From contig NZ_JAKRVX010000004.1 in assembly GCF_023638035.1 (NCBI RefSeq), positions 124,001-188,000 of the forward strand: DNA of 64,000 nt. The letters run 5' to 3'. The notes below the pieces were generated by a model, which saw only the letters and a list, made by a program, of their open reading frames with translations, made no database searches and was not told the origin of the DNA. Of this stretch, positions 1 to 64,000 are shown in pieces. Source of the DNA: Natronocalculus amylovorans. GTDB taxonomy: Archaea; Halobacteriota; Halobacteria; Halobacteriales; Haloferacaceae. A program made the position numbers and the translations under genes. Position 1 is the stretch's first letter. Every line of letters starts with the position of its first letter.

Positions 1-867
1 TGGGATAGCTATACGCTCTCTTCTAGTTCGGATGCAGAAGTTCGCGGTGTGTGGAGATATTACACTGGCAAGGATACTGGGTGGGAGACGCTCACTGAGC
101 GATCGGGCACGCACACAACGACATTGGAGGACACCGCGGTTCCGGTGTATGTTCACGCGTATCCATCAGAGAGTGGCCCTCGCGTGGAACCAGTTCGTGA
201 CGGTCCAACGATCGAAGAGGTGTGGGGAACCCAGTATGAGTCACCTGCACCGACAGTTCACGAACACGTCGCGATCGATATTGTGGACAGTCCGTATCAG
301 CGATCGTACGGGGTTGCCACAAGATACGACCACATCGAGGTTGACGAGATGGTTGTTCACGGGATTGTTCGTGGAACAACGATCGACGTAACTGACGAGC
401 AAACAGAGATTCGAACCGTTCGAAATGCAGAGCTCGAAGCTGAAATTATTGATCAGACTGAGAGTGAGGCAACAGTCCGACTCACCCTTCGTGATGCAGA
501 GACGGGTCTGCCGATTATGCTGGAAAACCCGTTCGAAAATCCACAGTTTGCACCGATTAGTGGTGGATCGCGAACGGGGTATGTGACGATCGCTGGGGAA
601 CGTCTGGAGACAGACATCTCTGGTGTTGCAGAAATCACATTGACTGAGCCAGGTGTTCAGGCTGCAACATATCATCCAGAATCGTGGCTCAACCGTGATC
701 CAGCGTATACTGGAGATACAGTTTCGGTCTCTTGGCATCCACTCACAACGCTTGATGGGTGGGTCACTGCAGTAACAACTACCGTCTGGTGGTCACTTCC
801 ATTTCTCGTTGCGATTTATGCAGGTCTCCGAATTAGTACGTTCCTCCGTTATGACGACAGCTTATGA
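1..867 (+). CDS. membrane-anchored protein of a conjugation-like operon, 5' end outside window
   Basis: The frame is open from base 1, so the start lies upstream and only the last 288 residues are visible. The visible part is a mostly beta-rich, acidic ectodomain-like stretch followed by one hydrophobic segment close to the C-terminus (around WWSLPFLVAIYAG) and a short basic tail, so a single C-terminal membrane anchor is likely. Its stop overlaps the start of the lipoprotein gene by ATGA, and the operon continues to a VirB4 ATPase. I do not recognise the family. A role as an exposed component of the secretion/conjugation apparatus is inferred from position only. Confidence 0.75.
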   Translation, partial: WDSYTLSSSSDAEVRGVWRYYTGKDTGWETLTERSGTHTTTLEDTAVPVYVHAYPSESGPRVEPVRDGPTIEEVWGTQYESPAPTVHEHVAIDIVDSPYQRSYGVATRYDHIEVDEMVVHGIVRGTTIDVTDEQTEIRTVRNAELEAEIIDQTESEATVRLTLRDAETGLPIMLENPFENPQFAPISGGSRTGYVTIAGERLETDISGVAEITLTEPGVQAATYHPESWLNRDPAYTGDTVSVSWHPLTTLDGWVTAVTTTVWWSLPFLVAIYAGLRISTFLRYDDSL

Positions 868-1709
868 CACATAATACATCATTTTCCAATCGAACAGATA
901 CATCATCACGGCGATCGGTACTCACATCCATCGCGACAGTCGGGGCCATTGGAGTGGCTGGCTGTCTTGGTGATGATGAAGACGCACCAACTGAGCCCGA
1001 TCGAGGGCCATTTGCAGATATACGAATTGAAGGCCTTGACATTGTTATTGAGCTCGATCGAGATGCAGACCCGATCGAGGTAGTGAACGTAATCGATCCG
1101 ACAGGCAGTCTATTTACACAACAACGAATTGAGGCTGGAGTTACGAGAAAGACAGTCCAGCTTGGCACAAGCTATGTTCCCGGAATGTACGAATTTGTCG
1201 CACTCGTAGACGACGAACCGATCGGATCGACTGAGCATAAAATTGAGCCTGAGCTTGAAATTGTTGACCTCAAGCTTGGACGGGATCACCCAGATGAGAT
1301 GTATGAAAATGCGACTAGCGTCGATACGATAACAAATGCGATCGTGACTGTGAAAAATAGTGGATCTGGCCCCACGGGAATCACAAAACTTCAGTTCGAA
1401 GGTGATGTTCCATTTCCGACTCGGGACAGTTACGAAGATAGTGGCATTTACGATACTGACAGAGGCTTTGGTGACGCAGATTTTGTGGATGCACCACATG
1501 GTAGGGAAACAGTCCTCTACAGCAACACAAGACCCTTTTTGTTGACTAGTAATGTTGTCGAATGCACCCCTGATACAACCGAAGGTATCTTTTTTTGTCG
1601 TATAATCACGTCCCACCCAGATCTCATTGTTTCAAAACAGTATGCTGTGCAGTATACTGGAGAGTCACTGCCAGAATGTGAAATCGCGATTGAGGAGCAG
1701 AATCCGTGA
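864..1709 (+). CDS. Tat-exported lipoprotein
   Basis: A protein of 281 residues with a twin-arginine signal (SRRSVLTS, about residues 14-21), a hydrophobic stretch and a lipobox GVAGC at about residues 30-34, then acidic residues (LGDDEDAPTEP). This is the usual haloarchaeal Tat lipoprotein layout, predicting a lipid-anchored protein on the outer face of the membrane. The rest is beta-rich with no motif I can name. Start and stop overlap with both neighbours (ATGA upstream, GTGA downstream), showing translational coupling inside the VirB4 operon. Probably a surface component of the conjugation-like machine (inference). Confidence 0.85.
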   Translation: MTHNTSFSNRTDTSSRRSVLTSIATVGAIGVAGCLGDDEDAPTEPDRGPFADIRIEGLDIVIELDRDADPIEVVNVIDPTGSLFTQQRIEAGVTRKTVQLGTSYVPGMYEFVALVDDEPIGSTEHKIEPELEIVDLKLGRDHPDEMYENATSVDTITNAIVTVKNSGSGPTGITKLQFEGDVPFPTRDSYEDSGIYDTDRGFGDADFVDAPHGRETVLYSNTRPFLLTSNVVECTPDTTEGIFFCRIITSHPDLIVSKQYAVQYTGESLPECEIAIEEQNP

Positions 1710-2782
1710 GCATCTCACTTACTGATTTTGGTAGACGGTGGTTTGAGCAGTCTATCGACTCAGTTATTGAATGGTTCCAACAAGGATTAGCACAGGGATA
1801 CGAGGATCTGACGGAGATATTTTTCGGAACACCGACACCGAACACAGATGGTGCGTTTGTCTTTGGTGTGCCAACGAATGAGCCATGGATACAGATCTAT
1901 GACTCACTGGTTGGCGGGGAGGTAATGTTCATTTCTTTGCTTATTTTGCTCATTTGTGTTCAAGCACGAAACACGATCCGTATTTTTAATATTGGAAGTG
2001 CATACGAAGCTCGACAAGCACGGATGAGTGGCTGGGTTGGTGCAGTGCTAATTGTCACTTGGTACTGGCTCAGTGTGTTAGTGCTTTATTTTGTCAGCGG
2101 CTTCACGATCGCTTTACTTCCAGATATTGGAACATTATTTAACACTGTTTCAGGATTACTTGACCTTGGATTTTCAAATCCAGCATTAGCTTTATTGCTC
2201 ACATCGATCGGCGGGATTTCGATGTGGGTGCTGTATGCATTGCTGTTTCTCCGGGAGATGTTGTTGTACGTCTTCGTCTATGGGATGCCGATCGGGATTG
2301 CGGTTGCGTACGGGAACGTTCCGATCGTATCACAGATCGCGAAACGGCTGTGCTTGAAATTCATTCCACTTGCGATCATGCCGTTACCGATCGCGATCCT
2401 GTTTCGAGGGTATGACTTGCTCTTCGGTGGGGATGGAACTGTTCTCATCCCAGAGAGTGCGTTCTTGAAGTCGCTAATTGCGGTTTCACTACCGTTGATC
2501 GCTGTGATCATCATTTGGAAACTCTTCGCGTATGCAACACCGATCGTGACAAGAGTAGCACGTGGGACAACCCGAACAGCGGTGACTGCGGGCGCAGTTG
2601 TCGGTGCGGGATATCTTGCTGGACCGGTTGCAGGAGCGACTGCTGCTCGATGGGGGCCAACTGCAGCGGTAAGCCAAACCATCCTTAGCAAGACACGATC
2701 GCGGAATACAGCTCCAGATTCGAATAGCCAGCAGAACGCACCGATGTATCGTCGAACCGAGAATGACCCCCGAAATAACTAA
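1706..2782 (+). CDS. polytopic membrane protein, VirB6/TrbL-like by position
   Basis: A 358-residue protein starting with GTG inside the previous stop (GTGA). It has several strongly hydrophobic segments between about residues 70 and 290, then a Gly/Ala-rich stretch (GAVVGAGYLAGPVAG) and a polar, basic tail. It sits directly before a PrgI-like and a VirB4 gene, the place where VirB6/TrbL-type channel proteins occur in archaeal and Gram-positive conjugation operons. The sequence itself gives no diagnostic motif, so the VirB6-like label rests on topology and context. Confidence 0.75.
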   Translation: MSISLTDFGRRWFEQSIDSVIEWFQQGLAQGYEDLTEIFFGTPTPNTDGAFVFGVPTNEPWIQIYDSLVGGEVMFISLLILLICVQARNTIRIFNIGSAYEARQARMSGWVGAVLIVTWYWLSVLVLYFVSGFTIALLPDIGTLFNTVSGLLDLGFSNPALALLLTSIGGISMWVLYALLFLREMLLYVFVYGMPIGIAVAYGNVPIVSQIAKRLCLKFIPLAIMPLPIAILFRGYDLLFGGDGTVLIPESAFLKSLIAVSLPLIAVIIIWKLFAYATPIVTRVARGTTRTAVTAGAVVGAGYLAGPVAGATAARWGPTAAVSQTILSKTRSRNTAPDSNSQQNAPMYRRTENDPRNN

Positions 2783-2788
2783 TCGAAT

Positions 2789-3910
2789 ATGACAGCAGAT
2801 CAAAACCCAGCAACGCGACGAATTATGGATACGATCGGTGATACAAGCCGAATTCCAATCCTCAATATCGAGGAAGGAGATGTATACGTTCTCTTTGGCT
2901 TCCCGATCGCGGGGCTCGTTGGTGCGAGCCTCATTGGAATAGACGCACTCACACTGCCGCTAATCATGATCGGGATTGCAGTTGGTGTGGCAGTTGTCTA
3001 TGCGTCGCCTCCACACTTGCCAACGACAACGTGGCTCTCCGATAGTGCACGCTACTACTTTCTCAGGCCGAGAATGACATACAACGTTCCACGATCGGTC
3101 CGATCGGATCTCGATGCAAAAGCAACGATGAACACAAGCGGTGGGGTGGTCCAATACACACCATTTCGACCAGATGAACGGACACAAGACCTCACACAAA
3201 TCAAACGAGCATGGCCTGGTGCACGAACGATCGAACGGACTGATGGTTCGATGGTAACGATGCTTGAGGTTGATCCCGGGAATATGGATTTTGCAATGTC
3301 CGATGACTGGGCAAATATTCAGTCACTTGGTGAGTCATTCGCCAATAACGACCTCGACTTTCCACTTACCGTGTATACAACGACGCGATCGTTTCCAGTG
3401 GAGAAACTCACAACGCAGATTGACAAACGTCTCGGCGATCGTGATGTTTCTGAGTCACCGGTATTTCGCCGACTTCTCGAAGAGTATCGACAAGAGCGCC
3501 CAAAAGAGCTGAAAGACACACAGTCAATACAATACTATCTCGGTGTTGAAGTGGCACCGATCGAGGTGTATCAACATACACGTGCAGAGCCCTCGCCACT
3601 TGAACGATTGACAACGTTCCCACTGATTGGGTTGCTGTTTATTCCATTTGTGACGAGACGAGAACAACTTACAGAGGCACAGTTGCGTGCACAACTCTTT
3701 GAAGAATTGGAATCACGCTGTCGGACCGTACAAACAGAACTCGTTGGGAAAGCCCATGGCTGGTCTTCACAGCGTCTGAGCACGGTCGAATTATTCGTTC
3801 TCTCGATGGACTTTTGGAACGGAGAAGAGCACCAGTATGGCGATCAACCCAACGTGATCCGATCGCAGCCAGCGATCAACCACCGTCGTCGGGAGGATGT
3901 CGATGAGTAG
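2789..3910 (+). CDS. PrgI/VirB3-like membrane protein
   Basis: A 373-residue protein. The N-terminal 90 residues carry a short lead (IPILNIEEGDVYVLFGFP) and two close hydrophobic segments, then LSDSARYYFLRPRMTY, the arrangement of PrgI-type (VirB3-like) proteins that precede VirB4 in conjugation operons. The remaining 280 residues form a soluble, charged domain with a weak hydrophobic patch near residue 280 (FPLIGLLFIPFVTRR). It starts 6 bp after the upstream stop and its end overlaps virB4 by 14 bp. Assignment to the PrgI group is by the N-terminus; the function of the long C-terminal part is unknown to me. Confidence 0.75.
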   Translation: MTADQNPATRRIMDTIGDTSRIPILNIEEGDVYVLFGFPIAGLVGASLIGIDALTLPLIMIGIAVGVAVVYASPPHLPTTTWLSDSARYYFLRPRMTYNVPRSVRSDLDAKATMNTSGGVVQYTPFRPDERTQDLTQIKRAWPGARTIERTDGSMVTMLEVDPGNMDFAMSDDWANIQSLGESFANNDLDFPLTVYTTTRSFPVEKLTTQIDKRLGDRDVSESPVFRRLLEEYRQERPKELKDTQSIQYYLGVEVAPIEVYQHTRAEPSPLERLTTFPLIGLLFIPFVTRREQLTEAQLRAQLFEELESRCRTVQTELVGKAHGWSSQRLSTVELFVLSMDFWNGEEHQYGDQPNVIRSQPAINHRRREDVDE

Positions 3911-5999
3911 TACGTCACTTACGCCGATCGCAGTATTCCAACTGTTACAACTCTCGATCGAAGAGACAGTCGCGATTGCGGTCGTTTGTGGATTCATTGG
4001 TGGGATCTCCATCGGATACATACGGAGACGAATCCGCGATCGAGGAGAAGAAGAGCTGGACCTGTCTACTATTTTTGATCCGGATATCTTAGAAAACGCC
4101 CCAACTGAAAGAGATGCATTTGACGAGATTGCCGATCGGCATGTAGATCTGATTGCACCGGATGCGATCGAGTGGAAAACCCGCACAGCCCGTGTTGGGG
4201 ATACGTGGACCTCAACACTGTATATTGCAGATTACCCTGATTACCCGGCAGATGGATATTTAAACGAGTTATTCACACTGACGGACGTGAAGTTTGATTG
4301 TACGATCCGGTTGGTTCCAAAAAATCAACAACAAGCACGAGATGAACTCCAAAAAGTCGCAGACAATCTCGTTGCCGATGCAGAAATTGAGCAGAGCGTT
4401 CGGCGATCGTACCTCCAAGACCGTGCAGGTGATGCCGCAGCGACATACAAAGCGGTCGAAGCAGGACAGCGTGTGTTTTCGCAGGCAATGTTCCTCACGA
4501 TCCGTGCAGAGACTGAGGTTGAACTTCAAGATGCAGTAGCAACGGTACGGAGCCGTCTCCGAGATTATCCTGCAAATATCTCACCAAAGACTGCAATTTG
4601 CAAACAAGATCTCGCACTCCAAGCTACATCGCCACTTGGAACAAACACATTTGGCCGTGAAGCAGTTGCACTTGGTGGTGCAGTTGGTGCACTCTTTGCA
4701 TCACTCCACCGACCAACAATTCTCGAAGAAAACGGTGTGGAATTTGGGACACACAGACAAAACAACAGTCCAGTTGTGATCGATCCATTCGCACGAGAGA
4801 ACGGCTATGCAATGTTCACCGTAGGCGATCCAGGGTCGGGAAAATCATTTGGGGCAAAACAGCAGTTCCTCCGATCGATTGCGCAGTCTGAGGATCGAAT
4901 TGGGATCATTTTGGAGCCACTGAACAACTGGGCAGGTGTTGCAGAAGCACTCGGTGCACGCCGAATCACCGTGGGTGGAAACATGGGCCTGAATCCGCTG
5001 GAGATCAAGCCCACACCGGAGCACGTACAGCGTGTGATGGGTGATGATGCAAGCCCGTTCAACGAGAAGAAAGACAGCGTGATCAGCTTTCTTACAAACT
5101 ACTTTTCTCTCCGTGGGATTTCCCTTGACGATCGCCGAACAACACTCGAGCTTGCGATTGATACCGCCTACCGCAATGTTGGGATTACCGACGATATCGC
5201 GACGCATTCAAATCAAAGTCCAACACTCCGTGATGTGATTGAAGTTCTCGATTCGATCGTCACCGATCCAGAATCATACATCATCAAAACCACTGCTGAA
5301 GCCAAGAAACTCCGTGGAGACGCAACGTGGTTAATCGATCAACTTCGACCGTTCGCACCAGATGGCCGATACGCACCACTTGGCCGATCGACTGAGTTTG
5401 AGATTCGAGATGAGAAACTCATCTACCTTGACCTTGCCCAACAGGAAGGGAATGTCGGTGGGAGTACAAGCCTGTTAATGCAGCTGTTGATATCACTCGT
5501 GTATGAGCGAAGCAAAGAGTCAGAGATGGAAGTTGTGTTCGTCATTGACGAAGCTCGATACATCATGCAGGATGCTGCGAGCCTTTCGTTCCTCGAAACC
5601 GTATTTAGACATCACAGACATCACGATCTCTCTATTCGACTCGTAACCCAAACCGTGGATGAGTTTTTCCAACATCCAGAGTCCGAAGCAATCCTTGACC
5701 AATGTGCAATTAAGCAGTTCCATCACCTCGATGGGATGGACGAAACATGGGCTGCAGAGTTCGGCCTCAATTACGCTCAAATGCGGTTTGTCCAAGACGC
5801 GCTTCCAGGAAATGAGCGTGCAGGGTATTCAGAAGCACTTGTTGGTATTGATGGTGAATGGAGAGGTATCGAAGTCCGCGCACTTCCAAAAGAAGCTGCA
5901 GTCATCGATTACGATCCGACACTCGCTACGAAATCCGACCGATCGAGATCTAGCACCTCGAATTCGCCCAATACAACAGCGATCGCCGATCTCGACTAA
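3897..5999 (+). CDS. virB4: VirB4-family conjugation/secretion ATPase
   Basis: A 700-residue AAA-type ATPase. One hydrophobic N-terminal segment (about residues 22-42) is followed by a VirB4 N-terminal domain and a motor domain with Walker A GDPGSGKS at about residue 310 and Walker B VVFVIDE at about 545-551. A downstream TQTVDEF segment fits the VirB4/TrbE motor. Such ATPases energise pilus or DNA-transfer complexes at the membrane. It overlaps the PrgI-like gene, the classic PrgI-VirB4 pairing. The stop codon lies inside a sequence repeated three more times downstream; related copies read TAC where this gene has TAA, so its C-terminus may once have been longer. Confidence 0.92.
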   Translation: MSMSSTSLTPIAVFQLLQLSIEETVAIAVVCGFIGGISIGYIRRRIRDRGEEELDLSTIFDPDILENAPTERDAFDEIADRHVDLIAPDAIEWKTRTARVGDTWTSTLYIADYPDYPADGYLNELFTLTDVKFDCTIRLVPKNQQQARDELQKVADNLVADAEIEQSVRRSYLQDRAGDAAATYKAVEAGQRVFSQAMFLTIRAETEVELQDAVATVRSRLRDYPANISPKTAICKQDLALQATSPLGTNTFGREAVALGGAVGALFASLHRPTILEENGVEFGTHRQNNSPVVIDPFARENGYAMFTVGDPGSGKSFGAKQQFLRSIAQSEDRIGIILEPLNNWAGVAEALGARRITVGGNMGLNPLEIKPTPEHVQRVMGDDASPFNEKKDSVISFLTNYFSLRGISLDDRRTTLELAIDTAYRNVGITDDIATHSNQSPTLRDVIEVLDSIVTDPESYIIKTTAEAKKLRGDATWLIDQLRPFAPDGRYAPLGRSTEFEIRDEKLIYLDLAQQEGNVGGSTSLLMQLLISLVYERSKESEMEVVFVIDEARYIMQDAASLSFLETVFRHHRHHDLSIRLVTQTVDEFFQHPESEAILDQCAIKQFHHLDGMDETWAAEFGLNYAQMRFVQDALPGNERAGYSEALVGIDGEWRGIEVRALPKEAAVIDYDPTLATKSDRSRSSTSNSPNTTAIADLD

Positions 6000-6033
6000 T
6001 CTGATATCTGATATTGAATCAAGGATCGATCGG
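5977..6033 (+). repeat. direct repeat copy R1, overlapping the virB4 stop
   Basis: First of four same-direction copies of a sequence around GATCGCC(A/G)ATCTCGACTA followed by TCTGATATTGAAGCGAGG and a CGATCG. This copy contains the virB4 stop and a local duplication of CTGATAT. Other copies are at 8964-9010, 10932-10985 and 11101-11152. Confidence 0.75.
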
Positions 6034-6035
6034 CT

Positions 6036-6090
6036 TGACATCCTCCCACGACTCAAGTCATGGGCTTTCTCCTTGATTTTGTGTAAACGA
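6036..6090 (-). repeat. solo IS200/IS605-type right-end hairpin (copy A)
   Basis: GACATCC, then an imperfect stem CCCACGACT-caa-GTCATGGG at 6045-6064, then CTTTCTCCTTGA. Haloarchaeal IS200/IS605 and IS1341-type elements end in this hairpin, which overlaps the 3' part of the TnpB guide RNA. Read in tnpB direction the copy lies on the minus strand. There is no tnpB reading frame next to it, so it is a scar or non-autonomous end. Confidence 0.6.
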
Positions 6091-6229
6091 CGGGATTCTC
6101 TCCTCGAAAAAAGAGAGCAGAGGATTTCGACAGAGCCACTTAAGAGTACTTTCACTCCGGTTGGCATATCCTTTTGACTACAGAGGAGGAACATACGCGT
6201 GTACGACTACTGAACCTATGGTGGACTTC

Positions 6230-6391
6230 ATGCTTTCATACATTTCACTGCTGATCAACAAGCTACCGTCACGATCGGAGAGTACCCAGTACGTAGAGTG
6301 CCGGCACTGTGGTTCGTCAGTCGTCGATCAACTGACTAGCTGTTCTCAGTGCGGGTCAACTGAGTTCTCAAAATACCGTTTCGAAGGGTGA
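6230..6391 (+). CDS. small zinc-ribbon protein
   Basis: A 53-residue protein when started at the ATG at 6230; an ATG four codons upstream (6218) is equally possible. Two CxxC knuckles, CRHCGSS and CSQCGST, spaced about 13 residues apart, form a rubredoxin-type zinc ribbon. The N-terminus is a short hydrophobic stretch (LSYISLLINKL). It overlaps the next gene by GTGA, so the two are translated together. Small zinc ribbons are abundant in haloarchaea; no specific role can be read from the sequence. Confidence 0.6.
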   Translation: MLSYISLLINKLPSRSESTQYVECRHCGSSVVDQLTSCSQCGSTEFSKYRFEG

Positions 6392-6627
6392 GACAGATGT
6401 GGGAATCAAAACGATCGTTTCCAGCGTGGATTGAGAATGCGTATGATGCAGTTGAAAAGCGATCGAGTGAGAGGGAGTATTCACTCCCTCGTGAAGAAGC
6501 AGTGCTCGTCATCCAAGCAGCAGGTGATGATCTCACGGAATATGAAGCAACTCATGCGCTCGAACAGTTGTTGAGCCGTGGGTGGATATACGAGGTTGAT
6601 GGTGAGATCAGAATTACTGAACGCTGA
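6388..6627 (+). CDS. small winged-helix-like protein
   Basis: A 79-residue protein starting with GTG in the previous stop, or at ATG 6397. Helical and charged, with the pattern of a compact winged helix: ...LPREEAVLVIQAAGD, then EYEATHALEQLLSRGWIYEVDG. The ending 'LLSRGWIYEVDGEIRIT' is the wing-like beta hairpin common to small archaeal regulators. Co-translated with the zinc-ribbon gene. A DNA- or RNA-binding role is inferred and unproven. Confidence 0.6.
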   Translation: MRQMWESKRSFPAWIENAYDAVEKRSSEREYSLPREEAVLVIQAAGDDLTEYEATHALEQLLSRGWIYEVDGEIRITER

Positions 6628-6669
6628 GTCGGAGGGACGCTATTAGTCAGTCCTCTACAGAGATACAGC

Positions 6670-7150
6670 GAGAGTGCCTCGGGGCTTGACCCCGAGGGTG
6701 AATCGCGTAAGCTTTGTTGCTAGTTCCACCATATTAACGAGTACAGTTGCGACGTGGATTAAAGACCTTAATCCGAAGCAACTGCGCGCAGTTGCGAGGA
6801 ATGCGATACCTCTCAAAACCCGCGCTCTTGGCGTGGTGAGACGGGTGTTGTCGGGTCGTGGTGGAGCGGCCGGCCCTCACGGACACAACGGGTGTTCGGG
6901 TGTTAATTCCAACCGACCCATTTCGGGGAGGTCGAGGGGAATTAAATTCGCCTGCGTCCATCCGTCCGTTTCTGGACAGCATGGACAAAACGGTGAAGCC
7001 TCGAGGCTTGTCCCCGAAGTACTTCACTGGTGTGTTCGGAAGCTGGACGGTGAGATAGACTTCGAGTACGATCGCGGAAATGTGGTTACAGTGGTGCTTC
7101 CCGCACTCCAAACTGACAAAGCAAAAACGCAACTTCTCGAAAACGATTAG
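6670..7150 (+). mobile_element. decayed non-autonomous IS200/IS605-derived (PATE-like) sequence
   Basis: No intact gene fits here. At 6677-6697 there is a perfect 8-bp inverted repeat, CCTCGGGG-cttga-CCCCGAGG, and a degenerate version near 6999-7018 (CCTCGAGGCTTGTCCCCGAAG). The same CCCCGAGGC core appears in the tnpB C-terminal remnant at 12811-12909. The stretch is GC-richer than its surroundings. Palindrome-associated transposable elements (PATEs) derived from IS200/IS605 ends are known in Haloquadratum; this assignment is inference from the palindromes. Confidence 0.35.
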
Positions 7151-7358
7151 CCGGATTCGAGTATTCGATCGTGCTCGTCGGAGGGGATTCTGGGGACCGT
7201 CATCCCCAATATAAAATCCACTCGTGTCGTCAACTATTCCAACGGTAATACTTCTTAGCGACCAATTTTTGAAATGTCTCACTGTCAGCAGTATCTTCAA
7301 TTCAGTCACGGAGTCTGTCAATCTCGGTGAAAATATCAAAATCGTATCCACGCTATGG

Positions 7359-7733
7359 TTAGTCCCACAGTGCCTCGATACGCTTTCTAACGTATTCAAC
7401 AACGATTTGACAGACATCTCGATGATCGTTCGGCCACTGGGCGTCTTCTGCATCGATCCGACTGGCGGTTGGTGACGGATGAAAGTGCCCTCGTGAGTTG
7501 TGTGTGTTCGGATGCCGATCCCACCGACATTTCCACACACCATCCTGATGCACCTCCTGGTAGTGGAAATTGAAGTCTTCGTTTTGGTACCAGCGGATCT
7601 CAAAGCGAGCAGATACGCCTACTGAATAGTATTCAGGAGCCAGTTCAACTCGAAGGTGCAGTTTTCTTTCCTCAACGATCGCAGCAGCGTCGACCATTCG
7701 ACTCCCTGCGAACCGCGAGCGCATGTGCTCCAA
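7359..7733 (-). CDS. orphan TumE-like protein, possibly 5'-truncated
   Basis: A 124-residue protein clearly homologous to the one at 34495-34935. Shared pattern: F(E/Q)..RW(F/Y), (D/Y)FNFHYQE, W.CRWDRHP, then SRGHFHPSPTA and a C-terminal helix ending in R.EAL. The His/aromatic/RWD pattern resembles TumE-type (DUF6516-like) toxins; I hold that link at moderate confidence. Unlike the copy at 34.5 kb there is no HTH partner gene upstream. The reading frame stays open upstream of the ATG through 'DRPVLEHM' into an inverted-repeat element at 7775-7816, suggesting the upstream part and its partner were lost by that insertion. Confidence 0.65.
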   Translation of the reverse strand: MEHMRSRFAGSRMVDAAAIVEERKLHLRVELAPEYYSVGVSARFEIRWYQNEDFNFHYQEVHQDGVWKCRWDRHPNTHNSRGHFHPSPTASRIDAEDAQWPNDHRDVCQIVVEYVRKRIEALWD

Positions 7734-7774
7734 TACTGGCCGATCGATTTGTGGGCTAAAGTAGAATAATTGAG

Positions 7775-7816
7775 CTAACCAACAACAGTATGTTGTGACC
7801 GCTGTTTGTTGGTTAG
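7775..7816. repeat. 42-bp inverted-repeat element, copy 1
   Basis: Arms CTAACCAACA and TGTTGGTTAG bracket a centre containing TATGTTGTGACC. A second copy with the same arms and length is at 8866-8907; both are preceded by AGAAT(A/G)ATTGAG. The two copies frame the vapBC pair and a hairpin scar. Function unknown: terminal remnant of a small element, or a hairpin regulatory site. Confidence 0.8.
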
Positions 7817-7834
7817 TAATGTGCCTAATTCCGT

Positions 7835-8287
7835 TCAGGCAGGTTCTGTCCGGAACCGTTTGAGAACGAAGTGTTTTGGGCTGTCCGCTTCGATATCGTC
7901 GTAGTCGTCGTCAGCGCCGACGAGAAGAGCGGTCTCTGTCTTGTGAGTGTTTTCTGCGGTTGCAAGTGCGTAACTATCACCAAGTGCAGGATTGTAGTTG
8001 AGTATCCATTCTGCAGCATCGTCCCAGTGTTGGCCTGCTGGTATGGTCTGTATACCCATCTCTGAGAGCCATGAAATATATTCGTCCGCATCCTGACGGC
8101 TGTACTTCCGAGCGAGGGTGTATTTGACTTCCGTGAGATTGACTGTCGAAATGTGGCCGTTAATTTCGCCTTCGTACACGGCATCGAGCCAGTCAGTAAC
8201 GATATCTGCGCCTGTTTCACCATCTGCGTGCGCAACTAACGGTTCAGTGTCGAATACAACACTTTCCACGGTATCTGGACCTATCAT
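7835..8287 (-). CDS. vapC: PIN-domain toxin VapC
   Basis: A 150-residue PIN-domain ribonuclease. The acidic active-site residues are visible: VVFDTEPLVAHADGE near the N-terminus (first Asp), NLTEVKY (Glu) around residue 52, and ALGDSYALATAE (Asp) around residue 102, with ADDDYDD close to the end. PIN toxins cleave RNA, often tRNA or rRNA, to arrest growth. The start overlaps the antitoxin stop by ATGA, the standard vapBC coupling. Flanked on both sides by copies of a 42-bp inverted-repeat element. Confidence 0.9.
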   Translation of the reverse strand: MIGPDTVESVVFDTEPLVAHADGETGADIVTDWLDAVYEGEINGHISTVNLTEVKYTLARKYSRQDADEYISWLSEMGIQTIPAGQHWDDAAEWILNYNPALGDSYALATAENTHKTETALLVGADDDYDDIEADSPKHFVLKRFRTEPA

Positions 8288-8577
8288 TCGTCTGTATCGA
8301 AGTGCTGGCTGCGTTCGTTTCGGTCCTTGTCTCGATGTTCGTGCAAGAGTTTGGATGCGGGTTTATCCGTGCTGGCCTCGCGGTTTGCGAGGAGTCCTTG
8401 CATGTCTTTGGGTTCAGGGACTCGTTCAACGACAACTTCGTCTTCTTTATTCCGAAATCGAACTCGTCCAGGTGCGTCAATTCCGAGCTTTTCGCGGAAT
8501 CGTTTCGGAATCGTTGCCTGTCCATGCTTGGAGACGCTAACAATTTCTGATTCATTATTATTTTCTGTTTTACTCAT
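8284..8577 (-). CDS. vapB: AbrB/SpoVT-type antitoxin VapB
   Basis: A 97-residue protein with a swapped-hairpin AbrB DNA-binding domain at residues 10-52 (IVSVSKHGQATIPKRFREKL followed by GIDAPGRVRF). The remaining 45 residues are charged and probably disordered, the part that normally wraps and neutralises VapC. AbrB-type antitoxins usually repress their own operon together with the toxin. The upstream flank 8578-8640 is AT-rich with TATGAA/TTCATA elements (TTCATAGTATGAA at about 8580), a plausible autoregulatory operator. Confidence 0.9.
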   Translation of the reverse strand: MSKTENNNESEIVSVSKHGQATIPKRFREKLGIDAPGRVRFRNKEDEVVVERVPEPKDMQGLLANREASTDKPASKLLHEHRDKDRNERSQHFDTDE

Positions 8578-8663
8578 AGTTCATAGTATGAATTTGTTCA
8601 TAGTTATGTGTTTTGTCTGATCTTAGCCACGGTATGACTATTGTTGCACTTACACGAAGTCGA

Positions 8664-8738
8664 AGAGAAAGCCCACGACTTGAGCCGTGCAGAGGATGTC
8701 AAATATCCAGAATGGTTGGCGCAGAGGATGTCAAATCC
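8664..8738 (+). repeat. degenerate IS200/IS605 right-end hairpin with tandem GCAGAGGATGTCAAAT (copy B)
   Basis: GAAAGCCCACGACTTGAGCC-GTGC followed by AGAGGATGTC, then a second GCAGAGGATGTCAAAT 32 bp further on. Same family as the other right-end hairpins in this window, here in the plus direction and partly decayed. No tnpB frame is attached. Confidence 0.5.
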
Positions 8739-8865
8739 GAAATACCACGTTCCTTCGGTGTTCTAGATTAGCGATCGCTGCGAGGAAGGATGTCAATTCA
8801 CGAGCGATTACGATGATTGCGTCACTGATCACAATCGGTTTGTGATCCAGAACAGAATGATTGAG

Positions 8866-8907
8866 CTAACCAACAAGAGCATGTTGTGACCACAGTCTGT
8901 TGGTTAG
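8866..8907. repeat. 42-bp inverted-repeat element, copy 2
   Basis: Same arms (CTAACCAACA / TGTTGGTTAG), same length and the same direction as the copy at 7775-7816; the centre differs at several bases (GAGCATGTTGTGACC). Mismatches in the spacer with perfect arms suggest the stem is what is preserved. Confidence 0.8.
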
Positions 8908-8963
8908 TGGATTCGTTGCGCGTGATTGTGGAGAAATTCAGATCTCCGAAATTTTCTGGTATG

Positions 8964-9010
8964 ATGATCGCCAATCTCGACTACTCTGATACTGAAGCGA
9001 GGTACGATCG
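8964..9010 (+). repeat. direct repeat copy R2
   Basis: ATCGCCAATCTCGACTACTC followed by TGATACTGAAGCGAGG and TACGATCG. Read in frame it would encode IANLDYSDTEARYDR, so the repeat may derive from a protein C-terminus such as that of a VirB4 relative. Confidence 0.75.
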
Positions 9011-9068
9011 ATTGTATGGTGTTTGACTAATTCTACTTATGTTGGCTCGGACCGATTATTTGAATCTC

Positions 9069-9381
9069 ATGAGGTGGAGCGTTTCATCGAACAATGAAGG
9101 GCTGCCCAAGACGATCGGCTGGTGGCTTTTTGCGATCGCTCTGCTTCTCGTCCTCGTTGTGGCGTTACAAACCTACATTGGGTGGATTGTGTTTGGAGTC
9201 TTCCTATATTATGTCGTCCGTCCAGTTGCCAGACGTCTTCAACATCACGGCGTTGGTCATGTTCGCGTATCTCTTGGGACCTGCCATTTTTGGGTGGTAT
9301 GGTATATTTCTCGGCCCGCTCATCATGGTAGTCACCATTCAGTTTTTGCGAGTTCAGCTACCGAAAATTCACCCCCACTGA
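9069..9381 (+). pseudogene. AI-2E/PerM-family permease, internally deleted
   Basis: The first 55 codons from ATG 9069 read as the N-terminus of an AI-2E family permease (GWWLFAIALLLVLVVALQTY, then FLYYVVRPVARRLQ). The frame then shifts, and from about 9220 a different frame reads the family's C-terminus (FNITALVMFAYLLGPAIFG, GPLIMVVTIQF). The middle, several hundred residues in intact members, is missing. This is a fusion of gene ends by internal deletion, not a functional transporter. Confidence 0.75.
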
Positions 9382-9459
9382 GATGAGTGGTCATGTTCCC
9401 GTACGAGAATGTGGCGATTTCTGTGACAAGCACCAATAGTCGAACGTGAGGTATCATGC

Positions 9460-10206
9460 TCACGGAACGTTGGACAGTTGTTCTTCAAGTTCTGCCGTCG
9501 TAGCCCACGAAAAGCACTGATTTAGCGATTCAAGATGGAGAAGAGAATCAGTTATGACACCGCTATACGACGGTCTGCGTCTGTTCAACTCGGCGTCCAA
9601 GTGTGAGTCAAGGTCCGATTTCGATATGTCTAGCTCATGGGTGCCAGCGTGTTCAGCAAGCGTAGTAAGTCTCTCATCAAGATTATCTGCGTGATATGCG
9701 AGTTCGATCGCCCGAGCAAAGATCGCGTCTTCAGTTGTGAGTACGGATTTGTCCTCGTAGTGTTCTTCTAGCGATCGAGGGAAAAGATATGTACGGCAAA
9801 GCAGTGTTGGCCGTTCAATGCGCCCAAACTCTGCGACTGCACCACCAGTATTGTGTTCTAAGATGAGTGGGATGGCATCTGCGTATAGGGCGTGTAGAAA
9901 GAATTTCACTTTGAGAGCCGGGATATCATCTGATACGTGCAGATCGGGTTGTGTGGCGAGGAGATACGCATAGGCATCGTGCCGGTAATTCAACACATCG
10001 AGTGCTTCATCAAGCCGGTATTTGAACGGTGGTTCGTAACTACCCAACACGAAGTATGTCGAATGGGGGCCAAACAAGTGTTCGTGGCGTTCTCGCATGT
10101 ACGATAGCAAGCGTTCACTGTCCACTGGGTCGAGTTCTAGACCGTAGAGAACATCATCTAAAATAAAGTCCGTGAGTTCGTCCGTGTTTTCTGGTATCTT
10201 CCCCAT
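9460..10206 (-). CDS. conserved haloarchaeal-type hypothetical protein, paired with a divergent regulator
   Basis: A 248-residue soluble, mostly helical, acidic protein. I see no catalytic motif, signal peptide or membrane segment. The first 80 residues are rich in aromatic residues (FGPHSTYFVLGSYEPPFKYR). It is divergent from the HTH gene at 10307, and their shared 100-bp promoter contains inverted-repeat sites, so the regulator probably controls both genes. This pairing suggests a small accessory system, but the function is unknown to me. Confidence 0.8.
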   Translation of the reverse strand: MGKIPENTDELTDFILDDVLYGLELDPVDSERLLSYMRERHEHLFGPHSTYFVLGSYEPPFKYRLDEALDVLNYRHDAYAYLLATQPDLHVSDDIPALKVKFFLHALYADAIPLILEHNTGGAVAEFGRIERPTLLCRTYLFPRSLEEHYEDKSVLTTEDAIFARAIELAYHADNLDERLTTLAEHAGTHELDISKSDLDSHLDAELNRRRPSYSGVITDSLLHLESLNQCFSWATTAELEEQLSNVP

Positions 10207-10306
10207 ATCAACCAGTAAGGAAATATAGTAATATAACCATACTGGTCTAACGTTAATACGTCAACCCCATATATTTATACTGGCTGCTACTGTACGTTTA
10301 GATACT
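10207..10306. promoter_or_regulatory. divergent promoter with ACCAGTA/TACTGGT operators
   Basis: Between the two start codons lie ACCAGTA (about 10209), ATACTGGT (about 10238) and TATACTGGC (about 10278), i.e. one inverted and one additional half-site. AT-rich boxes (AATATAGTAATATAA; CATATATTTATAC) suit TATA elements for each direction. Likely the binding sites of the regulator encoded at 10307. Confidence 0.55.
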
Positions 10307-10780
10307 ATGGCCGATATATCCGCACAGGTGGCCACTGAGAGTGAGAAAAACCCGTTAGAACGGCAGCGAGAGCTGATGCAACTGCTCTCCCAGGAAACAC
10401 GTCATAGCATTATTCAGGCACTCCTCGGCCATCCAGAAGTCCTTGCGTCGGCGGCGGAGATCAACCACTTCGTTCCGAGTAAAGCAAAAAAGACAGTCGA
10501 AGAACAACTGGATGTTCTTGTTGCCGCGGATATTTTGGCGATTTATAACCATACGCTAAACAAACAAAAGCGTGGTTTACCGTGGAAATTCTACGGGTTC
10601 ACCACGCATGGTACTGATATTCTTGAAGACTTTAATTACCTCAAGGCAGTCCCCATGGCCCGAGCAGTACACCAAAAAACGCGGAAGCCTGAGAAGATTA
10701 TACGGCATGAGACGGCTCCGCGACCGCCGCTCCCAGATCCAGTTCGTGTGACGTTCAGACTTAACAACGAAAGTGGATAA
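10307..10780 (+). CDS. ArsR-like winged-helix transcriptional regulator
   Basis: A 157-residue protein with a winged helix at about residues 20-105: RELMQLLSQETRHSIIQALL, a recognition-helix region (SKAKKTVEEQLDVLVAADIL) and a wing leading to WKFYGFTTHG. The C-terminus is a basic, proline-rich tail. The layout fits ArsR-type haloarchaeal repressors without visible metal-binding Cys residues. It probably acts on the shared divergent promoter. Confidence 0.75.
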   Translation: MADISAQVATESEKNPLERQRELMQLLSQETRHSIIQALLGHPEVLASAAEINHFVPSKAKKTVEEQLDVLVAADILAIYNHTLNKQKRGLPWKFYGFTTHGTDILEDFNYLKAVPMARAVHQKTRKPEKIIRHETAPRPPLPDPVRVTFRLNNESG

Positions 10781-10794
10781 GATCAAAATGTGCA

Positions 10795-10920
10795 TTAGTC
10801 CAACTCGGCTGGTTCGGTTTCTGTCGTCGTTTCGAAGAACAGCACAATCTGCTCGTTCGGCTTGAGATTATCAATCAAGAGGCCGAACTCATCCTTGCCG
10901 AGGAACGATCGAACTCTGAG
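10795..10920 (-). pseudogene. C-terminal gene fragment, family unknown
   Basis: The minus strand ends in an open frame with protein-like character (FLGKDEFGLLIDNLKPNEQ, then VLFFETTTETEPAELD and stop) but no start codon before it runs into repeat copy R3. Probably the tail of a lost gene. I cannot name the family. Confidence 0.3.
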
Positions 10921-10931
10921 TTTTGGGGCTC

Positions 10932-10985
10932 TTGATGCCGATCGCTCTTCTCGACTACTCTGGTATTGAAGCGAGCAGCGATCGA
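10932..10985 (+). repeat. direct repeat copy R3
   Basis: CTTGATGCCGATCGCTCTTC followed by TCGACTACTCTGGTATTGAA and GCGAGCAGCGATCG: the most diverged of the four copies, sharing the CTTGATGC lead with copy R4. Confidence 0.65.
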
Positions 10986-11100
10986 TCGTCGGTCATAGAG
11001 AGGAACTTCCCACACACTCTGACCCGGGACACCAGTTGTCACCACAGAGCTCTGACATACGGATCGTGACGCATCTTTTCTGCAGCGACTGACGATCGAC

Positions 11101-11152
11101 TTGATGCAATCGCCAATCTCGACTACTCTGATATCGAAGCGAGGTACGATCG
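11101..11152 (+). repeat. direct repeat copy R4
   Basis: TTGATGCAATCGCCAATCTC followed by GACTACTCTGATATCGAAGC and GAGGTACGATCG. In frame it reads DAIANLDYSDIEARYDRP and continues about 15 codons to a stop, so this copy retains a protein-like C-terminus without a gene. Confidence 0.75.
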
Positions 11153-11221
11153 TCCACTCAGCAGACTTGAACTGAACGCAGACGTGTTTCTCCCCAATTG
11201 ACACAACCAGTGTGAATTCTC

Positions 11222-11297
11222 CCGTCAGGAACCCACGACTGAAGTCGTGGGCTTTCTCCTTGACTTTCTGTAACGCCGTTTACGGCGAGGAAGGATG
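11222..11297 (-). repeat. IS200/IS605 right-end hairpin with second stem (copy D)
   Basis: A perfect stem CCCACGACT-ga-AGTCGTGGG at 11232-11251, then GCTTTCTCCTTGAC, then a second stem GCCGTttACGGC and GAGGAAGGATGTC. It directly abuts the stop of the AAA ATPase gene, so it can serve as that gene's 3' hairpin. Confidence 0.65.
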
Positions 11298-12680
11298 TCA
11301 CTTGCTGAGAATATCTTCCAGTCCAAATAATCGCAAGTCGTCCCGTTCAGCCACTGCTTCTTGAACAGATCGGGTTGCCCCGCTTCGAGTAAACAGCGCA
11401 TACTCTACATTGACGTCTCCGTTAATATCAGGAGTCCATCTAACTTTCTCGGTGTGCTCTTCGAGTGATGCAAGCGCACCGTAGTCAAGGGGGGCGTTTG
11501 TAAACTTACACTCACCCACAACCATTGTCCCATCTGTAGTGAAACCGACAACATCAACCTCGTGGCTTTTGTACCACCACCGACCAATATCTAAGAATAT
11601 TTTATTTGGGTATAGTCTTGGAAGTGCGTCCTGACAGAGCACTTCAAATTGAGGGCTCACGAAGTCAGCAAGCTCAGGTTCAATAACTGCCTCGTATGCC
11701 TCGTTTTCCAACCGTTCGTATCGATCTTCATTTCCGTATACAAATCGAAACCAAAACCGGAACAGTGGATCAAGAATTCGATAGCGGCCACGGCGAGATC
11801 GAGCTTTCTCTTCCGTGAGTGGGACCTCACGTTCGATTAGTCGAAGCCGTTCTAATTTCTGGGTGTAGGTCGAAATCTGCTTTCCATCAATCCCGACCAT
11901 CTGTGCAATCTCATTTGATGTGGTATTCCCTGCAGCGATCGCCTTGAGAATCGCAAAGTACCGATTTGGCTCCGTTAATTCGGTTCGGAGGACATACTCG
12001 GGTTCGTTATGAAGATAGCCTCGCTGTGAGAGAAGCGATTCAGAGATCACAGTTTTGAGGTCGTGATCAAGATCGATACCATCGAGATAGTATGGGATAC
12101 CACCAAAGACGCCCCACGAAAATATCCGGTCTTCGGGCGTGTAGCTTTCCGGGAAAAACTCTTGGGCTGCTCTGAAACCGAGTTGGCGGAGATCGATTTT
12201 TTCGGTAAACCGTCCATAGAGTGGACTGTTTCCTAATAGCGTTGCCTCCTCCATCATACTGATTGATGACCCAACGAGAACGAGTGTTCCACTCGTGTTC
12301 TGGAGGTGCTGGTCCCACAACCGCTGGATCACCGAAGGGATACTCTTGTCTGCGTCGATGAGATACGGGAACTCATCGAGTACGACAATTCCTCCCTGTT
12401 CGATGAGGTACCCAAGTAGAGACTCCCAACTTTGTTTGACGTGTTCAATTTCATGGAATGCATTGGAGGCGATATCAACAAATTCGTCAAGTTGCACCTG
12501 TGGTGTTGTCTGTGTCGCCTGATATATGATGGCACCATCTCTTCCCTCGAGTGAGTGTTGAACGAGCTGGGTCTTTCCGAGACGACGACGTCCAAAAATG
12601 ACAATCAGCTCTGGGTTGTCAGAACTGTAGCATTCTCGTAGTCGAGATAGTTCGACTTCCCGATCGACAAAGCGTTCCAT
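11298..12680 (-). CDS. archaeal AAA ATPase (ATPase_2/DUF234 type)
   Basis: A 460-residue protein of the archaea-specific ATPase_2 family. Walker A GRRRLGKT at about residues 31-38, Walker B GIVVLDEFPYLID at about 96-108, a STAND-like middle and a winged helix (ATSNEIAQMVGIDGKQIS) at about 250. The C-terminal DUF234 part carries DVVGF...MVVGECKF, a PD-(D/E)XK nuclease-like core. Such proteins are frequent in mobile or defence-associated regions of archaea; substrate and partner are unknown. Two palindromic sites just upstream suggest a dedicated regulator or autoregulation. Confidence 0.9.
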   Translation of the reverse strand: MERFVDREVELSRLRECYSSDNPELIVIFGRRRLGKTQLVQHSLEGRDGAIIYQATQTTPQVQLDEFVDIASNAFHEIEHVKQSWESLLGYLIEQGGIVVLDEFPYLIDADKSIPSVIQRLWDQHLQNTSGTLVLVGSSISMMEEATLLGNSPLYGRFTEKIDLRQLGFRAAQEFFPESYTPEDRIFSWGVFGGIPYYLDGIDLDHDLKTVISESLLSQRGYLHNEPEYVLRTELTEPNRYFAILKAIAAGNTTSNEIAQMVGIDGKQISTYTQKLERLRLIEREVPLTEEKARSRRGRYRILDPLFRFWFRFVYGNEDRYERLENEAYEAVIEPELADFVSPQFEVLCQDALPRLYPNKIFLDIGRWWYKSHEVDVVGFTTDGTMVVGECKFTNAPLDYGALASLEEHTEKVRWTPDINGDVNVEYALFTRSGATRSVQEAVAERDDLRLFGLEDILSK

Positions 12681-12715
12681 ACGCGCAGATATTCCCCCAA
12701 GGGGTTAATCATACC

Positions 12716-12758
12716 GAATAGCCAAATTTAGAATAGGCTATTTGAAAATAGGCTATTT
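12716..12758 (-). promoter_or_regulatory. palindromic AATAGGCTATT sites upstream of the AAA ATPase
   Basis: Two identical copies of AATAGGCTATTT (12732-12743 and 12747-12758), each an inverted repeat AATAG/CTATT, and a half-site AATAGCC at about 12717. They lie 36-78 bp upstream of the ATG at 12680, the usual archaeal promoter/operator zone. Confidence 0.5.
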
Positions 12759-12810
12759 CAGTTTTGGTACACTGGGGGTGGTCAGGGGAGTGCGACATTC
12801 TCGCGTGAAC

Positions 12811-12909
12811 CACCTCGGGGTCAAGTGGTTCGAGACGCAGAGCGTCTCCTCATCACGGAGGTCAGAGATTTCCGTACGACCCCGAGGCACTCGCCCCGAT
12901 TATCTGTAG
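12811..12909 (+). pseudogene. tnpB C-terminal remnant
   Basis: In frame the sequence reads ETQSVSSSRRSEISVRPRG then TRPDYL and a stop, a tail I associate with haloarchaeal IS1341-type TnpB proteins. It is followed 12 bp later by the family's right-end hairpin. Nothing of the catalytic RuvC part remains, so this is a 3' stub of a TnpB element. Confidence 0.55.
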
Positions 12910-12913
12910 GTTA

Positions 12914-12955
12914 GCGAGAAAACCCACGACTGAGATCGTAGGAGGATGTCACTTG
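12914..12955 (+). repeat. IS200/IS605 right-end hairpin following the tnpB stub (copy E)
   Basis: GAGAAAACCCACGACTGAGA followed by TCGTAGGAGGATGTCAC: stem CCCACGA/TCGTAGG, the plus-strand form of the end repeat, in its natural place downstream of a tnpB stop. Confidence 0.6.
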
Positions 12956-13152
12956 TGACACTGATCTTCGGGTTCTGTGATCTCAGTACGAGATCTTGTG
13001 CAATCCGATCAACAGTCACGAAATCGTGTGAGTTTGGTTAATTGAGAGGATAAGAGGCGTCCAGAGACGCTTATGTACACCGTCGCAAAAGCACGCTTGC
13101 TGATCGACACCGGGCACACACGTTCGTCACATTCAGCGTGTACATTCAGAAA

Positions 13153-16100
13153 ATGTCATCCAGAAACACAGAAACAAAACCGGGCACAGAGACATATCGA
13201 TCGTTACGAATTCGGCCAACACATGATCCACTGGATCCATCAACCGTCGAAAGTCACTTTCGGCGACTCCATCGACTCAAGCGATCGACAGAGCCGGAAT
13301 CGAAATGGAAACAACTCTTTTCACGTGAACAGCCGATAACGATCGAATGGCTACTTGTTACAAGCGGGCAGACAGATGCACCACTCGAATATCACATCAG
13401 CATTGACTCACCAGACGAATCGGATATCCAAGCACTCACACATTTGTGCCGAGGATTATTCCCAAACACCTACGAGATTGAACAGATTGATCGAGATCCG
13501 CTGGAAACACTTACAACACCCAGCCCAGAACACGACGACTCAATAGATGAGATACCCGACGTTGTTGGAATAGAGTTCTACGGCGTTGCAGAGCGCCGTG
13601 AAGACTGGCAAACACGACTAACGCCATTCAGCACGTTTGAAGAAGAAACACAGACACGACTCCCACTCACCGCGATCGTTGAAACACTCTCGACAAGCAC
13701 ACTTCCAATGGCCTACCAAGTGCTGCTACACCCCTACCGAGATTGGCGAGCAGACGCCCTCGATCGGCGGTATCGACTCGAACACGGGCGCGAGACCATG
13801 GCCGATCGGTTTGTTGATGATTGGTTTGGCCCAACAACGACAGAACAGCAACCAAACCGATCGGAAACACTGCACGAACAAGCACACCACAGAGACCCCG
13901 CAATACGACAGCGCCTGACGGACCTTGAACACAAAGACGCACAACGATCGTTCATACTTAATGCGCGTGCGATCGCGATCGCCGTTGCAACATCCCCAGA
14001 CAAAACGAACAGTGAGACGGCAACTGGAGAAAACAAAAATCACAACCGAGAGCAACCCGATGCACTTGGGACAATACGAGAGCTACAAACTGCCCTTGAA
14101 TCAGTGAGCGGACTCCACTACCAAATTAGAGGGGTTGAAAAAACAGGCGACGATGCACAAAACCTCTTAGAGACAATACAATCGCGGAGTGTGTGTGAAC
14201 CAACCTACGATCGGATTGCGACACGCCTGCCGTGGACAGAAAATACAAGCCAAGGGATTATTGCCGATCCAACAGAAGCGCCCGCATTCTGTCTCATCGA
14301 TGCAACCGCACTGACTGCAGAAGGAACACGAGGACTCTCGACGACACCCAAAGAACGGACCGCTCTCGCTCAACCACCAACAGCACAGCTCACACACTAC
14401 CGCGAAAATGGACTCACGATCGGCCACCCGGTGACACAAGATGGAACACCAGAAGAAACACCGATCGCACTTCCACCAAGCCTCCAATCGCTCCACGTTG
14501 CGTGGTTTGGAAAAACGGGATCAGGAAAAAGTACGTCACTGATAAACGGTATTTTGGACAACCACGACGCAACCGATGGGGCTGATATTCTCATTGATCC
14601 AAAAGGAGACGGCATGTCTGAAAGCTACCTACTATCGCACTATGCTCGCTTTGGGACACTCGATAACGTCTACTACTTTGACTGTGCACAGACACTGCCC
14701 GCACTCTCGTTCTTCGACATACGACAACAACTCGAAGACGGGATCGATCGCACCAGCGCAGTTGAAGACGTCGTCGAACACTACATAGAGATTCTCACCG
14801 GTATAATGGGTAGAGAACGATTCGAACGGGCAGTTCGATCGCCAGATATCATCCGATACCTTCTCAAAACGCAATTCGATCCCGTGCATGGAAAAGATGT
14901 GTTTAGCCACCGCGACCTCCAAGCACTCACAGCCCAATTTCAAAAAGCACAAGAACCACCGACAGTCTCCGACAAAGAACTGCAACTCATGCTTGACGGT
15001 GTTGCAGCAAACAGCAAGCGATCATTTACCGAGCTGCTCCAAGGCGTCGCCAACAGAATCGAAAAAATACCACTCGATAAGCGCTTGGGAATGATATTCA
15101 ATAATACTCCTACCCCTGGGACAAGCGACCCCTATTTCGATCTCCGATCGATACTCGACAAGGATGCGGTTGTGATAATCGATACTGGAGGACTCCGCCC
15201 AGAAAGCCAACGTGCAATGACGCTTCTTATCCTCTCAACACTATGGAGTGCACTTCGGCGTCGGACACAACAACAGACAGAAAATGCCGAACTACCTCTC
15301 GTCAATCTATACATCGAAGAGGCAGCTCACCTTGGTGGATCAACACTGCTCTCAGAACTACTCTCACAATCACGATCGTTTGGGCTCTCAATAACACTCG
15401 CAATGCAATTTCCAGCGCAGCTCCGACACGCAGACCCACGAGCCTACGCAGAAGTCATCAATAACGTCTCAACAGTCGTTGCAGGAAACGTCTCCGTCGA
15501 CACCGACCTCGCACAACGATTCGCAACCGAAGCGATCGACACAACAGAAGTCAGCAACCGACTGCGAGCACTCCAACGAGGAGAATGGATGGTTCGACTC
15601 CCAGCAAAATTTGGAAATCCAGAGCCTCAACCATTTCTCGTTACAAGTGCAGCACTCCCAACCGGGCACCCAGATGGTCTCACACCACTCACCAGTGCAC
15701 AAGAAACCGGATTCAAAACAGCACTTGACACCGTATACGATCGCACACGACTCAACTACGGGCTCGATCTCTCACGTGCAGACATGCGAACCTCGATCGA
15801 ACAAGATACCCAACAGACTAAACTGACACACACTGATGAAGCAAAAGAACCTCAGCCCACCGAAAAAACCGAAACAACAGAAGACATACGTCTCAACTCA
15901 GCACTCCCATACACAACACATCTCCCAGAACCGATCGACTACGATCCAGAAATACACGCGCTGGTCTGTGAAACCTGTCAAAACCGATACGATCCAACAG
16001 CACAAGGGATGCGGTTTGCACTCATGTGCTGCAATCAACTCTCCAACATCTCCAGAGACGACATCCCAATCTGTGATATATCACTGAAACTCTCACGAAA

Positions 16101-16893
16101 AGAACGCCGCCAAAGCCCATTCACAGATGCCCAACTCAGACTCCTACAAGTAGTCTACACAGCACACCAACGCCACTACGATCCTAAAACCGAATACGAT
16201 CCACTCTACGACAGTATGAAACTCCTCGAGGAATACGTCGGCATCTCACCTGAAGAACGAGACGAGCTCGTCGACACAAAACACCTCACAGTCGACTGTA
16301 CGTACCCACACAAACTCTACACTGTAACATCAAAAGGACGGAAAGCTATCAAAATCGGTCACAGAGAAGGTATCGCATATGGACACACACAAGGCGACCT
16401 CAATGAATCCACCCTTCACATCATTATGGTCGAGCTCGGTCGACGATACATCGAAGAAACATACGTTAACGATCGAGACTCCCCAGTAACTGAAGCACTC
16501 TCATATTACGAAGTCAAAAACGGTGACGCAAAATCAAGACTCGATGCAGTTGGAATCGACAAAAACGAGAACATCATCATCACACTTGAAGCCGAACGAT
16601 CGAACCATGACTCTCGAAGAGCGGTCCCCTCAGACTACGACAAAATGGCAACACATGAGCCAGAAGCAGCAATCTGGGTCGTGAAAAACAGAGATGGAGC
16701 CCATAACGTACTCAGTGCACTCAATGAGCCACTTGAAGGTGACCCACGTGTTGACAAAACATACAGCCCAACATCTCCGCCCTCGATGTTCATGATCGAT
16801 GAACCAGGGTTTACTGACATGCTCACGCTCCAACAACTACAAAAGATGATCCCCCAAACAAAATACTTCGACAATCAAGACCCAAAAGTGTGA
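13153..16893 (+). CDS. VirD4/HerA-like conjugation ATPase with C-terminal zinc and nuclease-like regions
   Basis: Start taken at ATG 13153 (MSSRNTETK); a GTG five codons upstream is possible. About 1246 residues. The N-terminal 440 residues are unassigned; the motor domain has Walker A FGKTGSGKST near residue 453 and Walker B VNLYIEEAAHL near 717-727, with TLAMQFPAQLR typical of coupling proteins. A CETCQ...CC cluster near residue 938 looks like a zinc site. The last 150 residues contain EVKNGDAKSRLDAVG and IIITLEAE, resembling a restriction-like nuclease core. VirD4 proteins couple DNA to the secretion channel, which matches the VirB4 operon 7 kb upstream. It is convergent with the primase gene. 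Confidence 0.85.
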   Translation: MSSRNTETKPGTETYRSLRIRPTHDPLDPSTVESHFRRLHRLKRSTEPESKWKQLFSREQPITIEWLLVTSGQTDAPLEYHISIDSPDESDIQALTHLCRGLFPNTYEIEQIDRDPLETLTTPSPEHDDSIDEIPDVVGIEFYGVAERREDWQTRLTPFSTFEEETQTRLPLTAIVETLSTSTLPMAYQVLLHPYRDWRADALDRRYRLEHGRETMADRFVDDWFGPTTTEQQPNRSETLHEQAHHRDPAIRQRLTDLEHKDAQRSFILNARAIAIAVATSPDKTNSETATGENKNHNREQPDALGTIRELQTALESVSGLHYQIRGVEKTGDDAQNLLETIQSRSVCEPTYDRIATRLPWTENTSQGIIADPTEAPAFCLIDATALTAEGTRGLSTTPKERTALAQPPTAQLTHYRENGLTIGHPVTQDGTPEETPIALPPSLQSLHVAWFGKTGSGKSTSLINGILDNHDATDGADILIDPKGDGMSESYLLSHYARFGTLDNVYYFDCAQTLPALSFFDIRQQLEDGIDRTSAVEDVVEHYIEILTGIMGRERFERAVRSPDIIRYLLKTQFDPVHGKDVFSHRDLQALTAQFQKAQEPPTVSDKELQLMLDGVAANSKRSFTELLQGVANRIEKIPLDKRLGMIFNNTPTPGTSDPYFDLRSILDKDAVVIIDTGGLRPESQRAMTLLILSTLWSALRRRTQQQTENAELPLVNLYIEEAAHLGGSTLLSELLSQSRSFGLSITLAMQFPAQLRHADPRAYAEVINNVSTVVAGNVSVDTDLAQRFATEAIDTTEVSNRLRALQRGEWMVRLPAKFGNPEPQPFLVTSAALPTGHPDGLTPLTSAQETGFKTALDTVYDRTRLNYGLDLSRADMRTSIEQDTQQTKLTHTDEAKEPQPTEKTETTEDIRLNSALPYTTHLPEPIDYDPEIHALVCETCQNRYDPTAQGMRFALMCCNQLSNISRDDIPICDISLKLSRKERRQSPFTDAQLRLLQVVYTAHQRHYDPKTEYDPLYDSMKLLEEYVGISPEERDELVDTKHLTVDCTYPHKLYTVTSKGRKAIKIGHREGIAYGHTQGDLNESTLHIIMVELGRRYIEETYVNDRDSPVTEALSYYEVKNGDAKSRLDAVGIDKNENIIITLEAERSNHDSRRAVPSDYDKMATHEPEAAIWVVKNRDGAHNVLSALNEPLEGDPRVDKTYSPTSPPSMFMIDEPGFTDMLTLQQLQKMIPQTKYFDNQDPKV

Positions 16894-16945
16894 CTCACAA
16901 TGCGATCGTGTTAAAAAAACACACCTCACATACGATCGGCTCCAC

Positions 16946-18250
16946 TCAGCGAGGCAGCCACCGAAGATACCACTTCCTCGAAGGACGCTCCGAGCGCGCC
17001 TCTAACTCAGCCTCAACCTCCAGACGCCGATCGCGTTCAATAGAAAGCTCCTCTTGAAGTGACGCATTCTCCTCAACAAGCGACTGAATCCGATCGGTGA
17101 GCTCATTGATCCGATTCAAATAGACGGATACACCCTCTCGCGTTTCTCCTACATCACCATCCGAATCTGCAAAATTGCCATCAGACGTCGATTCATTACC
17201 ACTAGATGACCCAGAGTCACCCCAATCCGATCGAATAGACGACCGTGCTGGTGTATAAAATTCACTCGTCATACCAATAGCACGCTCGATCGTCTTCTCT
17301 CCGTACGTACTTCCATCGGAGAAATGGCTCACATCCCACTTCTCACGAAACAGATCTGAATGACGAAACAGACGATCCATCTGTACACGATCCCCATTGC
17401 TCCAAAAAGCAAGTATCATACATAACGCCATATCTGCTTCCGAATGGCTATCATACCCCTGGATATCACCACGCCACAACCGATCGAACTTATCCCCATT
17501 TGCCGCACCCTGGGCACGAGATACTAACTCTGCATCGTCAAGGCTGCTCTCCGATCCAGAACCCAGTCCACGATCGCTTGTTTGTGATCTTGAATCCACG
17601 TCACGATCGGTTCCCTCACCCAACTGTAATCCACGATCACCTACTGCATTACCCTCCGTCTTAGTTTTGTTTCCACCTGTCTTCTCCTGAACTGGATTAA
17701 TGTACCTCGCATGGACCGATGCAAGCGCAGCACTTCGCTCTTGCAACTGTTGTGGCCGTCTACGAACCCGGTCTCCAGTAACTGTGAAAAATCGAGCATT
17801 CTCATATAGTTCAATCCCACCTCTACGATTCCCACCCGATGGGAGTTCGCCAGTCACCAGAACATGATATCCCGTTTTTGAAGGACTAATTTCAGTATAC
17901 GAATCGAGTTGCTCTATAATCTCTTGTGCCCAGTTCTCCGTCACACCAGTATCTGGATCACGACACTTGTCAAGATCAACACCCACGATCGGATCCTTAT
18001 CACTGAACACAAACCCGATTCCTGTTGCGTTCCCATCCGAAACATACGACAACGCCGTATCTAGTGAACACCACGTCGACCGATCGGTCGTTGAAGCATA
18101 GCTTCCACTCGACGGATTTATCGGTACTTTCGTCTGTTTACTATCTCTATCTCTTGTCTGTTCGTCCCAACACACCCACTGCTCACGATCGATGAGTTCC
18201 TGTGGAATGTTTTCCCGAAGTGGCAACGGTGTGGTCATGATATTCAGCAT
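16946..18250 (-). CDS. NrS-1 polymerase-like primase/replication protein
   Basis: A 434-residue protein (or from ATG 18238). Residues 12-175 match the primase-polymerase-like N-terminus of plasmid/phage replication proteins: REQWVCWDEQ, KVPINPSSGSYAS, GIGFVFSDKDPIVGVDLDKC (metal-binding Asp pair DLD), then the SKTGYHVLV and RFFTVTGDRV motifs. Residues about 245-335 (FDRLWRGDIQGY, EADMALC, TYGEKTIERAI) match the downstream domain of NrS-1-type proteins. The last 60 residues form a coiled coil (RIQSLVEENASLQEEL). No helicase domain is present. This supports an extrachromosomal or integrated replicon origin for the region. Confidence 0.85.
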   Translation of the reverse strand: MLNIMTTPLPLRENIPQELIDREQWVCWDEQTRDRDSKQTKVPINPSSGSYASTTDRSTWCSLDTALSYVSDGNATGIGFVFSDKDPIVGVDLDKCRDPDTGVTENWAQEIIEQLDSYTEISPSKTGYHVLVTGELPSGGNRRGGIELYENARFFTVTGDRVRRRPQQLQERSAALASVHARYINPVQEKTGGNKTKTEGNAVGDRGLQLGEGTDRDVDSRSQTSDRGLGSGSESSLDDAELVSRAQGAANGDKFDRLWRGDIQGYDSHSEADMALCMILAFWSNGDRVQMDRLFRHSDLFREKWDVSHFSDGSTYGEKTIERAIGMTSEFYTPARSSIRSDWGDSGSSSGNESTSDGNFADSDGDVGETREGVSVYLNRINELTDRIQSLVEENASLQEELSIERDRRLEVEAELEARSERPSRKWYLRWLPR

Positions 18251-19192
18251 CTCCTCACTAAATATGAACTAGCCTATTCCGATCGCCTTGATTCCTAAAA
18301 GAAAATCAAAATGAAATCATACCGTCTACGAGTGGCGTTTATTTCTCTATAAATGATATATTGTCTTCTCAAAAAGCAATATACACCGCAAGTGGTTGGT
18401 CCGATCGCGGGTGTAGCAAACGATCGCTTATCGATGGATCGAACGAATGAGTGTAGACTCGACAGATGCTCCCTGAAGCACGTGGGCTGATACAGAATCA
18501 GCCAGAAACCAAATCAAAAAACAAGCGTGACGACGACAGAATGGATCAGTCGATCGTGGAGAGAGACCGTATACGACTGTTTTATACGAAGAAGGTACTG
18601 CTTACATACCCGATCGATCGTAAAACAACACCACCTTTTTAGAGTTCTGTGTTTAGACACACCCTCGAAATGTCCATATATTCTTTGTCAGCGAGTTGGA
18701 TCTCCAATCAAAATGGGTGTTGCGTGAAAATCACTTTTAGACACTTCACCCCACTCAAACGCCGGTGTAGCGGTGTAGAGACTATTCAACACTCCGACGA
18801 TCGATCGATAGTATATCGGTGAGCAATACTGTAGTATATTCAAGTTTAACTCGCACTCGATCGCACGTGTATCTGTGTCGATTCAATTGTAGACTAAGTA
18901 TCCAGAAAAAGGGATTTAGAGACTCACTGAACCAATTTGAAGCGCATATAATTTGCCTCTAAGCAATCAGCAATCATCACAATACGTTTCAATTCCCGAT
19001 CGATCGAAGAAGCTACAGCCGATCAGCCGCGAGCAGCAGTTTCTACACCCACGATCGGATCAACCACTTGCGGTATCTGTTCGGAAAATCAAAGCTAGCA
19101 AACAGTCACGTACCCATTGGAAGCCAAGATGCATGCCGATCGCACAGCCATCCACACAACCCGTACAAAACAGAGACTGACACTAGTAGTTC
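18251..19192. other. gene-free stretch downstream of the element
   Basis: No credible coding frame on either strand. A perfect 7-bp hairpin GGCTGAT-acaga-ATCAGCC lies at 18485-18503. The stretch has several CGATCGATCG runs and AT-rich patches (ATAGTATATCGG, GTAGTATATTC near 18810-18840). It could hold an origin or the boundary of the integrated element, but I see no iterated array. Confidence 0.5.
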
Positions 19193-19250
19193 TGACATCC
19201 TCTCACGACTAAAGTCGTGGGCTTTCTCCTTGACTCTGTGTAAACTTCCC
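19193..19250 (-). repeat. IS200/IS605 right-end hairpin (copy F)
   Basis: TGACATCCTC then TCACGACT-aa-AGTCGTGGG at about 19203-19221 and CTTTCTCCTTGACTCTGTGT. It stands alone between the gene-free stretch and glmU, about 90 bp before the glmU start. Confidence 0.6.
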
Positions 19251-19340
19251 GTGACTTGGGCCGATCTGGGTTCCAACTTTTGTATCTGTGAATGTCAAAG
19301 ATCACACAGCATTCAAGTATGGTAACGATATAGCACATAC

Positions 19341-20516
19341 ATGGCTAATCAAACACCACCTGCAGTTATTCTTGCAGCTGGGGAAGGGCGTCGATTGGAA
19401 CCCCTGACAAATCGACGGCCAAAACCAATGCTTCCGGTTACCAACAGACCGCTGCTCGAATACGTAGTTGAAGCGGTTGAGAATGCCGGCCTCGATCGGA
19501 TTATTTTCGTCGTTGGATATTACGAAGAGCGGATCAGAAACCACTTTGGCGATGGTGATTCGTGGGATGTGGATATTGAGTATGTGACGCAGGAGAAACA
19601 GCTTGGAACTGCACATGCGCTCTTGCAGGCAGCACCGCTGATAAACGAGCCATTTGTGCTCTTGAACGGCGATCGGATAGTCGAGTCAAAACTTGTTTCG
19701 GACGTGCAAGAAACGTTGGAGACGACCGGTGGCCCGGTTGTGTCTGTGACGCCTGCGGAGAATCCTCGACACTATGGCGTTGTCGAACTGGACGGTTCGG
19801 CAACTCGTATTCAATCGATTACTGAGAAGCCAACCGGCCCGATCCAATCGAATCTCATCAATGCCGGTGTCTATGGTTTCGACCAATCGATCTTCGATGA
19901 AATCACACAAACGACGGCCGATTCTGGTGAGCTGGCAATCACGACGACACTGACCAACCTCCTTGTAGATCAAGACGTACATGTGGTCCAGTATCGTGGG
20001 CAGTGGCTGGATGTATCGCATCTCTGGGACCTACTCACGGTGAATGCTGCATTGGCTGGCCAGCGTTCAGGGGAACGCTCCCCGGAGTCTGATAAGGTCT
20101 CAATCGCAGCGGATACGGCTATTGGTTCGGATGTCAAAATCGGTCCGCATGCGTCGATCGGAGGTGGAACTGCGATCGGTGCTAACGCAACTGTTGAAGC
20201 AAATGCAGTTATTATAAACTCGATTATTTTCCCGGATACCGTGATTGAAGCCGGTGCGGTCGTTCGTGATGCAGTAATCTCGGAAAATACACGTGTTGGT
20301 GCGAACGTGACGATCGCAGGTGGCGATACACAGATGGTTGTTGATGGGACCGTCTACAAGGACATTGCACTCGGTGGTGTGGTTGGTGATAATGCAACTC
20401 TCGGCGGCGCTGTGACGATCGCCCCGGGTACCGTTGTTGGTGATGGGGCATCTATCGAGGACGGGGCAATTATCAGCGGGCACATTGAATCAGATGCAAT
20501 TGTGAGGAGGGGATAG
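19341..20516 (+). CDS. glmU: bifunctional sugar-1-phosphate nucleotidyltransferase/acetyltransferase (GlmU-like)
   Basis: A 391-residue protein. Nucleotidyltransferase signature AAGEGRRLEPLTNRRPKP at residues 11-28, then LLNGDRIVES (metal-binding Asp in the sugar-nucleotide pocket) and VYGFDQSIF; from about residue 245 a left-handed beta-helix of hexapeptide repeats (AIGSDVKIGPHASIGGG). In archaea this layout makes UDP-GlcNAc from GlcN-1-P, using acetyl-CoA and UTP. It ends 1 bp before glmS, so the two genes form a UDP-GlcNAc operon feeding glycan synthesis. A glucose- or other sugar-specific variant cannot be excluded. Confidence 0.88.
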   Translation: MANQTPPAVILAAGEGRRLEPLTNRRPKPMLPVTNRPLLEYVVEAVENAGLDRIIFVVGYYEERIRNHFGDGDSWDVDIEYVTQEKQLGTAHALLQAAPLINEPFVLLNGDRIVESKLVSDVQETLETTGGPVVSVTPAENPRHYGVVELDGSATRIQSITEKPTGPIQSNLINAGVYGFDQSIFDEITQTTADSGELAITTTLTNLLVDQDVHVVQYRGQWLDVSHLWDLLTVNAALAGQRSGERSPESDKVSIAADTAIGSDVKIGPHASIGGGTAIGANATVEANAVIINSIIFPDTVIEAGAVVRDAVISENTRVGANVTIAGGDTQMVVDGTVYKDIALGGVVGDNATLGGAVTIAPGTVVGDGASIEDGAIISGHIESDAIVRRG

Positions 20517-20517
20517 T

Positions 20518-22317
20518 ATGTGTGGAATTGTTGGCTATCTTGGTGAGGATCCGGCCGGTCCGATCGTGTACAAGGGATTACAAAACCTCGAATATCGAGG
20601 TTATGACTCTGCAGGTGTCGCCCTTGTCGGTGAAGAGTTGACAGTGCAAAAGCGATCCGGCGAGGTTGGCGCGCTTTCGGTTCCCGAGATCCCATCTGCA
20701 GTTTGTGGTATTGGCCATACACGGTGGTCAACACACGGTCCACCAACGGATGAGAACGCGCATCCACACACAGGGATGACGGGTGAGGTTGCAGTTGTTC
20801 ATAATGGGATCATCGAGAATTACGAATCACTTCGAGAGTCACTCAGCGATCGAACGTTTACCAGCCAGACTGATACGGAAGTTATTCCCCATCTGTTGGA
20901 GATCGAGTTAGAGGACGGTCACGATCTTTATACCGCTCTCAATCGAGTTGTCTCACAGTTGGAGGGAAGCTTTGCAATCTGTGCAGTGCATGCTGGCCGG
21001 AACGAGATTGTTGCCACACGAAATCAGAGCCCGCTTGTGTTGGGCCACGCCAAGGATGGTGTCTTCCTTGGTAGCGATGTGACTGCATTCTTAGAGCACA
21101 CGCGCGACGTAACGTATCTCGAAGATGGGGATATTGCCGTATTGCGACCAGGAGACGTCCATGTGTACCGAGATGGTACTGAGATTGCGTATCCGATCGA
21201 GACGGTGGAGTGGGAAGCAGATGCCGCAGAGAAGGGCGGCTATGAACACTTCATGCGCAAAGAGATACACGAGCAGCCGGCATCACTTAGGCAAACACTC
21301 TCTGGGCGGATTGATCTCGATCGTGGAGCTGTCGAATTAGATCTTGAATTCCCGAAAGGGTACCTTTCGTCGGTCGAGGAGATCCAGTTCGTCGCGTGTG
21401 GGACATCCTACTATGCGAGTTTGTATGCGGCCCGGCTGTTCGAAGAGATTGCTGATATTCGTGCGACCGTGTCGATCGCAAGCGAGTACACGTTTGATGG
21501 TGGGCGTGATCCGTGGCGAACCCTGACGATCGCCGTTACCCAAAGCGGTGAAACTGCCGATACGTTAGGCGCAATTCGTCGTGCCAAGCGCGCTGGTGCA
21601 CAGACATTGGCGGTGACAAATATGTTGGGGAGTTCGGTGAGCCGTGAAGTGAAGAACTCGGTGTTTATTCGAGCTGGCCCAGAAATCGGTGTTGCTGCAA
21701 CGAAAACGTTTGCTTCCCAAGTAACGACGCTTGCACTGTTGGCAGTATACCTTGGCCGTGAACGAGGCGTGTTATCGCCGTCCGACGCTCGATCGATCTT
21801 GGAGGACTTGCGTGGATTGCCAGGTGGGGTTCAGCAGGTCCTTGACAACGAAGCAAGTGTAAAAGAGGCGGCAGTGGCCTATCAGGACTCGGATGCGTTC
21901 TTTTTTGTTGGTCGCCGACATGGCTATCCGGTTGCCTTGGAGGGTGCACTAAAACTGAAAGAGATCTCGTACGATCACGCAGAAGGCTTTGCCGCCGGCG
22001 AGCTGAAACATGGCCCACTGGCATTAGTGACTGATAACACTCCGGTGTTGGCAGTGTTGACTGATGGTGGAAATATCCCAAACACAGTGAACAACCTTGT
22101 TGAGGCTCAGACACGTGGCGCACCTGCGATCGGTGCCATCTCCGAATCACATGAGATTGATTCACTAGACGTTGGCTTTGAGGTTCCAGACGCAGGGCTG
22201 TTTGAGCCGCTAATTGCCAATGTGTATTTCCAGCTGTTTGCGTATCATGTCGCAAATGAAAAAGGACGACCGATCGATAAACCACGGAATCTGGCAAAGA
22301 GTGTAACTGTCGGTTGA
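20518..22317 (+). CDS. glmS: glutamine-fructose-6-phosphate aminotransferase GlmS
   Basis: A 599-residue protein, the normal length. The N-terminus CGIVGYLG after the Met supplies the catalytic Cys of the class II glutaminase; TRWSTHG and the HNGIIENY region follow. Two SIS domains bind fructose-6-phosphate (CGTSYYASL, TQSGETADT), and the C-terminus has EGALKLKEISYDHAEGF, GELKHGPLAL and LAKSVTV. It makes glucosamine-6-phosphate, the entry point to UDP-GlcNAc, and is co-transcribed with the GlmU-like gene. Confidence 0.97.
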   Translation: MCGIVGYLGEDPAGPIVYKGLQNLEYRGYDSAGVALVGEELTVQKRSGEVGALSVPEIPSAVCGIGHTRWSTHGPPTDENAHPHTGMTGEVAVVHNGIIENYESLRESLSDRTFTSQTDTEVIPHLLEIELEDGHDLYTALNRVVSQLEGSFAICAVHAGRNEIVATRNQSPLVLGHAKDGVFLGSDVTAFLEHTRDVTYLEDGDIAVLRPGDVHVYRDGTEIAYPIETVEWEADAAEKGGYEHFMRKEIHEQPASLRQTLSGRIDLDRGAVELDLEFPKGYLSSVEEIQFVACGTSYYASLYAARLFEEIADIRATVSIASEYTFDGGRDPWRTLTIAVTQSGETADTLGAIRRAKRAGAQTLAVTNMLGSSVSREVKNSVFIRAGPEIGVAATKTFASQVTTLALLAVYLGRERGVLSPSDARSILEDLRGLPGGVQQVLDNEASVKEAAVAYQDSDAFFFVGRRHGYPVALEGALKLKEISYDHAEGFAAGELKHGPLALVTDNTPVLAVLTDGGNIPNTVNNLVEAQTRGAPAIGAISESHEIDSLDVGFEVPDAGLFEPLIANVYFQLFAYHVANEKGRPIDKPRNLAKSVTVG

Positions 22318-22362
22318 TATTCTCCCCACGCTAAAGTGCGAGGCTTTCTCCTTGCACTTCCA
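22318..22362 (-). repeat. IS200/IS605-type end hairpin at the glmS stop (copy G)
   Basis: Immediately after the glmS stop: TATTCTCCCCACG, then CTAAAGTGCGAGG, then CTTTCTCCTTGCACTTCC. The stem CACGCTaaAGTGCG has drifted from the family sequence while staying paired, and it lies between two converging genes, so it may act as a terminator. Confidence 0.5.
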
Positions 22363-22383
22363 TAATCCGCTGTGAGGTGGAGG

Positions 22384-23337
22384 TCACGCGATCGACATCT
22401 CCGAGCCATCATCATTAGATAGCTCTCGCTTTGTCAGCCCGTACATGTAGCCAAAGCCAACAGCAGCCGTGAAGACGAAAATCGCAAGCAACTGTTTCAC
22501 CTTCGACAGCGATGGACGTCGAAGCAACGACACAATACGAAGCGGCACAAATGTCAACAACAGCTGTTTCAGATACTCGTTTTTATCACCGCTCGTTTCA
22601 GGCAGGATCAGGTCCATAATTCGTTTTGAATAGCCTTGCCAGAACGATCGTTCGACGAGCCACCGAAAGTCACCGCGATACGCAAATAACGTATGATGCA
22701 CAACGGCATTCGTATTGTAGATCACACCCTTGCCAGTCAGTTTTCGGATGCGAACACAGACTGGGGCTTCGTGTGCCTGGATATGCCGATCGCCTTTTCG
22801 ACCGGTATTCTCGTCGTATCCACCAACCGCCAAGAACACATCCCGTTTGTAGGAAATATTCGAGCCATAGGTGTTGCGCAACTCCTCCATGTGCTCGCCC
22901 ATCCCGCGTTCATCACAGCCAACCAACCAGTAGAACTCGTCGGGGAAGAAGTCGGGTTTTCCATCCACCCAGTTTGGAGCGACATAGCCCCCAACTGCAA
23001 CCGCATCCGTACGCTCGTACACGCTCGCCAACTCTGAGATCCAATCCAACGCTGCGGTTGCATCGTCATCAATCATCGCCACCACCTCGCCACTTGCTAG
23101 TTCTGCCCCTTTCGTTCGAGAGTAGGAGATCCCTCTGTTTGCATCGTTATTGTGGAGTACCGTATTCTCGATCGATCCAAAGTCCGATCGGACACGATCG
23201 AATACCTCCGGGTTTCCATCAACTACGATCACAACTTCAAGCGGGTCGTACGCCTGTGCTAAAACACTCTCAACACAGTCGGAAAAAATATCGTACCGAT
23301 CCATCGAGTAGGTACAAATAACGACAGAGACATCCAT
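22384..23337 (-). CDS. aglG: family 2 glycosyltransferase, AglG-like
   Basis: A 317-residue GT-A fold enzyme. N-terminal DVSVVICTYSMDRY, then ENRGISYSRTKGAELA and the metal-binding AMIDDDATA, an acceptor-binding region with CVRIRKLTGKGVIYN, and one hydrophobic C-terminal segment (LLAIFVFTAAVGFGYMYGL) that should anchor it to the cytoplasmic face. Overall it resembles Haloferax AglG, a glucuronosyltransferase adding the second sugar to dolichol phosphate. Its place beside aglB and the UDP-GlcNAc genes supports a role in N-glycosylation; the actual sugar transferred is unproven. Confidence 0.8.
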   Translation of the reverse strand: MDVSVVICTYSMDRYDIFSDCVESVLAQAYDPLEVVIVVDGNPEVFDRVRSDFGSIENTVLHNNDANRGISYSRTKGAELASGEVVAMIDDDATAALDWISELASVYERTDAVAVGGYVAPNWVDGKPDFFPDEFYWLVGCDERGMGEHMEELRNTYGSNISYKRDVFLAVGGYDENTGRKGDRHIQAHEAPVCVRIRKLTGKGVIYNTNAVVHHTLFAYRGDFRWLVERSFWQGYSKRIMDLILPETSGDKNEYLKQLLLTFVPLRIVSLLRRPSLSKVKQLLAIFVFTAAVGFGYMYGLTKRELSNDDGSEMSIA

Positions 23338-23562
23338 TACTCACAGTTTCAAACGATTTCCGAATAAGAGTTACTGTCCTCACTTCCTGCCTCTCACACG
23401 AAGTCATACACAGCGGCGAATAACATGGCTTGCACCGATCGTCAGTGCGACTCTCGATCGGTACTCACATCCTTCTTTCACGCAAATATCGCATCCAGGT
23501 GTTGTTTTCGCTACAAAGACAGGTCAAAAGGCTTATGCGCGTTTTGCTGTACGAGTTACACA

Positions 23563-26500
23563 ATGAGTAAGCCGACTGAACAGGGCGAGAAAACGGGCCG
23601 ATCGTTATTCTCGACGTCCGAAGACAGTTCGATTGTGGATGTCTTCGAACGAGTTTATCATATTCCACTCTTGGGCGCAGTGATGGCGTTTATGCTGTGG
23701 ATACGGGTACAGTCTTATGACAACTTCATCATCAACGGTGAAATCTTCTTTACAGGTAACGATCCGTGGTATCACTTCCGCGAAACGAGCTATACGGTGC
23801 AGAACTATCCGTTTACGATGCCGTATGATGTGTGGACAAGCTATCCGCGCGGCCAACTTGCCGGACAGTTCGGAACGCTTTGGGATCAGCTCGTCGCAAC
23901 CGCCATTTTGATCGTCGGGCTTGGAAACCCGACCGAGATGCAGGCCGGAATGGTCATGTTGGTTGCAACAGCAGTCATGGCAACGTTGTGTGTGATTCCA
24001 ACGTATTTGATCGCGCGCCGCTTTATCAGCCGCCCTGGAGCACTCTTTTCGGTGCTTCTTCTCGCACTGATTCCGGGGCAGTTCCTCACCCGGAGCCTTG
24101 CGGGATCCTACCAGCACCACGCCGCAGAGACGTTTTTCATGGCGATGGCCGTCTTCGCAATGCTTGTCGCGGTTTCAGTCGCAGAACGACACACCCCCGT
24201 GTGGGAGCTTGTTGTCGATCGGGACGTCGCCGCCCTCAAAAAACCGTTCCTCTATAGCGCACTCGCGGGTGTCGGCACCGCACTGTATCTGTATGTCTGG
24301 CAGCCGGGTGTCCTCCTTGTCGGTATCTTTGGTGCATTCTTCCTGATCAAAATCACGGCGGATGTCGTACACAACGATACACCGGAGCCAGTGACGTTCG
24401 TTGCCGCGGTCTCGATGACCGTTGCAGGGCTGATGATGATCATCCCGCTTGAGCAGTTCAGTTTCGGTGTTACTGATTACTCCTACACCCAGATTTTCCT
24501 CCCGATCGCCGTTGCAGCTGGAGCCGTATTCCTTGCGTTCCTTGCACGCCAGTGGGAACAACGCGATCTTGACACAACAACCTACCCAGCAGCGGTTGGT
24601 GGGATTCTTCTCGCAACGATCGTTTTCCTTGCGGTTGCATTGCCAAGCGTCTGGTCATTGTTGTTCGATAACTTTGTCCGCTTCATTGGGTTTGGCGCAG
24701 CAGACACTCAGCAGACGATCGCCGAGGCACAGCCGCTCCTTGGCCAAGGAGAGGGTGTTGAGCCGGTTATTCGAGAGTATGGCCTGACCTTCTTCTTTGC
24801 AGCAGTCGGGCTGCTTGCACTGATTCTCATGCCGTTGTTCCGATCGGATGATGCAAATCATTCGTTCTATGCTGGTGGTGGGCTTGCGATCGTTGGGATT
24901 CTGGTTGCACTGCCGGCACTGCCGGAAGCCGTGTTCGGATTGATTGGCTTCCCGTGGCAGCTTGGTGCGTTCATGATTGGTGCGTTGTTGCTTATCGGAG
25001 CGATGTACCAAGTCGAGTATGAGACCGAAACGATGTTGCTCATCGTGTGGACTGGCTTTTTGATCGCCGCAGCATTCACACAGGTTCGATTCAACTACTA
25101 TCTCGTCATTCCGGTCGTGATCCTCACCGCAATGGTGTTTGAGTCCGTGATTCGGTGGGCCGACCTCAACGCAGACACGGCAACTGAGGCGAAAAACAAA
25201 CTCACAAACATTGAGGGATGGCAGGTGATGGTCGTGTCGGCGATCGCACTTGCAATCATTGTTCCGGGATTGGTTGTGCCGATCGAAGCGGTTGGGGCAT
25301 CAAACACCGCATGGGATGTTGGCGCGGGTGCAAGCCCAGGTGCCGTCATTGCATGGGACGACTCATTCGATTGGATGCAAGAGGAGACCCCATATCCGGG
25401 CGAACTCGAAGGCCACGATAACGCGCTTGAGTATTATGGCACCTACGAGAACCCAGGTGATGGCAACTACGAATATCCGGAGGGAACGTATGGCGTGATG
25501 TCATGGTGGGATTACGGCCACTGGATAACAACGCAGGGTGAACGCATCCCACATGCAAACCCATTCCAGCGAAATGCAGGGGAAGCGGCAAACTATCTGC
25601 TTGCCCCAACTGAGGATCAGGCTGAAGATGTGCTTGATGATATCAACAGCGACAACGAGGCCGACGCACAGACCCGCTATGTAATGGTCGATTGGCAGAT
25701 GGTCTCACCAGCATCGAAGTTCAGTGCGCCGATCGTCTGGTATGATGCGGAAGACGTCTCACAGGAGGACTTCATCCAGCCAACCTATCCACAGATGGGT
25801 GAGGAGTTTGGCCAGCCGATCTTTGTCCGTGAACATCGCTACTATGAGAGCCAGATGGTTCGTCTCTATGAGTATCACGGCAGCGCCGTTGATCCATCAC
25901 CGATCGTCGTCGAAACCCAAGAGCAGACCGTCGAAACAGAGGCGGGTGGCCAAGTGACGATCGATGCGGTCGATCTTGAAGGCGGTATTCAAGAGTTCGA
26001 CACGATGGAGGAAGCAGAAGAGTATGTTGACGATAATCCAGGTGCACAGATCGGCGGGCTTGGGCCGAATCCAAGCGAGCGCGTTGATGCGCTTGAGAAC
26101 TATCGGTTAGTGAAATCCGCGGAGACACCTGCATCGTTCTCGAACAGCGATCTGCAACAGCAGACCAGCATTATGGACCAAGTTGGTATCTCCGAGGAGT
26201 TCCACGGACTGACGACTCCACAGTGGGTGAAAACATTTGAGCGTGTTCCGGGGGCAACCGTTGAGGGAAGCGGTGCGCCAGCAAACAGCGAAGTCAGCGC
26301 ACAGGTAGAGATGCGCGATCACACGACAAATGAAACGTTTGTCTACCAGCAGTACGCCGATGCGGATGAGAACGGAGAGTTCGAAATGACGCTTCCATAC
26401 TCAACCGTTGGCTACGATGAGTTTGGCCCAGAGAACGGCTACACCAACATCGATGTCACAGCGGAGGGAGAGTACCAGTTCACCGCGGTTGACGAGGATG

Positions 26501-26736
26501 CTGAGGATGAACTTGAAGCACAGCTCATTGGCGTTGCTGATGTTGATGAAGCACAAGTCGTCGGTGAAGACGAGAGTGCGGTCACTGTTGAACTTGACAC
26601 CCCAGAGATCGACTTTGAGGAAGAGGAAGAAGAAGCAGATGCAGACGGTGACGGTGACAGCTCCGAAGAGGATGACGAGAGTGACGAACAGTCACAGCTT
26701 GCTGCGCCGGATGTTGCGCTGACACCGATCGGCTAA
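23563..26736 (+). CDS. aglB: oligosaccharyltransferase AglB (STT3)
   Basis: Start taken at ATG 23563 (MSKPTEQGEK), giving about 1057 residues; the frame is open further upstream but without protein-like sequence. After a soluble lead there are about a dozen hydrophobic segments (to about residue 580), with the catalytic-loop motif NDPWYHFRET near residue 66, and the diagnostic WWDYGHW at about residue 647 in the external domain. The C-terminus is an acidic tail (EEEEEADADGDGD). It transfers the lipid-linked glycan to Asn-X-Ser/Thr sequons of exported proteins such as the S-layer protein encoded 2.5 kb downstream. Confidence 0.96.
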   Translation: MSKPTEQGEKTGRSLFSTSEDSSIVDVFERVYHIPLLGAVMAFMLWIRVQSYDNFIINGEIFFTGNDPWYHFRETSYTVQNYPFTMPYDVWTSYPRGQLAGQFGTLWDQLVATAILIVGLGNPTEMQAGMVMLVATAVMATLCVIPTYLIARRFISRPGALFSVLLLALIPGQFLTRSLAGSYQHHAAETFFMAMAVFAMLVAVSVAERHTPVWELVVDRDVAALKKPFLYSALAGVGTALYLYVWQPGVLLVGIFGAFFLIKITADVVHNDTPEPVTFVAAVSMTVAGLMMIIPLEQFSFGVTDYSYTQIFLPIAVAAGAVFLAFLARQWEQRDLDTTTYPAAVGGILLATIVFLAVALPSVWSLLFDNFVRFIGFGAADTQQTIAEAQPLLGQGEGVEPVIREYGLTFFFAAVGLLALILMPLFRSDDANHSFYAGGGLAIVGILVALPALPEAVFGLIGFPWQLGAFMIGALLLIGAMYQVEYETETMLLIVWTGFLIAAAFTQVRFNYYLVIPVVILTAMVFESVIRWADLNADTATEAKNKLTNIEGWQVMVVSAIALAIIVPGLVVPIEAVGASNTAWDVGAGASPGAVIAWDDSFDWMQEETPYPGELEGHDNALEYYGTYENPGDGNYEYPEGTYGVMSWWDYGHWITTQGERIPHANPFQRNAGEAANYLLAPTEDQAEDVLDDINSDNEADAQTRYVMVDWQMVSPASKFSAPIVWYDAEDVSQEDFIQPTYPQMGEEFGQPIFVREHRYYESQMVRLYEYHGSAVDPSPIVVETQEQTVETEAGGQVTIDAVDLEGGIQEFDTMEEAEEYVDDNPGAQIGGLGPNPSERVDALENYRLVKSAETPASFSNSDLQQQTSIMDQVGISEEFHGLTTPQWVKTFERVPGATVEGSGAPANSEVSAQVEMRDHTTNETFVYQQYADADENGEFEMTLPYSTVGYDEFGPENGYTNIDVTAEGEYQFTAVDEDAEDELEAQLIGVADVDEAQVVGEDESAVTVELDTPEIDFEEEEEEADADGDGDSSEEDDESDEQSQLAAPDVALTPIG

Positions 26737-26759
26737 CACATCACCGGACTCTCTTTTTT

Positions 26760-27290
26760 TTATCGTACGTGCTGATAGGTTGCGCCGATACCAAGCATTG
26801 CAAGGATCGATCCAACGATAGGGCCGACGATCGGAACAATAGTGAAAACGCCAGAGAGTATACTTGCGATTACGATCGCCCATGTCCAGCTCTTGGTGAA
26901 CTGTCGGGCAAGCATGAGATAGCCGAGATGTGCGTAGATGGCGGCGACGAGGATGAGTGGAATTGCCAGCAGTATGCCAAAGACGGTAATGAACAGTATC
27001 AGACACACAATAATGAGGGCAAGACTGATCGCAAGCCCATACCACAAAGTGCTGAGGAGTTCGGATCGAATCAGGTCGATCGAATCCCGAGTGAATGCGG
27101 GTGTTATTTTGACGAGTCCGGTCGAGACAACCGCACTGAATACCGCCGCAACGAGAAACTCGGTGAATAGTGAGAACTCACGCGGTGAGAGTGCTGGCTG
27201 TTGGGCCGCAACCGAAGTGGTACAGACGATCGACACGGCCGTCATCACAAGCAGAAATTGAGCATACTGCCGTATTGGAGAGCGCATCAC
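26760..27290 (-). CDS. polytopic membrane protein
   Basis: A 176-residue protein with an N-terminal signal or first segment (FLLVMTAVSIVCTTSVAA), three to four hydrophobic segments (including IIVCLILFITVFGILLAIPL) and a C-terminal SGVFTIVPIVGPIVGSIL hairpin. The pattern resembles small haloarchaeal membrane proteins found next to bactofilin-like or cell-surface genes. It converges with aglB, with only 23 bp between the stops. Function unknown. Confidence 0.8.
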   Translation of the reverse strand: MMRSPIRQYAQFLLVMTAVSIVCTTSVAAQQPALSPREFSLFTEFLVAAVFSAVVSTGLVKITPAFTRDSIDLIRSELLSTLWYGLAISLALIIVCLILFITVFGILLAIPLILVAAIYAHLGYLMLARQFTKSWTWAIVIASILSGVFTIVPIVGPIVGSILAMLGIGATYQHVR

Positions 27291-27593
27291 GAAGCGTACG
27301 TTTTGCGTATTAAAAAAAACTTGTCACCCATGTGTAGTATCGTCTCGTCATGCTTGGTGGACGTTGCGATCGATCGGTCGTCATCGGTCAGTGTGAGAGA
27401 CTGGTGGTGAATATGTATCTGTGGACACCAGTTGTCCACGGGTACAGCTGTGAGTGTCGGGTCGTGTTGCTTGAAGGTCTGAGTCTGAGTCAGCGTCAAC
27501 AGGTTTGGGCGGCGTTGGAAGGACTGCGTGCAGTGGGGATCTGAGGAATGTGATTACGGATCGATCGGCCAGTACTGACCGCGATGTTGGTGC
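27291..27593. other. intergenic stretch, one weak small frame
   Basis: A 43-codon plus-strand frame from ATG 27411 (MYLWTPVVHG...) to 27544 has no recognisable homology and no clear ribosome-binding site. Nothing else is evident. Confidence 0.3.
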
Positions 27594-28343
27594 TTATTCT
27601 GCGTCGGTGTTCATGCTTCCATTCACGCCTGCTTCACCGTCGGGGTTGGTGACGGTGACATCAAATGCTCTCCCGATGTCGATCGTCTCGTGTTCACCAT
27701 CATTGCCGTCGATCACTGCATTGACTAGCACTTCGACAGTCGTGGTTTCGGAGTCGCCAGCCGCGATCGATCCATCACTGAAATCCGACCCGTCGATCCC
27801 ATCTGCCGCATCCGTAATATCAACGCGATCGAAGGCGAGGTCGATCGAACCTGAGACTGCATCGAATGAATCGCTTGTGTCCGTGATTTCGACGCGATCG
27901 CCTGCGTCTTCCGTAGACAGCGATTCTAAGAAAATAACTTCGTTTGCAGTATCAAGTAGAACACGGATTGATATGCTTACTGAATCAACACCGTCTCCGA
28001 AATGTTGCCATTCAACAGTGAGTTCTGGTTCGAGATAGACTGCATGTACGGTTCCGTCATTGTTGGTCACCGCGGTATCTTCGGCGGTGATCTCTGAAAC
28101 GATCGCATCACTGGCTTGTGCTGGTTCTGAGAACGACCCAACCGTTCCGAGCCCGGCAAGTGCCATTCCGACGGCGGCAGTGCCTCGCAAGGTTGCTCGC
28201 CGTGAGAGCGATCGACGCTCCGACGCGGATTCACCATGCTGTGCTGGTGCTGGTGTGTCAGTAGCGTCACGGTTCGACGTACGCGTACGATTCGATTCTA
28301 TGTCTGTATCTGTGTCCGTATGTGCATCATCGTCGTCTGTCAT
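27594..28343 (-). CDS. Tat-exported acidic protein
   Basis: A 249-residue protein with a long, acidic and Thr-rich cytoplasmic lead (about 45 residues, DDDDAHTDTDTD), then a twin-arginine signal SRRATLRGTAAVGMALAGL and a cleavable AxA-type site (PAQASD). The mature part is beta-rich and very acidic (ITDTSDSFD, ITDAADGID), like SipW/CalY-type or camelysin-like exported proteins of haloarchaea. No lipobox, so secreted or cell-wall retained. It lies upstream of the S-layer gene on the opposite strand. Confidence 0.8.
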   Translation of the reverse strand: MTDDDDAHTDTDTDIESNRTRTSNRDATDTPAPAQHGESASERRSLSRRATLRGTAAVGMALAGLGTVGSFSEPAQASDAIVSEITAEDTAVTNNDGTVHAVYLEPELTVEWQHFGDGVDSVSISIRVLLDTANEVIFLESLSTEDAGDRVEITDTSDSFDAVSGSIDLAFDRVDITDAADGIDGSDFSDGSIAAGDSETTTVEVLVNAVIDGNDGEHETIDIGRAFDVTVTNPDGEAGVNGSMNTDAE

Positions 28344-28599
28344 GCAACAAAGACTCCTTGTGGTTGGTCACAACCCGCCGCGATCGATCGAGAGCATATA
28401 TGCCCGACTGCTCGATATCACGGCAAACATGGGTGCAACCGATCCACTGCAACGTGGCATACTGAGACGAATTTACATATGAATTCGGATTTCAACTGCC
28501 GGCGATCGGATCGACTCACCATGTCAGGCCGGGCTGTGCCGCGATCGTATATAAATCTGTGGAGGGAGTTCGTGGTGGACTCGATCGACAGCGGTGGTT

Positions 28600-28690
28600 T
28601 GCAGCTGAATCTACGTCTACATCTACATCCACATCTATGTCTACGTCTGGACTTAGATCTGGATCTGAATCTTGACCCACATCTGCATTG
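28600..28690. repeat. degenerate hexanucleotide tract (ATCTAC-type)
   Basis: About 14 imperfect units of the type (A/T)CTAC(A/G)T / ATCTGG in a row. On the minus strand it would read as an Asp-Val/Ser alternation (DVDIDVDVDVDVDS) without a start codon. It may be a remnant of an acidic-repeat gene or a slippage-prone tract. Confidence 0.6.
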
Positions 28691-28994
28691 GGGTGTACGT
28701 CAATTTTGCATCTGGATTCAAATGATCGATCGAAATGGGTACGTGATGCGTGTTTGAATCATGCTACTGATTGGTGCTCTTTACTGGCTACAGACGATCG
28801 TTGATCAGTCCAGAGACGCCTCCATTTGCTCGTGAGTAAGGAGGGATGACCGCTGTATGATCGTTCATTTGATCGAAATAAGATCCGATTAGTATTTTTC
28901 ATTGCCCTTGCGTGCGAGGCGCGCGACCGTCAGACGGAGCCGAGAAAGGCGGCATTTCTTGCTGGTTATGCTACACCCTCACACACATATCAGA

Positions 28995-29229
28995 CAGAAA
29001 GTATTTATCCCTTAGTCGATCGTTGTGCTCAAAAATGCGTGCCGTGCATAATCAGACCCTACTTTGTCGTACAAAGGGAGAAAGTATTTACCAGAGACTT
29101 CAAAAAGGAACAATGTAACCTCGCCGCGAGTGGGTGATCCGATCGTCGATTTCCACCGAGACATCACGGGCGGGGGGGATGTCGACTGGAATCCGATCGC
29201 GAGTATCCACACCTTAACACAGAATAAAC
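28995..29229 (+). promoter_or_regulatory. tandem promoters and leader of the S-layer gene
   Basis: GAAAGTATTTATCC (TATA at about 29000-29008) and GAAAGTATTTACC (about 29089-29100) are near-identical boxes 91 bp apart. Between them lies an inverted repeat CTTTGT-cgt-ACAAAG at 29062-29076. The second box predicts a leader of roughly 105-110 nt, similar to the long csg leader described in Halobacterium. Twin promoters fit the very high expression expected for an S-layer gene. Confidence 0.55.
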
Positions 29230-31836
29230 ATGACTAAGAAAAACACAGACTATCGCACCAAGGGACAAGCCGTGTTCCTTGCTGCGCTTATGGTTTTATC
29301 CATGGTTGCTGTCCCAATGGCATTCGCCGGCGGTGCTGCAGCAGCTGCGGATGACGTTAGCAGCGTAGATGTTGATGACGTCAAAGCAGGGGCAAGTGCA
29401 GACGCCCAAGAAGTAACGTTCGATATAGAATTCGAGAATGATGTTGAAGACAGTGATACAATTGAGTTTGACCTGTCTGCAGCGGTTGATGCTGGTGCCG
29501 TTCCATTTGCAGCGGATGCCAGCACTGATAACGACAACATCACGGTATCAAGTGTTGATATCGATGAAGACAACGTTTCGGCAGAAATAGACTACAATGG
29601 TGAGGATGGAGAAAACTCTGCAGAGGTTACTCTTACACTCACTCACGACCTATCTGATGTTGATCCTGCTCTCGGTGTTCCAGTCGACTTCTCAAACGAC
29701 GATAACTCAATCACTGGCAGTACAACATTTGACGTGGTTGGCGTAGATATCGGCCAGACTCGAGCATATCAAGGTCAATTCATCACTACAGATCAAGCTG
29801 ATGGTGACGAAGAAATTGAACTGATCCGCGACTTCGATGATGACAATGATTTCATTGATGTCACAAACGCAGATGATGGGTTCGCATTCTTCGCGACAGA
29901 TGATCTTGAAACCAGTGAAACTTACTCCTTCGTTAATGCATCTGGTGACGAGATTGACAACATCCAGATTACAGCAAACCGTTTCAGTGCAGACTGGAAC
30001 GATGATTCTGTAGACAACCAAGGTGAGACAACTACCAGTGTTGAGCTCGATGCAAACCGTGGAACATACGATGTCCACGTCACTGCTGAAGGGCTCGACA
30101 ATGATGATCTCGATGACATCTTTGGAGGAAACAGCGAAGCATTCCAGACAGAAGATGGTATCCTGCTTGAGTCCGTCAACGACGGTGACTTTGATGCAGA
30201 CTTCGATGATATCGACGCTGGAGATTATGAGTTCGAATTCGATATGACTGACACAGTCGCAGACGCTAGCTCAACCATCACTGTTGAAGATGGTGAGGAT
30301 GCAGATGTTGAATTCGTTGAGGACACTGTCGATGTCGCACAGGGAGACATTGCAGAGATTGATGTTACCGTAGAGGGTGGCCAAGAAACAGCGACACTCA
30401 TTATTGGTGAGTTCGATGAAGATGGTTACCAAGCAATCATCGAGATTGACGACATTGATGAGTCTGAATTCACGATTGAATTCAACACATACCTTGCAGG
30501 TACTGATGGCGAGGGAGATATTGTATCCAGCGAGGATGCAGAGGTAACCCTCGTCAATGAGGACCAAACAGAGCAGAATGATATCGACGGCATCCTTGAT
30601 GTCGACGATTACGATATGTACCTCAACTCAGGTCTGTTCCAGGATGACTACACTATCGGTGATGACGATGACGTCGAAGACTTCATCGACGATGCTGATG
30701 AAGTTGGTGCACTCTTCGTTAACGATCGTAACGTTGGCGGAATGAACCTCTGGACTGCATCTGCAGACAATGCAGGTGACATTGAGGACGCAGACGACAT
30801 CGCTGACGCGATTGACGCAGGTTCCCTCACAGAGACCGACACGATCGCATTCGGCGATGCACTTGTCCACCAGATTGAGCTCGACGGCATTGGTGGATTC
30901 ATCGCAGCAACTGAAGAAGAAGACCTTGATGAGGCTCTTCTCTCGCTGATTCAGGATGAGGAAGTAGTTGACATCGTCGTCGAACAGACAGACGAGACAC
31001 GCCAGGCAAACCGCCAGGCAAAAACACTCAACACCAGTACGCTTGAAGCAAGCGATCTTGAGGTTGTTTACGAGGGTGGCGAACTCTTCGTAATCTTCCC
31101 AGAGCTTCCAACCGATGAAGACAATTGGGACCGTGAGCGCACACCAGCAGACGGTGATGAGTTCACAGTCGATCTTGAAGTAACTGACCAGCGTATCCTC
31201 GAAGTCGGTGACTCTCAGGATACACCATTCAATACAATAGATACTGACGACGAAGATGCTCTCATGATTGGCTCCGAATTCGGTGTTGCAGACCGTGACG
31301 CAGAATTCGATGTTGAAGACATCGACGGTGACGACTACGTAACCGTTGAAGCTGAAGAAGATCAGGAAGTTACTGGTACAAGCAACATTGCACCAGGTAG
31401 CGAATTCAACGTCCGCCTCAACGGTGAGGGTGACGCACGATTCGTCAAAACGGTCAACGACGTTGTTGTCCAACCTGACGGAACCTTCAGCGCAACCTTC
31501 GACTTCAGTGACGAGAGCGTTGATGACGAGTTCCGAGCGCAGATCCGACAGGGTAGCTTTGACGAGCGCCCATCGGCTGACGGACTCGTTGTAGATGCTG
31601 ATGTCGAAGAGACAGAGACTGAAGAAGAGACTGAAACACCAGAAGAAACTGAAGAGCCAACAGAGACTGAAGAACCAGAAACTGAAGAACCAGAAACTGA
31701 AGAACCAGAAACTGAGGCTCCAGCTGACGACGACGGCGACGACGAAACCGGTGACGACACACCTGGATTCGGAGTCATTGTCGCACTCGTTGCACTTATC
31801 GGTGCAGCAATGCTCGCAGTCCGACGCCAGAACTAA
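29230..31836 (+). CDS. csg: S-layer glycoprotein with PGF-CTERM
   Basis: An 868-residue protein with an N-terminal signal peptide (about residues 13-36, FLAALMVLSMVAVPMAFAGG), a very acidic ectodomain, a Thr/Glu-rich stalk (repeats of EEPETEEPETEEPETE type at about 800-830) and a C-terminal PGF motif plus one hydrophobic helix ending in RRQN, the PGF-CTERM tripartite tail. Sequons such as NIT, NVS, NAS and NTS are visible. It should be N-glycosylated by AglB (23.6 kb) and cleaved and lipid-anchored by ArtA (32.7 kb). The gene is nearly free of the CGATCG hexamer common elsewhere here. Confidence 0.95.
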   Translation: MTKKNTDYRTKGQAVFLAALMVLSMVAVPMAFAGGAAAAADDVSSVDVDDVKAGASADAQEVTFDIEFENDVEDSDTIEFDLSAAVDAGAVPFAADASTDNDNITVSSVDIDEDNVSAEIDYNGEDGENSAEVTLTLTHDLSDVDPALGVPVDFSNDDNSITGSTTFDVVGVDIGQTRAYQGQFITTDQADGDEEIELIRDFDDDNDFIDVTNADDGFAFFATDDLETSETYSFVNASGDEIDNIQITANRFSADWNDDSVDNQGETTTSVELDANRGTYDVHVTAEGLDNDDLDDIFGGNSEAFQTEDGILLESVNDGDFDADFDDIDAGDYEFEFDMTDTVADASSTITVEDGEDADVEFVEDTVDVAQGDIAEIDVTVEGGQETATLIIGEFDEDGYQAIIEIDDIDESEFTIEFNTYLAGTDGEGDIVSSEDAEVTLVNEDQTEQNDIDGILDVDDYDMYLNSGLFQDDYTIGDDDDVEDFIDDADEVGALFVNDRNVGGMNLWTASADNAGDIEDADDIADAIDAGSLTETDTIAFGDALVHQIELDGIGGFIAATEEEDLDEALLSLIQDEEVVDIVVEQTDETRQANRQAKTLNTSTLEASDLEVVYEGGELFVIFPELPTDEDNWDRERTPADGDEFTVDLEVTDQRILEVGDSQDTPFNTIDTDDEDALMIGSEFGVADRDAEFDVEDIDGDDYVTVEAEEDQEVTGTSNIAPGSEFNVRLNGEGDARFVKTVNDVVVQPDGTFSATFDFSDESVDDEFRAQIRQGSFDERPSADGLVVDADVEETETEEETETPEETEEPTETEEPETEEPETEEPETEAPADDDGDDETGDDTPGFGVIVALVALIGAAMLAVRRQN

Positions 31837-31876
31837 GTAATTAGTTCTCCCCGGACTTTCGAGTTCATTCGTTTCA

Positions 31877-31920
31877 GTTGAACTCGCTTCAACTCAAACT
31901 CACACACACACACACACACA
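31877..31920 (+). terminator. hairpin GTTGAA/TTCAAC and (CA)10 tract after csg
   Basis: GTTGAA-ctcgc-TTCAAC at 31877-31893, followed by a perfect CA dinucleotide run at 31901-31920. The hairpin is a candidate 3' processing or termination signal; the CA run is a simple repeat. Confidence 0.4.
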
Positions 31921-32667
31921 ACCACTCACGAACCGCCGATCGATTGTATCGGCACTCGTGAACTCCTTTCTTTCCGGCACCGAGCCGGATTTTCACAGGA
32001 TTACACCACAGAGCGATAGCCACAGCCGTACCGATCGCGGGCTATTGCGACACGACCCACTGCGATCGAGGAATACACACACTGCCACGCACCCCAACAT
32101 GGGTTGAAGCAATCAAGACTGAGAATCCCGATCGCCGGTAGAACCCATTTTCTGATGGGTGAGACACAGGATTTACAGCCGATAGCCAGAACACTTTTGA
32201 CAGTCGTTCTCTACAGTCTATATGTCCCGGAAACGGTTCTCGCGGCACCGTTCGGATGGGGCGTGATGACTGCAAGAACCCTGACGTATTTGTCAGGCGA
32301 TCGAGCACCGGAGACCATCACTATCATAACCGACAGCACAGATCCCGCCATACGTCGTCGTACTGTGTTCGACGAGGCACCCCCCGTGCTGTCGCTTTTG
32401 CGACCACCAATACCCTGAGAGCGATCGCTCCCACACTAACACACGCATACGATAGCGTCACTCCCTGCGACTCCGCGACCGGACTTCGTACTCTCAAAGC
32501 CAACCCGTTTAGATCGGTTCTGACCGATCGGCTGTGAGTCACGGAGGCCTGATTTAACACCATCTTACTTGCAAGACATAGCGTGGTAACGAGAGCGTAC
32601 GACAGTTGTGCGTCCGGCTCGCAGTGAACGACAAGGGATTTATCCGCGCATTACGCATCATAGGCTA
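31921..32667. other. intergenic stretch with one doubtful frame
   Basis: A plus-strand frame at 32158-32418 (MGETQDLQPIARTLL...) would encode 86 residues with one weak hydrophobic patch; codon use is not convincing and I see no homologue. The rest has no feature beyond the artA promoter region. Confidence 0.3.
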
Positions 32668-33675
32668 ATGGACCCGATCGCGTGGCTCCGTGCTGAAATA
32701 TTCTCTTTTGGCACCCTCGCAGATGCAATGATCTGGCTGTCGATCCTCCTCTTTCTCACAGCCAGCCTCCTTGAGTGGCGAGCACACAGAACGGATGGGA
32801 GCCTCCAACCAGCCCGCTACACGGCAGTGGCGGCATTCGTCGTCTTCGGTCTGTTCTGGTTCAACGTCTTTCCATACTTTGCATTTGAACACCAGAGCTA
32901 CGTCGAAGGGATCTTGAGCCTTGTCGCACTCCCGCTCTGTCTCTATACGGCCAAACTTCTCTATGAGGGTCGAAATACCCTGTTTATTCTCTCACGAGCG
33001 ATCGGTGTGATGGGCCTCCTCTATCTCCCATTCGAGACAATTCCCGCAATGACGATCGCCGGCATCCATATCCCTGAGCCACGGCGCGTCCTGATCGAGT
33101 TCGTCGCAGATATCACCGCCGTCATCATCAGTGCAATGGGGTATGAGTATGTGTTCACCGAAAGCATCGAAGGCTATGACGCAGCCTTCCTGTGGACGCT
33201 CGAAGATGGACACCAATATCGTGTCTCAGTCATCCTTGCGTGCACTGGTATTGGAAGCATGGCGATCTTCGGCGGACTCATCGCCGCAGTCAAAGCGCCA
33301 CTGAAACGAAAACTCAGTGCGATCGCGCTTTCGTTCTCAATCATTTTCGTGCTCAACATCATCCGTATGGTGTTCATCACCGTCGTCACCGGCAACCAGT
33401 ATATGCACTGGGCACCCGATCTCGTCCTGTTCCTCTTTGGAGCCGACAATCCGTATCGAGTCTCCTTCCTCGTCTCCGATCGGATCATTAGCCAGTTCGG
33501 GGCCGTCATCGCGCTCATGGTCATTGCATATCTGGTAGTCCGAGTGCTCCCAGAACTGCTTGTTGTTCTCGAAGACTTGCTCTACTTGCTCACTGGCGAG
33601 GAACACAACCTCGAAGAAGCACTCAATCTCCCACGGACGGCAGTTGGCGAGGATCCAGCGCTGCGATCGGACTGA
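32668..33675 (+). CDS. artA: archaeosortase A
   Basis: Start at ATG 32668 (MDPIAWLRAE), 335 residues with about eight membrane segments. The exosortase-type catalytic triad is clear: Cys192 in ILACTGIGSM, Arg233 in NIIRMVF and Arg272 in SDRIISQ. The spacings of 41 and 39 residues match the triad known from Haloferax ArtA. The enzyme cleaves PGF-CTERM tails and couples the protein to membrane lipid; both the S-layer protein and the BtuF-like protein in this window are candidate substrates. It is encoded 0.8 kb downstream of the S-layer gene, a helpful but not universal arrangement. Confidence 0.95.
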   Translation: MDPIAWLRAEIFSFGTLADAMIWLSILLFLTASLLEWRAHRTDGSLQPARYTAVAAFVVFGLFWFNVFPYFAFEHQSYVEGILSLVALPLCLYTAKLLYEGRNTLFILSRAIGVMGLLYLPFETIPAMTIAGIHIPEPRRVLIEFVADITAVIISAMGYEYVFTESIEGYDAAFLWTLEDGHQYRVSVILACTGIGSMAIFGGLIAAVKAPLKRKLSAIALSFSIIFVLNIIRMVFITVVTGNQYMHWAPDLVLFLFGADNPYRVSFLVSDRIISQFGAVIALMVIAYLVVRVLPELLVVLEDLLYLLTGEEHNLEEALNLPRTAVGEDPALRSD

Positions 33676-33685
33676 GCCAGCTGCA

Positions 33686-33764
33686 GCGATCGTATGCAAC
33701 CCGCGTTCGCGATCGGCTTCGATCGAGTCAATCATACTTGAGGGACGTCAGCCCCGCCGTGGAC
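33686..33764 (-). pseudogene. decayed 80-bp dph5 fragment
   Basis: The minus strand reads HGGADVPQ, then (after a stop in frame) DSIEADRERGLHTI, closely matching HGGDDVPQSMIDSIEANRERG of the intact dph5 at 35014-35811 (homologous bases 35314-35394). The copy is diverged and interrupted. It lies on the far side of the HTH/TumE-like module in the same direction as dph5, so the module appears to sit between a partial duplication of dph5. Confidence 0.75.
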
Positions 33765-33877
33765 AACTAGTGTGGAACGGAGTAAAGATACGATCGGCCG
33801 ATTGGAGTACACACCGTGATTGAGCAGTCACGATAGTGAAATGCAGTATTCGCGCGCCTCTCGATGGACCACCAATA

Positions 33878-33931
33878 ACATAATATATGTGCGCCAACAC
33901 ATATATATGCGCCACAATCAAAACAGACAGT
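33878..33931 (+). promoter_or_regulatory. operator with TATGTGCGCCA repeats
   Basis: ATATATGTGCGCCAACACAT and ATATATGCGCCAC stand in tandem; TATGTG...CACATA forms an inverted repeat. Placed 10-50 bp before the HTH gene start, it suits autoregulation by the encoded HTH protein. Confidence 0.5.
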
Positions 33932-34489
33932 ATGAGCGATCGAAATACAAAGCGAGACGACGAACCAAAGTCTGTACCCACAAAAAAGCGATGGACAGAT
34001 GGACGAACGACGTTTCAGCGTGTGTATGATGTTCTCGTTGGGACAACAGAGCCAAAAACAGCGGGTGAATTCGCTGCGGTAGCAGACTGCTCGGAGAATG
34101 CTGCTCGGAATGGGCTTGAACAGCTAGTCGAGATGGATATTGCAACAAAGACCACCGGTCGTCCAGCAACGTATCGGCGGAACCAATCGTATTTTGTGTG
34201 GAAACGGATTGAAACGATCGCAAAGACACATACGCGAACAGAGCTGCGTGATCAGCTCGACGAACTTATTGCTGCAGACTCGCAGTTCCAAGACCAGTAT
34301 AGCGTTCCAACGCCGGATGCAGTTGCCGCGATCGAGGAGACTGACCACCCAGAACAAAAAACACACGAGGAGATCCATACATATTGGGATGAGCTGACTG
34401 AATGGCGAACTGTTCGTCGAGATATTACAGTCATCTCACGAGCACTGCAACGGATCGACGACACAGCAAATGAATGGGTACAGGCCTAA
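33932..34489 (+). CDS. HTH protein of a two-gene antitoxin-like module
   Basis: Start at ATG 33932 (MSDRNTKRDD), 185 residues. A winged helix at about residues 35-90: TAGEFAAVADCSENAARNGL, LVEMDIATKTTGRPATYRRN. The rest is helical and acidic. This resembles the haloarchaeal DUF7342-type regulator family, though I hold the family name loosely. Five bases separate its stop from the next gene, so the two are co-expressed, like an antitoxin with its toxin. Confidence 0.75.
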   Translation: MSDRNTKRDDEPKSVPTKKRWTDGRTTFQRVYDVLVGTTEPKTAGEFAAVADCSENAARNGLEQLVEMDIATKTTGRPATYRRNQSYFVWKRIETIAKTHTRTELRDQLDELIAADSQFQDQYSVPTPDAVAAIEETDHPEQKTHEEIHTYWDELTEWRTVRRDITVISRALQRIDDTANEWVQA

Positions 34490-34494
34490 GTCTA

Positions 34495-34935
34495 ATGGAC
34501 GGCGGTAAGATACCGAGTGGCCCACTTGATATTCCAACAATTGAATCCATTGCACAGCGATCGCACTCACATCCGCTTGTTGTCAGCGCCCAATTTCGGC
34601 CAGATCGAATCTCACCACGGGTGCTTGAACTAGAACTTGATTCGCAGCAGTATCCAGATACGGTTCACACAGTCAGACTCGATGTTCGATGGTTCGAAGG
34701 AGGCGACTACAGTTTTCATTATCACGAGAAAGTGGAGAACAATCAATGGCACTGTCGGTGGGATCGCCATCCAAAACCGGACAACCCTCGATCGCACTAC
34801 CATCCACCGCCAACAGCAGCGCGTGTTGAACCATCACCGATCGATGAAGAACACCATCTTGGCGTGCTGTTTACGGTGTTGGATTGGGTTACAGCCCGCG
34901 TGGAGCGTATACACGAAAGCACTGATCACCAATAA
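34495..34935 (+). CDS. TumE-like (DUF6516-type) protein, putative toxin
   Basis: Start at ATG 34495 (MDGGKIPSGPL), 146 residues. The core VRWFEGGDYSFHYHEKV, WHCRWDRHP, RSHYHPPPTA with conserved His, Arg, Trp and Asp residues resembles TumE-type toxins, which have an R-Y-D/H-rich PHHPE-like core. A paralogue without partner lies at 7359-7733. A toxin role with the upstream HTH protein as antitoxin is inference from size, gene order and motif likeness. Confidence 0.7.
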   Translation: MDGGKIPSGPLDIPTIESIAQRSHSHPLVVSAQFRPDRISPRVLELELDSQQYPDTVHTVRLDVRWFEGGDYSFHYHEKVENNQWHCRWDRHPKPDNPRSHYHPPPTAARVEPSPIDEEHHLGVLFTVLDWVTARVERIHESTDHQ

Positions 34936-35013
34936 GCCAACGGCATCTGTATGGATGGCCGAGTGTCAGCCCGTCCACAGACGTATGCGATCGACCTTCA
35001 CTGACGATTTGGA

Positions 35014-35811
35014 CTATTCAACAAGCGATCGCGGCGCACCAGCCAACGAAACAAGCGCATCGGCCTCGATATGATGCACGTCGCCCGGAATGACGAGCAG
35101 ATGCAGCGGCTCACCAAACTCTTCAGTAGCAAGCACAGACAACGTGTCAGCTCGGACAACCGGCTCAGGACTCCCTGCACGAGCAACAACAACCGCCAGC
35201 TCATCTTTCCACCCAGAAGCCAACAGCGCCGCCGCATAGTCGGCCGTCATAAACTCCTCGTGCTCATCAGGCCCACCCCGCCGAGGCACATAATCCACCT
35301 TGATATCCAGATAGACGATCGTATGCAAGCCGCGTTCACGATTCGCTTCGATCGAGTCGATCATACTTTGTGGCACATCATCCCCACCGTGGACGAACGG
35401 GAACGGCAGCGTCACTGCTTTGCCAAAGCGATAGTTCTGCAAGCCAGTCAATCCACTCGCCGCAGTCTCAGCGGTCACCCCATGAATCACACGAGTCTCA
35501 ACCCCACGTTCTTCGGCTCGAATCCGAAGATCGACGTGCGTTGTTGAGATCATGGTATCACCCGCCGTCAGAAAGACCACGTCCTCGGTTTCTGCAGCCG
35601 AGAGGATCGGCTCTGGATCCTGCTCAACGCCAGCGCGATCGCGGACTTCAATCTCAACATCGTGTGCAGCCTCCAACTCCGAAACGGTTGCCCCCACTAA
35701 CTGACTGGTGTAGAACTCAGCAAAAACGCGATCGGCCGATAGAATCCGGTTCCGGCCTTCAACAGTCACCGATGATGCGTCATAGAGCCCAAGCCCAACA
35801 AAGGTAAGCAT
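35014..35811 (-). CDS. dph5: diphthine synthase
   Basis: A 265-residue SAM-dependent methyltransferase of the tetrapyrrole-methylase fold. N-terminal TFVGLGLYDASSVTVEG, TAGDTMISTTHVDLRI, then IHGVTAETAASGLTGLQ and VYLDIK are the Dph5 signatures. It methylates the histidine side chain of elongation factor 2 on the route to diphthamide. Full length. A decayed piece of the same gene lies at 33686-33764. Confidence 0.95.
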   Translation of the reverse strand: MLTFVGLGLYDASSVTVEGRNRILSADRVFAEFYTSQLVGATVSELEAAHDVEIEVRDRAGVEQDPEPILSAAETEDVVFLTAGDTMISTTHVDLRIRAEERGVETRVIHGVTAETAASGLTGLQNYRFGKAVTLPFPFVHGGDDVPQSMIDSIEANRERGLHTIVYLDIKVDYVPRRGGPDEHEEFMTADYAAALLASGWKDELAVVVARAGSPEPVVRADTLSVLATEEFGEPLHLLVIPGDVHHIEADALVSLAGAPRSLVE

Positions 35812-36006
35812 ACAGAGACTGGTTGGCCGATCGGATTAAACACCGCGATCGATCAGTCGACGAGACACCCTTTTAACAGTGGATCTGTGTTGCTGATGGT
35901 GGCGCATCTCACCACAATGACAATGAGTACCACAAAAATCTGATCTTACAATAACTACGAGCGATCAGATTGTATACTTCTCAAAGTATAATAGCTGACA
36001 GATGTA

Positions 36007-37812
36007 ATGATAATCAAATCAAGACGTATGTTGTACCCTAACTCTCCAACCTACGTTGGAGCGATCGTTATTCACGACAAGGACGAGGTTATCCACGTTA
36101 CAAGTTCATTTCTGTCACTCTTCAATTTTGACTCTCGTGAGTCAGTTATTGGGGCATCAATTCGTGACTATATTGCACCTTCAGACCACGACAGATTAGT
36201 TGGTCAGTTCGATCGGATTGAGACAGGCTCCACACCCGCATTAGGCCTCGCTATCACGATTTTAGACGGGAGTGGCGACTCTCGAGAAGTGATCACGCTC
36301 AGCTCACCCATCAAGTGGGAGGGCCAAAACAGAATTCAGACGCTCTTTTTTGATATTGATTCGGAACTCAATGCCTCCGGACTGGTCACGAAGACGATGG
36401 ATTCCTCGCCGATCGGGATCTCCATCGCTGATGCTCGACAAGATGATGAGCCACTGATCTATATCAACGACGGGTTTGTCCAGCTAACAGGCTATCCACG
36501 CGAAGAAATCATTGGGCAGAACTGCCGGTTTCTACAAGGGGAACAGACCAGACCGGAGCCTGTGGCGAAGGTACGCAATGCGATCGAGAATGAGGTACCA
36601 GTCACAGTCGAATTACGGAACTATCGCAAAGATGGATCGATGTTCTGGAACCGGCTCTCAATCCAACCAGTCACCAATGACGATGGCGATGTGACCCACT
36701 TCCTTGGCTTCCAAGAGGACATATCAGCACAGAAGGCATACGAACAGGAACAGACATTGTTCGAAACACAAGCGAATGCGGTTGAGAAGTCGCTGTTTAT
36801 TACGGATGTCGACGGGACAATCAAGTACGTCAATTCACAATTCGAAGAGACAACTGGCTTTATGGCTACGGAAGCGATTGGGCAGACGCCACGGATACTC
36901 AACTCTGGCGCACAAGACAGCGCGTTTTACGAAGCGTTGTGGGAGACGATTACGGCTGGTGAGGTGTGGGAAGCAACCATTACGAACCAGCGGAAAACCG
37001 GGGAGCGATATACGGTTGAACAAAAGATCGTTCCGATTACGAATGGACATGGAGAAATTACACATTTTGTGTCTGTTGAAGATGACGTCACTGACCAACA
37101 GTTCACGGAGGAAGTGCTTGGTGTGATGAGTCGTGTCCTCCGACACAACGTGCGGAACTCGGTCAACGCGATCCAGGGGTACGCTGAGATGCTCGAAGAC
37201 AAGACAGTAGATCCAGGTGACAGAGCCGCACTGAGAGCGATCCAGAATCAAGCCGCACAATTAGAGGCAATAAGCAACAGGTCACGTGATATTCGTGAAC
37301 TCTTTCGGCGGCGATACGAGCAACACACGATGGGCGTCGAAACGATTGGAAAGTTTGTCGAGCAACGCAGAGCACGTCATCCGGATGTAGATATCGACTT
37401 TTCGATCGATGTGAGAGGTGGTCGCCACATTCAAAACGGGAGCCTGCTCCAGATTGCAATCGATGAGGCCCTCGAAAATGCAATCGTGTATAGTGACCAA
37501 GAACGGCCACAGATCGAAGTCACAGTAACAGAACTCGTAGACGCAGGAAGTATTCGCATTGAGATTGCAGACGATGGCCCCGGAATCCCGCAAGATGAGT
37601 GGAACGTGATCTTAAGCGGGACAGAAACACCACTCGCGCATGGATCGGGGATCGGCCTCTGGATGATGTACTGGACGATCACCGCATTAGGCGGGACACT
37701 TGAGCTCACGGATAACGAACCTCGAGGGAGTATCATCACCTATGAGCTTCCGATCGGCACGATCGAATCCGATCTCATAGAGCAGAATGATCAAAACAGG
37801 CCAAACAAATGA
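36007..37812 (+). CDS. LOV/PAS sensor histidine kinase
   Basis: A 601-residue soluble protein with three PAS-type domains (about 12-120, 125-245, 250-365). The second carries the LOV flavin-binding signature GQNCRFLQG with Cys176 as the photo-adduct residue, then NYRKDGSMFWNRLSIQPV. The kinase core follows: H-box VLRHNVRNSVNAIQGY (His380), N-box EALENAIVY and G-boxes DDGPGIP and GSGIGL. This predicts a cytoplasmic blue-light or redox sensor. There is no receiver gene nearby, as is common for haloarchaeal kinases. Confidence 0.9.
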   Translation: MIIKSRRMLYPNSPTYVGAIVIHDKDEVIHVTSSFLSLFNFDSRESVIGASIRDYIAPSDHDRLVGQFDRIETGSTPALGLAITILDGSGDSREVITLSSPIKWEGQNRIQTLFFDIDSELNASGLVTKTMDSSPIGISIADARQDDEPLIYINDGFVQLTGYPREEIIGQNCRFLQGEQTRPEPVAKVRNAIENEVPVTVELRNYRKDGSMFWNRLSIQPVTNDDGDVTHFLGFQEDISAQKAYEQEQTLFETQANAVEKSLFITDVDGTIKYVNSQFEETTGFMATEAIGQTPRILNSGAQDSAFYEALWETITAGEVWEATITNQRKTGERYTVEQKIVPITNGHGEITHFVSVEDDVTDQQFTEEVLGVMSRVLRHNVRNSVNAIQGYAEMLEDKTVDPGDRAALRAIQNQAAQLEAISNRSRDIRELFRRRYEQHTMGVETIGKFVEQRRARHPDVDIDFSIDVRGGRHIQNGSLLQIAIDEALENAIVYSDQERPQIEVTVTELVDAGSIRIEIADDGPGIPQDEWNVILSGTETPLAHGSGIGLWMMYWTITALGGTLELTDNEPRGSIITYELPIGTIESDLIEQNDQNRPNK

Positions 37813-37915
37813 TATTTTGAAATATGACACTTCAGGGTATCATTATCAAGACGACTGTGAGCGATAGTGAATATACGCTCGATATGCTTACCCTCATTCA
37901 CAGAGGCATTTCTGT

Positions 37916-38656
37916 ATGAGTTCGAAAGAACGGATCGCCGTCTGGATAGTCGTACTCGTCGTTGCAACGATCGCCGGTGCCATTATTGCACTCGACTACT
38001 ACAGCTACGAGGCAACGGACACAGACATGACTGCGATCGAAACAGAACAGGGCGTCTCGATCGATCGCTACGGGCAGGGCTATACAATTGCGAGCGACCA
38101 GCCAACCACAGACACGATCGGACTCGTCTACTACCCCGGAGCACTTGTTGACCCAGCAGCTTACCTGCAAACGCTGGCACCGATCGCTGGCGAAGAAGAT
38201 GTCCACATCATCATTCCAAAGATGCCGCTTGATCTTGCGATCACCGATGTTAACCGGGCCGATCGAATCCAATCGGACTATCTAATGATCGACACCTGGG
38301 TTGTTGGTGGACACTCCCTTGGTGGTGCAGCAGCCTGTCGATACGTCGAATCCAGCGAGACGGACGGACTCCTTTTGCACGGCTCGTACTGTGATGTGGA
38401 TATCTCCGAGCAACCAATTTCAGTGCTCTCGATTCTTGGAACGGAAGATAAAATCATCAATCAAGAAGCTGAACAAACAGGAAGAACACTGCTGCCACCG
38501 GATGCAACGATTGTCGAAATCGAGGGAATGACACATGCGCAGTTTGGCTCCTATGGCGAGCAACGAGGTGATGGCACCGCGACAATCACCGACGAAACTG
38601 CACGCGATCGCCTCACCGAAACGACACACCAATGGCTCGCTGAACAGTTCCACTAA
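37916..38656 (+). CDS. membrane-anchored alpha/beta hydrolase
   Basis: A 246-residue protein with an N-terminal hydrophobic anchor (IAVWIVVLVVATIAGAIIAL) and a small alpha/beta-hydrolase domain. The nucleophile elbow GGHSLGG is at about residue 130 (Ser), ILGTEDKI supplies the acid and GMTHAQFGSYGEQRGDG the catalytic His. The active site should face outside. The family resembles carboxymethylenebutenolidase-like Abhydrolase_5 proteins; the substrate cannot be read. Confidence 0.85.
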   Translation: MSSKERIAVWIVVLVVATIAGAIIALDYYSYEATDTDMTAIETEQGVSIDRYGQGYTIASDQPTTDTIGLVYYPGALVDPAAYLQTLAPIAGEEDVHIIIPKMPLDLAITDVNRADRIQSDYLMIDTWVVGGHSLGGAAACRYVESSETDGLLLHGSYCDVDISEQPISVLSILGTEDKIINQEAEQTGRTLLPPDATIVEIEGMTHAQFGSYGEQRGDGTATITDETARDRLTETTHQWLAEQFH

Positions 38657-38660
38657 TACC

Positions 38661-38925
38661 ACACCCACACCCCTCATTTCGTCTGTTCTTCGCTCCGAAG
38701 GTAGGGGGCTGTCTGGACGATCGGAGTATACTCTAACCACCCCACTATTCGTTCGTTATGCTGACACATGGCACACAGCTACAAGTCCGATCGGGTACAC
38801 CCACACCCCTCATTTCGTCTGTTCTTCGCTCCGAAGGTGGGGTGGGGTGTTGAATGAGGGCACAAATGACCAAAATGTTGAACACCCACACCCCTCATTT
38901 CGTCTGTTCCATGCTCCGAAGATAC
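38661..38925 (+). other. replication origin, upstream ORB cluster (three copies)
   Basis: Three same-direction copies of ACACCCCTCATTTCGTCTGT at 38667-38687, 38803-38823 and 38888-38908. Two are followed by the inverted repeat CTTCG-ctc-CGAAG and a G-rich run (GGTGGGGTGGGGTG). Their reverse complement (ACGAAATGAGGGGTGTGGG) matches the haloarchaeal ORB layout with its terminal G-string. Orc1/Cdc6 from the adjacent gene is expected to bind them. Confidence 0.8.
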
Positions 38926-38945
38926 CCCCTCGATCGCAGCGACAG

Positions 38946-39040
38946 TCACAAAAAGCAAAACATATATAAACCAAACGAATCACACGAAACATACAAAACA
39001 AGGTATATATACAGTTAGTAAGTAACTAGCGTATACTAAT
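38946..39040. other. AT-rich tract before orc1 (probable unwinding element)
   Basis: About 95 bp with few G/C bases, including CAAAACATATATAAACC and GGTATATATACAGTTAGTAAG, directly before the orc1 start. It contains the gene's TATA box and is a good candidate for the duplex-unwinding element of the origin. Confidence 0.6.
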
Positions 39041-40231
39041 ATGGACGATCCGTTTACAGATATTACACAGACCCTTTTTGAGGACAAGAATATCCTCTCG
39101 GAGGAATATCGTCCAGATATTATTCTCGAACGCGACTCCGAAATTGAGGCATATACAAACGCACTCAAAGACGTTCTCTTTGGGCGAAACCCGGCAAACA
39201 TCTTCATTTATGGGAAAACGGGTGTCGGCAAAACTGCGGTCACCGAGTACATGATGGATGCGCTCCGATCGGAAGTACAGAACCGTGCTGAAGCAGACCC
39301 CCTCCACGTCCACTCGATTAACTGTAACGACCATACGGTTTATCGAACGGTTCGAGCACTCATTAACAGCATTCGAGACGACACAGACGATACCTTCCCG
39401 GAAACCGGTCTCTCAACGGCATACGCTCTCGACACACTGTATGAGGAGATGGACGATCGCGAAGGATCGTTCCTGTTCATTCTCGATGAGATTGACCACC
39501 TTTCCAATCCAGATTCACTGTTGTATGAACTGCCCCGTGCACGTGCAAACGGAAATCTCTCAACAGCACGAGTTGGTGTAATCGGTATTAGCAACAACTA
39601 CACGTTCCGATCGACACTCAGTCCAAAAGTCAAAGATACGTTGATGGAAAAGGAGATCTCGTTTTCCCCATACGATGCAAGCGAGCTCAAATCGATCCTC
39701 ACCCAACGTGCTGAAAAAGCGTTCATTGAAGATGCGTACGATAACTCCGCAATCGCACTCTGTGCTGCAATCGCAGCCAAAGACACAGGGAGTGCACGGC
39801 AGGCGATCGATCTGCTTCGAGAAGGAGGCGATGTTGCTGAAGAGCGCGATGCAACCACAATCACTGACGAACACATCCAACTTGCAGAAGAGCGTGTCCA
39901 ACGCGGCCGAGTAAAAAACAAGGTTCGAGACCAGACGATTCATGGCCAACTTGTGCTTGAAACCGTTGCCCGACTCGAACTCGATGAAAAAACACCTGCG
40001 AAATCAAAAACGATCCGAACACAGTATGAGAACGTTGCAACAAATTGGGGTCACGATCCACTGACAACGCTCAAAAGTATTCAAAATCACCTCGCAGATC
40101 TAACAATGCTCGGTTTTCTCGATCGAACGGAACGTAATGAAGGCCGAGCTGGTGGTGTCCACTTCAAATACGAACTTGTCATGGACGCTGATGCAGTTCT
40201 TGAAACTCGACGCGATCTTGAGAGTGCATAA
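39041..40231 (+). CDS. orc1: Orc1/Cdc6 replication initiator
   Basis: A 396-residue AAA+ initiator. Walker A YGKTGVGKT at about residues 57-65, Walker B FILDEIDHL at about 146-154, sensor 1 region GVIGISNNYTF, then sensor 2 (SARQAIDLLREGG) and a C-terminal winged helix (HLADLTMLGFLDRTERNEGRAGGVHFKY). It binds the ORB repeats and recruits MCM. The gene lies between ORB clusters on both sides, as in haloarchaeal origin modules where each origin has its own initiator. Confidence 0.95.
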   Translation: MDDPFTDITQTLFEDKNILSEEYRPDIILERDSEIEAYTNALKDVLFGRNPANIFIYGKTGVGKTAVTEYMMDALRSEVQNRAEADPLHVHSINCNDHTVYRTVRALINSIRDDTDDTFPETGLSTAYALDTLYEEMDDREGSFLFILDEIDHLSNPDSLLYELPRARANGNLSTARVGVIGISNNYTFRSTLSPKVKDTLMEKEISFSPYDASELKSILTQRAEKAFIEDAYDNSAIALCAAIAAKDTGSARQAIDLLREGGDVAEERDATTITDEHIQLAEERVQRGRVKNKVRDQTIHGQLVLETVARLELDEKTPAKSKTIRTQYENVATNWGHDPLTTLKSIQNHLADLTMLGFLDRTERNEGRAGGVHFKYELVMDADAVLETRRDLESA

Positions 40232-40330
40232 GTCCTCACACCTGTCGGGAATACATTCCACATCTGTTGAGAATACATTCTTGTACTTCTGTTTTGATAG
40301 CTGAGCCGTATCGCCAAGGTGACTCTTACC

Positions 40331-40520
40331 ACCAACACACCCCTCATTTCGTCTGTTACACTGACACACGGACCAATACACTATATTTGAATCTTTTCAA
40401 CCCGGTTACAATCACCGATATTATCCGATCGATACACCCCCCCACCCCTCCTTCGGAGCAGAGAACAGACGAAATGAGGGGTGTGGGTGTTGCATATAGA
40501 CCCCTCATTTCGTCTGTAAC
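40331..40520. other. replication origin, downstream ORB cluster (three copies)
   Basis: ORB-like repeats at 40337-40357 (plus), 40464-40484 (minus, AACAGACGAAATGAGGGGTG) and 40501-40517 (plus, shorter). The last two face each other 16 bp apart, and the middle copy carries CTTCGGAGCAGAG, the other arm of the flanking hairpin. The interval 40360-40440 is moderately AT-rich. Two GAATACATTC units (40249 and 40272) lie just after the orc1 stop. Confidence 0.75.
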
Positions 40521-41201
40521 TCGATCGTGCACGCGCTCAGCATTAAATAAGCGTTGGAAAGACGTGGAGGCAGGGACCAGTGCCGCAGGTGGTGCCATCA
40601 GATGATCCGGCGACGATCGGTATGATGCCTCCAGCACACACTGTGTCCACAACCCTATTAAAATTATCTCTCAATTTACCAAGAGATGGGCGGTGACAAT
40701 CCGAAGGACTGTCGAAGTGTGGATATGCCTACCCAATCACGCTGCGCAGTATGCTCGCTACGCTCGACAGTCGATCGGTGGTCTCACTGGGGGCCATTCC
40801 CAGTACCAATTGTATTCAGTAGCTAAATTAAAAAATATATGTGTGGTTTCACAATCTTTGTCAAGAAAATAAGCGTATAGTAGCCACAGATCATCTGTAT
40901 ACAGCAGCCACGTATGTTTCACGTTGTCACTGACCATATTCACAATTCATCAGCAATTGTTCTCTCCGAATAGTCGGCGATCGCTCTCTTCACGATAAAA
41001 ATGCGTCAACGATCGCCCACACCCAACCAGGTGTAAAATTTGTATACCGTTCGCCGACGCAATTTTACCCACGAAAACAGTTAATATAAATATACCGTTA
41101 ACAACGATATAAAATGTTATTAAGATAGTTACCAAATAACTATCATTATCACGATAACATCTTCAAAGTACTGACACGGAGACAGTCGAACGGTCGGACA
41201 T
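40521..41201. other. intergenic stretch rich in short inverted repeats
   Basis: No credible gene. A perfect 8-bp hairpin GATAGTTA-ccaaa-TAACTATC lies at 41125-41145, followed by TTATCACGATAA (41147-41158). The last 120 bp are strongly AT-rich. These lie just after the stop of the small membrane protein on the minus strand and could be its terminator or an extension of the origin region. Confidence 0.5.
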
Positions 41202-41381
41202 TCAATACCGTGGTCGGAGATCAGAGAGGATTCGACGACCCAGCGCTAACAGCCCGAGCAGTACGATCGCATAGACGATCGCCCCTCCCAACCCAATCAA
41301 CCCAAGCCCAACAAGGAGCAACACACTTGTTAGTGAAATCACTGCAATTCCGATCCACAGCACTCGATCGTTTTCGCTCAT
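41202..41381 (-). CDS. small two-segment membrane protein
   Basis: A 59-residue protein, MSENDRVLWIG to RRILSDLRPRY. Two hydrophobic stretches (IAVISLTSVLLLVGLGLIG and AIVYAIVLLGLLALG) are joined by a Gly-rich turn and followed by a basic end. The size and layout match the small membrane proteins common in haloarchaea. Its frame has the start ATG and codon pattern of its neighbours, so I consider it real although short. Confidence 0.6.
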   Translation of the reverse strand: MSENDRVLWIGIAVISLTSVLLLVGLGLIGLGGAIVYAIVLLGLLALGRRILSDLRPRY

Positions 41382-41544
41382 GCTCTCAGTTGGTCGGTTC
41401 TTGCATGTAGGCTCACCGCTTGCGGTCGAGGATAATTAAGTCGAAAAACGAATTCTCGATCGCTTACGGTGAGACGACAGTTCTCAGCAAGAAACATCGT
41501 CTTTGATCGACTACGAAAATTCAGGGGATCAAACCCTTTTTGAA

Positions 41545-41616
41545 GCCGGTGGAGGGATTTGAACCCTCGGCCTAATCCTTACGAAGGATTCGCTCTGCCA
41601 GCTGAGCTACACCGGC
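41545..41616 (-). tRNA. tRNA-Thr (anticodon CGT)
   Basis: The minus strand folds as a complete cloverleaf of 72 nt: acceptor GCCGGTG/CACCGGC, D arm GCTC/GAGC, anticodon stem AATCC/GGATT with loop TTCGTAA, and T arm GAGGG-TTCAAAT-CCCTC. The anticodon CGT reads ACG threonine codons. No CCA is encoded and no intron is visible. The 3' end is followed by TT. Confidence 0.95.
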
Positions 41617-41732
41617 ACGGTGTCGTACACTCTGTAGTACCGCGATCGATCGGATAAGCGTTGCGAAAGAAGTGACGACTGCTACTTACAACCATACAGA
41701 AACTTTGCAATCCGATCGACCTATTTTACTCA

Positions 41733-42773
41733 TCACTCATCGACGCGATCGAGCCGGAGATCGAGACAGACGTTCACCTCGTGTGGTGAGTACGATCGCA
41801 CAACCGTCTCACCGATAACAGTCACCGAATACGCGCCCGCAGCAGCAGTCTCAAACCGCTCAATTCCCGGTGTAAACGGATCGGCCGCTGACTGGATATC
41901 GTAGTAGTGAACCACACACGAGTCACCTGCAACCTCGATCGCGGTCTCGACAAACGCATCCGCACTGTGTGGCAGGTTCATCACGATGCGATCGGCCCAG
42001 TCGCCATACTCCCGACTCACATCTCGAACATCGCCACAGTGAGCAGTAATCCGATCGCCAACACCGTTTCGTTCGGCATTGGTGGTAAGATACTCGATCG
42101 CAGTGTCGTTCAAATCAACCGCAACAACAGCCGCCCCCCGTGCAGCTGCGGGGATGGCAAACGGGCCTGCACCAGCAAACATATCAAACACATGCTCACC
42201 AGCCGAAATCTGTTCTGACACCCGATTTCGCTCGGTTGCGAGCCGCGGCGAAAAGTACATCTCTGAGATATCAACAAGAAACTCGTGTCCATACTCCTTG
42301 TGAACCGTCTCCGTTGGCTTCAAATCGGCCTCGGTATCCGAGACCAAGACGTCCCACTCGCGGATCCGAAGCTCGCCTTGGATTGGAGAGGCTCGGTTGA
42401 CGATCGTCTTTGCAGGAACATGTGACTCACCGACTGCGTCTGCGATCTCACGTGCAGTCTCGGGATCATCTTCATCCAAAATGACGATATCACCAAGTCG
42501 ATCGATCGATGGCTCATAGCCGAGAATATCCGCAGGCGATTGTGGTTTCGATCGGCGCTCCAATGGCTGTGATTCAATCACAGCGGCCCCCTGTTCGGAC
42601 TCCAACACAGCACTCGCTCGCTCTGGGTCAGTCACTGGAATACAGAGTCGTCCATCGATCGACGTAATGGCATACGCTGCGTCCAACACATCAGCGTCTG
42701 CAAGCGCTTGTCGCGTTGTCTCCCCCGAAGTCGGGGCAACACAAACACATGGAACGGACTCCAACTCACTCAT
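41733..42773 (-). CDS. trm5: tRNA (guanine37-N1)-methyltransferase Trm5
   Basis: Start taken at 42773 (MSELESVPCV), 346 residues. A N-terminal D1-like region, then the Rossmann methyltransferase core: VHKEYGHEFLVDISEMYFSP, VFDMFAGAGPFAIPAA, VVAVDLNDTAIEYL and the catalytic MNLPHSADAF. It makes m1G37 in tRNAs to prevent frameshifting. Upstream in-frame sequence lacks protein-like character. Confidence 0.92.
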   Translation of the reverse strand: MSELESVPCVCVAPTSGETTRQALADADVLDAAYAITSIDGRLCIPVTDPERASAVLESEQGAAVIESQPLERRSKPQSPADILGYEPSIDRLGDIVILDEDDPETAREIADAVGESHVPAKTIVNRASPIQGELRIREWDVLVSDTEADLKPTETVHKEYGHEFLVDISEMYFSPRLATERNRVSEQISAGEHVFDMFAGAGPFAIPAAARGAAVVAVDLNDTAIEYLTTNAERNGVGDRITAHCGDVRDVSREYGDWADRIVMNLPHSADAFVETAIEVAGDSCVVHYYDIQSAADPFTPGIERFETAAAGAYSVTVIGETVVRSYSPHEVNVCLDLRLDRVDE

Positions 42774-42873
42774 GCTGTAGTGGTGATGGCCTAAACGAGT
42801 AACAATACCGTTTTTATTGTCGATCTCCCTGCAATCTCGATTGTATTTTGCAGGTGGAGGTACAAGCACATCT

Positions 42874-43167
42874 ATGTCCGACGACTGGGCAGACGATCCA
42901 CAGTTTCCAACGCCACAGCCTGGGCCCTCTGGCGATCGGCTCAAGGTTAGATTTGCGATCAGCCTACTTGTTGCGATCGCTCAATTACTCATTTTTTGGG
43001 ATCTCGTCCTGTCGTCACTACAGTTCATTTGGCCACCAACTGAACCACGAACGCAGTGGGTGACGTTCGTCCTCGTCTCTGTCGGCTCCTTCACCGTCAT
43101 TTCCGTGCTCATTGGCACGCTCATCGGTGACCAGCTGTACGATCGGTGGTTGAAGAACGTGATGTGA
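42874..43167 (+). CDS. small membrane protein
   Basis: Start taken at ATG 42874 (MSDDWADDPQ), 97 residues. An acidic, proline-rich lead (FPTPQPGPSGD) is followed by two hydrophobic segments (FAISLLVAIAQLLIFWDLVL and WVTFVLVSVGSFTVISVLIG) and a short basic C-terminus. Divergent from trm5. Function unknown. Confidence 0.7.
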   Translation: MSDDWADDPQFPTPQPGPSGDRLKVRFAISLLVAIAQLLIFWDLVLSSLQFIWPPTEPRTQWVTFVLVSVGSFTVISVLIGTLIGDQLYDRWLKNVM

Positions 43168-43224
43168 ACAAACGGTCAGATATACGAGTGAATACTGTTC
43201 TCTGCTAAACGGACTGTAGGTTTT

Positions 43225-43244
43225 ATATCATATTGTTATGATAT
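43225..43244. terminator. hairpin between converging genes
   Basis: ATATCATA-ttgt-TATGATAT, a perfect 8-bp stem, lies between the small membrane gene and btuD, whose 3' ends face each other. Bidirectional terminator or a protein-binding palindrome. Confidence 0.45.
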
Positions 43245-43311
43245 GTTAACTGGGCATATACCAAAGAATTGAGGCACCTGTTTCGCAGCAGTCGAGTCTG
43301 GCTCTCGGCTG

Positions 43312-44535
43312 TCAATAGCTGTTAATTCGCGCATCTTTGTTATCTACAATTGCAAAAATAACCGATCGGATCTCGTCAGTCTGTTCTACTTGCCACCATC
43401 GATCGGAATCAACGGTAACCGAAGACAGTAGTTCGCGATTCGTCTCATCCAGTGGTTGTACAGCGATCACGTGGTCTGCCTTGTCACAGGCACGAACGAG
43501 GTCCGATCGGCACTGCTCTGAGGGTGGTGACAGTGGTGATGTTGTAATCGTTTCAAACCCGTGTGCCGTTGCGGTATCAACAGCGCTATCGGTTTTAGAG
43601 AGGATTCCGATCGATCCGGTGATACCAGATTCAGCAGCAGAAACGATCACATCACGTGCAAGCCCACCATGGCCAACAATATGGACGGTTTGTTCGCATT
43701 CATTGGATGGCACTGACGAAAGTGGCACAACACGTTGGGTCGCGGTCACAGGATCTGTCGGGATTGCGACTGACGTCTCGAATGCGGCTTCGATCGCATC
43801 TTCTCCCAATACCTCTGCAGGTGACCCCTGTGCAATCACGTCACCAGACGCAACCAACAAGAGCTCATCACAGTATCGGGCAGCCAGATCAAGATCGTGA
43901 ATGGCAGCAATTACGGTCCGTTCTTCGGATGCAAGCTCACGAACAAGCGAGAGCGTCCGCGTTGCGTGGTTGATATCCAAACTTGCAGTTGGCTCATCTA
44001 ACACCAAGAGAGGCGTCTCCTGTGCAAGCGCACGCGCAACCAACACGCGCTGGCGTTCACCACCACTGACGGCTGTAATTTGTCGATCGGCAAACTGGGA
44101 CGTCTCGGTCGTCTCGAGCGCGGCTTCGACCGCACGCACATCATCATGATCCATTGCACCAAACCGTGAAATATGTGGGTGTCGCCCCATCTCAACGATC
44201 TCACGAACGGTAAACGAAAACGAGAGCAGTGTCGACTGTGGGACCGACCCAACAAGCCGTGCCATCTCCGTTGCTCCGCATCGTGACACCGATCGGCCGG
44301 CAACGGTAATCTCTCCATCGTCGATCGGGCCGGTCCCGTTAATCGCTCGCAAGAGGGTTGTTTTCCCCGCGCCATTCGGGCCGATCACACCAACAACGCG
44401 GCCCCGATCGATCGTACATGATACATCTGACAACACCGTACTCCCACCGAGAGAGACCGAGAGCGACTCCACTGAGACGATCGGCTCCTCTGTCGCGTTT
44501 GTAGCGTCTTCGAAGTTCGCGGCTGTGGTGTTCAC
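43312..44535 (-). CDS. btuD: cobalamin/iron-type ABC transporter ATP-binding protein with C-terminal extension
   Basis: A 407-residue protein. The ABC domain (about residues 15-255) has Walker A GPNGAGKTT, signature VSGGERQRVL and Walker B LLVLDEPTASLD. After a short linker comes a 150-residue extension (TVHIVGHGGLARDVIVSAAE, GITGSIGILSKTDSAVDTA) that looks like a Rossmann-type domain of unknown role. Its start overlaps the permease stop by 4 bp, so the two are coupled. In Halobacterium a btuFCD set imports cobalamin; an iron-chelate substrate is also possible. Confidence 0.88.
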   Translation of the reverse strand: MNTTAANFEDATNATEEPIVSVESLSVSLGGSTVLSDVSCTIDRGRVVGVIGPNGAGKTTLLRAINGTGPIDDGEITVAGRSVSRCGATEMARLVGSVPQSTLLSFSFTVREIVEMGRHPHISRFGAMDHDDVRAVEAALETTETSQFADRQITAVSGGERQRVLVARALAQETPLLVLDEPTASLDINHATRTLSLVRELASEERTVIAAIHDLDLAARYCDELLLVASGDVIAQGSPAEVLGEDAIEAAFETSVAIPTDPVTATQRVVPLSSVPSNECEQTVHIVGHGGLARDVIVSAAESGITGSIGILSKTDSAVDTATAHGFETITTSPLSPPSEQCRSDLVRACDKADHVIAVQPLDETNRELLSSVTVDSDRWWQVEQTDEIRSVIFAIVDNKDARINSY

Positions 44536-45659
44536 AGGCTGTGCACCTCCCGTGAAACAAGCAGGTAGATAAAAAATGGCGCGCCGAGCGCAGCGGTTAC
44601 GATTCCGACCGGGATATCAGATGCCCCAAGCGCAGTCCGTGCGATCGTGTCGGTAATAACCAAAAACGACCCGCCGGCAAGCGCAGCCGTTGGTAACAAA
44701 ATTCGATGATCGGGGCCCACAATCAACCGAACCATGTGTGGGACAATTAGCCCCACAAAACCAATAATTCCTGACACGGCAACCGCCGCTGCAGTAATCA
44801 CACTGGAAAGAACCAACAGTATTTTTTTGGTCCGCTCAACTTCCACTCCCAACCCTTTCGCATCGGCCTCTCCAAGCAGGAGGACATTGAGATCGCGTCC
44901 GTACGCCAAAATAATGAGAAACAGCAGCGGTACAAGCACGAACGTGATGCCGACATCGCCCCAGCGAGCGTTTCCAAAATGTCCCATAAGCCAGTGGACA
45001 ACTTGACGGAGGCTTTCACCGCTGTAGAGCTGTAAAAACGTAATCACCGAACCTAAAAACGCCTGTATTGCAATCCCTGCGAGCAACAGCGTCGCAACTG
45101 GTGTTTTCCCACCCTCTGTTGCAATCATATATACGACAAATGCAGTTACGACCGCGCCGACAAATGCAGCCCCGCGAAGCCCCATTCCGAATGGGATCAT
45201 CGCAGGCGCAACAATGAACGCGACTGCCCCAACCGCCGCACCTGAGGAGACGCCAATAATTGAGGGATCGGCCATCGGATTACGGAAAAAGCCCTGCATA
45301 ACGGTCCCTGCAGTTGCAAGTGCAAACCCCACCGCTGCGGCAAGCAGAATCCGAGGGAGTCGAACCCCAATTACGATCTGTTCATGCACCCGATCGGTTG
45401 CAAACGAAAACGGAGCTCCCCAGACGATATTCATCGCCGGGATCTGGAGCACACTAGATCCGATCGACACCTGATCAGACGAAACGGCAACCCCAACCGG
45501 GATTGACACCGCATTCAATATTACCTTCAGAACGTTGATCGGTTCAATATACACCGGCCCGATCCCTGCACTGACAATAATCGAGAGACACAAAAGCGCC
45601 GCTAACCACGCAGCGTGTGCTACAGCGGTTCGGCGCGCTGTCATCATATACAAGCGCAC
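44532..45659 (-). CDS. btuC: FecCD/BtuC-type ABC permease
   Basis: A 375-residue permease with about ten hydrophobic segments and the FecCD motifs RLPRILLAAAVGFALA, MQGFFRNPMADPSIIGVSSG, and GIIGFVGLIVPHMVRLIVG at the membrane-cytoplasm contact site. The first Met group (MRLYMMTARR) leaves the exact start uncertain by four codons. Only about 45 bp separate it from the divergent substrate-binding gene, so they share one promoter region (TAAATACTTATT). Confidence 0.92.
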   Translation of the reverse strand: MRLYMMTARRTAVAHAAWLAALLCLSIIVSAGIGPVYIEPINVLKVILNAVSIPVGVAVSSDQVSIGSSVLQIPAMNIVWGAPFSFATDRVHEQIVIGVRLPRILLAAAVGFALATAGTVMQGFFRNPMADPSIIGVSSGAAVGAVAFIVAPAMIPFGMGLRGAAFVGAVVTAFVVYMIATEGGKTPVATLLLAGIAIQAFLGSVITFLQLYSGESLRQVVHWLMGHFGNARWGDVGITFVLVPLLFLIILAYGRDLNVLLLGEADAKGLGVEVERTKKILLVLSSVITAAAVAVSGIIGFVGLIVPHMVRLIVGPDHRILLPTAALAGGSFLVITDTIARTALGASDIPVGIVTAALGAPFFIYLLVSREVHSL

Positions 45660-45704
45660 TTGCAGTAGGTAAATACTTATTGCATTACTGTCTTCGTATG
45701 GACG

Positions 45705-46874
45705 ATGTCACTTCGTCACCACACCAAAGTATTGCTTCTTATTCTGATGGTGTCGCTTGCTGCGATCGGTGCGACACCGATGGCTGCAACTGCCGCACCA
45801 ACCGCAACCGATGCCGCCTCAGTACAGACCGCCGAAGAATGCGAGTTCCCGATTACACTCACTGATGCAACGGGAGAAGAGGTGACGCTTGAGGAACCAC
45901 CGGAACGAGTTACAACAACAAATCCAAGCGTCGCACAGATTATGTGGGAGATTGGGGGTGCCGAGCAAGTCGTTGGTACGTCACAGTTCGCCCACTATCT
46001 TGATGGCGCTGAGGACCGAACAAACGTCTCCTCGACAGAGTTTGGTGTCAATATCGAACTTGTCGTGAGCACCGAGCCGGATCTCGTGCTTGCACCATCT
46101 GCAACAAGCGTCGAGACGGTCGAAGCCCTCCGCGATGCAGGGTTGACGGTCTATCACTTCCCGGAAGAAACCGACTTCGATGAGGTTCGAGAAGCGACCA
46201 CGATCGTCGGCCAACTCACCGGGAACTGCGAAGGTGCGGCCGAAGCAAATGCGTGGATGGATGCAAACGTTGAGGCAGCCGCTACCGCAACTACAGATGC
46301 CGATCGCCCGGGCATTATGTATCCACTCGGTGGCGACTTTGTTGTCGGTGGAGACACGTTTATCCATGAAATGATCGTCGCATCCGGCGGCGACAACCTT
46401 GCGGCCGACGAGTTTGACGGCTATCAAGTGATGAACGATGAAGTTGTTCTGTCGCTCGATCCGGAATATCTTATTGCGACCGAAGAGTCCACGTTTGTGC
46501 TTGAAGAGGAACCATACGCATCAACGCGTGCGGTTGAAAATGATGCGATCGTGATGATGGAGGTCAACTACCTCAACCAGCCTGCACCACGAAGCGTGGT
46601 GTTCTCGGTGCAGAATCTCACCGCAGAACTTCATCCTGATCTGTACGATGAGAGCGACTTTGTGAGCAGAGCGGAGGCTGCAGCGCTGGTCGATTCCGAT
46701 TCAGCAACTGATGATGCGGACACCGACGATGCTGGAGATGACGCAACACCGACAGAGACTGCAGCCGACGATGCAGCCGGCGATGCTGACACGGACACAA
46801 CGATCCCTGGATTTGGTCCCGTCGCCGCGATCGCTGCACTGATACTGAGTGTGTTGTACTTCCGACGCGACTAA
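45705..46874 (+). CDS. btuF: PGF-CTERM substrate-binding protein (BtuF-like)
   Basis: A 389-residue protein with a signal peptide (LLLILMVSLAAIGATPMAAT), a periplasmic-binding-protein class III domain starting ECEFPITLTDATG, VSTEPDLVLAP at the hinge, and DGYQVMNDE. An Asp/Thr-rich stalk (ATPTETAADDAAG) leads to a PGF-CTERM tail (PGFGPVAAIAALILSVLYF-RRD). It should be anchored via ArtA and capture cobalamin or a siderophore for the BtuC/BtuD pair encoded divergently. Confidence 0.9.
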   Translation: MSLRHHTKVLLLILMVSLAAIGATPMAATAAPTATDAASVQTAEECEFPITLTDATGEEVTLEEPPERVTTTNPSVAQIMWEIGGAEQVVGTSQFAHYLDGAEDRTNVSSTEFGVNIELVVSTEPDLVLAPSATSVETVEALRDAGLTVYHFPEETDFDEVREATTIVGQLTGNCEGAAEANAWMDANVEAAATATTDADRPGIMYPLGGDFVVGGDTFIHEMIVASGGDNLAADEFDGYQVMNDEVVLSLDPEYLIATEESTFVLEEEPYASTRAVENDAIVMMEVNYLNQPAPRSVVFSVQNLTAELHPDLYDESDFVSRAEAAALVDSDSATDDADTDDAGDDATPTETAADDAAGDADTDTTIPGFGPVAAIAALILSVLYFRRD

Positions 46875-46926
46875 CACGCTGTAGAACTCCGAAACCGTAT
46901 TAGGAGGGGCGACCAGTGATTAGCGT

Positions 46927-47205
46927 ATGGTCGAGAACGTCATCTACCCCGCCTATTTTGATATCGAGCTGACCCGATCGGAGGGGCGGCGCGTCCCGAA
47001 AGATCTCGCAGTCGAAGAGCCAACTGTTGATGAGCTTGCAAAAGCCGTCCAACAGGTTGGATACGATGCCACCATCGAACGAGACATGACCTACTCCCGT
47101 GAGTACGAACCACGAGGAAGAGTGCTTGTGAACCGATCGGACGACTCCTCAAAGAACGACCTTGTGCAAGCAGTGGCCGCTTATATTGGCATCCTCAGAG
47201 GGTAA
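46927..47205 (+). CDS. srp19: signal recognition particle 19 kDa protein
   Basis: A 92-residue protein with the SRP19 pattern: [20 protein letters not shown] (RNA-binding N-terminal fold), [15 protein letters not shown], and RGRVLVNR. It binds SRP RNA and helps SRP54 load. The next gene (gar1) starts 4 bp after its stop. Confidence 0.93.
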
Positions 47206-47209
47206 TACA

Positions 47210-47443
47210 ATGGCATTAGCACGTGTTGGGACGGTTTCTCGAACCGCTGGTGGGCTTGCGATCGTCCGCTGTCGCGATGAGACCTACCCTGATATCGGAA
47301 CGATGGTTGTTGATGAATCGCTCTCGTCTGTTGGCCGTGTGGTCGATGTGTTCGGGCCGACCGATCGCCCATATGTTGGCATTACTGTCGACGATGACAT
47401 CTCGCTTGCGTCGATCGTTGGGAAAAAACTGTACGCAAGATAA
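47210..47443 (+). CDS. gar1: H/ACA RNP component Gar1
   Basis: Start at ATG 47210 (MALARVGTVS), 77 residues. The compact Gar1 beta-barrel: VGTVSRTAGGLAIVRC, VVDESLSSVGRVVDVFG, DRPYVGITV and ISLASIVGKKLY. It joins Cbf5, Nop10 and L7Ae in the guide-RNA pseudouridylation particle. Gene order srp19-gar1 is frequent in haloarchaea. Confidence 0.92.
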   Translation: MALARVGTVSRTAGGLAIVRCRDETYPDIGTMVVDESLSSVGRVVDVFGPTDRPYVGITVDDDISLASIVGKKLYAR

Positions 47444-47482
47444 AACACAATCCCCATACCGATCGCTCTCGAAACAATCTCC

Positions 47483-48442
47483 ATGTTCCCTCGCGAGTAT
47501 CGTGGTGTCGCCTTTGCGCTCTTTCTTTTTGTTATCGTACAAGTCGGGGCCTTAGCTCTCGTACAGACATTTTTTGAGCAGGGTTACCAAGCTGTTGAGA
47601 ACCCGGATGACCCAACAAACAGTATCATCTACATCGGTGCGATTTTTGTTGCCACCGGACTGATGCTTGCAGCGTTCAAATATAATCTTGATTGGGTTAT
47701 TCGGCTGCTTATTATCTTTACCAGCGGGATGCTTGCGTACTTCGTGTTTGCGGCGCTCCTTCCGCCGGTTGTGAGTCTCGCACTTGGCGGCGGCATCATT
47801 ATCGCGCTTTATGTCTACCCCGAATGGTATGTGATCGACACCGCTGGTGTGCTTATGGGTGCGGGTGCAGCAGGCATCTTTGGCATTACGTTCGGGATTC
47901 TTCCAGCACTTATTCTATTGATTGTGCTCGCCGTTTACGATGTGATTAGCGTCTACGGGACCGAACATATGCTTGATCTTGCAGACGGGGTGATGGATCT
48001 CAAAATCCCAGTCTTGTTGATTATCCCGCTTACACTCTCGTATTCGATCCTCTCAGATGGTGATTCGGATACGGATACAGATTCGGATAGCGATACAGAT
48101 ACGAATTCTGATACTGCGGGTGAGCAGGACGATCGAAGCCGGGATGCATTCTTCATCGGGCTTGGCGATGCTGTCATCCCTGCGGTGCTTATCGCGAGTG
48201 CGGCGTTCTTTTCGCCAGCCCCTACCTACGACCTTTCGATCGTTGTCCTCAACACACCCGCGTTGCTTGCAGCGATCGGCATGAACATTGGTCTCCTCAT
48301 TCTGATGTGGATGGTAATGAAGGGACGTGCACATGCCGGCTTACCGCTCCTCAATGGCGGTGTCATCGGTGGCTACCTCCTTGGATCCCTCATCGCAGGC
48401 GTGCCACTGCTTGAGGCGGTCGGGCTCGCAGGCTTCCTCTGA
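47483..48442 (+). CDS. presenilin/SPP-family intramembrane aspartyl protease
   Basis: A 319-residue A22-type protease with nine hydrophobic segments. Catalytic YD (Tyr152-Asp153) in VLAVYDVISVYG and GLGD (Asp229) in GLGDAVIPAVL. The region between has an Asp/Ser-rich loop (SDTDTDSDSDTDTNSDT) encoded by GATTCGGATACG-type repeats. C-terminal PALLAAIG and LLNGG follow the family pattern. It would cut transmembrane helices, for example signal peptides. Confidence 0.9.
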   Translation: MFPREYRGVAFALFLFVIVQVGALALVQTFFEQGYQAVENPDDPTNSIIYIGAIFVATGLMLAAFKYNLDWVIRLLIIFTSGMLAYFVFAALLPPVVSLALGGGIIIALYVYPEWYVIDTAGVLMGAGAAGIFGITFGILPALILLIVLAVYDVISVYGTEHMLDLADGVMDLKIPVLLIIPLTLSYSILSDGDSDTDTDSDSDTDTNSDTAGEQDDRSRDAFFIGLGDAVIPAVLIASAAFFSPAPTYDLSIVVLNTPALLAAIGMNIGLLILMWMVMKGRAHAGLPLLNGGVIGGYLLGSLIAGVPLLEAVGLAGFL

Positions 48443-48480
48443 GAAACAATTAATTCCCTTCGTTGAGGAGGTCTCCACAC

Positions 48481-48888
48481 ATGGACATCCTCCGCTCGAT
48501 CGATTCGACGAACTTTACACCACTTACAGTATTCCTGTCCGTCGTTGTTCTCGCGAGCGCAGGGACAGTCTTTTTTCCACAGCTCCCAGTGCAGATTCCC
48601 ACCGCTTTGTGGCTTATATTGACGCTTGGTGTTCCAACACTGCTTGCGATCGTCGCACTGCTTGCAGCCGTTGGTGATGGATTTTGTATCCACACGTTTG
48701 TTGAACAGCTCCTTTCGATCGGGACGCTTGTACTTGTGGGATGGACGATCGCCACAGTACTCTTCAGTAGTAGCGGTGGTGTTAATTTCGGCCCGCTGTT
48801 CGTGCTTGTCGCTGCGAGTGTGCTTGCCATCACACTCCTTTCTGGTTTGTTTGTCGAGGCACTCAAAACGCGCTCTCCAACGGCTTGA
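48481..48888 (+). CDS. four-segment membrane protein
   Basis: Start taken at ATG 48481 (MDILRSIDST), 135 residues with four hydrophobic segments (LSVVVLASAGTVFF, LWLILTLGVPTLLAIVALL, LVLVGWTIATVLF, LFVLVAASVLAIT). No motif for a function. It follows the protease gene by 38 bp and converges with the PUA gene. Confidence 0.75.
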   Translation: MDILRSIDSTNFTPLTVFLSVVVLASAGTVFFPQLPVQIPTALWLILTLGVPTLLAIVALLAAVGDGFCIHTFVEQLLSIGTLVLVGWTIATVLFSSSGGVNFGPLFVLVAASVLAITLLSGLFVEALKTRSPTA

Positions 48889-48920
48889 GATAGGACGATG
48901 TCCGCTCGATCGAGAGGATC

Positions 48921-49406
48921 TTAGTGCTTGCCATCTCGAACTTTGACTGCCATCCCGCTTGCAAAGTCCATCATCCCATCCGCAGACAACTCCGCTCGGC
49001 CCACACCCAGTAGCTCCCCATCGTAGTGTTCAACGAGTATCTCATCACCCGGTCGAATCACTGGGTCAACATCCTGGACGAACTTCGCAAAGACGTTTTT
49101 TCCATCTCGGACAAATGGTGCAGAGTCGTCACCAACAATAACCCGATATGCCGGTGATTCGAGTGCGTCCGCGAGCCGTTCCCCACCAGCGTAGCCAAGC
49201 GTGAATCGTCCATCCGTCGCGTAGGTGACCACACGCGTTCCGGAGACGATGATTTGTCGCGGGCGTCCGCTGCTTGTTCGTCGAATATCGATCGGCTCAT
49301 CAGTGGGAAACAGTGCGTTTCCAGCACCAGCACCGAACTGGTAATCCGCAATCGTTCGGAGCGATCGAAGCGACGCTCGATCGGCGTCCGACAGCTGTGT
49401 ACTCAT
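48921..49406 (-). CDS. PUA-domain RNA-binding protein
   Basis: A 161-residue protein. The C-terminal half is a PUA domain: VFAKFVQDVDPVIRPGDEIL, VEHYDGELLGVGRAELSADGM. The N-terminal half (LRTIADYQFGAGAGNALFP) is typical of archaeal PUA-domain proteins related to the tRNA-guanine transglycosylase C-terminal family. Probable RNA modification or ribosome role; no catalytic domain. Confidence 0.88.
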   Translation of the reverse strand: MSTQLSDADRASLRSLRTIADYQFGAGAGNALFPTDEPIDIRRTSSGRPRQIIVSGTRVVTYATDGRFTLGYAGGERLADALESPAYRVIVGDDSAPFVRDGKNVFAKFVQDVDPVIRPGDEILVEHYDGELLGVGRAELSADGMMDFASGMAVKVRDGKH

Positions 49407-49458
49407 ATATATGCTCGTTTCTGACGCCGGTAGAAAGCGGTTGCGTCCTTACCACCGC

Positions 49459-49659
49459 TCATCGGCGCCTCGTTGGTTTGGTCGGCAACAGCCGAATCCG
49501 AACCACCGCTAACATGACAAAAAAGAGCACCCCAAACGTCACGCCGATCGCAGTGCTTTGAAACGCCACACGCCCGAATGCAAGCCCGATCGCCATCCCG
49601 ACAATAAACGGAACTGCAAGCAACTCAACAGGAAACGGTTCTGAAGACTCTTCTGACAT
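49459..49659 (-). CDS. small membrane protein
   Basis: A 66-residue protein with two hydrophobic segments (LLAVPFIVGMAIGLAFG and IGVTFGVLFFVMLAVV) and an RRR-type basic C-terminus. It starts 2 bp downstream of the NYN gene's stop on the same strand, so the two form an operon. Function unknown. Confidence 0.7.
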   Translation of the reverse strand: MSEESSEPFPVELLAVPFIVGMAIGLAFGRVAFQSTAIGVTFGVLFFVMLAVVRIRLLPTKPTRRR

Positions 49660-49660
49660 A

Positions 49661-50158
49661 CTACAGTAAGAATGTCTCTTCCCGCTCAGCTAAATTAATG
49701 AAGGTATCGGACGCAGCTACCAGTTCATCTGCTGTTGAGGAGCCGAATCCCATGACCTCAACTTTAACGCCCTCATGTCGAAGGTGTGAGCAAAGCCGCG
49801 AAAAATCGCCATCACCAGTACAGAGGACAATCGCATCAACATGGGAGGCAAGCGTTACTGCATCGAGGCTCATTCCAACATCCCAATCCGCTTTTTTTGA
49901 GCCATCTCCGAATGTTTTGATATCCTTGATTTTAGTCTCAAACCCGATATCAGTCAGTGCATCAAAAAACGTCTCTTCCTCTGGTGAATCTGCCCGGATG
50001 ACATACGCAATCGCTCGGACGAGCGATCGGTCCGCGACTGCTTTTTCAAGCAGTGAGGAGTAGTCAATATTCCGTGAGTAGAGACTTTGCGCCGTATGAT
50101 AGAGGTTCTGTGAATCCGCAATCACAGCAACCCGTTGGTGCGGGTGAATATCTGTCAT
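49661..50158 (-). CDS. NYN-domain (LabA/DUF88) nuclease-like protein
   Basis: A 165-residue PIN-like fold. VAVIADSQNLYHTAQ contributes the first Asp, DVGMSLDAVTLAS the next, and LCTGDGDFSRLCSHLRHEGVKVEVMG is the classic LabA/DUF88 core. Such proteins are RNA-degrading or RNA-binding enzymes with unclear targets in archaea. Encoded with a small membrane protein. Confidence 0.88.
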   Translation of the reverse strand: MTDIHPHQRVAVIADSQNLYHTAQSLYSRNIDYSSLLEKAVADRSLVRAIAYVIRADSPEEETFFDALTDIGFETKIKDIKTFGDGSKKADWDVGMSLDAVTLASHVDAIVLCTGDGDFSRLCSHLRHEGVKVEVMGFGSSTADELVAASDTFINLAEREETFLL

Positions 50159-50299
50159 ATATACGCTCCATCGCGTGGTTCCTTAGTCTTTGGTGCTTTG
50201 ACACCAATCCACCTCACGGAGAGAGCCTCACCGCTTCTAGTGTAGGCGAATCCATCAGTGACCGTACGATTAAGACGCCACAAAACAAATAGTGATGTA

Positions 50300-50542
50300 A
50301 TGGCTTCTACAGGCCCAACCGACGAGTATGGTGAAATGAATGAGACCCAGACGTGGCCTGAGCTAGCGATCGCAGTCTATGACCGGCTCACAGGCCGTGG
50401 TGCAGAAATCACGTACGAGTTTGAGGATATGGAGGTTGACGTCCCAAACAAAATCGGTGATGATGCAGACCATGCCCGGTGGAGACTTGACGGGACGCTC
50501 AAAGTGAGCACCCGAGCAAAGTCTGAGAATAAACTGAAGTGA
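50300..50542 (+). CDS. amphi-Trp domain protein 1
   Basis: Start taken at ATG 50300, 80 residues. The C-terminal half, YEFEDMEVDVPNKIGDDAD followed by HARWRLDGTLKVS, is the amphi-Trp motif: a beta-hairpin with a buried Trp-containing WRLDGT core. Such domains are short and of unknown function. A second copy is at 51016-51309, with one unrelated gene between. Confidence 0.8.
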   Translation: MASTGPTDEYGEMNETQTWPELAIAVYDRLTGRGAEITYEFEDMEVDVPNKIGDDADHARWRLDGTLKVSTRAKSENKLK

Positions 50543-50563
50543 AGTGAGCTGGACTGACCTGAA

Positions 50564-50947
50564 GTGACAACTGTGAGCCGTGAGCCACCGTTTACCGAGA
50601 CGTTCGTCCTGGACGCAGAGCTTACGCTCTCTCACGGAGATACAACGTTTTCGATTTGGTCCGAAGGAGGCCGGTTGGTACTCAATGCACCATCAATCCG
50701 ATCGCTCAGACTATTGGATCAACTACTGACGACAGAAGCGCTCCCAGAGCAACTCACAACGCTCCGAAGCGAACTAGTCACTGCTGGCCCACCACTAGAA
50801 TTGCAGGTTCGGCGTGTGCCGATCGCTCGAAGTTGTGACCCTAAAGAGACATCATCACGTGGTGAAATCCACACGACATATGCAGACCACTCGATTCTGG
50901 TTCTTCCGCGCGGGCTTTTATCAGCCGCAATCAGGTGGCTACCCTAA
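50564..50947 (+). CDS. hypothetical protein between amphi-Trp genes
   Basis: A 127-residue protein from GTG 50564. It is beta-rich and then helical: FSIWSEGGRLVLNAPSIRS, LTTEALPEQLTTLRSELVTA. The middle resembles the companion protein often encoded beside amphi-Trp genes, but I cannot name the family. It sits 21 bp after the first amphi-Trp gene, and the three appear to form one operon. Confidence 0.6.
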   Translation: MTTVSREPPFTETFVLDAELTLSHGDTTFSIWSEGGRLVLNAPSIRSLRLLDQLLTTEALPEQLTTLRSELVTAGPPLELQVRRVPIARSCDPKETSSRGEIHTTYADHSILVLPRGLLSAAIRWLP

Positions 50948-51015
50948 CCCAAGGTGGCGCTGCACCAACTGAAAATCGCCGGTGGAATAACTATGCTGGA
51001 ACACCGAGTAGATGT

Positions 51016-51309
51016 ATGAGTATGGACGGCTCTACTGAGCACGCCGTTTCGGATGATGTATCAGCGGATTCATGGCTTGCAATGGTCGATCGGCTCCTTG
51101 ATGAGGGTGTTGATAGGGCAGAAGCGATCGAATTAACGGCTGAAGAACTTGATGTTGATATTCCGACACGGTTTGGAACTGATGCAGCGCGCGCGAACTG
51201 GCGATTCAACGGGACGGTTCGGGTAACGATTGATGGCAACCGAGCACCGCTTGCAGCGTGGCTCAAACTCTGGAATAACCGACTTGATTCCGAACAACCG
51301 GATTCGTAA
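51016..51309 (+). CDS. amphi-Trp domain protein 2
   Basis: Start at ATG 51016 (MSMDGSTEHA), 97 residues; the frame is open upstream to GTG 50935 but that sequence is not protein-like. ELDVDIPTRFGTDAARANWRF followed by NGTVRVTID is the amphi-Trp core, then a short C-terminal helix (LAAWLKLWNNRL). Probably a diverged duplicate of the gene at 50300. Confidence 0.8.
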   Translation: MSMDGSTEHAVSDDVSADSWLAMVDRLLDEGVDRAEAIELTAEELDVDIPTRFGTDAARANWRFNGTVRVTIDGNRAPLAAWLKLWNNRLDSEQPDS

Positions 51310-51314
51310 GCTAA

Positions 51315-52334
51315 CTACGCTGGTTTTGGAAATGACAGTCCAAATGTTGTTCCAGAATCACTATCACCTTCGACCCACACCTGCCCACCGTAGGTTTTGA
51401 GCAACGCATCCACAAAGAAGAGACTCATTCCGTCACCGTGATTTAGCGGACTTGTTTCACAGCGTCCGAATAGCTCGTCTGGATCGGTCACCGAAATTCC
51501 GGGCCCGTTATCGGATATATACACCACGACAGCAGCCGGTGTCTCCTCGATTGTTACCTCAACAACCGGTGTTTTCGACGTGTTATGGACAATCCCATTT
51601 TCAATGATTTTCTCAAACGCATCTCCGACTGCATGATTTGCAGTTGCCCGATATGGGGCCTCAGTTGTGGGGCCAACCACTGTTGCCTCTGGATACTGTT
51701 GTTGTATTGCAGTGACTGCATCGTGGAGAAATGAGTCAATACGGACTGCCGACGTGACCTCATCATCTCGCGTGAGCAGATACTCGAGTTTTCTGGCCGT
51801 ATGTGCACGATCGACAATCTTGTCAAGCCGACCTTGTACCATCTCAAACTGTGCTTTCTCTTCTTCTGTTGTTACACGATCGGAGAGCAGCTGCACATAT
51901 CCTTGAACCACGTTAATATCATTTCGAATATTGTGCCGCAGCACACGGCTTAATAGGTTGAGCGATCTCGTGTACTGCCGTTGTTTTGTGAGGTCCGTAA
52001 ATACTCCTGCCAAACAAATAACCTCGTTATCTTCAGTAATTGGAACTGCAGATCCAACACCGTATATGACGGTTCCATCTTGCGCCAGGAGTTCAGTTTC
52101 GCCGTGCCATGTTTCGTTGTTAAGCGTTGCTGAAGCCACTTCTTCGAGAACTTCCTCATCAAAAAGAATGTCCGTAACTGGTGTCCCTAACAGCGTTGAT
52201 AGATCGTCATATCGAAGGAATTTCACTGCAGCCTCGTTTGCATCTTCTATGACGAAATTGCAGCCGATGATTAACGCGGGGTTCTGGATTGACCGAAACA
52301 CATCTTCATAAACCTTGGAGGAATAGTCGGCCAT
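51315..52334 (-). CDS. PAS-domain sensor histidine kinase
   Basis: A 339-residue soluble kinase with one PAS domain (residues about 10-120: VFRSIQNPALIIGCNFVIED) and a kinase core with H-box SRVLRHNIRNDINVVQGY (His about 140), N-box FEKIIENGIVHN and G-boxes DNGPGIS and NHGDGMSLFF. The NGDGMSL replaces the usual G-x-GLGL, so ATP-lid function may be altered. No partner receiver nearby. Confidence 0.88.
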   Translation of the reverse strand: MADYSSKVYEDVFRSIQNPALIIGCNFVIEDANEAAVKFLRYDDLSTLLGTPVTDILFDEEVLEEVASATLNNETWHGETELLAQDGTVIYGVGSAVPITEDNEVICLAGVFTDLTKQRQYTRSLNLLSRVLRHNIRNDINVVQGYVQLLSDRVTTEEEKAQFEMVQGRLDKIVDRAHTARKLEYLLTRDDEVTSAVRIDSFLHDAVTAIQQQYPEATVVGPTTEAPYRATANHAVGDAFEKIIENGIVHNTSKTPVVEVTIEETPAAVVVYISDNGPGISVTDPDELFGRCETSPLNHGDGMSLFFVDALLKTYGGQVWVEGDSDSGTTFGLSFPKPA

Positions 52335-52416
52335 TCAACTGATAAACAAACGATGCGATCGTATAATAATTTTGTTCAAAATATCAATTAAGATACTAGT
52401 ATGTGTATTTCAAATA

Positions 52417-53388
52417 TCATTTTAATCCGTACGCCTTGACATCAATTTCAAGCAACTCTCTCATTCCGTCGATAAAATCATATGCATCAACGCTTTCTAA
52501 TCCGTGATTGGTCTGTAACAGATCTCGATAGGTTCGGTTCCACTGCATGAGCAGTTCTTGCTCGATTGACGTATCTCGAATCCGATCGATAATTGTCGCT
52601 GTCGACACCGCTGATGATTGAAGTTCCTCAATTGTTACTACTCCGCGATCAATCGCGGTCACAACAACGTTTGACGTGTAGTCATCTTCGGCAAGTTCCC
52701 GCTCCCATGTCGTTACCCAATTACCAATTCTGGCAAGTTTCTGTGCCTCCCATGTAATATCTCTAAATTTGGATAGATCATTGACCGAAAATGACGGCGA
52801 GAACGCAATATCAATCCCAACATAACAGAATAGCAGCATGTTGTATGTATCATACTGCTCGATCGCGGTTGGGCTTGTAATCTCAGGGCCATCGTTGACA
52901 AGGCGATTATAATCCATCGTGTTCAACGACTGACGGATATCAAACTCGAGAAGTTGCCGGAATTCCTCACGGCGTGGTGCTTTGTCTAAGAATTCGATCG
53001 TTTGTGCCCATGTATCTTCAAGCAATGCAAGCTGTGTGCAATCAACTAAATCGCTATCGTACACCGGATCAACGTTTGAAAATGGAATTTTCCGGCCTTG
53101 CTCGAATGTTCCATGGTCACGATGGCGCTCTGAGATATCATCGAGGATCGTCATAAAAACCGAGAACCCGAATTTTGCTTTTCGAGCCGTGTTTCTATAT
53201 TTCGGTGGGACAGTTGACAACTCAAATTTTGGGAACACGTAGTAGAGCCATTTCCAGAGCAACTCATCTCGATCGTCGGTGATCTCTGCATATCTCGACA
53301 ACAGTTGATCAAATTCGGTCGGAACCGACACTGACTGCATATTTTTGACGAGCTTTTGCTCTCCCGCACGGTGGGTTTCTATAGACAT
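52417..53388 (-). CDS. class I terpene-synthase-like protein
   Basis: Start at ATG 53388 (MSIETHRAGE), 323 residues, all-alpha, no membrane segments. DDISE at residues 83-87 fits the DDxx(D/E) metal site, and 140 residues later N223-T227-E231 in IGNWVTTWERELAEDD fits the NSE/DTE site followed by the typical ELA-x-x-D tail. The spacing and length match bacterial class I terpene synthases, which ionise prenyl diphosphates and cyclise them. Alternatives such as a chain-elongating prenyltransferase are less likely because only one Asp-rich motif exists. The gene is AT-rich compared with neighbours, and CGATCG-poor, pointing to acquisition. It is divergent from an SDR gene. Confidence 0.65.
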   Translation of the reverse strand: MSIETHRAGEQKLVKNMQSVSVPTEFDQLLSRYAEITDDRDELLWKWLYYVFPKFELSTVPPKYRNTARKAKFGFSVFMTILDDISERHRDHGTFEQGRKIPFSNVDPVYDSDLVDCTQLALLEDTWAQTIEFLDKAPRREEFRQLLEFDIRQSLNTMDYNRLVNDGPEITSPTAIEQYDTYNMLLFCYVGIDIAFSPSFSVNDLSKFRDITWEAQKLARIGNWVTTWERELAEDDYTSNVVVTAIDRGVVTIEELQSSAVSTATIIDRIRDTSIEQELLMQWNRTYRDLLQTNHGLESVDAYDFIDGMRELLEIDVKAYGLK

Positions 53389-53594
53389 TTCAACTGTCCA
53401 GTGCCGTCCACCTGTATTAAAATTCAGTATTCTATAAATTAAATTTAAATTAAGTACTAACAAATTAAATATATTTCAGAATCGTGTGATAGTATCTCAC
53501 TCTGAATAGGTGTACACATCGTATGAATCCCCCCGATTGCCAGTAAACAGTACACACCCGTACAGTTTTTACGTTCCTTCGAGTGGACAGTAGT

Positions 53595-54437
53595 ATGGAT
53601 ATACCAGATCTCACCGACAAAACAGCATTCATCACTGGCACAACGCGTGGTATTGGAAAATCGATTGCACTTGCGCTTGCCGAAGCCGGGTGCAACATTG
53701 TCTCAACAGGAAAAACAGTCGATGACAGTGAGAGTGACCTCGAAGGGACGATCCACAAAACCGCAGCAGCATGTGCTGAACATGGTGTTGAAACGCTTGC
53801 TATTCAATTGGATGTTCGAGATCCTGCTGCTGTTGAAGCTGCAGTTGAGCATACTGTTGATACATTTGGTGGCATTGATATTGTTATTAACAACGCAAGT
53901 GCGATCCAACTCGCGAACATTGCGGATCTCCCACCGAAACGATTTGATCTCCTCACTGACGTGAACATTCGCGGGACGTTCCTCGTCTCACGCGCGTGTA
54001 TTCCACACCTGCAAGCCAACGAAGACGGTGGCTGGATTCTTACGAACGCCCCGCCAATTACGGTCGATCGCGCTCCAGGGCTTGCCCCATATGCGTGGTC
54101 AAAATTAGGGATGTCGTTCTTGACGCTCTCACTTGCGCACGAACTGAAAAGCGATGGTATTGGTTGTAACACGTTTTGGCCCGAAACTGCGATCGACACC
54201 CGTGCAACACGATACTTCGGATTGGGAACCGAAGACGACTGGCGAACACCGGAAATCGTTTCGGATGCGGTGCTCTCGATCCTTACAAATGATCCAGCGG
54301 AGTACACTGGAAATGCACTGTATGTCGAAGACATACTCCGAGACGCCGGTGTAACCGATTTTTCGGAATATAATGTGACCGCGGGTGACCCCGCGCCGAT
54401 GTCAAAACAGATGTTTGAACTCGAAGGTGGGTTCTAA
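53595..54437 (+). CDS. SDR-family oxidoreductase
   Basis: Start at ATG 53595 (MDIPDLTDKT), 280 residues. NAD(P)-binding TGTTRGIGKS at residues 13-22, NNAS at about 97-100, catalytic Tyr and Lys in YAWSKLG and the Ser upstream in the usual relation. The C-terminal half (NTFWPETAIDT, PAEYTGNALYV) resembles HSDL2-like reductases. It is divergent from the terpene-synthase-like gene, so a role in oxidising a terpenoid product is possible but only suggested by position. Confidence 0.9.
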   Translation: MDIPDLTDKTAFITGTTRGIGKSIALALAEAGCNIVSTGKTVDDSESDLEGTIHKTAAACAEHGVETLAIQLDVRDPAAVEAAVEHTVDTFGGIDIVINNASAIQLANIADLPPKRFDLLTDVNIRGTFLVSRACIPHLQANEDGGWILTNAPPITVDRAPGLAPYAWSKLGMSFLTLSLAHELKSDGIGCNTFWPETAIDTRATRYFGLGTEDDWRTPEIVSDAVLSILTNDPAEYTGNALYVEDILRDAGVTDFSEYNVTAGDPAPMSKQMFELEGGF

Positions 54438-54583
54438 CAAACTATCATATAGTTAGTAAACGACTTTTCTTTGTTGTATTATATTTGCTGTGTATTGGTC
54501 GATCGTCTCTCAATTATGTTCACAAGTATCATCTCACACTACTACTTTATGACCTCACAGCGCTATCCTTTCTGTGATCTACA

Positions 54584-55309
54584 ATGATTCAAGAGTCACT
54601 ACAATACCTACGAAACGGTGATGATCCGCTCAAGACAGTTCTTATCGGTGGGCTTCTTGTTATTCTCTCGCCCTTGCTCATCCCGTTGTTCACATTGACC
54701 GGTTACATTCTGTCAGTACTTCGACGCACATCGAACGGTGATGACACACCGCCAGTGTTCGCTGAGTGGGTTGACACAACGATCGATGGTGCAAAAGCAT
54801 GGCTTGTTATGTTCGTTTACGTCGTTCTCCCCGGAATCATCCTGACAACCGCGGGTGCTCTTGCTGTGGTTTCAATCCTTTCGGTTTCAGCACTCCCTGC
54901 TGAACTACAGGCATTCGCTGGCATCCTTGGATTCGGTACTGTCGCACTTTTGTTCCTCCTTGGAACGATCGCTGCACTCGCCGGATTATACATCACACCC
55001 GCTGCCGTTGCGAACTACGCCGACACAAACAGTATCCGCGCCGGGTTTGCACTCCGAACGCTCTGGCCAGTGCTCACCTCGCGTGAGTATCTTGTTGGTT
55101 GGTTAACCGCTGCTGTTGTGATCCTCGTTGGCTCGTTGGCCGCTGGATTAGCCGGCTCGATCCCTGTTGCCGGCTTCATCGTTGGCGCAGTGGTGAGCTT
55201 CTACGCACTCGTTTCTGCGTACTACATCATTGGCCAGACGTGGGAGGATGTACGACCGCAACTCGCAGAAAAAAACGGGCAAACCACAACTGAACAAGCA
55301 GCAGTCTGA
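54584..55309 (+). CDS. DUF4013-family membrane protein
   Basis: A 241-residue protein with four to five hydrophobic segments. The opening LQYLRNGDDPLKTVLIGGLLVILSPL and GYILSVLRRTSNGDD are the DUF4013 hallmark, with PPVFAEW following. Common in haloarchaea, function unknown. The C-terminus is polar. Confidence 0.88.
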   Translation: MIQESLQYLRNGDDPLKTVLIGGLLVILSPLLIPLFTLTGYILSVLRRTSNGDDTPPVFAEWVDTTIDGAKAWLVMFVYVVLPGIILTTAGALAVVSILSVSALPAELQAFAGILGFGTVALLFLLGTIAALAGLYITPAAVANYADTNSIRAGFALRTLWPVLTSREYLVGWLTAAVVILVGSLAAGLAGSIPVAGFIVGAVVSFYALVSAYYIIGQTWEDVRPQLAEKNGQTTTEQAAV

Positions 55310-55361
55310 TACAGAGACTACTGCCCAATTCGCTTTTTTAGATTGATCACGTAGCGTTACC

Positions 55362-55631
55362 ATGGAGGTTCCAACAGCGCAACCCTCACGGTGTCCTGTC
55401 TGTGATTGTCCGTATGAATCAGTTTCACAGCACGATCGTGGTGTGATGGTCAATCTCCTCGATAACCCCCGTTACCAGCGCGTCTGCTTCGAGCCCGAGA
55501 CGATCGATGATGTTCCCCAACTGCTGTTCTTTCATCATAATCATGAACAGCTTAATACATCACAAGGGAGCGAGCGGCCAACGCTCGGAGAGACGGCTAT
55601 CGATAAACCCAACTCTCCCCCGTCACATTAG
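55362..55631 (+). CDS. small CxxC protein
   Basis: An 89-residue protein with CPVCDCPYESVSQHDRGVMV and VCFEP, a cysteine-rich fold then HHNHEQ. The visible metal ligands would be Cys/His. A similar small CP-x-C, VNLLDNxRYxRVCFEP protein recurs in haloarchaea. Function unknown. The tail (TSQGSERPTLGE) is disordered. Confidence 0.7.
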   Translation: MEVPTAQPSRCPVCDCPYESVSQHDRGVMVNLLDNPRYQRVCFEPETIDDVPQLLFFHHNHEQLNTSQGSERPTLGETAIDKPNSPPSH

Positions 55632-55645
55632 AACTAAAAGATACG

Positions 55646-56674
55646 TCAGACCCACGCCTGCTCTGTGAATTCTCCAGACTCGATCTCCCGTTCAATCTCA
55701 CGAACGGTCGCCTCATCAACGCTAACAAGATGACAGAGCGGATGTCCCGGTGCGGCAACTGGGTTCTGCAACACACCCACAAGAAGACCCGTAAATGGTG
55801 CTGTAACAATCTTCTCTCTCGTTTTGAAGTGGTTTGTGATCGTACAGATGGTGTCTCCTTCATATACAAGCGGATGCTCATACTGCATGTCGACGAGTCC
55901 ACCCGTGTCTGCACGGAGCCAGGTCTTATCCTTTGCTGAGTCAATAACTTTCGTCCAACCAGGCCATGTTACTGGCTCTCCTGGCAGGAGTTCATACTCC
56001 GCTAACACGCTTTCAATACCGTGGAGTGCCCGATCGATAAGCGCCGGCTGGAAGCTGTGGGCTTTCCCCATCTCGACAGTAATTGTGGGAATTCCATCCG
56101 TTGTTGCGACGGATCGCAAACTGCTCCCATCTGCATCTCCGGAGAGAATAAGATTCGATCCAAACGATCGGGCGAGCCGCTTGACAGCCGGATTTGCCAT
56201 ATCTGCTCGAACGTGATACATCGTCGTCCGATTCCGTGTTGATGTGTGCAGATCGATTCCGAGATCACACTGTTTGATGAACGTCGAGTAGATTGCATTT
56301 GCCATCCGCTCTGCCGTGTTTGACTGTGCTTTCCCGGGAAACGATCGATTCAGATCAAGGTCATAGATCGGAATATATCGCTGTTGAGCAAGGTACCCCG
56401 GAACATTACAGACATGGATACACACAAGCGTCCCATGAATCTCCGATGGCGTGTAGCGATCGGCAACCTCTTGAACAACTTTCACCCCGTTAAGTTCGTC
56501 ACCGTGGAGTGCGGCTGTAATATAGACAACGGGTCCGTCATGCTCGCCATTGATGATTGTGACGGGAACCTCGACTGGATCCCCAAGATACGTTTCGCTA
56601 ATCTCATATCGAATATGTCGCACATCACCCGGATCAACCTCTGCATCATATCTGAATGGCGGTTGCTTTGCCAT
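55646..56674 (-). CDS. succinylglutamate desuccinylase/aspartoacylase-family protein
   Basis: A 342-residue M14-like zinc amidohydrolase. The zinc motif AALHGDELNG (His, Glu) is at about residue 55, followed by DLDLNRSFPG, then IDLHTSTRNRTTMYHV (third His) and TVEMGKAHSFQ as the catalytic Glu region. It probably deacylates an N-acyl amino acid or related substrate; which one cannot be read. Convergent with the small CxxC gene. Confidence 0.9.
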   Translation of the reverse strand: MAKQPPFRYDAEVDPGDVRHIRYEISETYLGDPVEVPVTIINGEHDGPVVYITAALHGDELNGVKVVQEVADRYTPSEIHGTLVCIHVCNVPGYLAQQRYIPIYDLDLNRSFPGKAQSNTAERMANAIYSTFIKQCDLGIDLHTSTRNRTTMYHVRADMANPAVKRLARSFGSNLILSGDADGSSLRSVATTDGIPTITVEMGKAHSFQPALIDRALHGIESVLAEYELLPGEPVTWPGWTKVIDSAKDKTWLRADTGGLVDMQYEHPLVYEGDTICTITNHFKTREKIVTAPFTGLLVGVLQNPVAAPGHPLCHLVSVDEATVREIEREIESGEFTEQAWV

Positions 56675-56725
56675 GACTGGTACTTACAGGCAAAGAACGA
56701 ATAGTTCCCGGTTCATATACTCATT

Positions 56726-58048
56726 GTGTCCTCACTGCTTCACCAGCCGATCGATATCGGGACGCACACCCTCCGCAACCGGCTCTATCGAGCACCGTTG
56801 TTGGAGTGTGCTGGAAACGGGCCGGATGCGATTGAGACACTCATTAGCGATCTCGTCCCTGCTGCCCGATCGGGTGCTGGATTGATCTGTCAAGGGGCAA
56901 CGATAGTCCGGTCACCCGGTGGCTGTGCTGCGCCCGAGATGACGTATGTCGATGACCCGAAGTTTGTTGCTGATCTGCAGCAGCTCACCGATCGCATACA
57001 CGATCACGGCAGTTCGATCGCCATCCAACTCGAACACGGCGGCCTTCGGAGCATGGAGACGTGGCATGCTGGATACCGATCGACGCATCCAACGCTCACC
57101 CAACTGGCAGTCTCTCGGCCACCACCACTGCTTCGGCTGCTCGATCGGTGTGGGTTTCTCAATTATAACTCACAGGTCCTCTCGACGGATGACGTGTATG
57201 AACTTGCCGCAGCGTTTGGCCGATCGGCAGGCTACGCAGCCGATGCTGGCTACGACATCATCCATCTTGCTGGCGCAAATATGGGAATTATCCATCAGTT
57301 TCTCTCCCCATTCTACAATCGACGGACAGACGAATTTTCGGATGGCGTTCGATTCCTTGAGGTCGTGTATGATGAGATTCGATCGCAGGCTGGCTCGATC
57401 CCAATTATGACAAAAGTTCCCGCTGAATCGGCTGCTCCGCGAGTCATTCGACGCCGGCTCACAACAGCCGATGCAATTGACATCTGTTGTCGCCTCGAAC
57501 AAATTGGATTTGATGCTGTTGTCCCAGTCTCCGGCTCTGTGTTTTGGGATATGAGTATCATCAAAGGCGAGTACCCCGCCCGTGCGTGGAATGATGACCG
57601 GTTCAACTCCGGCTATGCGGACGCGTTCGGTGGCCGGTCGCGATCGAAACTCGTTGCATTCGGCAACTGGGTTGAATCACTACTGTACGATTTCACGCCA
57701 GCGTGGAATGCGGGACTCTGTGCGGCCGTTAGACGGACGGTTGACATCCCAGTGCTTGCGGAGGGTGGGATTCGAACACGAGGAGAGATCGATCGACTCC
57801 TTGGTACTGAGTGTGATCTGGTCGGACTTGGACGTCCATTCTACGCCGAGCCTGAACTCCCTGCCCGACTGCTCTCCGATCGGGCAACCGCAGACACTGC
57901 CGTTGTGTGTGAAAACTGTAACAACTGCACGGTCCCGCAAGCAGCCGGCGAACCAGGTGTCTGCCGTACGCCAGCGGTACTCAAACGCGCTGGTGAACTT
58001 CGAAAGGCTGGTGCGTATGAGTACGAACACACCCAAGACCACGAGTGA
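56726..58048 (+). CDS. NADH:flavin oxidoreductase (old yellow enzyme family) with Cys cluster
   Basis: Start at GTG 56726 (MSSLLHQPID), 440 residues. A TIM-barrel of the OYE type: LHQPIDIGTHTLRNRLYRAP, IAIQLEHGG, HLAGANMGIIHQFLSPFYNRR, and VLAEGGIRTRGE. The C-terminal CENCNNC...C spacing matches the 4Fe-4S cluster of 2,4-dienoyl-CoA reductase-type members, though the second FAD/NAD domain of those enzymes is absent. It reduces alkenes of unknown identity. The VOC gene starts 91 bp downstream, on the same strand. Confidence 0.88.
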   Translation: MSSLLHQPIDIGTHTLRNRLYRAPLLECAGNGPDAIETLISDLVPAARSGAGLICQGATIVRSPGGCAAPEMTYVDDPKFVADLQQLTDRIHDHGSSIAIQLEHGGLRSMETWHAGYRSTHPTLTQLAVSRPPPLLRLLDRCGFLNYNSQVLSTDDVYELAAAFGRSAGYAADAGYDIIHLAGANMGIIHQFLSPFYNRRTDEFSDGVRFLEVVYDEIRSQAGSIPIMTKVPAESAAPRVIRRRLTTADAIDICCRLEQIGFDAVVPVSGSVFWDMSIIKGEYPARAWNDDRFNSGYADAFGGRSRSKLVAFGNWVESLLYDFTPAWNAGLCAAVRRTVDIPVLAEGGIRTRGEIDRLLGTECDLVGLGRPFYAEPELPARLLSDRATADTAVVCENCNNCTVPQAAGEPGVCRTPAVLKRAGELRKAGAYEYEHTQDHE

Positions 58049-58139
58049 GACATGTCGACACAGTTCAACGGACATCGATGTCACGTGGAGACACCGTTGT
58101 TGCTACGGAGTATATGCGTACAGAGCGAGTAGGTACTGT

Positions 58140-58772
58140 ATGAGCAATACACCTGCAGATCAGCTTGATGAACCAATTACTGCGGAGACGCCAGACAGCG
58201 CTGTTGGCGTCACTGGCGTCGACCACATTACGCTCGTCGGGAGCAATGCTGAAGATACCATCAACTTCTACCGCGATATTCTGGGCCTCTCGCTCGTCCT
58301 CAAACAACCAAATCTTGATGCACCCCACGTAACACATCTCTTCTTTGATGCTGGAGATGGTCGGATTATTACGTTCTTTGTTGAGGACGATCGCCAATCC
58401 AATCGTGGCCCACAACGGACGCCGCTCGGTGGCGTCCACCACATCTCCTTCAGTTTTGAGCCCGATCGGCTCGAAGAAGTTAAACAGGGATTGTTGGACA
58501 ACGGACACCGATTCAACGAATTTAACCGTGGAATCTTCTACTCGCTGTACACCACTGACCACAACGGGTTCGTGATCGAACTCTCGACGGACAAGTATGA
58601 GATCCCGGACGATCGACGCGGGGAAGTGCTTGCCCTTGCGCACAAAAAGCGCGTTGAAGACGGCTCCGAATACGCCAAAGGCGAGCACCTCAAAGCAGCG
58701 CTTGAAGAGCTCGGACTTCCTGTTGAGGAGGCTGCACTCCCTGAAACTGCCTCCGGTGCTGGTGGGTTGTAA
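58140..58772 (+). CDS. VOC/glyoxalase-family protein
   Basis: Start at ATG 58140 (MSNTPADQLD), 210 residues. VDHITLVGSNAEDTINFYRD and ILGLSLVLKQPN start the first beta-alpha-beta unit; GGVHHISFSF and HNGFVIELSTD provide metal-binding His and Glu, giving two paired units as in dioxygenases or glyoxalases. The last 40 residues are a charged helical tail. The substrate is unknown; the neighbour is the OYE gene. Confidence 0.85.
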   Translation: MSNTPADQLDEPITAETPDSAVGVTGVDHITLVGSNAEDTINFYRDILGLSLVLKQPNLDAPHVTHLFFDAGDGRIITFFVEDDRQSNRGPQRTPLGGVHHISFSFEPDRLEEVKQGLLDNGHRFNEFNRGIFYSLYTTDHNGFVIELSTDKYEIPDDRRGEVLALAHKKRVEDGSEYAKGEHLKAALEELGLPVEEAALPETASGAGGL

Positions 58773-58804
58773 GCGGCAAACCGATTATTATACAAATCAG
58801 CGTG

Positions 58805-60535
58805 CTATCTTTGCCTCTCTTCTGCAGTGTGAGTAGCAACTTCGAATATCGCTCCGTCATCCGATCTATTTCGCACTGAAATATCCCATTCATGGGCATG
58901 TACGAGCGATTCAACGATTGCTAATCCGAGACCGGTGCCACCGTCACGATCGGAATATCCGTATTCGAAGATGTCGTCGTGTTCTTTCGGTGGTATTCCA
59001 GTGCCATTATCAGCCACATAAAAGCCACCCTGGGTTCCATCCCCGAATTCCGGTACGCCAACAGTAACCGTCACATGGCCCTCGTTGTGCTCAACCGCAT
59101 TCTGAAAGAGATTTTCAAACAGGCGCGCCAGCAACACTGCATCACCAGAAATTTCATATCCTGGAGGGAGTTCCACCGTTAGCGTCGCATCTGTCGGATT
59201 ACGTTCTCCCCACACACGAGTGATGAATGGTTCAAGCTCGATCGGATCCGGGTCAACAACTGCCGTTTTTGCACGTGACAACGCAAGGAATTCCTCGATC
59301 ATCGTCTCCATTCGGTCGTGGGCTTTGCGTACCTCTTCGAGCTCTTCGGAACGATGTTCGTCCTGTGCAAGCGACAGATACCCTTTGGCAGTTTGTAGTG
59401 GCCCGCGAAGATCGTGTGACACAACGGATGCAAACCGATCGAGCTGCTCGTTTTGTTGCTCAAGCGTCTGCTCTTTTTCTTTTTGTGCAGTTATCTCTTC
59501 GATCGTGATGACAAACCCAGCTGGCTGTGTAGCCTGTAACTTGATCGGAGATTTTGTCACGATCGCGTGCCACGGTTGTGCCGTTGATTCGATTGTTTGT
59601 TCGACTTTCATCGCTCCGGTAGTGTCTAACAGTGTCGCCGCTTCAGGCAGGGCTGCCGATAGCTGTGAGCCGACAAACGTATCATTTTCAGCCTCGATTC
59701 GCGACGAAAACGCAACGTTATGATCAATCACACGTCCCGTAATCGTCGTCACTACCACGGCCGTATTCATCTGCTCGACTGCGATTTTCCGCCCGATTGG
59801 GGCGACCTCAAAGAGCCGATACCTGATAATCGAGATACCAAACAGTATGGCAGACCCTCCAAATGCAAACTGCATTGGGTTTGATTGCGGACTCACAATA
59901 TGTAAAAAGACGAGAACATTCACAATGACCGGAAGTGTGAACGCGAAGCCAATCATGAGTATCTGACTGACGACCAGCGAATCACGCTGGACGTACAAAA
60001 ACTGAAGCAAGACGACACAGCCAACCGAATAGAGCGCGTACGAATATAGTTGCCACGCGTAAAACGGCGTTTTGAGCGTCCGTTCAATCGTTACATACGA
60101 ACCGACCGTCACCCCAAACACGCTAGTTGGTTCTACCGTAGTCATGTACCCAGTATACATCCATGTTGGATTCGCCCATACGACCGACCCAATAATGAGG
60201 ACGTGCATGAGCGCACCGAACCCAAGCAAGCGGGTAAACAGAACACGCCGGTTAGTATAACTAAGTGTAAACCACAAAAATGTGTACAACAAAAGTGGAA
60301 TAACAACTGCATTACCAAGATTTAGTATCGTAAGCCGCCACTCGAGCGGTGTCGTTATTTCTGCGGCAACAGTAAGCACCAGTAGTATCGAAAGGACCCC
60401 AACATAGCAAATAAATGCACGTAGATACTGCTGTCTGTATCCTTTCTGGTGATAGTAGATTCCATATACAGTGAGAGCCATTGTTGCACATCCAACCAGT
60501 ATCAACGGTGCTACTAATGGCGAAAGCTGAAACAT
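58805..60535 (-). CDS. 7TM sensor histidine kinase
   Basis: Start taken at ATG 60535 (MFQLSPLVAP), 576 residues. Seven hydrophobic segments (about residues 5-220) form a HisKA_7TM-type sensor, then a PAS-like linker (TTITGRVIDHNVAFS), a coiled coil, and the kinase core: H-box FASVVSHDLRGPLQTAKGY, N-box FENLFQNAVEHN and G-boxes DNGTGIP and GGTGLGLAI. It has no nearby receiver gene. An external or membrane-state signal is likely. Confidence 0.88.
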   Translation of the reverse strand: MFQLSPLVAPLILVGCATMALTVYGIYYHQKGYRQQYLRAFICYVGVLSILLVLTVAAEITTPLEWRLTILNLGNAVVIPLLLYTFLWFTLSYTNRRVLFTRLLGFGALMHVLIIGSVVWANPTWMYTGYMTTVEPTSVFGVTVGSYVTIERTLKTPFYAWQLYSYALYSVGCVVLLQFLYVQRDSLVVSQILMIGFAFTLPVIVNVLVFLHIVSPQSNPMQFAFGGSAILFGISIIRYRLFEVAPIGRKIAVEQMNTAVVVTTITGRVIDHNVAFSSRIEAENDTFVGSQLSAALPEAATLLDTTGAMKVEQTIESTAQPWHAIVTKSPIKLQATQPAGFVITIEEITAQKEKEQTLEQQNEQLDRFASVVSHDLRGPLQTAKGYLSLAQDEHRSEELEEVRKAHDRMETMIEEFLALSRAKTAVVDPDPIELEPFITRVWGERNPTDATLTVELPPGYEISGDAVLLARLFENLFQNAVEHNEGHVTVTVGVPEFGDGTQGGFYVADNGTGIPPKEHDDIFEYGYSDRDGGTGLGLAIVESLVHAHEWDISVRNRSDDGAIFEVATHTAEERQR

Positions 60536-60669
60536 TCGGCAATTAATATCAATCAAACAACCAATATATGTGTTGTCATTCAAACAGTATTTTACAGGAT
60601 CCAATAACGCTGTATTTGGTTGTGTACAATCAACACAATACTTATTCTCTCAGAGGCCCAATTTGAGGC

Positions 60670-61089
60670 GTGACCAGCCAAGACGAAATTGATGCCATTC
60701 GTGAACAGAAACGGAAAGCTCTTGAATCAAGACTGGATCAATCCGATTCAAACGCCACCGGAAGTACCACACCAACCGATCCGGTACACATTACAAGCGC
60801 AACCCGTCTCTCGGATATCACGAATACCAACCGTATTGTGCTCGTTGACTTCTTTGCAGAGTGGTGTGGTCCATGCAAGATGCTTGAGCCGACGCTGGAT
60901 GAGCTTGCAGCCGAATCCGAAGCCGCGATCGCCAAAGTTGACATAGACCAACACCAACAACTCGCCACACAGTACGGCGTTCAGGGGGTACCGAATCTGA
61001 TTCTCTTCGTCGATGGATCACCAGCTGAGCGCGTTGTAGGTGTCCAACCAAAAGCGCAGTTTGAACAGCTGATTGCCAGACACGCATAG
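60670..61089 (+). CDS. trxA: thioredoxin
   Basis: A 139-residue protein from GTG 60670. A charged N-terminal helix of about 35 residues precedes the thioredoxin fold: VLVDFFAEWCGPCKMLEP with active-site WCGPCK at about residues 62-67, and GVQGVPNLILF with the cis-Pro. It reduces protein disulphides in the cytoplasm. Divergent from the kinase gene. Confidence 0.93.
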   Translation: MTSQDEIDAIREQKRKALESRLDQSDSNATGSTTPTDPVHITSATRLSDITNTNRIVLVDFFAEWCGPCKMLEPTLDELAAESEAAIAKVDIDQHQQLATQYGVQGVPNLILFVDGSPAERVVGVQPKAQFEQLIARHA

Positions 61090-61144
61090 TCTGAGAAGCC
61101 GACTAGTACACCAGTGTTATCAACGGCCTGTCTGAATAGCAGGT

Positions 61145-61660
61145 ATGGATACGATCATTCTACTTATCAGTGGCACCATTATAACATGTCTGCTCCTCCT
61201 CTGTAGTGCATTCTTTTCAAGCTCCGAGACGGCAGTGTTTGCGCTCCCGTCAGACTGGGTCGCACAACAAGCAACAACAGATGATCCGCGTGCGAAGGCG
61301 CTCAAAAAACTGCATGGTGACCCCCATCGATTGCTGGTGACGCTTCTTGTGGGCAATAATATTGTCAATATCGCAATCTCAAGCATCATTACGATGCTCG
61401 TCATCGGCTACCTACCGGCTAGCGTCTCTGTCGTTGTCGCAACAATCCTCACAAGTGTTATCATCTTGTTATTTGGTGAGATTGTTCCGAAAGCATATGG
61501 GCTTGCAAATGCGCAAACATGGTCGCTAACGATCGCCAACCCAGTTCGGTTTGTTGCGTGGGCGCTTTCTCCACTTATTTCGATCTTTGATGGAATCACG
61601 CGCCGCATGAGTGCGTTCATCACTGTAGACACAGCCATCGAAAGACCCTATAGCGACTGA
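61145..61660 (+). CDS. DUF21 (CNNM-type) membrane protein lacking CBS domains
   Basis: A 171-residue protein consisting of the DUF21 membrane domain: SAFFSSSETAVFALP at the N-terminus, LVGNNIVNIAISSIIT, and FGEIVPKAYGLANA. Four hydrophobic segments. Larger family members add CBS and CorC domains; these are missing, but similar short forms exist. It may take part in divalent-cation transport. Converges with the RND gene. Confidence 0.85.
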   Translation: MDTIILLISGTIITCLLLLCSAFFSSSETAVFALPSDWVAQQATTDDPRAKALKKLHGDPHRLLVTLLVGNNIVNIAISSIITMLVIGYLPASVSVVVATILTSVIILLFGEIVPKAYGLANAQTWSLTIANPVRFVAWALSPLISIFDGITRRMSAFITVDTAIERPYSD

Positions 61661-61677
61661 ACACTGCTGCGTTACAC

Positions 61678-64000
61678 TCAGTGAGCGATCGCTTGATCTG
61701 CGAGATATCTGTCCCACAGCAGCAACAGACTTGGCAACACCAACACGCTCGCAACCCATGCAAACGCGATCGTCAATCCGGTAACAATTCCAAACCGCTG
61801 CAGCGACGGAACCAACGTGAGCGCTAAGATCCCAAAACCTGCAACCGTTGTCACCGCACTTGCGAGGAGCGCCCCGCCGGTTCCTTTCACTGTTGCATCA
61901 AGTGCGCCAATCGCATCCACTGCGGTTGGCCGCTCTTGGACGAACCGCTCCGTGATATGAATCGCAAAGTCGACCCCAATGCCGATCGCAATGCCAGTGA
62001 TAATCGCGGTTTCACTGTTGTACGGAATCCCGATGAGATACATTGTGCCGAGAATCCAACTGAGTGCGAACAGCACTGGTAGCATTGTCACCGCACCCAG
62101 TGAGTAGGAGCCGTGTCGACGTCCAAACAGCAATGACAAAAAGACGCCAACAAGCACAAGCGTCAGTGCGAACGTCGTCACTAACGTCTCTAACACTGAT
62201 TCTTGAACCAACTCGACGATGATAAGCGGTCCTGTTGCGATCGCAGCGACCTGTGATGGTTCATCTGCAACCGCTGCAACCGATCGCATCTGTGTCAACA
62301 CCGCCGCACCGCTTGCATCCCCACGGACAGTGATATCGAGACGAAGTGCCTCATATCCGCCAGCACCATCACGGGCAACGACTGCGGCCATCGCCTCTTC
62401 ATCCGCAGCAAAGGCAGTATCAAACAGTTGCCCAATATCCGTATCTGGAACGCCGTCATCTGTCGTGTCAGACGCTTCGAACTGCGTTTCGACGGTTTCG
62501 TTTTCTTCTGCGATCGACGCAATCACGTCGATTGGTGTCTCAACAGCAGCATTACCGTTTGCAAAAATGAACGTCACATCTTGTTCGCTAGCCGTCTCTG
62601 TAGCCGCAGCTACGCCAGATATGGTCGCTTCGTCGGTGACATCACCGCGTATCAGAATATCGATTGCGGATTCTTCATTAGCCCCGCCAAACACGGTATC
62701 AAGGTAGATTGCATGCTCTTTGATTTTGTACTCTCCGGGGCGGAACGGCTCTGGAACACTGTCCATCCAGGCCGGGCGATCCTCCGGGATGAAGTCGTTC
62801 TGATCAATACTCGTCTCGACATTTACCGCACCGTACACTCCGGCGAGACTCACCAACAAGACGATTGCGACGATTACCACTGGTGCGCGTTTGGCACCTA
62901 CAGCACCAACGCCCAAGAGCTTCGCTGCGAGTCCCCCGGTACCGAATGCGGACTTTTGTCGGTCGATACCTCGGGCCTCCAAGAACAGCTCAATCTCATA
63001 CTTTACTGCTGGGAGTAACGCACCAAAAATGACGAATGCGGCAATGATCCCCAAGCCACTCAGTAGACCAAAATCACTGATTGACCCTACGTCACTCGTC
63101 AGATTCGAAAAGAATCCGATTGTGGTTGTAATTGTTGTAGCACCGATCGCAACCACAACGCCAGTCAGACCTAGTACGGTCGCGCGTGTTACATCCGCAC
63201 CGGGCTTTTCGCGCTCTTCTCTGTATCGCATCACCACGTGTAACGCATAATCAATGGAAAGCCCGATGAGGAGGAATGGAACGGCAATCAGAATTTGCGT
63301 AAACTCGATGTTTAACCAGCCAACAAATCCGCCCATCCATGCCAGTACGAGAACAATTCCACCCAATCCAAGCGTAATATCAATGATGTCACGGTAGGCG
63401 ATCGTCAACAGCACTAAGACAAGTACGAGCGCAATCGGCCCAATCAGTGCAAAGCTTTCGCCGGTTGCCTGTCCAGCCAGCTCGTCGACAATTCCGGGGC
63501 CAAATGCGAACCGATCGAACTCACTGTCACCACTGGAGGCAAGCTCATTAATCGCAACTTGTGCGGCAACAAGCTCCGATGGAAGCTCGTCTGCGCTGGG
63601 CTCGCCTCGATCGTGGGTTACAATGAGTAGCTGCGCCTCGGCCGCCCCTGTGTCAGGATCGAACGTCGATGGGAAGAATCCAAGAATATCTTGATCGCCA
63701 TCCTCAGTTAGATCGCTCACAATCTCCGCAATACGCGATTCCGACTGATTCTCGATCGCTTGTATCTGATCCTCAAGCGTTGGGTCGGACGGAGGCGGTC
63801 CGTCTGCATCTGCTAACGAAACAAAGCCAACAATATTCGCAAGCCCAAAACTCGGAGAGCCCTCCGAAAGCGTCGGGGCGATCGTCTCGTTTTCACGAAT
63901 TGCTTGTTGCAGTTCCAACGACTCAAGCAACGCGTCTTTTGTCACTGCCCGATCGGAGCCGCTCTGGTCGCGAATGACAACAAGCGTTGTTACCGTTTCA
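61678..64000 (-). CDS. RND/MMPL-family exporter, 5' end outside window
   Basis: The frame stays open through the last base (ETVTTLVVIRDQSGS precedes a GTG at 63945), so the start lies beyond the window; at least 774 residues are visible. Two sets of hydrophobic segments with the RND pattern SIDYALHVVMRYREER and GVDFAIHITERFVQER, and extended external loops. The family uses proton motive force to move lipids or hydrophobic compounds; haloarchaeal members of this type are uncharacterised. Confidence 0.9.
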   Translation of the reverse strand, partial: ETVTTLVVIRDQSGSDRAVTKDALLESLELQQAIRENETIAPTLSEGSPSFGLANIVGFVSLADADGPPPSDPTLEDQIQAIENQSESRIAEIVSDLTEDGDQDILGFFPSTFDPDTGAAEAQLLIVTHDRGEPSADELPSELVAAQVAINELASSGDSEFDRFAFGPGIVDELAGQATGESFALIGPIALVLVLVLLTIAYRDIIDITLGLGGIVLVLAWMGGFVGWLNIEFTQILIAVPFLLIGLSIDYALHVVMRYREEREKPGADVTRATVLGLTGVVVAIGATTITTTIGFFSNLTSDVGSISDFGLLSGLGIIAAFVIFGALLPAVKYEIELFLEARGIDRQKSAFGTGGLAAKLLGVGAVGAKRAPVVIVAIVLLVSLAGVYGAVNVETSIDQNDFIPEDRPAWMDSVPEPFRPGEYKIKEHAIYLDTVFGGANEESAIDILIRGDVTDEATISGVAAATETASEQDVTFIFANGNAAVETPIDVIASIAEENETVETQFEASDTTDDGVPDTDIGQLFDTAFAADEEAMAAVVARDGAGGYEALRLDITVRGDASGAAVLTQMRSVAAVADEPSQVAAIATGPLIIVELVQESVLETLVTTFALTLVLVGVFLSLLFGRRHGSYSLGAVTMLPVLFALSWILGTMYLIGIPYNSETAIITGIAIGIGVDFAIHITERFVQERPTAVDAIGALDATVKGTGGALLASAVTTVAGFGILALTLVPSLQRFGIVTGLTIAFAWVASVLVLPSLLLLWDRYLADQAIAH

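Follow-up and report, generated by a model that had tools for sequence, protein, structure and literature searches.

A class I terpene-synthase-like protein family in Halobacteria and its association with neighbouring sensor genes

The closest described systems are the bacterial class I terpene synthases, the catalytic domain of plant terpene synthases and, for the neighbouring genes, the Bat (bacterio-opsin activator) regulators. In bacterial class I synthases the diphosphate-sensor arginine lies about 46 residues before the asparagine of the NSE motif. The founding Bat protein is a regulator of opsin and carotenoid genes in Halobacterium.

A preprint by Samusevich et al. (bioRxiv 10.1101/2024.01.29.577750), titled on terpenoid biosynthesis in archaea, is cited in PMC12797696 and PMC13235557, and PMC13235557 refers to terpene synthases from archaea that were characterised in yeast. 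Because this preprint exists, the first archaeal terpene synthase is not claimed here. The "terpene clusters" of Halomicroarcula (PMC8600319) come from cluster mining, with no established tie to the present synthase. The content of the preprint aside, the literature search found no description of this synthase family and no paper that ties an archaeal terpene synthase to BAT regulators or PAS kinases. The new point is the conserved association of the synthase with sensors.

The synthase gene, its predicted fold and its metal motifs

The window analysed is a 64,000 nt stretch of the Natronocalculus amylovorans genome. The synthase ORF has 323 codons on the minus strand, with the ATG at 53388 and the stop at 52417 (Table 1). 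The original prediction had described this ORF as a class I terpene-synthase-like gene with DDISE at residues 83–87 and with N223, T227 and E231, and both the ORF and the named residues are present as described; LAEDD comes after E231. It had also placed the gene in an AT-rich patch. This is correct for the upstream stretch at positions 53405–53475 and not for the gene, whose GC content is 45.1% vs 50.7% for the window and whose GC3 of 0.47 is ordinary among neighbouring genes (0.42–0.56); thus only the upstream region is unusual. The closest synthase relative, in Salinigranum salinum, also has an A/T-rich upstream region (25% GC, within a locus of 69% GC). With such a stretch at the same place, a regulatory role and a foreign origin are equally likely. 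The divergent region represents the probable promoters of the synthase and of the short-chain dehydrogenase (SDR) gene. Elsewhere in the window, positions 13001–17000 show an AT skew of about 0.3 and a negative GC skew over 4 kb.

Table 1. Features of the synthase locus (window positions)
Feature	Position	Strand	Basis
Class I terpene-synthase-like protein, 323 aa	52417..53388	-	ORF, AlphaFold2 pLDDT 94.3, PDB matches, PF19086 relatives, invariant motifs
First metal motif D83-D84-I-S-E87, end of helix 62–88	53128..53142	-	model and alignment
Second metal motif N223-x3-T227-x3-E231, in helix 202–233	52696..52722	-	model and alignment
R220, invariant, three residues ahead of N223	52729..52731	-	83/83
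R40 of conserved RD(R)xxLWxW motif, 43 residues ahead of D83	53269..53271	-	R40 83/83, W47 83/83
Partner PAS-HisKA-HATPase_c histidine kinase, 339 aa, 82 bp past synthase stop	51315..52334	-	Pfam, adjacency, lineage
Divergent upstream region, synthase/SDR, includes A/T-rich 53405–53475 (18% GC); probable promoters	53389..53582	.	composition, comparison with relatives
Short-chain dehydrogenase (SDR); neighbour, outside the module	53583..54437	+	Pfam, distribution, flanks

The AlphaFold2 model of the protein, made from an alignment of 65 sequences that are nearly all haloarchaeal, is all-helical with a mean pLDDT of 94.3 and a pTM of 0.92. The top Foldseek matches in the PDB are T-muurolol synthase (9hqm, E = 1.5e-4), hydropyrene synthase and 10-epi-cubebol synthase, with TM scores of 0.5–0.6. 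VIA-align gives Z values of 20–21.6 with taxadiene, 5-epi-aristolochene, bornyl diphosphate, epi-isozizaene and other synthases; the alignments with the taxadiene, 5-epi-aristolochene and epi-isozizaene synthases span ~260–288 residues. According to the note supplied with this tool, helical bundles may reach Z values of 13–14 by chance, and the synthase values are well above these. The fold matches have only about 6–15% of their sequence identical to the protein. The model and both structural comparisons thus display the all-alpha terpenoid synthase fold, as had been predicted, with class I terpene synthases as the best matches in the PDB.

A match to the Pfam terpene synthase profile had also been expected, and it is found in relatives but not in the window protein itself. 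The latter scores 15.3 bits with PF19086 (Terpene_syn_C_2), below the curated cut-off of 23.7 bits, and a standard annotation pipeline would therefore miss it. Of 30 relatives, 22 match PF19086 at E <= 1 (best E 6.9e-8), and one methanogen relative reaches 23.8 bits. Six relatives located on plasmids of haloarchaea each bear the annotation "hypothetical protein". NCBIfam has no model for the synthase family, and among PDB sequences single-sequence phmmer gave nothing of use and the synthase-family profile found none. The protein could instead be a relative of the trans-prenyl diphosphate synthases or of squalene/phytoene synthases, as these have the superfamily fold in common and two FPP synthases are present at Foldseek ranks 34 and 43. 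This is very improbable, however, since the Pfam matches of the relatives are to the terpene-synthase families PF19086 and PF03936 and not to prenyl synthase families, and the second motif is NxxxTxxxE, in place of the second DDxxD of trans-prenyl diphosphate synthases or a second DxxxD.

Conservation of this and other motifs was determined from an alignment of 88 rows, i.e., 83 rows outside Methanosarcina and five very divergent Methanosarcina relatives. R40, W47, D83, D84, D150, D193, Q216, R220, N223, W228, R230, E231 and D236 are identical in all 83 rows, T227 is present in 82, and residue 87 is E in 71 and D in 12. The aspartate-rich DDxx(D/E) motif is at the end of helix D and the NSE/DTE motif is on helix H. 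The five Methanosarcina relatives retain D83, D84, N223, T227 and E231, with Met in place of R220 and with Q216 and other conserved residues lost. Two short motifs by themselves are weak evidence, but both are conserved here; the proposed conservation of D83, D84, N223 and E231 has no exception in the 88 rows. R220 resembles the diphosphate-binding arginine at the equivalent place in plant terpene synthases, and the R40-D-R motif ahead of DDxx is reminiscent of the RDR-like motif of the plant enzymes. In the alignment, positions 177–182 are variable apart from Y179 and are without an invariant arginine.

By its fold and motifs the window protein should be an archaeal class I terpene synthase, and its enzymatic step can be proposed on the same grounds. 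Mg2+ would be bound by D83 and D84 of the first motif and by N223, T227 and E231 of the second. A prenyl diphosphate would lose its diphosphate, and the carbocation would give a terpene, either cyclic or linear. The likeliest substrate would be GGPP because haloarchaea make it for their lipids; FPP or a C25 diphosphate may also serve.

Distribution in archaea, gene order and other neighbouring genes

The original prediction had asked for orthologues in other haloarchaea and had considered such enzymes rare in archaea. Relatives are indeed present in 118 of 391 sampled genomes and 38 of 86 genera of the class, and these numbers do not bear out the rarity. A profile search over the phylum also reveals relatives outside the class, including methanogens; these are taken as Methanosarcina, Methanohalobium and Methanocella types. 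Locus L102 is a Methanohalobium MAG, and its synthase is close to that of L142 in the tree. Two peptide patterns derived from the archaeal profile returned archaeal loci alone in a scan of genome contigs.

Some copies of the gene are defective. In L148 the second metal motif is lost, and L148 together with genomes G593, G525 and G557 of the same phylum have truncated or stop-containing synthase copies, which suggests that the family is decaying in this lineage. In L042 (Haladaptatus pallidirubidus) and L108 (a MAG) the synthase frame stops early or enters an Arg-rich frame; these represent frame shifts or pseudogenes. Fusion of the synthase with a sensor was considered for the long open frames in L108, L245 and L246 and rejected, as these frames are Arg-rich and are probably non-coding extensions or the product of a frame shift.

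The gene order of ~11 kb around the synthase (47.5–58.8 kb in the window) is kept with few exceptions in Halalkalirubrum salinum (L033) and SHRA6 (L034). Within this block the flanking genes have identities of 55–92%, with one fast-evolving ORF at 37–41%, and the synthase and kinase have 50–51% and 49–50%, respectively. A transfer of the gene into the genome had been suggested. In view of the gene order shared with two related genera and of the ordinary GC3, a recent transfer is not supported. In the synthase tree the window gene is closer to Salinigranum and Haloglomus than to the syntenic pair (95% SH-aLRT), whereas the kinase tree groups the window kinase with the syntenic pair (97%). This conflict could stem from replacement of the synthase alone or from unequal rates.

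The SDR gene upstream had been proposed to modify the synthase product. SDR relatives are found in 78 of 148 family genomes; among the best 30 loci inspected an SDR gene is beside the synthase only in the window and its two syntenic relatives. By this distribution and the flanks, the SDR was rejected as a tailoring partner. In L058 (Natrinema ejinorense), positions 5000–16000, the synthase relative is amid genes for a P450, a SnoaL-like protein, two FAD oxidases and an alpha/beta hydrolase, and this looks like a true terpenoid gene cluster. A sensorless Natrinema/Haloterrigena clade (L075, L087, L093, L096, L101, L105) has a metallo-beta-lactamase-fold gene conserved upstream, and several of these loci have a cystathionine gamma-synthase-like gene downstream.

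Sensor genes beside the synthase and their proposed role

The gene that follows the synthase in the window encodes a PAS histidine kinase with no predicted membrane segment. The original prediction overlooked this gene, which is the conserved partner. Window neighbours scanned with Pfam show no recognised response regulator or prenyl diphosphate synthase. Adjacency was determined in 81 loci, namely the window and 80 relatives whose flanks extended up to 8 kb, with profiles for BAT domains and for this type of kinase, as an HTH_10 regular expression missed most BAT regulators. BAT regulators are within 1 kb of the synthase in 31 loci, compared with three in the whole 4–8 kb zone on both sides. 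Kinases number 14 within 1 kb and six in the 4–8 kb zone. Together, 44 of the 81 loci have a BAT regulator or kinase within 1 kb, and since the loci are related to one another these counts are not independent events. The background is 34 kinase-like matches in the 3.26 Mb genome of the window and 18–30 BAT matches in each of four genomes; thus no more than a few per cent of adjacency is expected by chance. There is no sensor within ~1.2 kb in 35 of the 88 tree rows, including all 17 of the Natrinema/Natrialba clade.

Pfam scans of representatives, three BAT partners among them, confirm PAS, GAF, BAT, HTH_10 and HalOD1 domains. The orientation differs by subclade: divergent; upstream on the same strand with HalOD1 between; downstream on the same strand; or downstream on the opposite strand. 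In L035, L039, L045, L051, L053, L057, L062, L063, L065, L066, L068, L076, L103 and L109 the BAT regulator is separated from the synthase by a HalOD1-like ORF. All five Methanosarcina-type relatives adjoin a same-strand PAS kinase of another type than the haloarchaeal one (PAS_3 and HisKA_2 in the two scanned). In the Methanohalobium relatives a multi-PAS kinase follows the synthase, and in L098, from an uncultured archaeon, the last 4 bases of a gene for a FIST-domain sensor are shared with the start of the synthase. Methanocella-type relatives are without an adjoining sensor. As the sensors belong to different families, the pairing apparently originated, or was re-established, on more than one occasion.

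The partner kinases belong to a lineage of their own, as do most partner BAT regulators, and both have a history in common with the synthase. In a kinase tree with paralogues from the window's own genome, 11 of 12 synthase-adjacent haloarchaeal kinases, that of the window included, cluster (93% SH-aLRT), and only one of these paralogues is within the cluster. The BAT tree included 27 paralogues from four genomes. Here 25 synthase-linked BATs make up a clade free of other sequences (91%), two are just outside it, and five are in two small clades whose joining is unsupported; L084 has an extra copy, a distant BAT that is not adjacent. Pairwise distances correlate between synthase and BAT with r = 0.93 for 32 pairs (0.82 for 20 representatives) and between synthase and kinase with r = 0.90 for 10 pairs; none of 2000 permutations was as high in either case, and shared species history contributes to both values. 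A link between Salinigranum and Haloglomus, which crosses NCBI families, is present in both the synthase and kinase trees and suggests that the pair can move together. The genome of the window also has a second kinase of the partner lineage (L244:6950-8011, contig C12), located by a dCTP deaminase-like gene and away from any synthase.

From these comparisons the synthase is most probably an active prenyl-diphosphate cyclase, i.e., a class I terpene synthase, in a sensor-linked module. In the window the module would consist of the synthase and the soluble PAS histidine kinase; in many other haloarchaea the partner would be a PAS/GAF/BAT/HTH_10 regulator, frequently accompanied by a HalOD1 protein. 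A non-catalytic role is improbable. The protein would then bind a prenyl diphosphate and act on the kinase by contact, making no terpene, which would be compatible with the tight co-inheritance with kinases and with the kinase neighbour kept in Methanosarcina forms that have lost R220, Q216 and other residues. However, the metal ligands are kept throughout the 83 rows and in the divergent Methanosarcina forms, and they would be needless in a protein that only binds.

For an active cyclase in a sensor-linked module there are two options: the PAS domain may bind the terpene, or the sensor may report another cue and govern terpene production. Under the second option the product would be a volatile, protective or membrane-active terpene, with the sensor only activating the synthase gene upon light, oxygen or redox cues. 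This is quite plausible, if somewhat short of probable. BAT-type regulators are one-component DNA-binding proteins and thus natural local regulators, the known role of the founding Bat protein is of this kind, and the P450 and other genes around the Natrinema ejinorense synthase are consistent with a specialised metabolite. Conversely, a histidine kinase without a DNA-binding partner would be a poor local regulator, and relatives of the tailoring genes tested are missing from most loci.

Under the first option a hydrophobic terpene would be bound by the partner PAS domain and the level of product, from the cell itself or its neighbours, would set the kinase or BAT output. Such a signal module is a tentative and rather doubtful proposal. 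The sensor lineages are dedicated and co-inherited with the synthase, the partner may be a BAT regulator, a member of two or more families of kinases or a FIST protein but remains a sensor, tailoring genes are scarce near sensor-paired synthases, and the partner kinases are without a predicted membrane segment. The PAS domain of the window kinase is 54–56% conserved in comparison with L031, L033 and L034 vs 36–45% for the ATPase domain, which would fit a conserved cytoplasmic ligand; a terpene is compatible with this but not demonstrated. PAS domains sense many cues, however, a BAT regulator beside a gene may simply control that gene, and the window has no recognised response regulator nearby. 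Regulation by an unrelated cue is at least as likely as the terpene being the sensor ligand. The broader idea that archaea use terpenes as signals, with the synthase and its dedicated PAS sensor as a ligand-maker/receptor pair that is inherited together throughout Halobacteria and occurs in methanogens with sensors of other kinds, is unlikely.

To our knowledge, no chemically defined signal has been established for haloarchaeal cell-cell communication. The co-inherited sensor poses a testable question, i.e., whether archaea make or sense a terpene signal, their own included. Several bearers of the gene are cultured, including Haloarcula and Halorubrum species. The family is largely unannotated, though nearly a third of the sampled genomes of the class carry a member, and if the enzyme is active, cyclic terpenes would be common among archaeal products rather than a curiosity.

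Comparison with known terpene synthases and Bat regulators

The archaeal family is similar to bacterial class I synthases (PF19086; T-muurolol, 10-epi-cubebol, hydropyrene and epi-isozizaene synthases) in its fold, in having a single alpha domain of ~320 aa, and in the DDxx(D/E) and NxxxTxxxE motifs with E..GD after the second. It differs in that sequence identity is 7–15%, the window protein is under the PF19086 cut-off, and the alignment shows no invariant arginine ~46 residues before N223, where the bacterial enzymes have their sensor arginine.

With the catalytic domain of plant terpene synthases (5-epi-aristolochene and taxadiene synthases; PF03936) the VIA-align Z values are up to 21.6, although these tie with those of bacterial and fungal enzymes. 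An RDR-like motif ahead of DDxx and an arginine three residues before the NSE motif are presumably features in common with the plant enzymes. Unlike these, the present protein is archaeal, has no N-terminal beta domain and shows identities of about 8–12%.

The partner regulators resemble Bat proteins (PF15915 and PF04967) in having PAS, GAF, BAT and HTH_10 domains in the three scanned. They differ from other Bat regulators in that the synthase partners are mostly a lineage of their own among the many BAT matches of each genome.
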